Source: Nannobrachium achirus (taxonomy: Eukaryota > Chordata > Actinopteri > Myctophiformes > Myctophidae). Taken from it: 64,000 bases of DNA. A program made the translations under genes and the position numbers. The DNA lies in NCBI GenBank assembly GCA_963921795.1, contig OY997642.1:59280927-59344926 (forward strand), in the 5' to 3' direction. Shown piece by piece: positions 1 to 64,000 of this stretch (position 1 is its first letter; each line of letters opens with the position of its first letter). The notes below the pieces were generated by a model. The model made no database searches. It was not told the origin of the DNA and saw only the letters and a list, made by a program, of their open reading frames with translations.

Positions 1-215
1 GGAAATCACAACATAGGAGTAGACATGACAGTTTGTAGTATAATGCTTGTTTCAGGATTTATGATGCAAAATACATTATTTAGTAATAGTGGATATTAAA
101 ATACGCATCAAGGGGGAATGTGGGGGACATTTTTAGGAAGGCTCCATATCAGACATTGTTCAAGGAACCAAACTGTAAAGTCTACCAAATGTTATGATTT
201 TATGCTTATATAAAC

Positions 216-286
216 CCCAGGCGGGATTCGATCCAACAACCTTCTGCATGAAAGGCATATGCCCTGACCACTACACTAGGCAGCCA
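216..286 (-). pseudogene. tRNA-like sequence (SINE head or tRNA pseudogene)
   Basis: Read on the minus strand it has a box-A-like TAGTGTAGTGG and a box-B-like GGATCGAATCC at tRNA spacing. The acceptor stem and anticodon stem pair poorly, so it is not a functional tRNA. A related but diverged copy lies at 600-670, which fits a tRNA-derived SINE family better than a tRNA gene. Confidence 0.45.
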
Positions 287-599
287 CAAGATCTGTTAAC
301 CATGTTTGTTTAAAAAGAAAAGTTCTATGTAGGCTGAGTGCCTTGATTTTATTGATTTCTTTTTTATATTTTGGAGGCTTGGGGTGAAATCAATCTGAGT
401 AAATGTAATCTGAGTATTTCTGAAATTTTCGAGTGATCATATTTTCTTTCACTCAGAACAGAAAAATAACGGCCGGTAGAGAAGGGCCAATTTTAAACAT
501 GAACGTGATCTGGAGTTAGATCAGACGTGTCAACATTAAAGAGGTTGACATACGCACATGCCATGGGCATCCAGGATGTTAACATCAACTCAACCTGAC

Positions 600-670
600 G
601 TGGGGTTTGAACTCACAACCATCTGTATATCAGGCACAGGCACTGACCACTACACTACAGCAGTCACTCA
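600..670 (-). pseudogene. tRNA-like sequence, second copy
   Basis: The minus strand reads TAGTGTAGTGGTCAG followed by a box-B-like GAGTTCAAACCCC at tRNA spacing. It shares the GTAGTGTAGTGGTCA core with 216-286. Stem pairing is imperfect; I read it as a SINE-type relic. Confidence 0.4.
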
Positions 671-719
671 TAATTAACCTGTCATTTAAAAAAAAAACTT
701 TCATGTAATGTACTTGACG

Positions 720-1780
720 CCTTCTTTCCAAAAGATATAGCGCCCCCCTTTGGCCAATTGGGGTAAGATTTGTTTCAGTGATATTTGGACTAACCCTCTA
801 CAGTAGTTCATCATGAAAATTTGACTTTGCATGTATGTTTTAGAGGCAGAAGAATAATTGTCATAAAACTGCAATATTCATTGAATTATTAAAAAAGCAT
901 GTTTCAATTTTTCTTTTTAATCCGATCTGACAGATCTTTAGATATTGGTCCAAAATTCATGTAAAAAAAGTTCTGTGCACGTGACGCGAAAGTTCCGGAA
1001 TAAAAGCGGGTTTGAGTGTTTTACAAACTGCTCAAAATGGCAGAAAATCTAAGGTTACTTAACAGCTTACTTAACAAAGACACAGATGGCTTCCGCTTGA
1101 GTCAAGGCACGCGTGTATCCAAGTTGCATGTCTTTAAACGAAACGAGGCATGACTTATGCCCCTTTAAAGTTTGAGTTTTCAAACGCTTCGTATAGGGGG
1201 GCGCCCCTTTGGCCAATTGGAGTAAGATTGCTTTCAGTGATATTTGGACTAACCCTCTACATATTTGCCAAATGCCATGAACATGTCACTTTGCAAGTAT
1301 GATTTAGAGGCAGAAGAATAATTTGCACAAAACTGCAATATAGAGTGAATTATTAAAAAATAATGTTTTGCTTTCAAAGAAATCCGCCGGGACATATCTA
1401 ACCGTATTGGTCCAAAGTTCATGTAAAAAAGGTTTCGCGCACGTTAAGCGAAAATCCCAGAAGGAGATAGATTTTGACTGTTTTTCATATAATTCAAAAT
1501 TGTGGCAGAAGTAAAGGTCAGAGGTCAAAAGTCAGAGCGTAAAAGTTGTTCGGCATGAGGAGACGCATACGTGTATACAGGTTTCATGGCTGGATCTGAA
1601 ACAGAGCATGATGCTTTATCTGTTCAAAGTTGGCATTTTTCAAAGGCTTCCTACAGCGCCACCCTTTGGCCGATTGTTGCGAGCTTCGCGTTTTAGCCGT
1701 TTGGCATAGTCCTCTGCCATACTGCCGAGTTTCGTAAAAAGCGACTGCACGGTCTAGCCGCTAGAGAAAAAGTGGCGGAA
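720..1780. repeat. Dispersed repeat, two tandem units plus a partial
   Basis: Two related units (about 725-1050 and 1190-1510) both start near CCTTTGGCCAATTGG and continue through GATATTTGGACTAACCCTCTAC and GAGGCAGAAGAATAAT. A shorter relative begins near 1640. The same units recur inverted at about 31110-31720 and 34060-34390, and in part at 38620-38720 and 51360-51480. No coding capacity is seen. This is an interspersed family of unknown class. Confidence 0.7.
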
Positions 1781-1789
1781 GAATAATAA

Positions 1790-4299
<2,510 letters not shown>

Positions 4300-4400
4300 C
4301 GGTTCCAACTGTAGTACCTTGGTGTGGTCCTGGACAGCCAGCTATCATTCATAAGGCACACATTGCATCAGTCACCCGGTCCAAATTTTCCAAAAGCCTC
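4300..4400 (+). mobile_element. Rex/L2-type LINE reverse-transcriptase fragment
   Basis: The stretch matches, with small changes, 43438-43525 within this window (TTCCAACTG...CTTGGTGTGGTCCTG...AAGGCACACATTGCATCAGTCACCCG). There the frame encodes the post-catalytic NLGVVL motif of RT. Here it is a short out-of-frame fragment in the intron upstream of the protease exon at 4578. Confidence 0.65.
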
Positions 4401-4577
4401 TCCAATTGATCCATAATGCAACAGCATGATTGATTATTTGACTGAATGCCTGAATTGTAAATTGTACTGCAGCATCACACGAAAGCATCAAAAGTATCAG
4501 ATCCAGAACGCCACGTGACACAGATGATGTGATCTTTATAACCATGGTTCTCTCCTGTTGTGCTCTGTGCTCCACAG

Positions 4578-4708
4578 AGTATCCTCGCTTCCTCAAGCAG
4601 GTGGCGCTGCCTCTACTGAGTAATGCCCAGTGTAAACAGAAGTACTGGGGGAATCGCATCACTGACAATATGATCTGTGCCGGAGCCAATGGAGCGCCCA
4701 CCTGCAAG
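4578..4708 (+). CDS. Chymotrypsin-family protease copy 1, penultimate exon
   Basis: This internal exon encodes 43 whole codons after a split codon (incoming phase 1) and ends in phase 0. The acceptor is CTCCACAG and the donor is AAG/GTATAG. The product includes the C168-C182 pair ([20 protein letters not shown]) and the start of the S1-pocket strand (GANGAPTCK). It ends immediately before the catalytic GDSGGP, encoded by the next exon in the same phase. Compared with chymotrypsin (GASGVSSCM), position 189 is Pro rather than Ser, 190 is Thr and 192 is Lys. The homologous exon of copy 2 is 60688-60815, with similar flanking intron sequence, so the two are paralogues. Upstream exons are outside the window. 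Acceptor choice and frame are firm; substrate specificity is not. Confidence 0.9.
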
Positions 4709-5448
4709 GTATAGCCATGTTATTCTGTATTCTTTATTAGGATCACTATTAGCTTCCACGATGTGGCCACTAGTCTTCCTTTGGTCCACATAAAAACCTA
4801 TACAATAAAAACATACAGTAGATAAAGCTTTGCAATATGACTAAAACCAAAAAGTGAAGTCGCTCTGCATTTAAAATAGACTAGCCTACAGCCCCCTGCG
4901 GGGGGCTGGCCCCTTTGTGTGTGTGCCTGTTAGTCCCCCTTGGTGTGAAACAGACAGACTGTGATTTTGCTCTCTCTGGAAGTGCCCCCGGACTGGGAGT
5001 GTGCTGCTTGGTGACGCCCATTTGTGATGTAATTCGCATCACAGGACAAAGTCGCCTACAGGCCAAAATTTGGGAAAATATTTTAAACATTTGGGGATTA
5101 TGAGAAGTAGAGACACATCTGAAGGTGATAAAGTTGATGTTGGGCAAGGTACATGCGTTATTGATTTTTGTATTATGTTTTTTAGACAATTGAACAACTG
5201 CTGAACGTGGAGTTACAGATGGAAACACACAAACACACACACACACACGGGGCGATTCTAATTAAGGTTGTGGGATAGAACAATAACCAATAAAGTCACA
5301 GATTGTTCACAAAATACACAGATACAGTATACATATTTTTTGATCAAATAAGCAATAGTAGAAAAAACATAATTATTATTATCTATAAAGGACTCAATTT
5401 ATAAAAGTAACTTTTTAAAAGAAAATCTACTTCTGGTGTGTCTAACCC

Positions 5449-5472
5449 ATTAGGGTTAACCTTAACCCTAAT
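5449..5472. repeat. Palindrome of vertebrate telomere motif
   Basis: Eleven bases ATTAGGGTTAA face TTAACCCTAAT across a 2-base spacer, a perfect inverted pair built from TTAGGG. It is too short to be a fusion relic with confidence. Confidence 0.9.
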
Positions 5473-5720
5473 GACCTGAGCTCACTTGCCGATCGAGTGT
5501 AATGTTCATGACACAAACCTCAATATAATACCTGTTCATGAAAGAAGTGTGATGTGTTGTTCCAAAATAACATTAAGCATGAACATAAAAAGACAGTATT
5601 TTAATTCAACCCCTATGGTTAACCATGAAAAATGTTAATGCATCTCACCATGTATTTTTTTTTTGTCTTTTTTTACGTTTCCCCTCATGCCAATTAAACT
5701 CCTTTGAATTGAACTGAATT

Positions 5721-5757
5721 GAGCTTGTAGATCGGATACAGTATATCTCTGATCTAC
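5721..5757. repeat. Mini-hairpin of the AGCTTGTAGATC family
   Basis: The TTGTAGATC and GATCTACAA arms face each other over a loop of about 17 bases. The same arm sequence recurs at about ten other places in the window (see findings). Confidence 0.6.
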
Positions 5758-5796
5758 AAATTGGGCTTATGAGCTATGACTGTGTGTTTCCTCCAG

Positions 5797-5958
5797 GGTG
5801 ACTCCGGTGGTCCTCTGGTGTGTGAGAGAGGCGGGGTGTGGACTCTGGTGGGAATCTTTTCCTGGATGGATGGCGAATGCAATGTGAACTACCCCGGCGT
5901 GTTCATCCGCGTGTCCAAAGTCAAGAGCTGGATCGACAAGACAGTCGCCTCCAACTGA
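5797..5958 (+). CDS. Chymotrypsin-family protease copy 1, terminal exon
   Basis: This is the final coding exon: 53 codons and a TGA stop. It begins with GDSGGPLVC, which contains the nucleophile Ser195 and the oxyanion-hole glycine of S1 peptidases, after the acceptor CTCCAG. C201 (PLVC), C220 (GEC), the SW214-215 strand and a C-terminal amphipathic helix ([12 protein letters not shown]) are present. The line-up with chymotrypsin shows Met at 216, where trypsin and chymotrypsin have Gly (SWMDGEC against SWGSSTC at equal length). Gly226 is kept. With Pro189 from the previous exon this predicts an unusual, possibly narrowed S1 pocket. No strong AATAAA signal was seen close downstream. The catalytic motif is intact, so this exon at least is not a pseudogene. 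Confidence 0.92.
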
Positions 5959-6377
5959 GGAGTCCACGCTCGCTGAATGTACCAAACATGTCAGTTCTTT
6001 GTCTTTTTCTTGCTTGATCTCATCCCCGCCCTCTTCTTCCCTTTCATTCTTCATGGAAATAACGATATGATGGCAATGATGCACAAAACCTATGATGTGA
6101 CAATATAGCGGATTCTGATCATGCTTACAAACACCACTAAATATACAACTATGTTTACATAGTACAGTACATACAGTACATCCGAGTGTTTGACCATGAG
6201 GTAATACACATTCTAGCAGTTTTAACAGTTACTGTCATCTACTAACTGGTGCAATGATTTGTCCATCTGTAACTAAAGCTTGCATGAAGTAAACTCTTTA
6301 AGCATCAAATGAATGACTTTGTTTGCATGGAGGGGTGGTGAGGGGAGGGGAGTGGGTAGATGAGATGATATGCAACT
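5959..6377. other. 3' flank of protease copy 1
   Basis: Presumed 3' UTR and flanking sequence. It is AT-rich with a purine-rich GGGGAGGGGAG patch near 6330-6355. No further exon is seen. Confidence 0.5.
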
Positions 6378-9104
6378 GATTTAAAGGGTCTACACCATGC
6401 TTTTAAAACTCTATTTTTTGTATACATATATGCTCAAAATTGAGTCTTAGACAGGTCTTAACCCTCAACAAACACCCTGACCATTCCTTTTGTTTCTTAT
6501 AGCTGTGCTATAATTAGGCTCTCCAGCTGCAATACCAAAACGGCCTTTGTTTGCTCAGGGGCGCATCTAGTGGGGTTTTTCCACCCCTCCCCCTCCCCCC
6601 TCCCCTCCTCTCCTCTCCACTCCACAGACCAAAAATAGGATAATGTTGCAGCTCTGATTATAGCCTACTGTAGGCCTATGTTGTATGATATAAGCCTACT
6701 GTCAAATGACACAGGGCGACCGTTGCTAGACCAGACATTAGAGAACGTTAATCTACATTAGACAATCAACCCCACCCGCATTGTATTTATGTATAATGTA
6801 TAAAAATGTATGAAATATAACAGCCCATAAACCATAAAACTGTCTCCGCGACTCACAAATGGGTCCCGACCCAGTGTTTGGGAAACAGAGAGAAGCATCC
6901 ATTTCATAGTAAAGTACGTTCAGAATCGGCGATGCATACTACGTATCACTCACGGTGTCTGGTCGCTCTAGATGTGGGAAGAAAAGGATCATGGCCCCAA
7001 ATAACGTTTAAATATCTTGCAATTGGCGACGAGTCTCTTACTAAATCGGCAAGATTACATTACATAACATGAATACATAAAAGCTAAGCTATATAACCTC
7101 TCCATCATCATAGTCAGTGGTGCGTGTCCCCCACGCGTGCATGCGTCTACCGGAACATGTGTGGCCGATCGCCCCCCGCTACCCCCGCCTCCCCGTTTTT
7201 TGCTCCCAGACCACGCCCCTGACCGTCGCGATTGGCCGGCTGGACTCGGCTGTACTTCCTGGCTATGTCCTGTGTGTACTGTTGTTGTCACGTCGCTCTA
7301 GTGCTGTAGAATGATGTTTGAATACGCGGAGACTTTCTCAAAATGAAAATGCGCGTGCTTTACAACGCTGATGATGTAAAATTCGATTACTGTACCACAT
7401 GAATAGCATGGCATTACTGCCCACAGAAAAGCATGATATCGATGTTGCAGTATGCAGTTTATAGCTTCATGTTTGGTTTGGGAAGAGAGAGAGAGAGGGG
7501 GGGGGGGAACGTCTGGAGACTGATGCTAGCGTGGAATCAGACTATTTTGAGTTCATTTTATTATTGTTATTATTATTATTATTATGTTGGGGAAGAGAGA
7601 GGGAGAGGGGGGGGGGGTGTCTGGAGACTGATGCTCTAAAGTAGCCAGCGTGGAATCAGGCTATTTTGATTTCATTTTATTATTGTTATTATTATTATTA
7701 TTAATAAGGAACAACTGTGGGAATAGGGGAAGAGAGAGAGAGGGGGGGGGAAATGCTCTAAAGTAGCCAGCGTGGAATCAGGCTATTTTGATTTCATTTT
7801 ATTATTGAAAAAAAATACTGGGTTAGGGTTAGGGCCCACCACATAAATAGGACTAATAATTGCACACCAATAAAGCATTTACATTTTTTATTTGACAAGC
7901 TTGGGAGAGAAGACTTGTAATTGAACGTATGGGTAGCCTAGTATATACATAGAGATGATTAATGAGGTGTTACATTGATGCTAATTCTACACCACCTGAA
8001 AGGTAGATATATGAGCCATCAGAATTCCATCCATTCCTCCTCCTCCTACATTATTCTATAGGCCTATTGTCTGAATGACATCATTGTTAGTAGAGATGCT
8101 TGATGAGGCGTTACATTAGATCAGACAAATATACTTCAAAAGGTACATAAATAGCAAAATAGCCTGATTCCACGCTGGCTACTTTAGAGCATCAGTCTCC
8201 AGACATCCCCCCTCTCCCTCTCTCTTCCCCAACATAATAATAATAATAATAACAATAATAAAATGAACTCAAAATAGTCTGATTCCACGCTAGCATCAGT
8301 CTCCAGACGTTCCCCCCCCCCCTCTCTCTCTCTCTCTTCCCAAACCAAACATGAAGCTATAAACTGCATACTGCAACATCGATATCATGCTTTTCTGTGG
8401 GCAGTAATGCCACGCTATTCATGTGGTACAGTAATCGAATTTTACATCATCAGCGTTGTAAAGCACGCGCATTTTCATTTTGACAAAAGTCTCAACAGTA
8501 CACACAGGACATAGCCAGGAAGTAACCTCGCCTCACCAGGCTTTCCTGAGAGAAAGCCAGGAAGTACAGCCGAGTACAGCCGGCCAATCGCGACGGTCGG
8601 GGGCGTGGCCTGGGAGCAAAAAACGGGGAGGCGGGGGTAGCGGGGGGCGATCGGCCACACATGTTCCGGTAGACGCATGCACACGTCCCCCACACTCCCA
8701 AGCCCCCACCGTTGCGCACAGATTCACCGGGAAATACTCGGTCGCCGCTCGGTCTGGTCGCTTACCTCTTCCTCCTGTTTGGAGCGTTTTCATCCGCAGC
8801 GCAGCGGGCAGCAGTTGTAAACCCAGCGGCGGGGTTTACAACAGTAGCTCTGGTTTTTACCCGAAGGGCGGGGGGGAACGCGTGTGACGTCACATGCGTC
8901 AACTCTCAGAACAGCACTGTTCTGAGAACCTGTGGAAAGCTTTTCAACTCTGCCTTCCCAAAAACAGAGAAAGACACAATGGTCAGAAATAGGACTTTGT
9001 GAGGATAGGAGGTGCCAGTGGGACCCCAAAGTGGGACCCCCCCCAAAAAAAGGTTTTAAAATAGAAAAAGGGAAAATTCATGGTGTAGGTCCTTTAAATA
9101 CAAA
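6378..9104. mobile_element. TIR-bounded non-autonomous DNA element containing a long foldback
   Basis: The ends are inverted: ATTTAAAGG..CTACACCATG at about 6378-6400, with its complement CATGGTGTAGG..CCTTTAAAT at about 9080-9104. The interior holds a roughly 1.55-kb foldback (listed separately) and a GC-rich block (about 8700-8910). No transposase frame is recognisable. Boundaries are approximate and no target-site duplication was confirmed. Confidence 0.6.
7120..8690. repeat. Long inverted repeat (foldback), arms over 500 bp
   Basis: The left arm (about 7120-7670) reappears reverse-complemented at about 8150-8690, nearly identical across unique sequence, (TTA)n tracts and purine tracts. 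An example is GTACCACATGAATAGC at 7393, facing its complement at about 8415-8430. The right arm carries about 40 extra bases (8518-8558) flanked by a repeated CTTCCTGGCT-type motif. The spacer (7670-8150) is partly unique. Frames at both ends are mirror images, not genes. Confidence 0.85.
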
Positions 9105-9176
9105 GTAACATGGTAACAATACAACACAACATGAGTGCATATTATTGTGGACATTAGCTACACTTGGTGTGGTGTT

Positions 9177-9623
9177 TAGGGATGGAGCTCGTACATCTTT
9201 ATTGATAATGAGCACCTTATCATCCTGTTAATTGAGCCGTGCTTTTATCGAGTCCAGTAATCAGTGTTTTCTATCCTAATATTTTGTGGAAAGACGTGAA
9301 ACGACAAATTCTGAACATAACTGGTGAACATAAATCTCTTTTATTGGCCTGTTGTTGTGACTGTGAGTTTGTGGCTGACCACCATGAACATTAAAAAAAG
9401 TAAAAAATATTATCATTGAATATCATTAAAACAATCATCCATTAATGAGAAATAAGAGCTAAATGGCTTTAATATTAGGAACTGTAATAACTTGTTTAAA
9501 CATGACCTCATGGGCCGCTATGCTCGATAACAGGCTTGATAAACCCAAAGCTTATTGATACCGGGTAATCAATACATTTGTTATGGAGTTTGTAACAGGC
9601 GGGGGTTTGGAGCTCCATCCCTA
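9177..9623. mobile_element. hAT-type MITE, 447 bp
   Basis: The ends TAGGGATGGAGCTC and GGAGCTCCATCCCTA are inverted and flanked by a perfect 8-bp duplication GTGGTGTT (9169-9176 and 9624-9631). Eight-base target duplications with these ends fit the hAT superfamily. It encodes nothing. Confidence 0.9.
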
Positions 9624-9810
9624 GTGGTGTTGGAGGAGAGTGGGTGGAATAATGCCACGATACGACAAGGAATATCCACTTCAGGATGTTTACTGGCAGA
9701 ACGGCAGCTTACATCATCAACAGGCAATAACAACAGCACTTCCCTGACAGGTTCACACTTATTATCAGCATGCAGGTATAGGCTCTAGAATAACTCACAC
9801 AATGCTGTAA

Positions 9811-10171
9811 GCGAGTTTCTAAATTCTAGGAGAGCTAAGGCAAGGAGCACTCGTTTTCACCAGCGTCGGCAGGTTAGCTACTCAGCGTCTGTTTTACTGA
9901 GGTTAAGGTTAGGGTTAGAGTTAGGGTTAGGGTTAAGTTTAGGGTTAGAGTTAGGGTTAGGGTTAAGTTTAGGGTTAGGGTTAAGGTTAGGGTTAGAGTT
10001 GGGGTTAGGGTTAGGAATGGTTAAGGATAGGTTCAGGTTTTGGTGCACCTCTGCCGCGGTCCAAGTGACTACAATGGAGCGCTCCCTATCTCCGGTTCAA
10101 CCAATCACAAGCTTCAAAAATTAGTCCGGGGCATGGTTTTGCCTGAGCTCTCCTAGATTTTGGAAACTCGC
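9811..10171. mobile_element. Mutator-like MITE with telomere-like interior
   Basis: Inverted ends GCGAGTTTCTAAATTCTAGG and its imperfect complement (…GATTTTGGAAACTCGC) are flanked by a perfect 9-bp duplication ATGCTGTAA (9802-9810 and 10172-10180). A 9-bp duplication points to the MULE superfamily. The middle (about 9900-10015) is degenerate TTAGGG repeat. Confidence 0.8.
9900..10015 (+). repeat. Interstitial telomere-like repeat (GGTTAG)n, degenerate
   Basis: About 115 bases made of GGTTAGGGTTAGAGTTAGGG variants, wholly inside the MULE-like MITE rather than free in the chromosome. Confidence 0.9.
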
Positions 10172-10361
10172 ATGCTGTAAGGCACTTTGTAATACAGTCT
10201 CTGTCTTTGGCTGCCGGTCCCTGGTACAGACAGAGGATTATTCACTCTATACGTCCAGACACTCTGGGATCTGGAAGGCAACTCACTAAACAGGCAGGCT
10301 GCACAAATATACATGGGAACTCCCTGTGTCTGTGAGCCAATAAGAACACATTACGTTCAGT

Positions 10362-10482
<121 letters not shown>

Positions 10483-10761
10483 AGGCTGTAGCCACTGCTG
10501 TAGCTGGGAATAGGCTGGCATGTGTTCCCGCGTTACAAAGTTTATAGTTTGTCTGTGCTCTGATGAACCTAGTTTTGTTGTTTGGACTAAAGCTGTTGTT
10601 TTGCATAGTGTTGTATGTCTCTCACATTCCAAAACCAATTTGCTCTAGAATTGTCTATCTTCAAAACACTCAATAGTTGTCCATATGAACACCTTGTGTG
10701 TAATGATGGGCGGGCACGACAAGGATTCCTACAGTTTAGCAGACTTTACTGATGTAACTAC

Positions 10762-12673
10762 TGTGGGGACCCAGATTCAAAACTCAACCAACACCAGACA
10801 AATGGACAGTTTAAGCCACTCTGGGCACGTTTATTTAGAATAAAGCAGAATAAATCAACAGCAGCGGAGCCTCACTCCGATAAATGCAAGTACTTTCACA
10901 AACACAAAGTAAATCGTCTTCTTGAACGTTTCAGAATAACTTAGGTAAACCTTTGTTTAAAGGATCAGCTGCTTTCTAGGCAGAGCAAAGTCAAACAACT
11001 TAGGTGAGTATAAGTAGGGATGCGGTATCGGTACTCGTGGTATCGGTACTCGACCCGATACAACCCTATTTTGCTGTACTCGTACTCGCCAGATACTTCT
11101 CACGGCAGCGCCCGATACTCTGCTGGGGTGTCACAAGGGGGAGAAAAGTGGGACTGAGTTACTAGGGCTCAAGGTGAAAGCCAGGGCCTTAATTATTTTA
11201 TACTTTTGCTATTGAAAAATAGCAGATATGCAAGCTCACAGTGCCGCACTGCGAACGAGGCACCAGTGCTCCAACGATACAGCTGCGACCACTTAAAGGC
11301 ATCAGCATCACGGCATGCCTTGTTGCGCTAAACTTACCTCTAAAGTTGAATCTCTTTCATATATCCTTCACCACCTCACGCAAATTGCAAAGTATAGGCT
11401 ACTGTAGGTAAGTTAAACTTCCCACTAGAAAGCTGTGTGTGTGTGTGTTTGTTTGTTTGTTTGTCTCTGTCGCTCTTGTCTTGCAAGCTCGCTCTCTCGG
11501 TGAAGTGTGTGTCTGTCTGCAGGGACGTGCAGAGAAATTTTAGAGAGGCAGGGGCTGATATTTCTAGAAGGCCTTTTGGTGGACAATTCTCTTGAATGCA
11601 GCCTTCAGTTATGGTATGGAAAGGGCCCGGGGACATTTGCATTTTTTACCATAGTAAAAAAATGCATTCATGGACACTTTTACAGACTGATCTGGCAGGG
11701 GCTCAAGCCCCCGTTGATGTCAAATTGTCAATGTGTGTACGTGCCTGCCTGCCAGTGTAGCACAGCTGAAAAAAGACGATTGATTGAAGAGAATAGAGAT
11801 TCTGTGGGCTTCGCCACCTAGTGGTGGAAGAAATTACCTCTGGGAACTCAGATTGCTGTGGGCTAAATCAATGAATGCATTTCTGAGAATACCAGAAAAA
11901 AATAATAATTTGACATTATGTTATAGTTGCGGAAATTGGATAGTATATTTTTTTAGAGGAAAAAAAAAAGCGTAATTTAAATACATTTTGTATTATTAAT
12001 TGTACTCGTATCGGTACTCGGTATCGGCGAGTACTCAACATGAAGTACTTGTACTCGTACTCGGTCAGCAAAAAAGTGGTATCGGGACATCCCTAAGTAT
12101 AAGCACAATTAAAGCTCTCCCCGACCCGGGGCGGATTGATACTTGCAGTGTTCTCAGTAGTAGGGATATGTTTCAAGGCACAGTTTCAAAGCCGTCACAC
12201 CCAAGGGCAGTGCGCATAGAGTACGACATGTTTACAGGTACAATTCCAAAACCCTCGCACCCTCCTTCGTGCGGCTCTCCAGGACAGTATCAGCGCCTCC
12301 TTTATATTGCCTGGTGAAGGACAGACAACGTCGGGTTAGTATTGCATTCCTCTGTATTACAATTAGAAGCAGAATATGTGGAGTGTAGCTCAATATCTAA
12401 AGCATTCTTACCGCCATTAGCCCGACCGCCAGCATAGTGAGTCAGTGCAGACTGAGGCAGAGGAGGCTCTTTTGTTTGGCCAGGGGACCCAGCCCTGAGC
12501 AACGCAGCTGTACTCAGATTAGGCTGATTGAACAGGTAATTCGGCAGGTAACGCCCTTCTATTACCTGTCCCAGGGCTGGGCGTCGTCTCTGAGAGCCAG
12601 CTCTCCTCCCTCTCCACTGACACACTGTGCTGTGGGGCTCACCTGTGAGGCGGTTGCCTAGCGACACTCCACA
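10762..12673 (-). repeat. 3' LTR of the Gmr1-like element, split by a hAT
   Basis: LTR sequence runs 10762-11014 and 12096-12673, with the hAT MITE between. The intact copy is 16913-17735. Confidence 0.9.
11015..12095. mobile_element. hAT-type element nested in the LTR, 1081 bp
   Basis: Ends TAGGGATG and CATCCCTA are flanked by a perfect 8-bp duplication AGTATAAG (11007-11014, 12096-12103) that occurs once in the uninterrupted LTR at 17156-17163. Subterminal GTATCGGTACTCG repeats occur at both ends. No transposase is present. Confidence 0.92.
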
Positions 12674-15600
12674 CATCCTCCCCCTAAGCTCGCCGCTGCT
12701 AACGGGAGCTTCACTCTTCTCATCTTCATACAGCCTTGAAAGGGCATCGGCATGGGGGATTTGTTTCCCGGGTCTATGTTCCACATTGAAATGATAATCT
12801 TGGAGCTCCAGGAACCAGCGTGTGACTCGGCTGTTCCTATCCTTGTTGCGAGACATCCACTTCAGGGGCGCATGGTCAGTGATGAGGGTGAAGGTGCGGC
12901 CCCACAGGTAATACCTCAGGTGATGTATGGCCCACTTCACGGCAAGAGCTTCTTTCTCCACGACGGCATAGTTCCTCTCATGCTTCAACAGCTTCCGGCT
13001 GACATATAGGACGGGGTGCTCCTCTCCATTCACCACCTAGGCGAGCACGGCTCCCAACCCGGTATTGGAGGCGTCGGTGTGGAGCATGAAGGGCTTTTTG
13101 AAGTCTGGTGCCACCAGCACAGGTTCCTCACACAGGGCGTCTTTCAACGTTTGTAAAGCTGTTTCCGTCTCGGGCGTCCACCTGACCAGTCGGGGCAGGG
13201 ACTGGCGCGTCAGGTCGTATAGGGGGGCTGCAACAGTAGCATAACCTTTAATAAACTTTTGATAATATGACAACAAGCCTAAATATGACTTCACCTGTTT
13301 CTGGGTGACAGGGCGGGGCCAGTTCCTTATTTTTTCCACTTTCCTCTCCTGGGGTTTCACACACCCCCGACCGATTGTGAAACCGAGGTAGTTTGTCTCG
13401 GTGAGACCGACGCGACACTTCTTGGCGTTGGCAGTGAGCCCAGCCTTGCGGAGGGCCCCTAGGACAGCTTCCAGGTGGTGGAGGTGCAGGTCCCAGCTGG
13501 AGCTGTGGATCACGATGTCGTCGAGGTAGGCGGCTGCGTAGTCCCGGTGGGGTCTCAACACGCAGTCCATCAGCCGTTGGAAGGTGGCGGGGGCCCCATG
13601 GACTCCGAAAGGTAGGACGGTATACTGGTAGAGTCCCTCGGGGGTGGAGAACGCCGTCTTCTCCTTGGCCCTCTCCGTCAGGGGTACCTGCCAGTACCCT
13701 TTCGTGAGGTCGAGGGTGCTCACGTACCGCGCCGGGCCCAGTCGTTCGATCAGCTCGTCTACTCGTGGCATGGGGTATGCGTCAAAGGCGGAGACTTCAT
13801 TCAGCTTTCGGAAGTCATTGCAGAAGCGTAGAGACCCATCTGGCTTCGGGACGATGACGATAGGGCTGGACCATGGGCTTCGAGACTCCTCGATCACTCC
13901 GAGCTCCAACATCATCTCCACTTCTTCCTTGATGGCTTTACGTCTGGCTTCTGGGATACGGTACGGTCGCTGTCGGACCACCCTTCCGGGTGTAGTTATG
14001 ATGTCATGGCGAATGACCGGGGTCCGACCGGGCAGGGCGGAGAAGACGTCACGGGCCCGACTCAGCACTTCTTTTACGTCCTGCTTCTGAGCCGGGGCTA
14101 GGTCCTCTCCTATGGGCACTTCAGGGAAAGACTGGGGAGAACTGGACGTTAATAGGACAGAGGACGGCAGAGGCTCCGCCACATGCCATTTCTTCAACAG
14201 GTTCACATGGTAAATCTGTTTCCGTTTCCGGCGGCCCGGCTGGCTCACACAATAGTTCACAGGGCCCACTTTCTCCACCACCTCGTAGGGGCCGTGCCAT
14301 TTTGCCAGAAATTTACATTCAGAGGTGGGTATTAGGACCAAGACTTTCTCCCCCACTTTGAATTCTCTAATGGTGGCCCCCCGGTTATAAGTGCGAGCTT
14401 GCTCCCGCTGGGCTTGTTGCATATGCTCTCTGACTATGGGCCACACCTTCCTGGCCCGGGCCTGCAGAACATCTACATGTTCAATTACGTTCCGGTGGCC
14501 TGGCTGTTGGCTCTCCCAAGTTTCTTTTGCAATGTCTAGTAGTCCACGGGGACTCCTCCCATACAACAGTTCAAAGGGGGAGAAGCCCGTGGAGGACTGG
14601 GGAACCTCTCGGATGGCAAACAGTACATATGGAATTAATTGGTCCCAATCTTTCCCATCTTTGTCAATTATTTTCTTTAGCATTTTCTTTAATGTCGCAT
14701 TAAAGCGTTCACAGAGGCCATCAGTCTGGGGGTGAAAGACTGACGTACGTATACGTTTAACTTTAAGCCACCGATACAACATTGACAAAACTCTTGACAT
14801 AAAACAGGTGCCCTGGTCAGTCAAAATTTCATTCGCAATCCCCACCCGGCTAAACAGCATGACTAGTTCGTGTGCTATGGCCTTGGCTGTAGCCGCCGCA
14901 AGGGGAATGGCTTCGGGAAACCTAGTGGCATGGTCGATTATTACAAGTAAGTATTTGTGACCTCGGCCAGATTTTGGTAGGGGCCCCACAATGTCCATGG
15001 CGATACGTGAGAATGGGGTTTCAATAATTGGCAGAGGTATCAGGGGGTTTCTAAAGTAGGGCCGTGGGGCCGTTTTCTGGCAGTCTGGGCAGCTTTTACA
15101 AAAATCCTCTACTGCCCGCTTTACGCCGGGCCAGTAAAACCGGGCCAAAATACGTTCGTAAGTCTTTTCTACTGCCAAATGAGCCCCCAGTTGGTGAGTG
15201 TGAGCTAAATACAGAACCCGTGACACATAAGACTTAGGGACCAACAATTGCTCTAGAGTGTCACCTGCCCTGTCTTTAGTTAGCCTGTACAATAGGTCAT
15301 TTTTCACTATAAAGCAAGGAAACGTGTATTCACTCACCCCCTCACACTTTTGGCCGTCTATGGCCACCACACGCTGTCTGGCTAGGTTCAGGTTCGGGTC
15401 CGCCCACTGGTCGGCGGCGTACTTCCCGCTCCTCGGCCCACGGTCCGGCTCCAATGCCGAAAACCCGGGGACTTCATCTCCCTCCGGCGTCACGCTGTCC
15501 TCTGCGGCCGCCCGGCGTCCCCGCCGGGTCCGCGCTCCACTGGTTGCCAACCCGTCTTCACTTTTCTCGCTCTCCCTCTCGAGCGCCTCCTCCCCCCCTC

Positions 15601-16870
15601 TTCTTTCCTCCGCGGAGGTGCTGTCGTCGTGGGCCTCGTCGCTCGGGCCGAACACGGGGCAGGCGCGGTAGGTGGTTCTCGGCTGGCTGTGGCGGGGACG
15701 GCGTCGTCTTCGCACTTCGAGGTTTCGTCTCGGCGGCCAGTACTGATCGTAGAGCGGGCAGTCAGAGCCGATGAGCAGTGGGACAGGGAGGTTGGGAACC
15801 ACTCCAGCCGTCACGAGCAGGTCTCCCCTCGGCGAGAGCACTTTGATCTGTGTGACGGGGTAGAAGCGGAGATCGCCGTGGACGCAGGTTACGGGAACGG
15901 TGACGTCGCCCACCTTCCCCGCCAGGTCAGGGCGAACTAGTGTGACAGCGCTGCCCGAATCTAATAGGGCGTGGGTGTCCACGCCGTGGATGCGCACCGG
16001 TACTATGGCGTGCCGTCGTCTTCCCGTGCCGGAGTGTAGACACGGCCTTGGCGGCTCCGAGCCGGACGCACTGGGCATGGACACGTCCCTCCTCACCTCC
16101 GGACAGGACCAGGACAGGTGATCCGGCTGGCCGCAGACGTAGCACCGCCGCTGGGTAGGGGGAGTTCGCCCGCTTCTCTCCGGCGGCGCGCTCCGGGGAC
16201 GTGGAGGCGAGCGGGGAGCGTTTGGTCGCCGTTGTCTCTCTCGGCCGGCGCGCTCCTCCCGCCTCATCATCTCTGTGCTGACATGGTGGTTTTCAAGCAG
16301 GGCTATCAGCTCTTCCAATGAACCGGGACTCACTCTAGATGCGTATTGTCGGGCGTCTGGCGGCAATGCTCTAATACAGCGGTCGATTACGAGTCTCTCC
16401 ACAGCGGGGGGATCACCCGGGCTGGTCAGCCAGCTAGTCGTCAGACGAAGCAGGGAAGCAAGCTGGGCACGGGGCGGCCCGTCTGTTCGATACATCCAAT
16501 TGTGGTACCGCTGTGCCCGGGCCGGGATACTATAACCATAACTCGCTAATATGGCTGCCTTTAATTTATTGAAGTCTCGAGCGTCAACTGTTGAGAGGTC
16601 GCGGCAAGCGCGCTGCGCCTCACCGGTCAGAAACGGTGCCAAAATCGCGGCCCACTCAGCCTGTGGCCACCGTTCCTGAGTAGCAGTGCGCTCAAATAGT
16701 TCCAAATAAGCTTCAATATCATCGTCACCGGGGGCAAACTTAGTAAGTACCTCGGCTGGGGCTCGCGCTGCTGCTGTATCCCTATTGATTTTACGTACAA
16801 GCTCATGCACGGCTGTCTGTAGCTCAGCCTGGCTTTTTAACAGCGCCGTAAGCGCCTGTGCATGCTCCAT
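12302..16870 (-). CDS. gag-pol: Gag-Pol polyprotein, Gmr1-like gypsy, one in-frame amber
   Basis: The single frame opens with MEHAQALTALLK just inside the 5' LTR. Domains in order, residue numbers approximate: Gag (1-240); a CCHC knuckle CYVCGQPDHLSWSC (about 243); an aspartic protease LLDSGSAVTLV (about 305); an HHCC integrase zinc finger (about 553-595); a DDE core with MDIVGPLP, DQGTCF and the glutamate in GLCERF (about 625, 686, 717); a GPY-type module KWHGPYEV (about 860); RT with YLDDIVIHS (about 1119); then RNase H starting HTDASNTGLGAVLA. A TAG at 13037-13039 stops the frame inside RNase H. The same frame continues with the rest of RNase H (TDHAPLKWMS) and a chromodomain-free tail that reads through the polypurine tract into the LTR. 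Apart from this amber the pol frame is open over about 4 kb. The usual reading is a late nonsense mutation (CAG to TAG). Confidence 0.9.
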
Positions 16871-16912
16871 TGTGTGTGGTTGGTGAGGTTCGAGACCCGA
16901 TTCTCCACCAAA

Positions 16913-17735
16913 TGTGGGGACCCAGATTCAAAACTCAACCAACACCAGACAAATGGACAGTTTAAGCCACTCTGGGCACGTTTATTTAGAATAAAGCAGA
17001 ATAAATCAACAGCAGCGGAGCCTCACTCCAATAAATGCAAGTACTTTCACAAACACAAAGTAAATCGTCTTCTTGAACGTTTCAGAATAACTTAGGTAAA
17101 CCTTTGTTTAAAGGATCAGCTGCTTTCTAGGCAGAGCAAAGTCAAACAACTTAGGTGAGTATAAGCACAATTAAAGCTCTCCCCGACCCGGGGCGGATTG
17201 ATACTTGCAGTGTTCTCAGTAGTAGGGATATGTTTCAAGGCACAGTTTCAAAGCCGTCACACCCAAGGGCAGTGCGCATAGAGTACGACATGTTTACAGG
17301 TACAATTCCAAAACCCTCGCACCCTCCTTTGTGCGGCTCTCCAGGACAGTATCAGCGCCTCCTTTATATTGCCTGGTGAAGGACAGACAACGTCGGGTTA
17401 GTACTGCATTCCTCTGTATTACAATTAGAAGCAGAATATGTGGAGTGTAGCTCAATATCTAAAGCATTCTTACCGCCATTAGCCCGACCGCCAGCATAGT
17501 GAGTCAGTGCAGACTGAGGCAGAGGAGGCTCTTTTGTTTGGCCAGGGGACCCAGCCCTGAGCAACGCAGCTGTACTCAGATTAGGCTGATTGAACAGGTA
17601 ATTCGGCAGGTAACGCCCTTCTATTACCTGTCCCAGGGCTGGGCGTCGTCTCTGAGAGCCAGCTCTCCTCCCTCTCCACTGACACACTGTGCTGTGGGGC
17701 TCACCTGTGAGGCGGTTGCCTAGCGACACTCCACA
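16913..17735 (-). repeat. 5' LTR of the Gmr1-like element
   Basis: Uninterrupted LTR of about 823 bp, TGTGGGGACCC to CTCCACA. It differs from the left copy at a few single bases, for example CACTCCAAT here against CACTCCGAT. Confidence 0.92.
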
Positions 17736-18341
17736 CTACGCTCACCGAAAGATCTGCAAACTCGGCAAGCATGTTGTGTAGAGTCTGTATAGACATACAC
17801 CTCGTTGTGTGCTTGTAGATCGTCTATTGTTCGCTGTTTGGCGACCAATCCCGACCCTCCGCGGGTTCTGGCTGCACGGGGTCTGTCTTGTTATCAATCG
17901 TCGGCCCAAAACTGAAGGACATGGAATATAGGCTACTGACAAGGCGCACCTTCGCACAACGCTAATAGGCTCTTATTAATCAGAGGGGGCTTTATTCAAT
18001 CATACATGCATTTTGCACCAGTGCTTATAACTGCCTAATTGCGGAGGACACATTTCTTTATGGCTGCTTTTCAACCAGTGGTCCTTGAGGGGATCCCAGG
18101 TGGTCCCCAGCTAAAGAGTTGTGGACCACCTTATATATGTAACTAAAATGAAACCAAATGGACCCACCCGTTAACTGTAAGCGTAAAATTAATTGACGGT
18201 ATAGCTGGCACGGAGCGCGACGCGTCTGTCTGTCTGGAGCGCGACGCGTCTATCTGTCTGTCTGTCTGTCTGTCTGTCCATCCATCACAGCAGCGCACCC
18301 CCCCCCCCCTCGCTATTTATCTATCCATCCAGAGCGCGCGC

Positions 18342-18406
<65 letters not shown>

Positions 18407-18438
18407 CGCGACAGACAGCCAGCGCTTGCGAGGTCAAC

Positions 18439-18500
<62 letters not shown>

Positions 18501-18560
18501 GGATGGATGGATGGATGGAAGGATGCACTCATGCATGTTAACCTGGGGGTCCTAGAAATG
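17736..18560. other. Unassigned stretch with tetranucleotide repeats
   Basis: 17740-18060 is unique-looking and shows no support for a gene. About 18070-18140 (CAGTGGTCCTTGAGGGG) and 18560-18580 (GTTTGAGAATCACTTTT) resemble ends of a decayed hAT-type repeat. Between them, 18220-18520 is a cluster of (TGTC)n, (GACA)n, (GGCA)n, (TC)n and (GGAT)n microsatellites. Confidence 0.6.
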
Positions 18561-18904
18561 AAAACGTTTGAGAATCACTTTTAGAGCCTGGTGGTCCCTG
18601 GCATACAACCATTGCTCTACACAGAATGGAAACGACAGTTACCAGACTACCATGAATATTGTGGATAATACCCTTCTATTTAATCATTTTGGGGATGATG
18701 ATGTTGTCATCTGCCCATTTATCAATTTTGTAAAAATAAATTGGTTGAACAGAACTCATATTTTGGGACCATCGCTCCATTGTTCACAATGGTTTGTAAT
18801 GCAGGCTTGTGCAGGCTGCTACCCCTGGAAGTCATGTGATCCAAGATGGCCGCGGTGTGAATATGGTCTATTGATAAAACTGCACACATCGCGAAGCCAG
18901 ACAT

Positions 18905-19145
18905 CCCTTCCTTCACTGAATATGGATGGTCTCTCAGTGATGGGAAGGCAGTCCCCTGTCCATCTACAGAGCCAGCCTGGCCTATATCAATGGACAAGGC
19001 AATATCATGTACACTAGCTGTATCAAAGGCTGCCAGAAAAACTGTTCATGTGCGAAGAAGGGAATTGCATGCTACTTGGGGTGTCGTTGCCAAGGACTGG
19101 AGACAAGATGCAGCAGGATAGGTATACATGACAGTGATAGTGACT
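18905..19145 (+). pseudogene. CXC (tesmin/TSO1-like) domain fragment
   Basis: The plus strand reads, in broken frame, EYGWSLSDGKA followed by a cysteine-rich CIKGCQKNCSCAKKG and a GCRCQG-type second half. This is the C-x-C spacing of tesmin/TSO1 CXC modules. It is a diverged copy of 24160-24383, with an extra 13-base stretch and a frameshift, so it is not functional as it stands. There is no intact upstream coding sequence. Confidence 0.6.
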
Positions 19146-19622
19146 AGCAATTATTTGCATTATAATGCAGCCTGTTTTAATCATGTGTTCATTATAATTT
19201 CCCTGAAGCTGAAGTTGTTGGAAAGCATGTGCATGTCTATGTGTGAAAGACCCAAAAAGGCAGTTGCATTCATTTCATTGAGATAATCTCTCTCTTTTTT
19301 TTTATTAAAAAATAATTTCTAAGATACATTGTTTTGGTCTCTGATTTTATCTGAAGTCATTGCTACAACTACATACAGTAGAATCGGACAGGAAATATAA
19401 TATCTCGTTTACAGCCATTTTGACAACATGCAAACTCAAGAATAATACAGGTATAAGTCCCTTCTGTGCCATAAATCTTAGCAAATGGATATATTGCTTG
19501 TATTTGCAAAAGCAGTCAACAATCATGGTAGAAATTATGTTAAAGCTCTATTTTGGGAGTCCACCATCTTGCAAATATGCACAATAAAGGTCCAGACACA
19601 CCCAATAATAAAATTAGCTATT

Positions 19623-20332
19623 CCATAGACCATATTCACACCGTGGCCATCTTGGATCACATGACTTCCTGGGGTAGCAGTCTGCACAAGCCTGCATTAC
19701 AAACCATTGTGAACAATGGAGCGATGGTCCCAAAATATGACTTCTATTCAACCAATTTATTTTTACCAAATTGACAAATGGGCAGATGACAACATCAACA
19801 TCCCCCAAATTATTAAATAGAAGGGTATTATCCACAATATTCATGGTAGTTAGGTTGCAGTGTTACTCTGTACAAAGACTTGCTACAGTATGCAGACTAG
19901 TGCTTGCTCTGCCTTCATATTATTAATATTACAACTTTTTCTTGAAAAACGGATGCTAAAATAAAAGCTTCATACATATGTTTCTATTCAAAAATGACCA
20001 CAAAAAGCGTAAAATAATGATAAAATAATCATTTTGGCCGTCATCGACACTTTGTTTACATTCTAGTCTTTTAGACTAGCATCCTTTTTTCAAGAAAAAG
20101 TTGACTATAGCTCCTTTAATATGATAGTGGAGCAAGCACTGCACAGATAGCAAGTCTTTGTACACAGTAAGGTTGCAGCCTAACTACCATGAATATTGTC
20201 GATAATACCCTTCCATTTAATCATTTTGGGGATGATGATGTTGTCATCTGCCCATTTATCAATTTTGTAAAAATAAATTGGTTGAACAGAACTCATATTT
20301 TGGGACCATCGCTCCATTGTTCACAATAGACC
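19623..20332. repeat. Imperfect palindrome, about 0.7 kb
   Basis: Minus-oriented unit 19623-19850 and plus-oriented unit 20186-20332 face each other. Between them TACAAAGACTTGCTA (about 19872) and its complement (about 20150) pair, as do the CAACTTTTTCTTGAAAAA segments at 19930 and 20090. The centre is near 20000. Confidence 0.7.
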
Positions 20333-20826
20333 ATATTCACACCGTGGCCATCTTGGATCACCTGACTTCCTGGGGTAGCAGCCTGCACAAGCCTGCATTA
20401 CAAACCATTGTGAACAATGGAGCGATGGTCCCAAAATATGAGTTTATGAGCTTATTTTTTTATAAAATATTTTCGAAACATTATTTTTATTTTAGCATCC
20501 GTTTTTCAAGAAAAAGTTCTAATATTAATAATATGAAGGCAGAGCAAGCACTAGTCTGCATACTGTAGCAAGTCTTTGTACCGATTAACACTGCAACCTA
20601 ACTAGTATGAATATTGTGGATAATACCCTTCTATTTAATAATTTTGGGGATGTTGATGTTGTCATCTGCCCATTTGTCAATTTGGTAAAAATAAATTGGT
20701 TGAATAGAAGTCATATTTTGGGACCATCGCTCCATTGTTCACAATGGTTTGTAATGCAGGCTTGTGCAGACTGCTACCCCAGGAAGTCATGTGATCCAAG
20801 ATGGCCACGGTGTGAATATGGTCTAT

Positions 20827-21602
20827 TGAGTCTCCCATGGTCAGACACCCTTAAATAGACACCAAGTTTGCGTTTCTAGCTCATCTGGTTCAGAAGTTAG
20901 AGGCAAAACCTATTTTCTGGGTCCTTACATTATGGCGGCCATATTGTGGCGGCCATATTGGATTTCATGGAAACTTGCAATACAAAAAAATGTCATATGT
21001 ATACCATTGATCAACCTGTGAAGTTTCGTGGAAATATCCCTCAGTTTAACATTTTGCCCTATTCACCCCCCATTAAAACTAATAGGGGCTAATATTGAGG
21101 CGGCCATATTGGACTTTGTTGTACAAATTGACCGGGTTGTCCATATAGGTTGTGATCCTACTGGGTCATAGATAATATTTCTGGTGGACAACTTTGTATG
21201 TCGGGGCAAATGCAGGTTTCCTTAAAAAAGGCTGGTTTGCCCCCTGGGTACAACAATCATGGTAGAAATTAAGTTAAAGCTCGATCTATTTTGGGAGTCC
21301 ACCATCTTGCAAATATGCACAATAAAGGTCCAGACACACCCAATAATAAAATGAGCTATTCCATTGAGTCTCCCATGGTCAGACACCATGAAATAGACAC
21401 CAAGTTTGCGTTTCTAGATCATCTGGTTCAGAAGTTAGAGGCAAAACCTATTTTCTGGGTCCTTACATTATGGCGGCCATATTGTGGCGGCCATATTGGA
21501 TTTCATGGAAACTTGCAATACAAAAAATGTTCATATGTATACCATTGATCAACCTGTGAATTTTCGTGGAAATATCCCTCAGTTTAAAATTTTGCCCTTT
21601 TA
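20827..21602 (+). repeat. Direct repeat pair of about 235 bp
   Basis: 20827-21062 and 21365-21602 both run from GAGTCTCCCATGGTCAGACAC through ATGGCGGCCATATTG to ATATCCCTCAGTTTAA with few differences. The spacer includes a copy of the 19500-19625 segment at about 21247-21365. Confidence 0.85.
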
Positions 21603-21644
21603 TCTATTATGGCTGCTAGAGCAGCTCTTTTCAGGTGCAGGCCA

Positions 21645-23307
21645 AATAGCTGAGGCCAAACTGGTCAAAAATCATCAATTTGGTGCACTTGGTGAAGAGT
21701 TTCTGATTTTTGGTATGGTGTTAGGTATGGGTATAAGGTTTTCAAAAACCATCGCAAACAAGTTGGGCTCACCCCCTAGTGGTCTGTTTGCAATGAATAA
21801 AATATTAGATACGTCAGTATTTGGTTCAAACCCAAAATAATTAATGAAAGAGATGTTTCAATGGATTCTGTTACTATTGGGTATGATAAACAACATACTA
21901 AAAATTCTGGAAAAAATAACTACCGGAAAGGCACCATTTTCAAGATGGCGTCCACAATGGCTGCCGGGAGCTGAAAATGACTATAAACTGGGTTTTAATG
22001 TGTAAAAATTCATAATAAATCTGCACTTGGTGAAGAGTTTTAGATTTTTGGTATGGTGTTAGGTATGGGTATAAGGTTTTCAAAAAACATCGCAAACAAG
22101 TTGGGCTCGCCCCCTAGTGGTCTGTTTGCAATGAATTCAATAGTAGATTTGTCAGTACATGGTTGAAACCCCAAATAATTGATAAAAGAGATTTGTCAAC
22201 TGATTCTGTTACTATTGGGTATGATAAACAACATACTAAAAGTTTAGGAACAAATAACTACCGGAAAGGCACCATTTTCAAAATGGCGTCCACGATGGCT
22301 GCCAGGAGCTTGAAATGCCTATGAACTGGGTTTTAAAGTGTAAAAAATCATAATAAATATGCACTTGGTGAAGAGTTTTTGAATTTTGGCATGGTGTTAG
22401 GTATGGGTATAAGGTTTTCAAAAACCATTGCAAACAAGTTGGGCTCGCCCCCTAGTGGTCTGTTTGCAATGAATCAGATATTAGATAGGTCAGTATATTT
22501 TAGACCACTAGGGGGTGAGCCCAACTTGTTTGCGATAGTTTTTGAAAACCTTATACCCATACCTAACACCATGCCAAAATGTAAAAGCTAGTTACCAAGT
22601 GCATATTTTATATGAATTTTTACACATTAAATAGGCATTTTTAGCTCCTGGCAGCCATCGTGGACGCCATCTTGAAAATGATGTCTTTCCGGTAGTTATT
22701 TTTTCCTAAACTTTTAGTATGTTGTTTATCATACCCAACAGTAACAGAATCCATTGATAAATCTCTTTTATCAATTATTTGGGGTTTCAACCATATACTG
22801 ACAGATCTACTATTGAATTCATTGCAAACAGACCACTAGGGGGAGAGCCCAAATTGTTTGCGATGGTTTTTGAAAACCTTTTACCCATACCTAACACCAT
22901 ACCAAAAATCTAAAACTCTTAACCAAGTGCAGATTTATTATGAATTTTTACACATTAAAACCCAGTTTATAGGCATTTTCAGCTCCCAGCAGCCATCGTG
23001 GACGCCATCTTGAAAATGGTGCCTTTCCGGTAGTTATTTTTTCCAGAATTTTTAGTATGTTGTTTATCATACCCAATAGTAACAGAATCCATTGAAAAAT
23101 CTCTTTCATCAATTATTTGGGGTTTGAACCATATACTGACATATCTAATATTTGATTCATTGCAAACGGACCACTAGGGGGTGAGCCCAACTTGTTTGCG
23201 ATGGTTTTTGAAAACCTTATAACCATACCTAACACCATACCAAAAATCAGAAACTCTTCACCAAGTGCACCAAATTGATGATTTTTGACCAGTTTGGCCT
23301 CAGCTAA
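21645..23307. repeat. Head-to-head tandem array (about 340-bp units)
   Basis: The unit starting CACTTGGTGAAGAGTTT and containing CAAACAAGTTGGGCTC occurs in plus orientation at about 21685, 22021 and 22361, and reversed at about 22495-22600, 22820-22925 and 23165-23290. The arms meet near 22490 and end at matching CCAAACTGGTC / GACCAGTTTGG motifs, making a symmetric palindrome of about 1.65 kb. Confidence 0.85.
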
Positions 23308-24085
23308 AAGGCATTTTCTGTAGGTGGCAGCAGCTTCAACAGGGTTGATCGGTTATTTAGGAACTTGTACACTCTCAGCTTTGCCAGGTCAAAGTCCTCT
23401 GAATGGTCAGCTTTTGATGCATATACAGCTATTGTGAGGTCTCTAGCCTGATTATTGACATCCTCTGAGAGGGAATAAGAGGAATTTTCACCAAACTCCT
23501 GCAGGGAGATCTAGACCCATGCTGGTCTTGAACCATGCCTTCTTTCCAGTGAAAAGGGGATAGCTGGTGGTATCTCTGCCACTCAGGCTGTGAATAAAGG
23601 GCAGGGCACGACACTGTGCGAGTCCAAGGGCTGAGACCATGTGATGGATATGAAGATATGCATCCTGCTCTGTTCTCACCCACAGCTCTGGAAGGTCTAG
23701 GAGGTGGGTGGCAGCATGATATAGGCACATGATGATGATGTCTGTGTCATTAGCATGGGTGACAACTCTGTCAACTTTGTGAGCCTGGACACTGTAGATG
23801 GTGTGTAGAATTACCCTTGTGTCGGCCTCCTGTTGTGTTGACTCTAGTGCAGGGACATCAACATCACACCCCTTCTTGATCACCACACTCCTTGTCTCTT
23901 CTTTAAATCCTCCACTCAGGTAAAGATGGGTTGTACCAAGAGCAGACTTAAGTGTCTCATTTTGACACCATTCTTCACAGAGGAATCTTAGAAGGTTTGC
24001 TTTGTTTTCAGAGACAGCAAAAAACTCTTGAGGATCAGGAGCTGTATATTGTGCAGAGACTTCATATTCTTTTGCAGGTTTTTAA
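23305..24085 (-). pseudogene. PIN-like nuclease-domain fragment of a multi-copy gene family
   Basis: An open minus-strand frame from about 24085 to 23488 encodes QQEADTRVILHTIY, then THANDTDIIIMC, then SGRDTTSYPLF. The spacing of these acidic motifs (E-x-D, D-x-D, G-x-D) resembles PIN/FEN-type metal-dependent nucleases. After a frameshift near 23500 the coding signal continues (SLSEDVNNQARDLTIAVYAS, then LKLLPPTENAF) down to about 23305. There it is cut off by the outer edge of the palindromic array. I know similar sequences as highly repeated genes in fish and cnidarians, usually with a CXC module downstream; the CXC piece next to this one is in the opposite orientation. The nuclease reading is inferred from motifs only. 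Confidence 0.6.
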
Positions 24086-24159
24086 TGGACATACCTGTGT
24101 TCCTGCTCAGCTGTCTTAAGACTGGGTCCACTGTACCGAGGGCACCAAGCCACTGTCCC

Positions 24160-24383
24160 TTGCTTCACTGAATATGGATGGTCTCTCAGTGATGGGAAGG
24201 CAGTCTATAGAGCCAGCCTGGCCTATATCAATGGACAAGGCAATATCATGTAGCTGTATCAAAGGCTGCCAGAAAAATTGTTCATGTGCGAAGAAGGGAA
24301 TTGCATGCTACTTGGGGTGTCGTTGCCAAGGACTGGAGACAAGATGCAGCAGGATAGGTACACATGACAGTGATAGTGACTAG
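24160..24383 (+). pseudogene. CXC (tesmin/TSO1-like) domain fragment, second copy
   Basis: An open frame of about 70 codons carries SCIKGCQKNCSCAKKGIACY then LGCRCQG, with nine cysteines in CXC spacing, and ends shortly after. It is preceded by EYGWSLSDGKA-like sequence in another frame. It lies head to head with the PIN-like fragment (23305-24085, minus). In an intact gene I would expect both on one strand, so an inversion junction is likely near 24150. Confidence 0.6.
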
Positions 24384-24780
24384 CAAGTATTTGCATTATA
24401 ATGCAGCCTGTTTTAATCATGTGTTCATTATAATTTCCCTGAAGCTGAAGTTGTTAGAAAGCATGTGCATGTCTGTGTGAAAGACCCCAAAAGGCAGTTG
24501 CATTCATTTCATTGAGATAATCTCTCTCTTTTTTTCATTTTATTTAATTAAATTTTTATTTCTAAGATACATTGTTTTGGTCTCTGATTTTATCTGAAGT
24601 CATTGCTACAACTACATACAGTAGAATCGGACAGGAAATATAATATCTCGTTTACAGCCATTTTGACAACATGCAAACTCAAGAATAATACAGGTATAAG
24701 TCCCTTCTGTGCCATAAATCTTAGCAAATGGATTCATATTGCTTGTATTTGCAAAAGCAGTCAATAAACAGTTTGAAGCG

Positions 24781-26162
24781 AAGGTACCTGACATTGAGGT
24801 GAGATCACTTTTAGTTTGGAGGAGGTCCCACTCACGCCATATGTCAAATCGACCGGCTTCATCGGGAATCGTGTGCTATCATTTTGCTAAGAGAAAGGCT
24901 GTATAGTTTAATCGATATTAATTTATTAGTGAATATTTTTTTCAATGGGGAGTCAATGGGGAAAATTAAAGACCCAGTGAAATGAAAAATAAGTTTTTCA
25001 CACTTTCCTAACACTAGATGCCAAAAAAAAATAAAAAATAAATAGAAAAGAAACACTTTTTGTGTATTTTTATATCAAAGGTCCCTAAATAGGCCATTCT
25101 TAATTATTTCCTGTGAACAGAAATGTGCTGTGTGATGACATAGATAGACTTTTTGAATATAAATGAACCTTTGATTGCATTCACCTGTTTGTTTCCCATT
25201 GCTGGCTCCCGTTACTCCCATTACTCAGATTTTACATCCCATCGCCTGAAGGGCTGGTCCCTTCTCATTGGTTCAGAAACACACAGGCTTCCCTTTCAGA
25301 CTGAAACTTACCCAAAATAGTCATTTCATTGGGTCTTTAATTTACCCATTCCAGTATTTTTCTCTCGGAAACGATAAGGCCTGAAGTTACAACACTTGGA
25401 GCGGAGGTTCATCATAATTACGAAAATGTACAAACAAATAATTACATCAGTCGGCCTCATGGTGGTGCTATAAAAATTCCCTTTTCCCTGGATTCCTTGG
25501 GTCATGACGCATCTCCCCTTATAGGCCCCGCCCATTTGCGTCTGGATAGATTTTCCGCCATTTTGAATTTTCTCCAAAACACACTTTTTGCTCCTTTTCC
25601 CACATATTTTCTCCAAATGTCACAAAAATTGGTACACAAGATCCTTGGACCCATGTGATAAACATACTCAAGCGATATGTCTAGTCCATACCGTTCGTCC
25701 GTAACCGGCTTCCAAAGCCAGCGGGAGGGGCCTGTTTCGCAGAAAATAGCCATAAATCACAAACAAAACATCCAGTCAACACCACATTTTAACCACAAGT
25801 CGTGGGTGGAATACTCAAAGAATCCCCAAAAGCATTTCCACTTCGACCCATAGGGTGCACCACAAACGAGTAAAACGTAACCGTTTCGTGCCAAAACGCG
25901 TTTTTCAGGGGGAGCGACCCTGTCAAAACGAAACACAAACGATCTCGGGATCACCTGGCAAAACTTGTGGGAGGAGCCTATTTTTTAAAAACAACAAACC
26001 ATATCCTTACATCACAAACGCATCCAAACGGCACCTTTTCCAATTGTGCGTCACACGGCCCCGACTGTATCCGTCCCAACGTCGTCTCCCTCGGGCCCCG
26101 ACTTTTTCCTCGGGGTCCCGGCGGCGCATCCCCGCGACTCGCGCCGGGGCAGAGCGGGCAAC
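24781..26162. other. Repeat-derived, no gene
   Basis: 24770-24815 resembles the GGTACCTGACATTGA..GAGGTGAG segment at 43115-43145. 25440-25700 resembles the GGTGGTGCTATA / TTTTCTCCAA...CATGTGAT family seen at 45540-45800. The last about 170 bases are GC-rich and end in GCAAC, which forms the target duplication of the next element. No exon or intact ORF is supported. Confidence 0.55.
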
Positions 26163-26393
26163 TGTCGTGTAATGCTATTACAAAAGGGTTCTTGCTACGA
26201 CGAGGTACAATAATACTGTAGGCTTTATTCAGACACACGCGTTACACACCGGCACTGTAGGAATGTCATTCATCCTACTGTCTGTATTTAGCGTCCTCCA
26301 TATAAGGCATGTCCGGGCATATGGGCAGTACCAACTAACACAGGGGTGTCTGGACTAAACCATTATACTGTGTATCTAGTCGATCACACCACA
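26163..26393 (-). repeat. 3' LTR, gypsy element 2
   Basis: 231 bp, identical to 30732-30962 except for one base near its left end (TGTCG against TGTTG). Confidence 0.93.
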
Positions 26394-26675
26394 TCTCCCC
26401 CTTTAAGTAAAACAATAAATCTTTTCAATTGTTTTTCTGCAATAATAAAGCATGCACAACTTAAGCAAAAATATTCAAAACGTTTTCCTTTTTTTCCCAA
26501 AATTACTTAGTCCCCTTAACAATGCCTACATAACCATAATATAAACATTTGCACGGTGGTAATCAAATAATCAAGCCTCATCTACAGTTGCATCAAAAAT
26601 CAAACATCAGTTTACAACCATTCTTTTTTTTCTCTTTTTACATTTCTTTTTTTTCACATTTTCTTTTCTTTTCAC

Positions 26676-29600
26676 TCACAAGTCCAGTCTAATGGGTTTC
26701 ACTATTGGTCTCCCAGACCTTGTTCTGGGAATACTGGATTGTGGGCTAGCTCTGGGTGTTGGGACCTTTGGGGCTGATACAGGAGTGGGCACAGCAGCGG
26801 GGGCTGGAGAATTCTCCAGTGTGGTGCTACTGTTTTCAGGCCCACCCATTGGAATCAGGTGGTGGCGGTTTCTGCGTACAGTCCCATGGGGCACATCGAC
26901 CATGTAGGATCGTGGCGTTGTGTGTGTGCCAACCACAGTCCCTGTGACCTTTGAGTCCGTCACCCACACCTCTTGTCCAGGTGTAAGTTTGCTGAGAACA
27001 TGCGCCCGGTGACGCTTGTCAAAGCGATTCTGTTCCGCCAGTCTCATCTCCTTCTCCTTCGAGCTGACAGTCGCGCTGTGGGGAAGAGACGGGTTCAGCA
27101 GTGATGGGAGGGTCGGGACAGTGGTCCTGAGTCTGCGACCCATCAGTAGTTCCGCTGGGCTGAAGCCGTTCTGGAGAGGAGTCGACCGGTATGCAAGCAA
27201 GGCAAGGTAGGGATCCTCAGCTTTCTTGAGGAGATTTTTAACAGTCTGAACTGCGCGCTCAGCCTCACCGTTGCTTTGCGGGAACTTGGGACTGCTGGTG
27301 ACATGTTCGAATCCATAGTTCGCAGCAAAGGTCGAGAAGCTCTGCGCAGCAAACTGGGGCCCATTGTCCGTCAGTAAAGTCTCGGGGACCCCATGACGGG
27401 CAAACATGGACTTAAGGTGTACAGTGATGTCAGCAGATTTAGTGAGGGAAAGATTTGCTACTTCCACGTACCTGGAATAGTAGTCAACGACCAGCAAGTA
27501 CATTTTCCCCTTCAAGGCAAACAAGTCCGCCCCTAGCTTCTGCCAGGGCCTCTCTGGGAGTACAGTAGGCATGAGCGGTTCAGTGTGGTTCGTGCGCTCC
27601 TTAATGCACGTTCTACAGTTCTGGACCAGTTCATTGAGCTGTTGGCTTAGGCCAGGCCACCACACGCTTTGTCTAGCGCGCTCCCGGCACTTCACCACTC
27701 CCTGGTGACCCTCATGTAGCTTCGCTAGGACGTCGTTCCTCATGGCTGACGGAATAACTAGTCTTGTCCCCTTCAACAGGAGACCATCGTGGACGGTGAG
27801 AAAGGCACGTTCTGCCCAATACCGTTTCAGGATACCGTTGCAGGAACTGTTCTCATTCCAACCATCCTGACACAGTTTCATGACAGCAGAGCACACATTG
27901 TCGGCCTTGAGGGTCTCCCTCAGCGTGTCCATGTAGGTGGCGCTCACTGGAAGATTGTCCATGATGCTGTCTACATAGATATTTGTGCTCTCCATGAACT
28001 CATTATCCGCACGTGTTGCTTCGGCATGCAACGGCGCACGCGACAGAGTGTCGGCCGTCCACAGGTCCTTTCCTGCGACATGAGAAATTGTGTATGAGTA
28101 TCCCATGAGCCTCATTCTGAAACGCTGTATGCGTGGAGGTAGGGTGTCCAAGGCTTGAGCCCCTAGGAGACTCAGCAGAGGCTTGTGATCGGTCTCTAAT
28201 TCAAAGTGCTGCCCTAGTAGGAAGTCTCTGAAGCGTTCACATGCCCAAGTGAGTGCAAGGGCTTCCTTTTCGACCTGTGCGTACCTCTGTTCCACAGCCG
28301 TCAGATAACGCGATGCATAGGCTACAGGCCTCCATTCATCCGTCCATTTTTGCAGAAGCACTGCTCCCAACCCAAAGGAAGACGCGTCCGCTGACACCTT
28401 GGTCTCCTTGTTCGGGTCGTACAGCGCCAGCACAGGTGTGGATGAGAGCTCCTCTTTCAGCCTGTTGAAAGCATGGACTTGGTCAGCTCCCCAGACCCAG
28501 CAGTTTTTCTAAGAGAGCAGGTCCCTGAGGGCTTTGTCCTTCTCTGCTAGCTGTGGCACAAACTTTCCTAGCTGGTTCACCATGCCTAGGAAGCTGCGTA
28601 GCTCACTGACGTTCGTCGGCTCAGCCATCTCTCTGACCGCAGACGTTTTGGCTGGATCGGACATCACTCCTTTGTCCGAGATAATGTGGCCCAGGAACTT
28701 CACTTCCTGTGTTGAGATTTCACATTTCTCGACGTTGAGTGTCATGCCTGCATCCACCATCTTCTTCAGGACAGCGTGAAGCCGAGAGTCATGTTCCTCC
28801 TGTGTGGTCCCCCACACCAGCAGGTCGTCCATATGACACACGACTCCTTCCAGGCCTTCGGTGACCTGGGTGACCATCCTGTTCTGGAAATGTTCGGGTG
28901 CAGAGGCTATCCCAAACGGCAGTCGGTTGAAGTAGAACCTCCCGAAGGGCGTAATAAAGGTAGTCAGTTTTGCTGACTCCTCAGCCAACGGAATTTGCCA
29001 GAACCCCATGTTGGCGTCGAGCTTGCTGAAGATCTTGGCTCCAGCTAGTGAGCCCAGGGTCTGCTCAACGGATGGGAGGATGTACTTTTCTCTCCGCACT
29101 GACTCATTTAGCTTGGTTAGGTCAACACATATACGTGGATCAGCATTCTTTTTAGGCACCACCACCATGCCTGAGCACCAATCTGTGGGCTCCTCCACTC
29201 TGCTGATGACGGTCATTTTCTGCATGCGCTCCAGCTCTTTTTTGACTTTGGGCATTAAAGGGAGAGGGATCCGTCGTGGAGTTTTAAGCGAGTACGGTAC
29301 CGCATCTGGCTGTAGCTTGATGGTGTAAGGCTGCTCTATCATGCCTAGACCGCTGCATAGTTTTGGATAACAGTCTTTCAGGGTCTGCATGTTAATGCTG
29401 TCCAGGCGAGCTACTAGGCCCAGCTTCACACTGGCTGACCTACCAAGTAGAGCTGTGTGTAGGCTCTTGATCACAAACACTTCCTCTACAGTCTCTCTTT
29501 CTCCCCTCTGCAGCAGGATGTCCGTGGCCCCCAACACATCCAGTTGGGCACCACCTGGACCCAGCAGGGGTTTAGGTGCTTTGTGTAGGGAGGGCTTGTT

Positions 29601-30656
29601 ACGGGTGTACACTGCATCGAACACATAGTCTGGAATCACAGTTACATCCGCGCCGGTGTCAATTTTAAATTTGACTTTTTTGTTTTTCAACATCAAATTA
29701 ACTGTCCATGGGTCTTTTCCTGCTGTCACTGTCCCTAAAAATAGGCTGTCGTCCTCTGAGTCTTCCTGAACCTCATTGACTGACTTGGCTGACAGGCACA
29801 CACGTCTGTAGTGTCCTTTTTTTCCACAGCCACGACATGTGACATCATTAGCAGGGCACTGACTAGGATGATGTGATGGACTTTTTCCACATTTGCGACA
29901 CTGCTTATTTTTCTCTGTATTAGCATAATTTCCTTTTTCTTTCTGGAAATTTGGCTTTTTGCGATACTGCTGCTTGCCTTTAAATGCAACTCTATCCACA
30001 GAGCGTGACTCTTTAGCACATGTATCACCGTGAAGACTTGTCTGCTGCCGCTTGATTTCTTCACTCTGCCTTGCCATAGCTATTGCCTTGTCTAAAGTGA
30101 GGTCTTTGTCCATCTGCATACGTTCAGACAACCTTTTGTCAGCTTGTCCTACCACAAGCCTGTCTCTGATTAATTCGTTATGCAGAGCACCATATTCACA
30201 ATATTCTGACAAAGTGTATAAAGCAGTCACAAAAGAATCCACACTTTCATTTTCCTCTTGCTTCCTCATGTTAAAGCGTGCTCTCTCATATATCACATTC
30301 TTTGTGACAATGAAGAATCTGTGGAATGCATCCCTTACCGCTTCATATTGCCGCATCCGTGCATATGACAGGTTCAGTCCTTTCAAGACGTCATCCGCTT
30401 CGTCGCCCATACAGTACATAAGAGTGTTTATTTGACTTTCCTGGGAAGATGAGTGAAGATTGCTGGCTTGCCGAAACCTTTCGAACCTCCTAATCCATCT
30501 CTCCCAGTCCTGCGGTTTGCTGAAGTCAAACTGGTCCGGAGGTTGAATGCTGAACGTCGCACCAGGCACCGGTACAGCCGCCGCTTGCGCCGCCGACGCT
30601 GAAGCATCCCCGCCGGTCCGCTGGTCTCGCTCCTCCGCATCCTCGGAACCAGGCAT
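26676..30656 (-). CDS. gag-pol: Gag-Pol polyprotein, gypsy element 2, one in-frame amber
   Basis: The frame opens with MPGSEDAEERDQRTG. Domains, residue numbers approximate: Gag (1-240); two zinc knuckles CRKCGKSPSHHPSQC and CRGCGKKGHYRRVC (about 250-286); aspartic protease IDTGADVTVIP (about 334); RT with LDANMGFWQIPLA (about 549) and HMDDLLVWG (about 607). A TAG at 28509-28511 follows LRDLLS. The same frame then resumes with RNase H (VSADASSFGLGAVLL), the HHCC integrase finger, a DDE core including LTDNGPQFAA, and a C-terminal VRRNRHHLIP tail. Order is the normal gypsy order (RT-RH-IN), unlike the Gmr1-like neighbour. Together with almost identical LTRs, the single stop suggests a very recent insertion. 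The mag/SURL lineage is my reading of the two knuckles and the RT blocks and needs a tree. Confidence 0.9.
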
Positions 30657-30731
30657 CGTGTCGTTTAATGCTCCCGACTTTAAACTTTATAAACAAACTC
30701 TAGACGCTCGCTCGTAGTCACTCTGACACCA

Positions 30732-30962
30732 TGTTGTGTAATGCTATTACAAAAGGGTTCTTGCTACGACGAGGTACAATAATACTGTAGGCTTTATTCA
30801 GACACACGCGTTACACACCGGCACTGTAGGAATGTCATTCATCCTACTGTCTGTATTTAGCGTCCTCCATATAAGGCATGTCCGGGCATATGGGCAGTAC
30901 CAACTAACACAGGGGTGTCTGGACTAAACCATTATACTGTGTATCTAGTCGATCACACCACA
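30732..30962 (-). repeat. 5' LTR, gypsy element 2
   Basis: 231-bp LTR with TSD GCAAC at 30963-30967. Its last bases on the minus strand border a PBS-like TGGTGTCAGAGTG. Confidence 0.93.
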
Positions 30963-30967
30963 GCAAC

Positions 30968-31746
30968 CACACTCGCAATTTCACAAGTTGCACATTTTCT
31001 AGTTATTTATCTATCAAGTTCTCCTCAAACCTTTGGCACCTTTCTACTCCTACATACTTACACTGAAAATCGATATTCAAACATCAATGTGTTCAGCTTA
31101 CTGTGTGCTATTACTTTTGGCCAAAGGATGGCGCTGTAGGAAGCCTTTGAAAGTGCAAACTTTGAACAGGTGTATATCTCATGCTCTGTTTGACGTACAG
31201 CCATGAAACCTGGACACACATATGCGTCTCCTCATGCCGAACAATTTTGACACTCTGACTTTTGACCTTTGACCTTTAGATCTCCCACCATTTTGAAATA
31301 TATGAAAAAACAGTAAAATTCTATCTCCTCCTGGAATTTTCGCGTCACGCTCACAGAACCTTTTTCACATGAACTTTGGACCAATATGGTCAAACTGTCT
31401 GGTCGGATTTTTTTTTTAAAGAGAAACATTATTCTTTAATAATTCAATGAATATTGCAGTTTTATGCAAATTATTCTTCTGCCTCTAAGTCACACGTTCA
31501 TGGCATTTGGCAAAGATGTAGAGGGTTAGTCCAAATATCACTGAAACCAATCTTAATCCAATTGGCCAAAGGGGGGCGCTATACGAAGTGTTTGAAAATT
31601 CAAACTTTAAACGGGCATAAGTCATGCCTCGTTTCGTTTGAAGACATGCAAGTTGCTTACACGCGTGCCTTGACTCAAGCGGAAGACATCTGTGTCTTTG
31701 TTTTTGTTGCGACCAAAGGTTGCATTATACCCTGAAAAACCTTGTA

Positions 31747-31790
<44 letters not shown>

Positions 31791-31800
31791 GGCTGTATAG
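30968..31800. repeat. Inverted copies of the dispersed unit, then (TCTG)n
   Basis: 31110-31720 is the reverse complement of the family at 720-1510, again with two units, sharing CCAATTGGCCAAAGG and the ACGCGTGCCTTGACTCAAGC segment. 31749-31790 is a (TCTG)n tract. No gene is seen. Confidence 0.75.
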
Positions 31801-31824
31801 GAAGTGATGTCAGTGTGATGTCAG

Positions 31825-32930
31825 CAGTGTTGGGCAAGTTACTTTAAAAAAGTAACTTATTACTTTACTAGTTACTGCTCTGAAAAAGTAACTTGTTACG
31901 TTACTAGTTACTAAATTATAAAAGTAACTAGTTACTAGTTACCTTACTTTACTTTAAAAAATATATATAATCAAAACGAAGCATTCTGGAAGTTACACTT
32001 TTTTTTTCTTCTTTTTTTTAGGGGGCTTCTTTTTAGGGGGACCTTATAAAGAAAAAAGACAACTCCCTGTCATTGTAGCAATTATGCATATAAATGCAGT
32101 GGAACAATAAAGCTAAAGATATTTTTAGAAATGTTGACAGGCATATATTCATTGTAGCCTTTTTCAAACCAAGTTGTGAACTTATCGTAGTGCTCTGCAA
32201 GACGACTAGTTCTCTGAAGGCAACAGACTGAAAGGTTGCGATGGAAAGCATAATTGATCAAGAAGCATGTTTCATATCTAGCTAGCACTTGCATTACGTG
32301 GCTTGGCAATCAATCTGTTTGGTTCACTCTGGGTGATATGCTGTGGCGATTTTGGTGGAGTAGATTTTAGCGCAATTTATCTCCACAAAGTTAAAATAAT
32401 GTTTCCAAGCTGCAAAGCTGCTGTTGTCTCGAGATCTCGCCAGCATTTGGAGACACGGTCGAGAACTCTCCGCACCGTCTCTCTTCACCTTTTATGTGAC
32501 AATGTGTGTGCGTTGGCTTTAAGTTTGTGTGTATTTTTTAAGACCCGCCCAAGTCCGTCTCTGATTGGCTTAGCCTGAAGCTTTAAGCTAGGTCAACCAA
32601 TCATTGCTCCTCTACAGTGCATCAACTTAGTGTGGTAGGCCAGGCACGTCTTTCACTTGACTATGAGAGTTACCACAGACAGGCAGAGGCAGTTTATGAC
32701 AGGCAGCAGACAGGGAGGCTCCGCTCTGCTGCCGCTCTCAGTCTGCTCTCCGCTGCACTGCGGAGAGAAACAGTTAATTTGGACCACTGAAAGTAACTAG
32801 CCACTTTACACCACAGTAACTAGAACGGCGTTATTGAATGGGAAAGGTAACGAGTTATGTTATTAGTTACCGAGAAAAGTAGTTTCGTTACGTAACGCTG
32901 TTACAAGTAACAACGTTCTTCCCAACACTG
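31825..32930. mobile_element. hAT-type element, 1106 bp
   Basis: Ends CAGTGTTGGGCAAG and TTCCCAACACTG are flanked by a perfect 8-bp duplication GATGTCAG (31817-31824, 32931-32938). AAAGTAACT / AGTTACTT-rich subterminal regions lie at both ends. No transposase frame. Confidence 0.92.
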
Positions 32931-32938
32931 GATGTCAG

Positions 32939-34059
32939 TGAGTCACAGTGATGTGGTACAGAATGACTCACATATGGGCATAAAAAGGATGTCACGTGAC
33001 ATCACTTCCTGTACTGACAGTCAGACAAGCTACAAGATTTATCAGGGTATAAAAGTCCATAGATGATCATTCCCAGAAAAAGAAAAAAAAAACTTTTATG
33101 CGTGACATCACCTCCTGTACTGACAGTCAGACAAGCTACGAGATTTATCAGGGTATAAAAGTCCATATATGGTCATTCACAGAAAAATAAAAAATAAATG
33201 TTATGCCCTTACATGGAGATGTCATAAATCCCAGGCCGAAAATGAGAATGTTAGGGTACCCCCTTATATATGGAGATCCACAGGCATCAAACCAAGGCCC
33301 TAACTCACCAAGGCCCTGCTTGGCATTACTAATTAACGTACGTTTTATGCCCATATATGGAGATTCCTATATTGTCAATATTAAGGACCTTATTAACTCA
33401 TATGCTGCCATTTAACAATACCTTCGTACTCTTTAACTGCCATTCGTCTCCATAGACTTCCATGTAATTCATAGTGCACGGATCATGCACACCCATGCCT
33501 AGATAATGCACCACGTGTGTCCACATTGCTCACAGCTTTCAAACAAAAAAATCCGAATGGAAATCCGTTCAGGCATTCATGAGATAGCAGCCATTATGTT
33601 TTACACTGTTGTGAGCTTGGAGGTCTGCTACCTGAGTTGTATGGGGGTTGTATGGGGGTTAAACAAGCAATTTCGCGATCGCTATCATGCCTACTAACGT
33701 TTTTGGGGTCCAAAAAAAATTTAAAAAAAAAAAAAAAAAATTTTTTTTTTTTTTTTTTTTTTTAATTTACGGGATTCACGGGCGTGGCAGGGTGGTACAA
33801 CGGGATTTTTAAGGGATTCACGTTTTTGGCAGTTAATGAGTTAAGGATATTATGTTATCAATATTAAGGACATATATGGGAATGTCCATATTTGGTAATG
33901 TCCATATATGGGCATGTTTTGACATAACATAACTATCATGAAGGGGTCTCCATTTATGAGTAACTGGTCCCATATACATCACTGGCCAGATGGCCAAGAG
34001 GTCGCATGTCAACCTGAGGTCGCAAGTCACCCTGAGGTGTCTTACTAGTTAAATAAGCT
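32939..34059. repeat. Short tandem and dispersed repeats, no gene
   Basis: 33000-33190 holds two copies of a roughly 95-bp unit (ACATCAC(C/T)TCCTGTACTGACAGTCAGACAAG...GTATAAAAGTCCATA). 33195-33960 contains repeated TATGCCC..CATGGAGAT motifs also found at 49260-49460, and an A/T homopolymer patch at 33715-33765. Nothing coding is supported. Confidence 0.65.
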
Positions 34060-34790
34060 CCACCTTTTGATTTTCCGCCATTTTGAGCAGTTTGTAAAAC
34101 GCTTAAACACGGTTTTATCCTGGGATTTTCGCGTCTCGTGCACTGAACTTTTTTATACATGAACTTTGGATCTATATCTAAAGATCTGTCTGATCGGATT
34201 TTTTTAATTGTTTTTTTTTTATAATTCAATGAATATTGCAGTTTTATGCAAATTATTCTTCTGCCTCTAAAACATACACGCAAAGTCACATTTTCATGAC
34301 GAAATAGTGTAGAGGGTTAGTTCAAATATCACTGAAACCAATCTTACCCCTAATGGCCAAAGGGGGGCGCTATATAATTTTGAGCAGTTTGTAAAACATC
34401 TGACAGTGCACAATGTTTTAAATAATATGAATAAAAATAAATATAGCTGCAAGCAGCGATAAAGTGGCCAAAAACGCCTCAAATCATGAACACAGCCTGC
34501 GATGTGCGTGAAATCTTGCATGCACATTCCCACTAGGTCAAGGAACAGATACCACCCTTCTCACATTGGCCTGTTATAGCGCCACCAGCGGGTCAACTTT
34601 TTCATAACACATTTTTGGAACAAAATGCCTTAAATCACGCATGCAGCGTCCAATTGCATCAGTAACGTCAAAGATAGCACTGCCTGCGATCTTGACATTT
34701 TGTACTTTTATAGCCATTATTTTTTGGCTTGAAGCGAGCCCACAATTGTTTCGAAGGAACAATATTTTCTAGTTTTGAATATAAGACTGT
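34060..34790. repeat. Two dispersed repeat families, no gene
   Basis: 34060-34390 is an inverted relative of the 720-1510 family. 34438-34760 begins AGCTGCAAGCAGCGATAAAG and carries TTATAGCGCCACCAGCGGGT, a family also at 45400-45560 and 45870-46080. Related GCTGCTTGCAGCTTTAATT ends occur at 62700. Confidence 0.7.
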
Positions 34791-35358
34791 ATGTGCCACG
34801 GTGCCAATGTAAGCAGGCATACGATGTGAAGATTTGGAATAGGCCTACCATTTTTTTCTCATATTCAATTAATTAACGCTGGCTTTTGACCATGTAGATT
34901 GATGTCCCAAAGATTAAAATCATATCAAATGACCTAGGCTAATTTATATCAAATTGGGGGTCCTTGAGAAGGAAATGGCAAGGAATCACTGCAGGTTAAA
35001 CTGTAGATTGTGTAGAATATAATTAATTCACAGAAAACGCAGATTGTGTAGAATAATTAATTCACAGAAAATGCTATAACATAATGGAAACGGTATATTT
35101 GTTGCTAAAATGTATATTGAATAACTAAATGTAAACATTAGTTGTTTACAAGGCTATAGCTATAGTCTTACAGAGAGGTGGACTATAGAGATAAGATTCT
35201 CTCTCTCCTTCATTGCGCGACAGTGAAGCAGCAGTGGTTCTCAAACTTTTTCATGTCAAGGACACTTATCAGCCCACGGACCCCCATTTGAAAAGCTAAC
35301 CCCAGAGTTAGTGTCGAGAGTCCTTGAGCAAGACTCTGAACCCCTATTAGCACATAAA

Positions 35359-35409
<51 letters not shown>

Positions 35410-36159
35410 GCATATGTATATGTTACATTATGTTTGGGTAACTCAGGACGGTAAGAGTAAGAGCGCTTGTTTTGTCGTTCACCACACACTAATCACCACC
35501 AGATGTCGACGACAGCCCATAGACAGCCATTCACTAGTGCAGGCGCTGACGTCACTCGTTTGCGACTCTCTTTCTTTATTTACTAGCCTAGCTGGGCGGT
35601 GTTTAGCCATTAGCTTAGCCATTAGCTTAGCCATTAGCTTACTATGAGCGTTTATCGTGGGCTTGCCCAGGCCTTACGGCCTGGGCATAAATATAACGAT
35701 TGCATTCACCACGGCTTCGTAACTTGCGCGGCGCTCCGCCGGCCGCGCGGCCCTGGCCCGCTCTTCGCGGCCACTCGCGCCTGCGGCACTCGGGGGCGAA
35801 GAGCAGGACCAAGGTCCGCTGGCCTTCGCGCCGCTTGCAATGTCGTGGACAATCGAGAGGCTCCGCCTGGAGGACGTTGTTGTGGGCGACCGCTTGTTCC
35901 GCCCCGTGCGGCACCACGAGTGCTCCGTTTCTCGACCGTCCTGTTTCTCTAACAAACCGTGACATATATATATATAAATGCTAATGCTAACGATAAAATG
36001 CTAATGTTAAAAAATGCTAATGCTAATGCTAAAAATGCTATAAATGCTAATGCTACAAATGCTAATGCTACACAATGCACACACTTAGCGAGCTGCAGGC
36101 CACACTCAAAATTTCGTAGACATGTTCTTTTCTTGTTTATTTATTTATTTATTTTTTAA
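34791..36159. other. Gene-free stretch with simple repeats and a GC-rich block
   Basis: 34791-35340 shows nothing recognisable apart from a duplicated GCAGATTGTGTAGAATA..AATTAATTCACAGAAAA segment. 35358-35408 is (AT)n. 35600-35640 repeats TTAGCCATTAGC. 35650-35960 is strongly GC- and CpG-rich with open frames on both strands that I do not trust. 35978-36075 repeats GCTAATGCTA. Confidence 0.6.
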
Positions 36160-36492
36160 TCAAAACCCATGGGTGAGTATCTAAGCACACAAAAGGGCGC
36201 ATTATCTTTTTTAGGTCTGATTTTGGGTATAAGGCATTCTTCTTGTGCTAGAGACTTAAAACGGATAGCCGCACCATCAACCCACTCCCGTTTATACCCT
36301 CTTTCAATGAAACGATTGGTCAAATCAGTAGCCTGTGCGTCATAGGCAGAATCTGAGCTGCAAACCCTCCTAGCCCTGTGGAATTGACTAATGGGCAGGC
36401 TGCTTATTAAATGTGTGGGATGAAAGCTATCCCCTCGTAAAATTGTATTTCTATCGGTGGGTTTGCGATACAGATCTGTCTGGGGTGGAGTC
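36160..36492 (-). pseudogene. Penelope-like reverse-transcriptase tail fragment
   Basis: The minus strand is open for about 110 codons without an ATG. It reads TDLYRKPTDRNTILRGDSFH, then PTHLISSLPISQFHRARRVC, then NRFIERGYKREW. The pattern YRKPTD..T.L...SFHP..L..S.P.SQF.R.RR is typical of Penelope-like elements just after RT. A hAT element with perfect 8-bp duplication begins exactly at 36493, so the fragment was broken by that insertion. Coding beyond it (38134 onward) is not convincing. I am fairly sure of the RT origin and less sure of the Penelope class. Confidence 0.6.
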
Positions 36493-38125
36493 TAGGGGTG
36501 CCACGGTTCGTTTAGCCCATGGTTCGGTTCGTACCTCGGTTTTGGGGTCACGGTTTTGGTACGGTTCCGTACGCGTTTTGCATAAAAAAAAAAAAAATGA
36601 CTTTCCAAAAATCTATTTTTATTTTGCTTCTAAGCGAATTGAATTATGACAGTGCCTCTTAGCCTTAACTCTCCCCACGCTTCGAACGATAACGCTCGCC
36701 CCATTTTTTACAGAACGTCGATGCCAATACGGCGCTCGTTCGGTTCGTTCGTCTGATGACTGTAAGCTGATGAGGGATCGCGCGGCCGTTTACTGTAAAC
36801 ACATTTTCCGCTGTGATGGTGTAAAAAATCCATTATGCGTTAGATCAACGGAGAACAATTCACTTCCTTGTTGATTTCCTCTGGCCCGGAGGCTCTGTAG
36901 CCAGTGACTGCTCTGAATGTACGGCAACACATAGCAGGACAATTCACATTCATTCTCGCATGACGCCGCCCTCTGCTGCCTGGCAGACCAAAGTGCACTA
37001 TTGCACAACCAAAAAAAATAAAAATAAATAAATAAATGTCTGTCTGTCTATCTACTATAACGTCGCAAAGGTAAGCCGCTTTTTGATGGCGCCAGACCCA
37101 ATAAATAAATAAATAATCTGGCAGTAGGAGAGTTAAGGTGGGTTAAAACATTAATAATAATATAAAATTAAAATAAAAAGGGGGAAAATTATTTTCTTTT
37201 CTATTATCATTATCATCAATATTGGCCATCGTCTTCAGTTTCAAAGTGCTTTATTTATGAACAAATTGTTTTGCACACAACAAGAGATACTATAGTAGGC
37301 TACAAGCTTGAGCAAATAGCCTCTGTAAGTTTTCATTACCATAACCAAAATAGACGGGTGTGTTCACTGTGTTGCCAAACTTTGCGAGAGGAATAAGCAA
37401 CCAGATCTATGAAAACAAGGCTTAAATAAGTGAATATAGGCCACGTGAGGTCTTTAAACCTATACACGTTGGCTATTTGAAAGTGGCCGAGCCGATCTAC
37501 AAGCTCAACACCGCATCCACCATTATTTAGCCTACAAACAACTTTACATAAAAACAAGCTCAACGTGGCTTATAATAATCAGACATGGCAACAACACTCA
37601 CCATGCGTTGTTCCTCCAGTCAGTCAGTGAGTGAGACTAGCGGGCTACGTTTTGCTTTGTTGCTTGCTAACGCTGCCTGCTATGGTCAGTCTAAAAACAG
37701 ACTGTAATGATGTTTGGGACTAACAACAACAAGCAGATTTCTCCTGGACTTGTTCTCCATGTTACAACAACTACAATGCGTGCGCTCCGCACTGCACAGC
37801 TTAGCGACTAGCTGCTTCGTTTTGTTTTTCTGTCTCTGTGAGGACTCTCAACTGCTTTGCTCTGCTGCGAGTGTGAATGTCGGCTCTTGTTACAGAGTAG
37901 GTGGGGGTGAGGGCTACGGTGATGGGACATTATTGCGTGTTTACTTGCGGAGCGGGGTTTAGTGGAGATTGTCTTGTCCACGATGCACAGTGGCTGTCCA
38001 GCTGTAAGAAATTAATTCATTTGCAAACACAAAAAGACCGCGGTTTCTGAAAGGCGTATTAAACCGGGTACCGTGCAGGGCGTACCGTACGGTTCGGTTT
38101 TATACCGTAAACCGTGGCACCCCTA
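36493..38125. mobile_element. hAT-type element, 1633 bp
   Basis: Ends TAGGGGTGCCACGGTTCG and CCGTGGCACCCCTA, with subterminal GGTTCGGTT repeats, are flanked by a perfect 8-bp duplication GTGGAGTC (36485-36492, 38126-38133). The interior has no transposase. It interrupts a Penelope-like fragment. Confidence 0.93.
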
Positions 38126-38133
38126 GTGGAGTC

Positions 38134-39037
<904 letters not shown>

Positions 39038-39765
39038 ATGATAATGAATTTTATTTCCCCGTGTTATCCTCCCTTGGGATGGGTCTGTTATCACCCCTGT
39101 CATGCCTTGGCCAAGGCTCAGTAGTCAGACTACCAACTACCAGGAGCTGGTAGTTCCGATATCACCCATAGACTTGTCATTGCAATGCGCATGCGCCAAC
39201 GCACGTTCTCTGGAATAACGTACTGGTGGCTCCCTGTGAGAATCGAACCCGGGTCTGAGTTTTACTAGTCCCATGCTCTACCAACTGAGCTAACGAGACG
39301 GTTGGAAATCGCTCGTTCTTTTGTCTGCTCTTATTTTTGACAACGTGGATACTCCTTTATTTGAGCAGTCCCCTGGTCAAAATTTACTATTCTGTCCATA
39401 ACGGCACATAATTCGGTAACGCCGCTGAGTCGGCTCAGGCGCCGTTCGCACCGCTCGTCGCGGCGACTCGGCTTCGCTATCGCTCGCCTCGGCGGCTCCT
39501 CACGGGGCTCATCGGCGCCTGAGACAGCGCGGCTCCGTCGTCTATAGTGGCGTGAACGGTAGCGTCGGGTGGCTGATGTCACTGGGCGCGGTATCGAATC
39601 TCGCTTCGGGAGCAACTTTTTTTTTCTTTCTTCTCGGCTGATATTAAGGTTGATATTGGGACTACCCAGCTACTGGTAGCTGGTAGTCTGACTACTGAGC
39701 CTTCTCTAAGGTATGACAATTTTGATAACAGTCCCATAGCAAGGATATGATAACACGTGTATCAG
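39038..39765. mobile_element. Foldback-type repeat enclosing a tRNA-Thr-like sequence
   Basis: The ends are inverted: GGCTCAGTAGTCAGACTACC (about 39114) faces GGTAGTCTGACTACTGAGCC (about 39682), and TGTTATCA motifs continue the match outward at each end. The interior holds a tRNA-like segment on the minus strand (39228-39303) and a CpG-rich block (39410-39600). Outer ends are approximate. Confidence 0.6.
39228..39303 (-). pseudogene. tRNA-Thr(AGT)-like sequence
   Basis: The minus strand reads GTTAGCTCAGTTGGTAGAGC (box A), an anticodon loop CTAGTAA with AGT, and GGGTTCGATTCTCAC (box B), ending AGCCACCA. The D and T arms are good. The acceptor 5' strand (GTCTCGT) does not pair with the 3' strand (GGGAGCC), so I read it as a pseudogene or SINE head. 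Confidence 0.6.
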
Positions 39766-39769
39766 GTGG

Positions 39770-40640
39770 TTACAAAGTGCTTCACAGAACATGCAAAACA
39801 TACAGCAAAAAACACAGAAAACTAGGGCTGGGATGCGATTAAAATTTTTAATCTAATTAATTACAGGCTCTGTGATTAATTAATCGCAATTAATCGCATT
39901 TTAATCGCACATCGATATTTGCCCTGAGAAGCATTTTTTTTCAAGTAAAACACATTTTGTTGTACGAGTCAATCAACAAGTGAGTTTTTTAATCTAAATT
40001 TTGCATGCACTGGGCCAAGCAAAGCATTCTGATCGGCTATTTCTCCCTTTGCGTTTGTTGTCTCTTCTTGGTTGGTGCATCGCTATGATCGGTATGCCCG
40101 AAACTGAAGGTTCTGTGGTGCAAAAACTAAGTGTGATTAAAATGAGTTAATTTTTTTAATCGCGTTAATTTTCTGTAATTAATTAATCGCAATTAATCAG
40201 TTAAAGTCCCAGCCTTACAGAAAACACAACAAAGCATAGAACACTTATGATAAACACAATCAAAATACAGTGTACAAAAATACTTCTTTACACGGTTATA
40301 AGAAACACTTGGTGTAAAGGTACGTTTTTAATAGTGACTTGAACCTAGGCAGGGATGGTGCTAACCGTAGCTCCACTGGTAGTTCATTCCATAACCTAGG
40401 TGCCCGAGCGGCGAACGCACGATCGCCCCGGGTTACCATGTTAGTATTAAGTCTTTTTAACAGGCCCTTGTCTGAAGACCTGAGGATGTGCCCTGATTCG
40501 CGAGGGGGCAGCATATCCCGTATGTAGGGAGGGGGCCAGGTCATGCAGGGCTTTATATGTTATGAGCAAAATTTTAAAATCGCACCTGAAGCTCACTGGT
40601 AGCCAGTGCAGAGCAGCCAGTATATAGGAAGACCACCCAT
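39770..40640 (-). mobile_element. Rex/L2-type LINE 3' end, interrupted by a hAT
   Basis: The minus strand encodes the usual C-terminal end of these LINEs in two frames: LHWLPVSFRCDFKILLITYK (about 40605-40545), then IRDMLPPRES, then GDRAFAARAPRLWNELPVEL and SLPRFKSLLKTYL (about 40440-40310). The 3' UTR continues to about 39770 and is split by the hAT at 39823-40217. It is 5' truncated at 40640. Confidence 0.75.
39823..40217. mobile_element. hAT-type MITE, 395 bp
   Basis: Ends TAGGGCTGGGATGCGATTAA and TCCCAGCCTTA are flanked by a perfect 8-bp duplication CAGAAAAC (39815-39822, 40218-40225). It is a relative of the larger element at 47321-48289. Confidence 0.92.
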
Positions 40641-42432
40641 TTTCAATATTGAACTATGTAATTAATATACCTTAGAGGAGTTGTGTGGAAATTAAAAAAA
40701 AGTTCCCCCTCTTCTGTGTTGCTAACCTTACATTAAGGCTTCCGCATTGTGGCTTTAACGGCTGCACGAGCGTCTTACCGCTTATACAGACAGGTCGGGG
40801 GTATGGTCTGCAAAGCTGCCATTGCGGCTCTACACATGCACAAATGCGAAATATAGCTTCCGGACAAGTTCTACAAGGTTTATGCGACTTGCCCGGAAGC
40901 CATACGGACTGATGCTTCTCTAACGGGTTGGGGAGCAGTGTATAGAGGCATGGTGGCAAGCGGTGCTGGGATCCGCAATGGTCTCTCCAACATATTAATT
41001 GGACAGCCACTGGCGCTGCTCTTTGACTTTCCAGTTTCCTCTGACCTAGGCGATGCTGGACAGAGTCGAGATGAGGGGTCATCAGTTACTCCTGATAGGC
41101 CCATTTTGGCCGAGGCACCCTTGGTTCAGGATGCTGCTGTCTCTGTTCATGGGGACGCCATTGCCTCTGAGGCCTGACCTGCTTTCACAGGCTCATGGGA
41201 CTCTGTGGCACCCCGGGCTCCGATCGCCTCCAGCTATGGGCTTGGTCCCTCAGAGGTGCAGGTGGTCAGATCTAGTTCTAGGGCCCCTTCTACTATCGCG
41301 GCGTACAGGGACTGTTCCACACATGGTGCGAGACCCAGTGCTGATCCGGAACAGATGTTCAGACTGTGATGCACTTTTTGCTGTCACTGCTGGATAAGGG
41401 CTGGGCGGCTAACACACTGAAGGTGTATGTTGCCGCTATCTCTGCATGCCATTCTGGTGGAGCTGATGGACAGCTGGGTAAGAACCTGTTGCTGTCACGC
41501 TTTATGAAAGGAGTAAGGTGCCTCCATCCAGACTCTTCAGGTTCTCATTTGGGACCCTGGCTTGGTGTTCTCAGCACTCGGGAAGCCTCCCTTTGAGCCC
41601 CTGTATACTGCCTCTCTTGAGCACCTTGAAGGTGCTATTTCTCTTGTCAATCACCTCCGCAAATAGGGTTGGTGAGCTCCATGTGCTCTCGGTGAGCGAG
41701 GAGTGTCTTCAGATGGGACATGACAAGTCGAGTGTCATCTTGCGAACCATTTCCTAATTTCTGCCCCCCAAAGGTTCTCTCCGTAGGACATAAGAACTGG
41801 CCTCTGTACCTGTCAGCTTATGTCCCTCCCTTGAGTGTTGATGGCTTGGGTGATGCTCTGCACGTCCTCTGCCCGGTGAGGGCTTTGGATACACAGTATG
41901 TCATATGGACAAAGGCTGACTGATCAGCTCTTTGTATGCTATGGTGATAGAGTCCTGGGCTGAAGGATTTCGAAACAGAGACTCTAACTGGCTTGTTGAT
42001 GCCATTGCTTGTGCGTATCGCTTGGCCGGACAGACCTTTTTTTTTAATTATCTCTCTGTATACTTACTTTTTGCATATTCTTCTGCATTACAATGTTTTA
42101 TAACTCAGTACCCATCAATTCCAGGCATGATTTTACATGTTCAATTGCATTATAAGGATACTATATGGAAATTAATTAAAAAAACGAGAATTTTGGTTAT
42201 TTCTCATATAAAAGTGGTGGTAACAGGTAGAAAGCTACGAGGTTGATAATGCTACCAGGGCTTAAATGATACCATGGGCATGTGGGAACATAAAAATCAT
42301 CATTAAAATTTGCCACCAGAATCTATTGCTTTTCATGAAATTCTGGGCTCTGTCCCATGAACTACTAGGCAACAAACAACTCCTCTAAGGTATATTAATT
42401 ACATAGTTCAATATTGAAAATGGGTGGTCTTC
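40628..42432. mobile_element. Element bounded by about 60-bp inverted repeats
   Basis: GGAAGACCACCCATTTTCAA..TTAGAGGAGTTGT at 40628-40685 faces its near-perfect complement at about 42372-42432. The inside is mostly a DIRS-type coding remnant. The inverted repeats may be the DIRS termini themselves or an unrelated element that carries it. Confidence 0.8.
40690..42035 (+). pseudogene. DIRS-like retrotransposon remnant (RNase H and tyrosine recombinase)
   Basis: Coding signal on the plus strand, in several frames: RNase H start RTDASLTGWGAVYRG (40905-40949); a linker LLLIGPFWPRHPWFRML and RPDLLSQAHGTLWHP (about 41090-41205); then the tyrosine-recombinase region with LLDKGWAANTLKVYVAAISA (about 41388-41450), SANRVGELHVLSVS with its box-A arginine (about 41660-41700), LCPVRALDTQYV (about 41870-41905) and NWLVDAIACAYRLAG (about 41985-42030). 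RNase H followed by a tyrosine recombinase is specific to DIRS-type elements. The RT is missing and frames are broken, so it is inactive. Confidence 0.75.
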
Positions 42433-42865
42433 CCCTTTAAGTACCGAATTGTTGATTACAGTCAGTTAGTCTACCACCTTGAGTGGATTATGCGGTTGAC
42501 ACACACTGACATTTTGCAACTTAATCCCATGCATATCACACAGACCTTGGTCTTTTTGGTGTGGGTTTCTAACAGCTCAAGTAACACACATAAGTACATT
42601 CTTCTGCTGCTATGTTCACACACCCTTGTCTTATCTCAGGTGCTATGTGTAAATATGAAGGTAATGTGTTTGTTTTCTTTGACTGATCTCCTTGCCCACT
42701 TGCCCCCTCTTCCCGTCCTTTATCTAGGGAATTAACAATGTGATGATAGGGATTATGTTTATTTTATTTTTTATTAATTTTTATTATAGAGATTGTTGGC
42801 TTTGCAAAAACAGTGTTACTTGAGGACAAGAACAGATCAAGTTCTACCAGCTAAACAATAAAGCC
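42433..42865. other. Gene-free AT-rich spacer
   Basis: No coding, repeat or RNA feature is recognised. It lies between two TIR elements. Confidence 0.5.
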
Positions 42866-44405
42866 ACGTGTTGTGAGCTTGTAGACCTGCTGTTTGTTTG
42901 GTTTGGCAAGGTAGCTGAAAAGGTTTCCTTTAATTAAATCAGGTATTCTCTGTTGGTGAGAAAGTCTGAGGCATGCAAATGTTGTAATAATCCTTCTCAA
43001 GGAAACGTCAAGTAGAAAACACTAGCTGGTACAATGAAACTTGAGACAAAAAAGTACACAAGTGATTAATGAAGGCATGCCAGGATTTTGATGTCACAAT
43101 CAAACAACAGTTTGATGCAAAGGTACCTGACATTGATCAGAGGTGAGGGCACCTACAGGAACATTGATCAGAGGTGAGGGCACCTACAGTAACATTGATC
43201 AGAGGTGAGGGTACTGACATTGATCAGAGGTGAGGGTACTGACATTGATCAGAGGTGAGGGTAACTCGCCGATGACACTCGAAGAGCGCATTGCCGCATG
43301 GCTGGCTGACATCTCACAGTGGATGTCTGCCCACCACCTCAAGCTAAACCCGGACAAGACAGAGGTTCTCTTCCCAGCTAAGTCCTGCCCGATGAAGGAT
43401 CTCACTATCTCCATAGACAACACCAACACCATGGTGACTTCAGTTCCAACTGCTAAGAACCTTGGTGTGGTCCTGACAGCCAGCTCTCATTCAAGGCACA
43501 CATTGCATCAGTCACCCGATCCTGTAGGTTCACACTCTTATCTATAACATCCGTAGGATCAGACCCTTCCTCACCCTGGAGTCAGCCCAGCTCCTCATCC
43601 AGACATCAGTCATATCAAAACTCCACTACTGTAACTCTTTCCTCACTGGCCTCCCGGCATGTGCACTTAAACTAGTTCACCTCCCAAAATACTTTTTTTC
43701 CCCCCTATTGATTACTCATGTCATGGAGACTTGAGTTCAATAATATCTTTTGTATTTGTTGCATTCCTAAGACAAACAATTGATTATAGTAAATTTACCC
43801 CCATTGATTCTGAATGGGGACCGGAATCGTGTTTCCCAACGCCTCTCAGCCGGTGTATACTACCCCGGTAACCACTCACCTCTTGTGGCTTATTGCTTTA
43901 GTAACTGGTGTACTGAGCATGGGGGGATAGATCGACCCTGACAAACTCACCCAAACTCTGTAACAAATACAAGGATATGTGTATTATCAATATAAATGTA
44001 ATTTAAAAAATATATATATATATATATATAACAGTAAAGCATTACAGTCAAAGCTGGTTTTGAATGTAGACATTTACAATGTACATTCATAGGCCAATAT
44101 CAATACCAAGCACAGTCAATACAGTATGTACAACTATAGCCACATCCTCCAATATCATTACTACACAATTCCATTATGCTATCTTTTCAGAACCTCTCAT
44201 TTTACGTAGTTCCCAGCATGCCTTAATTAACCATGCATCGTGTCTCAAGTTTCCTTCCTCCAGTGTTGCTTTATTGCATTGTGTGACATTTGTATGCATC
44301 GGACTTTCTCACCAACAGAGAATACCTGATCAAATTAAAGTATACTGTTTCAGCTACCTTGCCAAACCAAACAAACAGCAGGTCTACAAGCTCACAACAC
44401 GTGAG
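42866..44405. mobile_element. TIR element, ends beginning CACGTGTTGTGAGCTTGTAG
   Basis: The left end (42866-43090) and the right end (about 44210-44405, inverted) match over about 130 bases or more, through GACCTGCTGTTTGTTTGG, TTGGCAAGGTAGCTGAAA and ATTCTCTGTTGGTGAGAAAG. A third, inverted copy of the subterminal part lies at 46750-46915. Inside are three tandem GATCAGAGGTGAGGG repeats (43140-43262), a LINE fragment and a (TA)n tract near 44010-44030. No transposase is seen. Confidence 0.75.
43255..43690 (+). mobile_element. Rex/L2-type LINE reverse-transcriptase fragment
   Basis: The plus strand encodes WMSAHHLKLNPDKTEVLFPA (post-catalytic RT), KNLGVVLTA, then after a frameshift IRRIRPFLTLESAQLLIQTS and KLHYCNSFLTGLPA. 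These are standard blocks of teleost L2/Rex-type LINEs downstream of the catalytic YADD. Truncated at both ends. A shorter copy lies at 4300-4400. Confidence 0.85.
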
Positions 44406-44895
44406 ATTGTGCATTATTACATTCCATTCACACACACATTCGTACACCGATGGTGGATCGTGCTCACCGGGAGCAACTAGGGGTTCAGAGTCTTGCTCAA
44501 GGACTCCTCGAACTAGGAACCCTTCGGGAACCCTCCGTGTTCTAATGACGGTTTCTCTACCCCTGAGCCACTATATATAATAGCCTTATGATATATAATC
44601 AGATTCAGCTTTATTGTCACGTAACAGGTTTACAGAATTAAAACATATATAATAATAGTTCTCATTAGTTCCCACCATCATTATTAATTCCCAAGAAAAA
44701 AGAAGGGTGTAGCGTAATAACGGCTCATAATGTAATAAGGGCTCATAATGTAATAATCAGCTCATAATGTAAAAAGAAAATGAGCACATAACGTAATAAT
44801 GGATATTTCAATAATGTAATAATGTGTTACATTAAGAACCTCCACATAGGAGGCTCATAATGTAATACAACTTCATAATGTAATAATGGCCCATA
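44406..44895. repeat. Dispersed repeat and short tandem repeats
   Basis: 44460-44580 (GGGAGCAACTAGGGGTTCAG...TGCTCAAGGACTC) has an inverted relative at about 35300-35345. 44715-44885 repeats GCTCATAATGTAATAA imperfectly. No gene. Confidence 0.65.
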
Positions 44896-44899
44896 TTTT

Positions 44900-45350
44900 T
44901 GGTAAGTGTCATGGTAGCATCATGTCAGTATCATGGTCAGTATCATGTCACTATCATGTCAGTGTCATGGTCAGTATCATGGTCAGTATCATGCCAGTAT
45001 CATGTCAGTATCATGTCAGTGTCGTGGTCAGTATCATTGGCTGTATCATGTCAGTACCATGGTTAGTATGATGGTCCGTATCATTGTCAGAATCATGCCA
45101 GTATCATGGTCAGTATCATGTCAGTGTCATGGTCAGTATCCTGGTCAGTATCATGTCAGTATCATGGTTAGTATGATGGTCCGTATCATTGTCAGAATCA
45201 TGCCAGTATCATGGTCAGCATCATGTCAGTGTCATGGTTAGTATCATGGTCAGTATCATGTCAGTATCATGGTTAGTATCATGTCAGTGTCATGGTCAGT
45301 ATCCTGGTCAGTATCATGTCAGTATCATGGTTAGTATCATCATTGCAGAC
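44900..45350. repeat. Minisatellite of TATCATG(G)TCAG units
   Basis: About 450 bases of 11-12-base units such as CAGTATCATGGT and CAGTGTCATGGT, with larger repeats of about 120 bases. Its reverse complement forms 46445-46745. Confidence 0.92.
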
Positions 45351-46320
45351 AGTATCTCTACAACATGGATCTGTCCCAGTTTCCATATTCCATCCTGATT
45401 GGATACAATTGGCTTCCAAAGTTTGCAGGATTGCTCCGTTTTGAACAAAATGCCTCAAATCATGAACACAGCGTGCAATCTTGGTGAAATTGGGCGCACA
45501 CGTTTCCACTAGGCCGAGGAAAAAATGCCACTTCAAATTTCTCAAATCAGGCTCATGGTGGCGCTATAACAGGTCAATCTGTGTTTTTACTTTTAACTCC
45601 ACCGATAAGTGGAAAACATTGTATGTGCACTCCCTAGAGACTAAGGATGAACCTTTGCCCTAATTTTTCACATTTGCATTTTATAGCACCACCTATGTAA
45701 AACAATTTTTTTGCTATTACTCCATCAGATTTTCTCCAACAATCATGCAAATCAGTACGCAGTATCTCTATAGTCATGTGATCAAGTCCGATCCGTCTGA
45801 TATTTCATATTCCATCCTAATTGGCTAATATTGGCTTCCCAAGTTTGCAGGATTGCTCCGTTTTTGAACAAAATGCCACAAATCATCAACGCAGCTTGCG
45901 ATTACCGTGAAATTTGCCAAACATATTCCCACTACGTCAAGGAACAAATGCTACCCTTTTCACATTGGCCTGTTATAGCGCCACCAGCAGGTAGACTTTA
46001 GCAAAACACATTTTGGAACACAATGCCTCCAATCATGCATGCAGTCCGACTGCCATGAAAGGTTAAGATTATAGTGCCACCGGGACACCTGGCCTGGTGG
46101 AGACCTGTGCTCAGAAGAGCAGTGCTTCTAGTTGATTCATGATTTTAGCCCTGCCCTCTGTGAAAAACAGTTAAAATTGTATAACTCCATGATTCTGTAC
46201 TAACTACATAGTTCATAGACTATCCTCTTGTACGGGTCTTTTGTCCAGGTTGGCCAATGCTCCACCCCTCCACCATGCTTTGTGCAAATCAGTCTGGATC
46301 TTGTGTGATCCTGCTGATAG
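45351..46320. repeat. Copies of the TATAGCGCCACC dispersed family
   Basis: 45400-45600 and 45850-46080 carry CAAAATGCC(T/A)CAAATCAT, TCCACTA.G.CGAGGA and TTATAGCGCCACC, the family of 34438-34760. 45715-45800 recalls 25600-25680. No gene. Confidence 0.7.
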
Positions 46321-46322
46321 TG

Positions 46323-46407
<85 letters not shown>

Positions 46408-46915
46408 TAAACGGGTGACCTTCCTTCCCTGCATGATATAGCCTATAATACTGCCATGATATTGAACATGAAACTGCCTATGATACTGCCATGATGCTGA
46501 CCATGATACCAACCATGATACAGACATGATACTGACCATGATACAGACAATGATACTGACCAGGATACTGACCATGACACTGACATGATACTAACCATGA
46601 TACTGCTTATAACACTGCCATGATACTGACCATGAAACTGCCTATGATACCTACATGATACTGACCATGATACCATGATACTAATCAGGATACTGACCAT
46701 GACACTGACATGATACTAACCATGATACTGATATGATACTGATCATGACACTCCAACCTAAAAGTGATCTCACCTCTGATCAATGTCAGCTAACTTGTTT
46801 GTGACATCAAAATCCTGGCATGCCTTCATTAATCACTTGTGTACTTTTCGGTCTCTCAAGTTTCCTTTTAACAGTGTTGCCTTTGTGTGATGTGCATGTG
46901 TATTAAGACATAGAT
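46321..46915. repeat. (GACA)n, inverted minisatellite and TIR-element fragment
   Basis: 46321-46408 is (GACA)n. 46445-46745 is the minisatellite of 44900-45350 in the opposite orientation. 46750-46915 matches, reversed, the subterminal region of the TIR element at 43010-43150 (AGTACACAAGTGATTAATGA and GGCATGCCAGGATTTTGATG). Confidence 0.85.
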
Positions 46916-47005
46916 ACAGTAGGATGAAACAAAAAGCTCTCTACTGTCAAATCAATTTACCTCTCTCTCTCTGTCTCTATGACATGTCATGCCTGCACGC
47001 CTGCA

Positions 47006-47119
<114 letters not shown>

Positions 47120-47160
47120 GGGACATTCCCAGATACAAACAGTTTCCTGGTGCATCCATG

Positions 47161-47167
47161 TATAAAT
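47161..47167 (+). promoter_or_regulatory. TATA box of protease copy 2
   Basis: TATAAAT lies 54 bases before the first ATG, so transcription should begin near 47190 and give a 5' UTR of about 25 bases. A short 5' UTR and a strong TATA box are common in digestive protease genes. No other factor site is claimed. Confidence 0.7.
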
Positions 47168-47214
47168 TAGTGCAGTGTTGGTGACATTGTGCATGCAGAG
47201 CAGGTGACATCAAC

Positions 47215-47251
47215 ATGATGGCTGTGGCTTTGTTTCTCATCCTTCTGACGC
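47215..47251 (+). CDS. Copy 2 exon 1: signal peptide
   Basis: Two ATGs in tandem at 47215 and 47218; I start at the first, but either gives the same hydrophobic segment [10 protein letters not shown]. The donor is C/GTAAGA after one base of the next codon (phase 1). The TATA box lies 54 bases upstream. Confidence 0.85.
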
Positions 47252-49905
47252 GTAAGAACAATGAATTATTTTACCCTTATAATTATTACCCTTATTATTA
47301 TTATTGTTATTACTTTTATTTAGGGCTGGGATGCAATAAAAAAAATGGAATTAATTACAGGCTTTGTAATGAATTAATCACAATTAATCGCATATTAATA
47401 TTTGACCCGAGAAGCATTTTTTTTTCAAGTAAAACATCTAAATTTTGTGTAAATTTTTGCGTTAATTTTTTTAATCGTGTTAATTTTCTGTAATTAATTA
47501 CAGGCTTTGTAATTAATTAATCGCAATTAATCTCATTTTAATCAACAAGTGAGTTCTTTAAATCTAAATTTCGCATCCACTGGGCCAAGCAAAGCGCTCT
47601 GATCGCATATTAATATTTGACCCGAGAAGCATTTTTTTCAAGTAAAACATTAAAATTTAGTGTTAATTTTTTTAATCGTGTAAATTTTCTGTAATTAATT
47701 ACAGGCTTTGTAATTAATTAATCGCAATTAATCGCATTTTAATCAACAAGTGAGTTCTTTAAATCTAAATTTCGCATCCACTGGGCCAAGCAAAGTGCTC
47801 TGATCGGCTACTTCTCCCTTTGTCTCTTCTTGGTTGGTGCATCGCTATGATCGGTATGCCCGAAAGTGAAGGTCCTGTGGTGTAAAAACTAAGTGCGATT
47901 AAAATGCGGATTTTTTTTTAATCGTGTTAATTTTTATAATTAATTACAGGCTTTGTAATTAATTAATCACAATTAATCGCATATTTATATTTGACCCGAG
48001 AAGCATTTTCTTTCAAGTAAAACACATTTTGTTGTATGAGTGAATCAACAAGTGAGTTTTTTAAATCTAAATTTCGCATCCACTGGGCCAAGCAAAGCGC
48101 TCTGATCGGCTACTTCTCCCTTTGCGTATGTTGCCTCTTCTTGTTTGGTGCATCGCTATGATCCCTATGTCCGAAACTGAAGGTCCTGTGGTGCAAGAAC
48201 TAAGTGTGATTAAAATGCGTACATTTTTTAATCGCGTTAATCTTCTGTAATGAATTAATCGCAATTAATCAGTTTAAGTCCCAGCCCTATTTTTATTATT
48301 AATATTATTGTTGTTGTTGTTGTTGTTATGTTTTATATACAGTATGCACAGTAGAGATGAACTCTTTAAAGTGCTTCAGAGAAGCGAGTTAATTCGTAAA
48401 CATATTAGTTTCAAGTACATATATCAAGAACACACTCCTAGGAAATAACTTTACTGAATGAATGAATACTGAATGAATGAATTGTGAGATCATAAAACTA
48501 AGTGCTAGCCTCCTTGGATACTTAAGCAATATTACACGAGAGGATGTGGGTTATCGTGATTATTTTAACAACTGCGTTGCCACAGGCAAAGCCCAAAGGG
48601 TGACTGCCCGTATAGGTGGTGCAGAAGTTTAGCATATATGTTGGGCGAGGGAGCGCTTATATAGTTCAGTTCAAGTTTCAAGTTTATTTGTCATAGGCCT
48701 ATGTATAAATACAAAGCAGTGTAATACAATGACATTCATTGTGCTCTGAGCACCCTTCAGTCTTCACATACAACACACAACATCCAGACAGGACACAGTA
48801 CACTTAGTGCAAAAAAAAGAAAAAAAGAAAAAGAAAAAACTGTAGCCCATGTCAAAACAAGTTACAGTGTGTTGTAGTGAATCAATTGCTCAGCAGCCTG
48901 ACTGCATAGGGGAGAAAACTGTTACTGAGACGGGTAGTGTGTGATTTGATGCTCTGATAGCGTTTCCCGGGAGGGAGTAGTGTGAACAATTTACAGGCAG
49001 GATGGCTGGTGTCTCTAATAATGTTATGGGAGTTTTTGAGACAGCGGGTGGTGTAAATGCTATGGAGGCTGGGTAATACTGTGCCTATGGTTTTGGGTGC
49101 CGTGTTAACAGTCCTCTGCAGCTGTTTACGGCCCTGAACGGACTGGTTGCCATGCCATATTGTGATACAGCCTGACAGGACACTTTCAATAGTACACCTA
49201 TAGAATATGTGTGCTGTATATGGAGACATGCTTACTCAGTTATTCGTTAAGGGAAAGTCCTATGACATCATACCCTTTTATGCCCATACATGGAGATCCC
49301 TGTCTGTAGAACCAGCCGTTAGTGTGGTATGTGGTTGATGTGGCCTCCATATATGAGCTTTCTCATATGAACTCATGTTAGATATGGGCTTAATATTGAT
49401 GACATGTGGGAACTCCATATACTGTACGGGTATACAAGGGAATCTGTGTGACATCACAGTGAAGCCAGAGCGTGATGTCAGACGCAAACAGTGACATCAG
49501 AGCATAGAACCACAGTGTTGATGTTATAGACAGAGATACATACGGACAAGCTGTGACCGTTTGACCTACGGTCGCAATTATATCTATAATATATAATATT
49601 GACAGTTATATTATGTTAATGTGTTCATATTCATTCACAGTTGGACACGAGGTGTCCTCATGGGACAACGAGTTTGACAGACCTTTGTATCGTAAATGTC
49701 TCAGTGGACATGCCGTGTCCAGCATTGCTAGGTAAAGAATGAACATGCTCAAACGCACGCACACGTGGTACATACAGTAATAATGTGCATTTGATCATGA
49801 TGTATCTGTCACCGTCAGATATTTCAAGTATTTTGTATGGGTCATGGACACTTTGATATCTGTGGGCATGTGTGTTTATTTCTGTCCCTGCTGGCTATAG
49901 GAACA

Positions 49906-49936
<31 letters not shown>

Positions 49937-51203
49937 AATACATTTACTGACTGACTGACTGACTGACTGACTGACTTACTGAGTATACAGTTTCAAGATA
50001 GTTTTCAGTATAGTTCACTGGTACAAGGTCAACCTAAAAAAAAAGCTAAAAAAAAAAAAGCTTTTGGTCTTGTTTCAATTGGCGTCCTTTTTAACTCAAA
50101 TGACATAATGACAGACAAATAAAACACAATGCAAACAAATGCAACATAAATAGTATTTAAAATAGGCCTAGAAAGGTCAGTTGGAGGTAAGGATAGGCTT
50201 TGTTTTCTTTTACCAGTTTAAGACACAGAGGTGGCTGGCACTGCTACAGTAGCAGTGCCAGCCAATTGTCTGATTGGAGGAACTGTCATAATGTATGGTT
50301 TCATTATTGATATACAGCTATCACAGCAACCATCATGAGGACCGTCGTTGGAGCATATCCTGCAAACGAGCACCGAGCTTCGACAGCTGTTCCTGGTCTG
50401 GATGGGTCAACCACTTTGATCAACGCCTCGTCTACATATGCCGCCCCAATCATATCATCGCTGGAGTGTACAGTGTACATAGCCACCATCATGAGGACAG
50501 GCGGTGAGTCTGATTGATCTGATTATGTTGACACTATTCACTGTATGTTCTGCAACAACTATGACGTGATATAAATGTATGTTTGGAATTTATTAAAGGA
50601 CCATTTCACCAATTTTCAACCTTATCTTCATCAAATTGGTCCTCAGACGACATAATTTCTGTCTACTCACTCTGTTTGTGTCTCATTGGTGGGCTGTGGA
50701 CAGTTTAGAAATCTATCAGTGACAGTGTTTGGTCATTTCATACAAATACAATATGTATTATGACAATTATTCATTGTGACAGGCCTAATAGCAACCACAC
50801 TAATGCAACCTGTACTTTCAGCTGGCGGTATCTGTGCTGTTGGAGCTCTCGACTGGCTACTCGTTCCTGTGGTTGGACCCAGTACGTGAATGACTGGGAC
50901 CGCTATTTCTACTGGAGAGTTCCAGCAGGAAGCTACTTGACAGGTGTCGTCAGTTACCATAGCGACCATCACGAGTAAGTACATTCACAAAAGTACACTT
51001 ATACATTAAATATTGCTGTACATTTACACTGTGTCTGTGGACAGGTAAGATTGAAGTGTTTTTGGTTGACTGATATCCTTTTTTTGTCCAATTTTGAATC
51101 TTTAAATGTTAAGATCAGTTCTCACTTGAAAACGAATCATGTTGAGAAATGACTTCCTTTCTCAATGGCAGGGATCGGCGCTGGCGTTTCCAATACTGCA
51201 CGG

Positions 51204-51253
<50 letters not shown>

Positions 51254-54202
51254 CACTATGTTGGTTTTAATTTTTTAAGTTAAAATGTGTAGCTAAAATT
51301 GCAGTTTTATGAAGTTTATTCATATGCCCCTCAGAACTTGAGTAAATGCATTCTCACATTTTTATGAAACATTGCAGTAATGTGGAAGGTCATTCCAAAT
51401 AGCACTGAAACAACTCCAGTTGGCCAAAGGGGGGCGCTATAGCAATCGTTTGAAAAATGCAAACTTTGCACAGGCCTATTTGGCCTTAAGTCATGCAACT
51501 TGTATAGTCTACAGTCTATATAGATATTTCTCTGGCTCTTAATCATATTATATTAGTTGGATCAGGGGTGGGGAACTGTGATGATGGAGAGGGACAATAA
51601 ATGAATGCAAAAATAGACAATCTCTTTTTTTTTTTTTACTCATCTGCTATTTTTTTATTTGAATCCTGAATATATTGTTGTGTGTGTTCTCTCTGTAATG
51701 AAACAGTTCCTGTGTGTGGATTTCCATCCACCAAGCCTCTGATCAAAAATGACAAGGTCTTCGTCGAGCGTGGACATGATGCAGTGCCTCACTCCTGGCC
51801 CTGGCAGGTGTCTCTGCAGGTAATACTGTCACACTGTGGTCCATGTCATTCCTGTTACATCTGCATTATGAGGTAATACTGTCACACTGTAGCCCATGTC
51901 ATTACTGTTACATCCTCATTATGAGGTAATACTGTCACACTGTCCCATGTCATGTCGTCCTACTGTTAAAACACTAATGTTAACTAACTACACATCCACA
52001 ACAACAACAACAACAAGCCAAAAGAAACAGTTGTGTTCAACTGTCTTTAATAGCTGTTAGATACCTGTACATTTGAATAATAAATAAATGGACAAGATAA
52101 CAAACAAGATATCCATCTTATTCCCATGAAACAAGAATAATTCCACAAAAATAATAAGACTTAGAGAATACCCATGCAGGTCAGGTGTACTTTGTAGATT
52201 ACTGTATTTTGAGAGAAACAGATGAGGCAATAGTACAGAGGATCAATGGTGGTCTCTGATGCCAATGACTGCATTTTTATAATGAATGATGTGCAGTGGA
52301 TGAGAGTTCAGCCGTGGAGCCAGCTCATAGGTTAATATCAGAGGATGGCAGGATGATGTCATTGTGGGCAAGTTGGTTCATAGGATGAGCTGTTGACGCG
52401 ACTCGGTATCAGGGAGTTTAAGCAAAGATGCTTTTCAGGACGGCTCCGCTCGGCGGAAGTACAGCCGCTATGACTCAATCGCCATAGCAGCCATAATCGT
52501 TAAGAAAACAGCCGTCGGCGACGGGTGTCCACCCGTTGTACTGAACTGTTTGGTTCCCATGGTGACGCGGTAACTTAACTTGATAACACTTTACAATAAG
52601 GTACAATTATTCCAGAGTAAGGAGAAACACAGTCTTTAGATTTTAGGAAGCAAATGAGTTAGGTCAAGCTAGGACACAGAAAATAGCATAGGATGTCATA
52701 ACTAAATTATCCATAACTATTCAATATATATATTGATTAGATCGCAGAGCTATCAATAGCTGTTAGGACTTAAGATGCTTGAAGGTGCTGCGTTCTAAGT
52801 TCTTCCTCCTGTATTCACAAAGTATAATGTAAAGCAGTCAATACCGGTAAGTGACATATGCACTCTATCCCCTCTCCTCTCCTCTCCTCTCCTCTCCTCT
52901 CCTCTCCTCTCCTCTCCTCTCAGGACAACTCAGGAAATCATTTCTGTGGAGGTTCTCTGATCAACCAGAACTGGGTGTTGACCGCTGCTCACTGCAAAGT
53001 GACGTAAGTAATGACCTGCAACATCCTCTAACAATGACAACTACAAGTGATGAAAGTCAGACAGACAGACAGACAGACAGACGGATGGACATACAGACAG
53101 ATAGGTATCTAAACCTGTCTGTCTGTATGTCTGTCTGTCTGTCTGTCAAAGTAGTATAGGTAGTAGAGATACACACTAAAAACTCATGGGTCATTTCTTG
53201 ACCCAAATCATGGGTCATTTGTGTTAGGTCACATTTCTGGGTCATTTCTCAGAGCCACAACCCTTCCTTGAGTTATTGGGATATTATTTTGACCCAATTC
53301 CAGGGTTGTTCGAGTTAGGTAATATTTATCTGGGGGTGACCCGTTTTTGGGGTTAGTGGTAACCCCTATACTTGGGTCAGTTGTCTAGCTTTGGGCCAAT
53401 CAGGGGACAGGCACCATAAACCTGTTTGCAAAGCATGCTGGGAAAAGCATTTTTCTAGGTTTCCAGAGACATTTTCTAAGCTGTTGGGAGCTAAAAATGC
53501 TAAATATGTCATATCCATGTGTCTGTCTCGGCAAGCTGTCTGTCATATGTCTGAATTTGATTTGTCAATATTTGAGCCTAAACCCTAACCGTAAGTGCTT
53601 GGCTGCTAGCTTAGGGTTGAGCTCCCTCCCCAACAGCTTGTCTGAAAGAGAAGAACTCATAGTAATTCTGAGATTATTTTTGTGTATCTTCTCTAAACTA
53701 TTCTGACTATAGTATTATCAACATTGTTGCATAATATATTGTATGCACTTTTATGTTGATATTACCAATCTTCGAACAAATCATCTGAGAAGAAACCCTG
53801 AAACATTTCTGATGTTATGTTAATGACAGATAATATTGACATTGTCATTCTAAAGACCATGCATATGTAGGTTGTATTCATTTAGCCCACTCAACCCCAA
53901 AACTTGGGTCATATTGACTACAATCTTGGGTCATTTTAAACAAATAATTTGGTTATTTATTTGACCCAATTTATGGGTCAATATTCATAACCAAATTTCT
54001 TGAGTTAAAATAACCAAACCTGGCATTGGTCCCTATTTGACCCGTGAGTTGGATCAAAAATGACCCAAGTTGAGTTGTTTTTGACCCAGCAGTTTTTAGA
54101 GTGTATAACGCAAATAAGATGGAATAGTAAACAACAGATGCGAGTACAGGTTTCATTAGTGTGGTTGCTATTAGGCCTGTCACAATTAATAATTGTCTAA
54201 TC

Positions 54203-54290
<88 letters not shown>

Positions 54291-55613
54291 CGTGTGTGTG
54301 TGCGTGTGTATTCAGTCGGCGTCATCGAGTTATCCTAGGAGTACATGACCGTGGGTCCAGCTGGTGGTTCCAGACCATCTCTGTGTACAAGGTAAGAGAC
54401 ATGTTACTGACTGAGTGATATGTATGGTCCAATACAGAGACATTTTACTGACTGTGATATGTATGGTCCAATACAGAGACATGTTACTGAGTGGTATGTA
54501 TTAGTCCATACCAGTGTGGTTTAGAAGAGAGTGGCATCACGCTTTGATCTTGCCGCAGACCGAAAGTGCCGTCGCATTTTCACTCGCTGGTAAGTTGACT
54601 AATAATATGGTGCGCTGCGCTGGACTGTGGACGTCTGACTGCAAGTTTCTGCGCCTGGAAAATAGCAGATCTACCAGCTCACAACACGTCGCGGATGCGA
54701 GGCGTTGTGAGCTTGCAGATCAGCCACATTTTGTCACGGAACACGCTGTGATGAAGAAGTAAAGCCAGGATTTACTTGAGTGATGTGATGTGTGTTGAAC
54801 GGACGGACGGACGGACGGACGAGGCTGGCACAGTGCACTGCAACTGCACACAACAGCGCTGAAAAATAAACATCCAATGCAAGGGACAGTAGTGGAACAC
54901 AAGCTAGGAGCTCCATTCAGTGGCACGCCATTTCCAAACCACAACAGCGCGTTTACCTCAGCGTGGGACATTTCTCCGTTGTCAGAGTTGTCTCCGTATC
55001 TGCAGCATTAGCGCGAGCAGCACACACACACACGCACACCACTGGCGCCTATTAAGGGGGAGCCACGGGAGCAATGGCTCCCCCAATCTGCCAGTAGTGG
55101 GAGCCCGGCTCCCCCTCCCTCCTTTTATTTATTTACGATCATATAATCACAATTCTTAACAAACAGGTGTTTCATACGAAACACTTGTGATTAAGAAGAA
55201 GAACGTCAGAAATTCGCCTTGTTTGACCCTTTGAAGCACCCATAGCATGGATTCTAAACCAATCACAGCGAATGGGGGGCGGGAGGTATAGGTCTACTGG
55301 TTTCTCAACCAATCACAGTGACTGTCTGAACCTCTCTGTCTGACAGCGCGCTGCACAAGCAGGACAACAACATAGGACATGTGGATACTGGATAGCTTTT
55401 ACATTTACCATACGTGAACTAAACTTTTGTTCAAAGAAGCTGGATGACATGACACGGTGTGTTGTGTGCCAAGGAATAGCACTTTCTTCTGGGCACCTCA
55501 ATATAAAATTGGATATTTTCTTGTCATTTTCTCAAGGTAAGACATAATTATGGCTTTATTTAACTAACTGTTCACTGTGGAATTAGCAGACCTGTTTCGA
55601 TCTTCTCTCCTCC

Positions 55614-55699
<86 letters not shown>

Positions 55700-55968
55700 C
55701 GTGCGCGTGTGTGATGAGATGCTTGCTTGCTTGTAAATATTGGTAGCTGCTGGTTGCAGATCTTTGGTAATGGTTGTGGACTTGTGGTCAGTGTGGTTGG
55801 CTTGTTGGCTTGAATTTGAGTGGCTCAGAATCAGATGGAGGAGAAATTGGGACAACAATGAACAGAACTGACTGCCTGGAGTTAGCATAACAAAGAGCCC
55901 CAAAGACACCCGAAAATGACTTAATAGACTCCTAGTGGGGACAGAGTTAGGCGCCGGTGACGCACACA

Positions 55969-56066
<98 letters not shown>

Positions 56067-59000
56067 TTGCACAATGCGTGCATCATCAGAGAGAGTGCAT
56101 GATGCATGTCATAGGTAGGCAGAGGCTATATCAAAAATATGTCCGACCCGAATCGACGTCCGACAATTTATTTATTATTTTATTTATTATTTTAACATTG
56201 GGCCTACGGGGGCTAGGGGGAGGGAAGCTAAAAACAACTTTATTTGTTCCTAATAAAGTTGTTTTTAGCTTCCCTCCCCCTAGCCCCCGTAGGCCCAATG
56301 TTAAGCGTCTTTGAGTATTAAGAAAAGCGCTATATAAGTCCCAGATATTATTATTATTATGAAAATGCGTCCGACCCGAGCCCGAGCCCGTCGGGCTTGT
56401 CGGGCCCCGCGGGTTTTCGGTCGGGTATCCCAGCTCTAGTCCAGTACAGGATAAGAGACATGGGCCCTCATTTATCAGCAGTGGAGCAGATCAAAATGTT
56501 GGCGTATGCCAAAATTTTGACAATTGTCAGCATTTATCATTGCGCACATTTTGAGTAATAAAATGAGATTATCCGTCTTTAGAAACTTGAACGAGACTAG
56601 AGTGCTGCTCCGTCTCTCTATCTCTCTCTCCCCTCAGTCCATCCCTCCTCCCCAGTCCCCCCCCCCCCACACACACACACGCAAACACATGCGTGCTCCG
56701 TGCCTCCGTCGAAAACAGCTAATCAACAAGATCACATTATGATGAAGACACGTTGCGCACACAGCTGCAACTAGGTATAAATCAGTGGGTTTCATTCGCA
56801 CAAAACCTAAATGTGAATTCGTTTGCAGGATCAATCCTCTCCAAAGAGTGTCTGACTCTGACTCTAGCCGCGAACAGCACACTGTAGTCGGCATCGGAGC
56901 GAGCTAAGAGCCGATATGACGCGCAACATTGTTTTCAGATCATTCACGTTGCGACACAACAAGCATAAAGCATTCGAAGAGAATCCCAGTTTGTAAAAAG
57001 AAAACACCAGAGCAATAAACACTTTCTAATGTTCTTGAAACAAATATCTTTGCTCCACTTTCATTCATCTACTACAACAACATTCTCCCTTCCACTTCAG
57101 TCTATAGTGAGTCAACCTGTGGGTCGAGACCCCCCAGAGGTCCCCAAATGATTTTTGGGGGGTCCCTAGATGACAACGAAGTAATAATTTAAGGACTTAA
57201 GACCTGTTTTAATGAATAAAGACAAGAAAAAAAGACCATTGCTGCATCAAAAGTAATCAAACAAAATAGCTGATCTACAAGCTCACAACTCTCAAAAACA
57301 TTTTATTGGGGACCTATATTTTTTTTCTGGGACCTATTTGAATGACCACCTATGTGAATGACCATTGTATTGAAAACCTAGCAACATCACTGCAAGTAGA
57401 AGGTAACAAATACGTTAAAATGAACAGTAATTAAAATTTAACGATGTTACGATTATGAGGGCAAGTGGCCATGACCTGAGGGCAAGTAGAACATGACCTG
57501 TACTTGCCCGATGGGCAAGTGCCTCTGAAACCTTAGTGTCAACCCCTGTCTTATACCACTTTGTTCCATTGTAGACGTGCGGAGCAGCATTGTCCAACTA
57601 TCTGACACATGTATCCACTCCAAAATGTATACACTAATAAATAATTCCTGTGAAAATATAAAATAAATTTAAACAATTTATAAAAGCATACATCATGGAC
57701 ATGCATGCCGATTCTATTTCCAAGTTACACTGCAATCAGTTAAGATCTACCAATATGGAAAAAATCTAACAACAAGTGCTTTAACAGTCATTCAGATAAG
57801 ATTGCCGATCTGGCTCAGATATATCACTGGTGCCTAACTCTGTCCCCACTAGGGGGAGCACATATCTGGGTGAGAAAATCCACGAATTTTCGGGTATAAA
57901 GTCGGCTAAAATTTGTATTTTTGTGTATAAAGTTGGCTAAAACGTGTTTCCTTTATTAAATCATATTTTTCCGTTCACAATATTATTTTTGGTGTCTTTG
58001 GGGCTTCACATTGGCTATGTTGACAACTCAGGCAGTCAGTTCTGTTCATATTAACTCACTGTTTAATGCTCCATTCCTTGCTGCCTGTATCAATTCCTCC
58101 TCCATCTGAGCCATCCAAATTCCAAACGTTGCTGTTCTGTTAGCCATATTCACCCCAACACTTCTTCCGAGTTTTACTTAATTATCTCCACATTGTTCAC
58201 AGAAGCTCCGTGTCAATCCCTCATGTTCACTACAGTCTGTAGCAAATATTAAAAATACAAATTCGTTACTCACCAAAATAAATACTGTTAGAGGAGTTGA
58301 AAGCCTACCTTTCTTAGTGGCAACACTCTGAGACCACCTCACGTCTAAAATACACTTTATGGACAGAAAAGAAAATATTTCACCGAAAGGCAAAATATGG
58401 CCAATAGAATTTTCTATTGACACAAGACCTGTTGAGGGATGTGAGTGTTTCGGCAGCTGTGAATGTCAGTGAGGGCCGGAAGCTGGCAACATTTGTGAGG
58501 TGAAATGGCAGTTTTAGTCTGGTTTATGTGGGGGCGGAATGAGAGGGTGGAATCAATATGTGTCCCAGCATAGCAGAGGGGCAGTCATTTCGGAAAGCAC
58601 AGCTTTAGACCAGCCCTGAAATTACTTTTTTTTTTCTAAAATGTGATAAAGCCACAAAAGCATTTCATAAATATCAGGCTATATTTCACCTAAACGCCAG
58701 AGCTTAACTCTGCATGTAAATAATATTTCTTTTAATTAATGTGAAGAGAAACCTCACATTTTGCAGGTTACATTTTATCTAAAAGGCTGAATTTCTGATC
58801 TAGTATTTCTGCATGGCATAACTCTATAAGCTATATCTACAAAACTGTTGTGTCAACCTTCACAACCAATATATCATTTTGTAGCTATGATTCCCGCTTT
58901 CAAATGAAATGAAAAAATGAAAATGAAAAAAAAAATTCAATGACTAGCCCTCAGCTGTGTTGGGTCACATATGACACCAAGGTTACGGATGTGAGTGGAG

Positions 59001-60815
59001 GTTGTAACTTGTTACAGTGGGGCCGTCAATACTGAGAGTGAAATTCTGGGTGTAGCGGGTGAGGGAATCTGGGCCGATGATTAGGATTTCTGATTTGTTA
59101 CCATTAAGTTTAAGGACTTTTTGCATCCATGTTTTGAGCTCTGTAAGGCAGGTGATGAGGGTGGAGAGGGTGGCAGCGGTAAAAAAAATCAAAACGTTCT
59201 CTTTGGTAGAACGAAGTGACAGGATTGATAAAAAAAAAAAAAAAAAGGATGAGACCAAGGTACAAAAGTGAAAAAAAAAACCTTAATAGTTTGGCTATAA
59301 ATCGCTAATACAAGGTAAGAAGAATAAATGCACCTACACGTTGCGGCAACAATGCCTTTATCGGCAACGTGTAGATCTGTGCCTTGGTCTCATCCTTTTC
59401 TTTTTTTCTTTTTAATCTATAAAAAATTCTATTTCACACGTGCATGTGTGTGTGTGCGCACATCTCTATACAGACCATCACCCATCCCAACAACGACGTG
59501 GCCCTGGTCAAGCTGTCCTCTCCGGCCCGCCTGAATTCCAGGGTGTCCCCCGTGTGTCTGTCCCCCTCCAGGCAGTCTTTCTCCTACGGGACACGCTGTG
59601 TCACCACGGGCTGGGGAAGAATCAGACCGTCCACATGTGAGTGGACAGACAGACACACACGCACGCACGCACGCACACACACACACACACGTACAGGGGC
59701 TTTGTTATATACTGTATGTATAAATCTCAAAAGTAGCAGATCCACACCTGACACGTTTGGGCTTGTAGATTTGCTACTTTTAGGGTCTCTATTTTCGTCC
59801 GTGCCTTACCCCTTATCTAGCCTAGGGTCCCTTCACTTTTCGGGGTTTTGGCAATTTGGCCAGAAAGATTAAACCGGATTCAGTTTTAACCCAAAATAAT
59901 TCCCCTGCGCTCAAGGATATAATTTTAGGACCTACCTAATAAACTCCTTGATGGGCATAGTTTTGCTTTTGGAAATTTTGTTTGGTATATGCATCTTTTA
60001 GTCCAACTCGTAGCGACTTGCAAGACTACATTAGCTAGGCTACTCGAGCATTTAAATAGGGTTTGGGGAAACAAACTGAGGGAACCAAAACAAAGCGACG
60101 CCGCTTCTTCTGCTTGTCAAACAGCCATTGTAAACGAATACCAGGATTTCCCCAGAGAAAGCCTGGTGACGCGAGGTTACCTCGGCTTACCCCTAACTTT
60201 TTTTTAAATATTTTTTTAGTTTAACTAGGCCATCATGTTCTGAGCTTGTAGATCAGCTATTTGAAGTATTTTAAATGTTTTTAAAAATGGTTAAAAAAAA
60301 AAAAATCAAACCTCGGTTCGAAGTGGAGCGGTGAATTTGAGCAGCTGTACCCTATGTGAGTGAGTGAGTGAGTGTAAACTGTGCCTGTGAGTGAGTGGTG
60401 AGTGTGCCTGGCCTGCACAAAACAGCGCCCCTCCTTTAACTAGTGTGTTGTGTGTGGCCACTCAAGGTATTGCCCAGGCTACGGACAGGGCCAGCCAGCC
60501 ACCCACCCACCCAGCCAGCCAGCCACATACCCACGGATATACCTGTTCATTGGGAGCGCTTTCACCGCTCCAAAAAAAGGCAAAGAAGTTTAGGGACAGA
60601 AATAGGCACGGACAGAAATAGGGCCCCTGGTTTCCACATGACAGAGACCATATGATAACCATCATTCTCTCCTGTTGTGTTCCACAGCCTTTCCTCTCAA
60701 ACTCCAGCAGGCCTGGGTACCTCTCATGAGTACATCTCAGTGTAAAAGCTACTGGGGGAACCGCATCACTGACTCTATGATCTGCGGCGGAAACAATGGA
60801 GACTCCTCCTGCTAC
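47215..60815 (+). CDS. Secreted dermatopontin-chymotrypsin chimeric protease, copy 2 (3'-incomplete)
   Basis: Ten exons join in frame with GT-AG borders to give 353 codons. Residues 1-18 approx.: hydrophobic signal peptide ([15 protein letters not shown]). 19-166: dermatopontin-like domain with three copies of HHEDRRW (about 61, 103, 155) plus W, D and paired Cys at the expected repeat spacing, closest in style to hemagglutinin/amebocyte-aggregation-factor proteins. 168-353: chymotrypsin domain with VPVCGFPS (C1), [15 protein letters not shown] (His57), NNDVALVKL (Asp102), VTTGWG and the C168-C182 pair. The Ser195 exon is not in the window; by copy 1 it should add about 53 residues, for a protein near 406. 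Odd points: no R/K-I-V-x-G activation site, and a 99-loop short by about seven residues. Exons 2-5 form a phase 1-1 module. A secreted protease with a matrix- or carbohydrate-binding N-terminus is inferred; substrate and tissue are unknown. Confidence 0.85.
47321..48289. mobile_element. hAT-type element with internal tandem units, 969 bp
   Basis: Ends TAGGGCTGGGATGCAATAAA and TCCCAGCCCTA. The flanking octamers CTTTTATT and TTTTTATT differ at one base. About four imperfect internal repeats contain TTAATTACAGGCTTTGTAAT, GACCCGAGAAGCATTTTTTT and GCATCCACTGGGCCAAGCAA. Related to 39823-40217. Confidence 0.85.
48660..49230 (-). mobile_element. LINE C-terminal fragment, antisense in intron 1
   Basis: The minus strand encodes [40 protein letters not shown], then [20 protein letters not shown] and [13 protein letters not shown]. 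This is the familiar C-terminal region of a fish LINE reverse-transcriptase ORF, followed by about 220 bases of 3' UTR to 48660. The upstream part is missing. Confidence 0.8.
49641..49731 (+). CDS. Copy 2 exon 2: start of dermatopontin domain
   Basis: Encodes [19 protein letters not shown] then [10 protein letters not shown] after a split codon. [10 protein letters not shown] is the first repeat core (W-D-N..D.P) of a dermatopontin module. Acceptor TTCACAG, donor AG/GTAAAG, phase 1 in and phase 2 out. Confidence 0.85.
49732..50317 (+). other. Copy 2 intron 2
   Basis: Holds (ATTG)n and (CTGA)n tracts at about 49908-49980 and A-rich patches. Nothing else recognised. Confidence 0.75.
50318..50503 (+). 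CDS. Copy 2 exon 3: dermatopontin repeats 1-2
   Basis: 186 bases, phase 2 in and 2 out. It encodes [16 protein letters not shown], then [19 protein letters not shown], then [12 protein letters not shown]. Both the DRRW box and the following W-V-N..D...C block are dermatopontin family hallmarks. Acceptor GATATACAG, donor GCG/GTGAGT. Confidence 0.88.
50504..50821 (+). other. Copy 2 intron 3
   Basis: Short intron. Its last about 60 bases before the acceptor (50762-50817) recur reverse-complemented at 54143-54197 in intron 7. Confidence 0.8.
50822..50974 (+). CDS. Copy 2 exon 4: dermatopontin repeats 2-3
   Basis: 153 bases, phase 2 in and 2 out. It encodes [18 protein letters not shown], then [18 protein letters not shown], then [10 protein letters not shown]. 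The intron splits the DRRW box of repeat 2 from its tail, as at the exon 4/5 border. Acceptor CTTTCAG, donor GA/GTAAGT. Confidence 0.88.
51172..51203 (+). CDS. Copy 2 exon 5: third DRRW box
   Basis: A 32-base micro-exon encoding [12 protein letters not shown] with the split codons. It closes the dermatopontin domain and restores phase 1. The donor G/GTATGTG runs directly into a (TG)n tract of about 45 bases. Acceptor AATGGCAG. Confidence 0.8.
51204..51706 (+). other. Copy 2 intron 5
   Basis: Begins with (TG)n to about 51250. It holds a fragment of the CCAGTTGGCCAAAGG dispersed family (51360-51480) and a T-rich patch before the acceptor AATGAAACAG. Confidence 0.75.
51707..51819 (+). CDS. Copy 2 exon 6: junction to chymotrypsin domain
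   Basis: Encodes [18 protein letters not shown] then [21 protein letters not shown]1 of chymotrypsinogen and the WPWQVSLQ strand are clear. The activation region reads [12 protein letters not shown] where chymotrypsinogens have R-I-V-N-G-E-D/E-A. Phase 1 in, phase 0 out; donor CAG/GTAATA, a motif repeated twice more downstream at 53-base intervals. Confidence 0.88.
51820..52923 (+). other. Copy 2 intron 6
   Basis: Begins with three tandem 53-base units (from 51818, 51871, 51924), each starting AGGTAATACTGTCACACTGT. It ends in a (CTCTC)n tract of about 55 bases (52868-52922) that merges with the acceptor. The middle is AT-rich with no other feature. Confidence 0.8.
52924..53003 (+). CDS. Copy 2 exon 7: catalytic His57
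   Basis: Encodes [17 protein letters not shown] then VLTAAHCKV. The C42-C58 pair and the catalytic His57 in TAAHC are intact. Phase 0 in, phase 2 out. Acceptor CTCTCAG, donor AC/GTAAGT. Confidence 0.92.
53171..54105. mobile_element. TIR MITE built of GGGTCA-type motifs
   Basis: Ends ACACTAAAAACTCATGGGTC and GACCCAGCAGTTTTTAGAGTGT are inverted. TA dinucleotides at both borders are compatible with a Tc1/mariner-type duplication. The interior repeats TGACCCAA in many copies. The superfamily is not certain. Confidence 0.7.
54143..54197 (-). repeat. Inverted copy of the intron 3 end
   Basis: Reverse complement of 50762-50817 with about two mismatches, including GACAGGCCTAATAGCAACCA. It brackets exons 4-7. 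Confidence 0.85.
54207..54310. repeat. (TG)n tract at the exon 8 acceptor
   Basis: About 100 bases of GT with a GCGCGCG interruption. It ends five bases before exon 8, leaving almost no pyrimidine tract. Confidence 0.95.
54316..54391 (+). CDS. Copy 2 exon 8
   Basis: Encodes [17 protein letters not shown] then FQTISVYK after a split codon, matching the chymotrypsin segment between His57 and Asp102 (H-R-V-x-L-G-x-H-D). 76 bases, so skipping would shift the frame. Acceptor GTATTCAG, donor AAG/GTAAGA. Confidence 0.88.
54661..54722. repeat. Mini-hairpin MITE of the AGCTTGTAGATC family
   Basis: AGCAGATCTACCAGCTCACAAC faces its imperfect complement across a CGTCGCGGATGCGAG-type loop. The loop resembles (reversed) those at 3920 and 63750. 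Confidence 0.75.
55813..58115. mobile_element. Element with inverted ends of about 150-280 bp
   Basis: 55813-55955 and 57830-58115 match in opposite orientation, with shared blocks GGCTCAGA..CAGATGGAGGAG, GAACAGAACTGACTGCCTG, AGCCCCAAAGACACC and CTAGTGGGGACAGAGTTAGG. Inside are (TG)n/(CA)n tracts in opposite sense (55616-55696 lies just outside, 55968-56062 inside) and the palindrome at 56192. No transposase. Confidence 0.7.
56192..56304. repeat. Perfect palindrome, 52-bp arms, 9-bp loop
   Basis: 56192-56243 is the exact reverse complement of 56253-56304, with the loop TTGTTCCTA between. The arms include GGGGGCTAGGGGGAGGGAAG and CAACTTTAT. Confidence 0.95.
58983..59215 (-). mobile_element. 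L2-like LINE reverse-transcriptase fragment
   Basis: The minus strand encodes [20 protein letters not shown] then [19 protein letters not shown] and [10 protein letters not shown], the post-catalytic region of L2-type LINE RT. Truncated at both ends. Confidence 0.8.
59246..59400. repeat. Nested foldback, about 155 bp
   Basis: GGATGAGACCAAGGTAC (59246) faces GTGCCTTGGTCTCATCC (about 59380-59396). Inside, CTACACGTTGC (59334) faces GCAACGTGTAG (59364). It ends about 70 bases before exon 9. Confidence 0.85.
59474..59636 (+). CDS. Copy 2 exon 9: catalytic Asp102
   Basis: Encodes [20 protein letters not shown], then [20 protein letters not shown] and [13 protein letters not shown]. Asp102 (NNDVAL), C122 and C136 are present. 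Between ITHP and NND chymotrypsins usually have about seven more residues, so the 99-loop is short. Acceptor CTATACAG, donor T/GTGAGT, phase 0 in and phase 1 out. Confidence 0.9.
59637..60687 (+). other. Copy 2 intron 9
   Basis: Contains (CA)-type repeats (59650-59690), a mini-hairpin with GTAGCAGATC / GATTTGCTAC arms (59736-59777), a GAGCTTGTAGATCAGC arm at 60242, (GTGA)n at 60355-60385 and (CAGC/CACC)n at 60490-60525. Its last about 60 bases resemble the sequence before the copy 1 exon at 4578. Confidence 0.75.
60688..60815 (+). CDS. Copy 2 exon 10: penultimate protease exon
   Basis: Encodes [20 protein letters not shown], then [20 protein letters not shown] and CY. C168, C182 and C191 are present, and Ser is at 189 and 190, as in chymotrypsin. 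Acceptor TTCCACAG, donor TAC/GTATGT, phase 1 in and 0 out, identical to the exon at 4578-4708. The following Ser195 exon was not found before 64000. Confidence 0.9.
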
Positions 60816-60991
60816 GTATGTAGCCATGTTGTTTTAGCACTTATGTTTTTATTAATGCTCTTAGCCTCTTACATCATAATCTGCCAAGTACACTGGGCTG
60901 GTATGCATTTATTAATGCTCTTATGTCATAATCTGTCAGGTTACCTTATGTGTTTGTTAATGATTACATTAAAGATATATTTATTTTTTTA

Positions 60992-61043
<52 letters not shown>

Positions 61044-62200
61044 TTAAGGAAGGACAAGGTACAAGGCACAGAGATCAGTACAAAAAGATATATGCCTATT
61101 TCTGATCTACAAATCAGGCTTATGAGCTATGATCAGAGTTGGGGTCCGTTACTCAAAAAAGTAGTGCACTACATATTACATATTACTTTTGAAACAAGTA
61201 ATGCCTTACACTACTTTATTACTCCCTGGAGAAAGGAGAACTAGTTACACTACTCGTTACACTACTTTTGCGTTACTCCGTAAAAAACCCGAGATGCATT
61301 GCCAACATAATAGATGTATTAAATATTGATTCGATATTATAATAATATAAATACAATACAGTTATGTTGTTCAATGAAGTGAGTCCTAGGGAACACTGGT
61401 GGTCATTTGAATGAGTCTAATAATAACAACAACAACAACAACAACAATAAATACATATTTTTTTATTTACAAGCCCCTGGGGGCCTTGTTGTAATTTAGG
61501 ACTCCCATTGTGCATTTAAAAAAGCTCACATACATTCATGAGTTTATTCATTATTATTCATTTATGGACATACAAGTTTTCCACCTGACATTATATAGCC
61601 TATATATGGTTCTGTATCCGTATGTCAGTCTGTTTAAGCAGATTTTGTTCCATTTGGCTCCTATGGATTTTACAGGCCAGGGGTGGACAACCTAACCTGG
61701 CAGAGATTTTCCCCCCACAGCGCAGAGCGCACTCAGCACAGTACGGCAGGTGAAAGTGATAGTGTGGTTGCTTAACACTGGTTATCGAAACGAAGCGGAT
61801 AAAAGCGCCGAACTTTTTTTGAGGCTTCTTTAGGACCCAATGATGGATTTTAGCCTTGGGTACCAAAATTTATTTTGATGTTTACCCATATAATATCCAT
61901 ATCAAGTTGGGCTCCCATCGACTTTCTATACAGGAGGAAAATACCCAGAAAAAAATCTGCTTTAAGTAGGATGTGAGGGGTATAACTAGGGGTTTGTCAT
62001 GATTCTGAATCCATTGCAAGCATTTGTTTTGCACAAAAAACTTTCCTTGTACTAGAAATGGCCCCCCAAAACACCCAAAAAACTGTGAAAAATGATGACT
62101 CATCACTAAACCATCGTTTTGTGGGGCCATAATCAGATCAACTTCGAATTCGCTCAGCGTACACAAGACACCTTAACGATGAAAAGTTGTGCGAATCGTG
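60816..62200. other. Intron or flank after exon 10, repeats only
   Basis: 60816-60960 and 61095-61133 resemble the last intron of copy 1. (TA)n and (T)n lie at 60990-61045. From about 61137 GAGTTGGGGTCCGTTACTC starts a repeat with AAGTAGTGCACTAC-type motifs related in style to the hAT at 31825. (ACA)n lies near 61425-61448. 61880-62200 has no recognised feature. The expected terminal exon (GDSGGP) is not here. Confidence 0.6.
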
Positions 62201-62237
62201 AGTTTTGGTAAATCTGCGTGCCCGTGGCGAAGCGTCA

Positions 62238-62640
62238 AACTTCCTTTGCCAAACAGGAAGTGCCCTTCGCCAAACAGGAAGTGCCTCTATAGCTCATGAA
62301 CCGTTTGTCGTACAGACGTGTGGGTGGTGTCATATGACTTGATTAAGAGTCCTTAACCTTAATTGGCGCTTCCTTCGCCAAACAGGAAGTGCCCTTCACC
62401 AAACAGGAAGTGCCTCTATATCACATGAACCGTTTGTCGTACAGAATCGTGGCTGGTGTCATATGACTTGATTAAGAGTCCTTAACCTTAATTGGCGCTT
62501 CCTTCGCCAAACAGGAAGTGCGCTTCGCCAAACAGGAAGTACCTCTATATCTCATGAACCGTTTGTCGTACAGAGTTGTGGCTGGTGTCATATGACTTGA
62601 TTAAGAGTCCTTCATCTTAATTGGTTTAAATAGCCCTGCC
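62238..62640. repeat. Tandem repeat, three units of about 125 bp
   Basis: Each unit contains CGCCAAACAGGAAGTGC, CATGAACCGTTTGTCGTACAG and GTCATATGACTTGATTAAGA. It ends in the GCTGCTTGCAGCTTTAATT tail near 62700 that marks a dispersed family also seen at 34440. Confidence 0.9.
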
Positions 62641-62719
62641 CCCTCTTCTGATTGGCTGCTGCCCCTTGTGACGTGGGTAGAGCTGCGAGGGCCCGGTCAT
62701 CGCTGCTTGCAGCTTTAAT

Positions 62720-63740
62720 TTTTTATTATTTTTTATAATGATCTAGCCTCCAGCTGGCAGCTGAAAAAGTTATATGGCACATCATGATAACCCGGTACTC
62801 AGAGATACAGCTACAGCAGCATCCATGGCAGGCTAAATTAGGAAAGACACATGAATGTATCATGTATGTATCTATACTCACAGTCACGCTACGGAGGCTC
62901 TTTAGTAACGTCCACGATTAATGGTCCAGGACATCCCCATAGTCAAATTCATACTAGCCTTGCATTGTGGTTTAAATCAATTTAATTATTTTATTATTAT
63001 TAATTCATCCTTGCCACTTTGCGTCTTATCTTAATAGGCGCAGCTCACACAGCTGCTAGGTTAGTCTACATGTTTTATAAATGAATATTTACATATAGGC
63101 CTACATATCAACGTGTTTGGGTAACCTATAAATCAAATCAAGTGTGCACTGCTGTTTCCTTAACCGACGCTCCAGTCTCGCCGCGGGTTCACATCGAACC
63201 CTCCGGTTGCCGCAAGACTAGCCGGGGACACGAAAAGAACTCAGCCTATGCTGCCCTCAACAACAACCACGCACACCCCCACCCCAGTCACAATCATACA
63301 GACAGTAAAGTAAAGTAGCCTTGCATTATGGCCTAAGGTAGCCAGTTTTAGGAAAGGCACAATGTACTCACGTTGGCTGTTGAAGTTCCACAATTCTTCT
63401 TCCCAGGACTCAGGAGTAACGCATATTGTACTGTATATGTCCAATATGTCCCGTTCGAAAAGTGAACCTTTTCCATTTAATATCCATCTCTTCGTGCAAT
63501 GGTCCAAAACAGAGCTGCAACTTTATCGCAAACCAACTACATAGATGGCTCGACGCACAACACATGTGCATTGCCTACCCAACAAATCTGAGTTGCAAGT
63601 TATTAATCCACTGTGTCATGACGTGTCTAGAGCTTATAGATCTGTTCTTTTGGAAACATATCCAAAGACGCACGAGCGACAGTCAGAGTAGGAATAGTCT
63701 ATATACAAAAGCGGAAAAACGGATACCGGGTACTCACAAC
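62720..63740. other. Gene-free right-hand stretch
   Basis: No exon, RNA gene or intact ORF can be supported. A GAGCTTATAGATCTG arm of the hairpin family lies at about 63630. Short frames around 63241-63545 on both strands show no recognisable domain. Confidence 0.5.
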
Positions 63741-63960
63741 GGGCTGCATCTGCGACGCGACGTGAGCTTGTATGTCTGCTGTTAAACCGGAAGTGTGGTC
63801 CAAACAGGTCCAAATAATCTCCGGTAAACTCCCGCGGAAACAGGTGGATATATGTAACGGAGGTGATCCGAACCTCCCCACCCGGGTTCATACCCGGGTC
63901 TCCCACGCGAAAGTCCAATATCTTAACCACTAGACCAAAGAGACATCTCTTTGGTCCGGG
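63741..63960 (-). repeat. tRNA-derived SINE, minus orientation
   Basis: 63870-63958 on the minus strand reads TTTGGTCTAGTGGTTAAGAT (box A), a CTTTCGC loop and CCCGGGTATGAACCCGGG (box B region). It runs into the body (63745-63850) that recurs at 3918-4025. The head resembles tRNA-Glu(TTC), but the anticodon stem is poor. Confidence 0.65.
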
Positions 63961-64000
63961 GGAGATACTAGACTTTTGAGGCTTCAAGGCTGAGGCTGCG

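Follow-up and report, generated by a model that had tools for sequence, protein, structure and literature searches.

A predicted dermatopontin-chymotrypsinogen-type protease fusion gene and its expanded family in Nannobrachium achirus

The window, that is, the whole stretch of 64,000 nucleotides that was analysed, carries the first ten exons of a gene that we call E, on the + strand like all the features located below. A TATA-like core promoter (gTATAAATta, 47160..47169, by sequence inspection) lies about 50 bases upstream of the start codon, which opens exon 1 (47215..47251) together with a signal peptide (12 protein letters) and a phase-1 donor. The dermatopontin (DERM) domain, as recognised by frame, splice sites and Pfam, begins in exon 2 (49641..49731) and continues through exon 3 (50318..50503), which encodes the first HHEDRRW motif in full and the second for the most part, and exon 4 (50822..50974), the end of which opens the third. 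This last motif is completed at the end of the domain in exon 5 (51172..51203), which has a phase-1 donor and no stop. A junction intron of 503 bases (51204..51706) follows, and then the protease part: exon 6 with Cys1, the propeptide and an altered activation site (51707..51819; 14 protein letters), exon 7 with His57 in TAAHC (52924..53003), exon 8 (54316..54391), exon 9 with Asp102 in NNDVAL and Cys122 (59474..59636) and exon 10 with Ser189, Cys191 and a splice donor at its end (60688..60815). AG precedes exons 2-10 and GT follows exons 1-10, and a single open frame of 353 codons crosses the ten exons. A preliminary description had proposed just such exons, joined in one frame by consensus splice sites from a signal peptide through three HHEDRRW repeats to a chymotrypsin domain with His57 and Asp102, and all of this is present. 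The extent that it gave, 47215..60815, is correct for the ten exons, but the gene continues to an eleventh outside the window (GDSGGP with Ser195, then the stop; extended coordinates 67680-67841, or C5:59348606-59348767), 6.9 kb beyond exon 10. An Rfam scan of the window at the gathering threshold gave no matches.

The product of exons 1-10 matches Pfam DERM over residues 22-169 (148.6 bits, cut-off 28.3) and Pfam Trypsin over residues 188-352 (152.9 bits, cut-off 20.6). With exon 11, the protein of 406 amino acids consists of a signal peptide, DERM and Trypsin, the score of the latter rising to 212.8 bits. Another complete gene of this fused type, G (418 amino acids), starts 195 kb downstream and repeats the 11-exon layout of E with the identical phase at each intron, so that the fusion in E is not a chance arrangement. 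The two full-length proteins cover DERM (PF14704) from profile positions 1-151 (E, 148.1 bits) and 1-149 (G, 161.6 bits) of 152, with 8 cysteines at the same positions; a sequence search for a solved DERM structure found none, the best hit (E-value 0.09) being an unrelated enzyme. Among solved structures, the top sequence match is bovine chymotrypsin(ogen) A, at 4.5e-75 for E and 1e-76 for G, and Cys1, His57, Asp102, Cys122 and Ser195 of both proteins align to it. E and G are also nearly the same at their start, with 36/37 bases of exon 1 in common and 59/60 in the stretch that ends 4 bases upstream of it.

A simple scan for a protease signal-peptide exon, which covered 15 ATGs in the junction intron of E, gave no candidate there and none in that of G (2861 bases), while it recovered exon 1 as a positive control; over 20 kb of the paralogue F it gave two weak candidates. 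Exon 5 ends as an open phase-1 donor in all three genes in which it was found (E, G and F), and this matches the phase of exon 6. Both observations support the single fused gene of the preliminary description, a probably secreted DERM and S1 protease, and the empty junction introns make two separate genes unlikely.

Several further features of the family had escaped that description, namely its tandem and dispersed copies, the diversifying selection on DERM, and the activation site and Cys220 loss of E. Among 26 hand-picked DERM loci, 12 have DERM exon 4 followed by a same-strand protease activation exon, and 10 of these 12 joins fall within one array of 0.66 Mb. Gene order and strand are preserved at the dispersed copies on C6 and C10. 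Three of the 12 joins (B, D and F) span 21 to 50 kb, for two more (C5:59182089 and I) the DERM exons and a following exon 6 are all that was seen, and complete letters are available for E and G only. A search for exons 7-9 in F and E2 recovered none of them; the gaps at these places contain 5000 and 7500 N. In the window itself, the paralogue D precedes E, with exon 10 at 4571..4705 and exon 11, from GDSGGP to the stop, at 5797..5958 (borders counted from the alignment). The DERM-protease fusion has expanded into a tandem and dispersed family in this genome.

The protease parts differ at the positions on which activity depends. G has the activation site R|IVGG, and F and E2 have R|IVNG, while E reads F|VERG, both in the HMMER alignment to bovine chymotrypsinogen and when counting from Cys1 against F, and does not match the canonical Arg/Lys|Ile/Val-Val-x-Gly. 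A 2-residue insertion suggested at this site by the E-G alignment was rejected, as counting from Cys1 against F leaves no gap and HMMER places VERG on IVNG. Position 220 is Tyr in E, which is thereby deprived of the Cys191-Cys220 pair, and Cys in G; the loop ahead of Asp102 is shortened in E. The specificity residue 189, numbered by the chymotrypsinogen alignments, is Ser in E, Asp in G, Thr in F and E2, and Pro in D. The Ser189 pocket of E would itself fit a P1 Phe. With its non-canonical site, E is better classed as an S1A homologue than as an active chymotrypsin, and this site together with the lost Cys220 makes its own activity doubtful. The word protease in the preliminary description therefore fits the sister G better. 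Judging by its residues, E would need a chymotrypsin-like activator, or could be a non-catalytic binding member.

These losses could also mean that E is a decaying pseudogene in a family of which other members work, a reading that we consider unlikely, if the least so of the alternatives. Parts of the array are decaying, given a stop in exon 3 of B, the deviant end of exon 11 in E2, and the activation site and Cys220Tyr of E; the shortened loop of E and an omega of about 1 between E and G (0.97) point the same way. With flanking introns diverged nearly like the exons, this omega leaves room for relaxed constraint in the E-G pair, and the proposal that exons evolve much faster than introns in this pair is unsupported (identity 0.849 in exons, 0.884 in flanks). 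However, all 11 exons of E are open, its splice sites and core promoter are intact, and it retains the triad and the 8 DERM cysteines. Moreover, over an alignment of 403 codons, in which only 277 residues agree, neither E nor G shows a stop, whereas neutral drift would predict about 4 even when the substitutions of just one lineage are counted, the probability of seeing none being about 0.01.

The DERM part was compared over exons 2-4 in seven paralogues, leaving out exon 2 of D and of C10, and running B both excluded and included with its stop set to missing. Omega is 1.96 (2dl 14.3 against omega 1), and M2a is favoured over M1a (2dl 56.7) with about 40% of codons near omega 4.6, in home-made codon-model code and with the caveat that gene conversion among tandem copies can inflate site-model tests; 60 null simulations per test reached maxima of 8.98 (omega test) and 8.35 (M2a against M1a). 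As a control, eight intronless chymotrypsin genes gave an omega of 0.39. On these codon statistics, the DERM part shows diversifying selection, with the unusually fast change found in arms-race proteins. On the opposing side, protease exon 10 by itself did not point to positive selection (omega 0.96, M2a p 0.11).

A digestive protease with DERM as an anchor to mucus or food, and no arms race, would require that this high omega come from gene conversion and relaxed constraint; we hold this somewhat more unlikely still. The protease is indeed closest to pancreatic chymotrypsinogen, and paralogous arrays do exchange sequence, as the identity of E and G suggests (96% in exon 11, 77-89% in exons 6-10); the plain omega test on exon 4 alone is also not significant (p 0.13). 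Against this, exons 3 and 4, each analysed separately on its own tree, have an omega above 1.5 with M2a significant. D and B differ at 15/186 bases of exon 3 (12 amino acids) and at only 2/292 aligned bases of the adjoining introns, which is the reverse of relaxed drift. The other flank comparisons, biased like this one to similar stretches because the alignments are local and leaving out the flank of D beside exon 2, gave a smaller excess of exon change beside exon 4 for D and B (18/257 intron bases there, 37/339 bases of exons 3 and 4 jointly), 38/514 intron and 46/426 exon bases for G and C1, and 14/147 intron and 45/342 exon bases for D and F.

The weakest alternative, in which HAAF-like DERM genes and chymotrypsin genes are separate interleaved families that alternate by accident and were co-duplicated, can draw on the 14 of 26 hand-picked DERM exon-4 loci that lack, over the 60 kb downstream of them, any of the 14 listed activation exons, on two activation exons without an upstream DERM (C5:59430660 and C4:54720591), on a stop about 25 codons past the junction if exon 5 of E is left unspliced and on an AATAAA-like signal at 51596, but it is made improbable by the junction introns, the open exon 5 donors and the order and strand retained on C6 and C10.

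The reading that we prefer, to which we give a probability of roughly 0.6, is that of an 11-exon gene for a secreted fusion of a HAAF-like dermatopontin with a chymotrypsinogen-type protease, belonging to an expanded family, tethered to surface targets and with defence as its likeliest role. The DERM module (exons 2-5) is bounded by phase-1 introns and thus of class 1-1; most likely it came to lie between a signal-peptide exon and the propeptide exon of a chymotrypsinogen, and the chimera would then have been duplicated in tandem and dispersed. The intact form, represented by G, would be a zymogen cleaved at Arg|Ile16. Since Cys1 and Cys122 are kept in both E and G, where they would form the disulfide that holds the propeptide, the DERM chain should remain attached to the active protease after activation, as in chymotrypsin. 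It could for this reason act as an anchor through which proteolysis is directed at a foreign cell or at a surface, glycan or matrix; the fusion may be targeted to mucus, to matrix or to cells. The most likely product is a secreted protease that a fast-evolving binding domain tethers. The diversifying selection on DERM and the shifting residue 189 suggest moving targets, which would make mucosal or humoral defence the likeliest role, perhaps at mucosal surfaces. A bolder version is possible, and we advance it tentatively: an adhesin-guided protease family in an arms race, in which DERM tracks surface targets that change in microbes or parasites (or in gametes) and the specificity pocket of the linked protease alters. 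This pocket may even switch jointly with the activation site (Arg and Asp189 in G, Phe and Ser189 in E), which would give self-activating members with differing cut preferences.

No dermatopontin-protease fusion was found in the literature searched, protein databases lying outside that search, so that within this scope the earlier statement that no family of this architecture has been described is uncontradicted. E and G share the Cys1 propeptide, the triad and Cys122 with bovine chymotrypsinogen A and the vertebrate chymotrypsinogens (MEROPS S1A), from which E differs by its P1 Phe and the lack of Cys220, and G by Asp189, that is, a trypsin-like pocket. To our knowledge, chymotrypsinogens carry no N-terminal domain. 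Plasminogen, enteropeptidase, plasma kallikrein and factor XI, which are among the next solved-structure matches to G and less similar to it than chymotrypsinogen, have N-terminal binding modules before the S1A domain, with kringle, apple and other modules where E and G have DERM. Coagulation and complement are run by S1A proteases of this kind, and each new N-terminal module on S1A represents a new way of positioning proteolysis. On the other side, E and G match nearly the whole profile of dermatopontin and the Limulus 18-kDa hemagglutinin-amebocyte aggregation factor (PF14704), and E has three HHEDRRW motifs; the dermatopontin/HAAF proteins known to us consist of DERM alone. A DERM that is fused to a protease and strongly diversifying makes the question of the ligands of these domains directly testable, because the fast sites may mark the face that binds, and paralogues that differ in this face lend themselves to direct comparison. 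The Nannobrachium achirus genome also has DERM loci with no listed protease exon downstream.

The window gene, E, joins a dermatopontin (DERM, Pfam PF14704) domain to a chymotrypsin-type serine protease, and the ten exons that the preliminary description had proposed for such a fusion at 47215..60815 are real: 47215-47251, 49641-49731, 50318-50503, 50822-50974 and 51172-51203 (exons 1-5), followed by 51707-51819, 52924-53003, 54316-54391, 59474-59636 and 60688-60815 (exons 6-10). They are bordered by AG ahead of exons 2-10 and GT behind exons 1-10, their phases are compatible, and together they give 353 open codons, in whose product Pfam recognizes DERM at residues 22-169 (148.6 bits, cut-off 28.3) and Trypsin at residues 188-352 (152.9 bits, cut-off 20.6). 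That this frame runs only to a splice donor is due to the window, which stops short of the last exon. Exon 11 lies beyond it, at 67680-67841 in window numbering run past its end (C5:59348606-59348767), with tgtttcctccag ahead of it, and it supplies GDSGGP and the stop codon, so that the full-length protein has 406 residues. An inverted exon-11 copy, beginning VDSGGP rather than GDSGGP, is found on the minus strand just past the window, between exons 10 and 11 (C5:59345339-59345497); we did not accept it as part of E.

This gene is a member of a family and not a single gene. A second complete gene, G (C5:59523771-59538752), shows the full set of 11 exons with unchanged intron phases and encodes both domains in 418 residues; the two proteins agree at 277 of 403 aligned positions. 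The window corresponds to C5:59280927-59344926 of a 1.66 Gb assembly (564 contigs), in which the PF14704 profile matched 54 stretches. From these we hand-picked 26 rows, mostly of the exon-4 type and one per exon-4 place; the locus C7:59342545, found only through another row type, was left out. These were compared with 14 activation exons (protease exon 6), namely 12 hand-picked among the matches listed plus those of E and G, so that all counts are lower bounds. At least 12 of the 26 DERM loci have an activation exon downstream on the same strand, 0.9 to 49.9 kb away; C6 and C10 carry one such locus each, and the remaining ten fall within 58.92-59.58 Mb of C5. The other 14 have none of the 14 listed activation exons within 60 kb, and two activation exons (C5:59430660 and C4:54720591) have no DERM upstream. 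Only E and G can be read whole, the other members being ordered exon matches, and C5:59182089 and paralogue I are known only from DERM exons and exon 6. An array-like DERM copy near G in sequence, without a listed activation exon downstream, is also present at C1:60993245, and upstream of it, in the same orientation, stands a match to protease exon 11 (C1:61000968-61002527).

Were DERM and protease encoded by two genes, a signal-peptide exon for the protease should lie in the intron between exons 5 and 6. A simple scan, which recovered exon 1 of both E and G as a positive control, covered 15 ATGs in this 503-base intron of E and 39 in its 2861-base counterpart in G without finding such an exon, and gave two weak candidates in the 20 kb intron of paralogue F (381 ATGs). 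Exon 5 closes with an open phase-1 donor in all three genes where it was found (E, G and F), and the 60 bases immediately 5' of exon 1, including a TATA-like box, are identical at 59 of 60 positions between E and G. Exons 2-5, the DERM module, have phase-1 introns at both sides, as is typical of modules spread by exon shuffling. In canonical chymotrypsinogen genes, too, the intron at the corresponding place is of phase 1.

Bovine chymotrypsin(ogen) A is the best match for both proteins. With residue numbers taken off the alignments, G retains Cys1, R|IVGG, the triad, Cys122, Cys191 and Cys220, with Asp at position 189, the mark of a trypsin-like pocket. E retains Cys1, the triad, Cys122 and Cys191, with a chymotrypsin-like Ser189; its activation site reads KVF|VERG and its residue 220 is Tyr. 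The window copy may need a chymotrypsin-like activator, be a binding-only member or be decaying. The 403 codons that align between E and G are free of stops in both genes, where about 4 would be expected from one lineage's neutral substitutions alone (P(none) about 0.01), and the pairwise omega is 0.97. Their 3' ends (L031:3526-3981 against L050:3507-3966) share 95% of 460 aligned bases, exons 6-10 being 77-89% identical, and recent gene conversion between these ends is likely.

The DERM part changes rapidly. With codon-model code written for this analysis, exons 2-4 of seven paralogues (E, G, I, A, D, F and C1; D lacks exon 2) gave an omega of 1.96 (2dl 14.3 against omega 1), with 40% of codons falling in a class of omega 4.6 (M2a vs M1a, 2dl 56.7). 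Null models, simulated 60 times each on the seven, reached at most 2dl 8.98 and 8.35 and omega 1.62. Adding paralogue B, which carries a stop, gave omega 1.84 (2dl 13.7; M2a vs M1a 63.5), and leaving out B and C1 gave 1.91 (11.6; 56.3). On their own trees, exon 3 had omega 2.08 (plain omega test p 0.012, M2a p 7.5e-6) and exon 4 had 1.53 (not significant in the plain test, p 0.13; M2a p 3.5e-4); exon 3 of ten paralogues had 1.41 (p 0.14; M2a p 2e-9). A direct comparison of D with B, which needs no model, shows 15 differences in the 186 bases of exon 3, with 12 amino acids changed, against 2 in 292 aligned bases of the adjoining introns and 18 in 257 of those adjoining exon 4, the intron counts coming from local alignments. 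Arrays of this kind are likely to undergo gene conversion. The C11 DERM locus, downstream of which none of the listed protease exons lies, showed an omega of 0.10 to 0.32 against the seven, at a nearly saturated dS above 1.

In five copies, the protease exons 10 and 11 together gave omega 1.14, not different from 1, and the M2a signal (p 5e-4) stems from exon 11 (p 5e-5) and not from exon 10 (p 0.11). In the five copies for which exon 10 was available, residue 189 is S in E, D in G, T in F and E2, and P in D. As a control, eight chymotrypsin genes without introns from this genome had omega 0.39 together with a small positive class (p 0.006), for which reason weak M2a signals from the code should be treated cautiously. 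These genes (L001-L008, on C22, C17, C19, C15 and C166; open frames of 266-284 codons) are probably retrogenes, and two have altered Ser195 surroundings (DDSGGP and GDSGSP).

In the best reading, the product would be a secreted zymogen whose DERM part would anchor the protease, being held on the activated enzyme by a Cys1-Cys122 bond predicted by analogy with chymotrypsin. Rapid change in the DERM part and the pocket suggests that the targets also shift. A HAAF-like protein was raised in salmon with amoebic gill disease (PMC8147987), a HAAF-like gene among gill-expressed candidates was proposed to aggregate the amoebae (PMC8202022), and a carp skin-mucus dermatopontin-like protein dropped 10.9-fold after ciliate exposure (PMC5910588); the available portions of these reports concern DERM-type proteins and mention no protease part. 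By analogy with these gill and skin-mucus reports, a role in mucosal defence is plausible. Judged by its sequence, the E/G type would be a modular S1A protease; DERM as a module of such a protease was not found described in the literature searched, which covers few subscription papers, and proteins of this kind may well have been annotated automatically already.

Two retrotransposons were read by eye on the minus strand of the window. The long frame at 13040-16927 and 12305-13036 has zinc-knuckle and integrase-like stretches ahead of the reverse transcriptase, unlike the usual Ty3/gypsy order, and we take it to resemble Gmr1-like elements. The LTR-retrotransposon at 26679-30686, with two adjoining long frames, follows the usual order, with gag, protease, reverse transcriptase, RNase H and integrase-like stretches. 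Tandem repeats lie at 44905-45340 (a ATCATGGTCAGT-type array of about 436 bases) and at 62240-62624 (three units of 129 bases).
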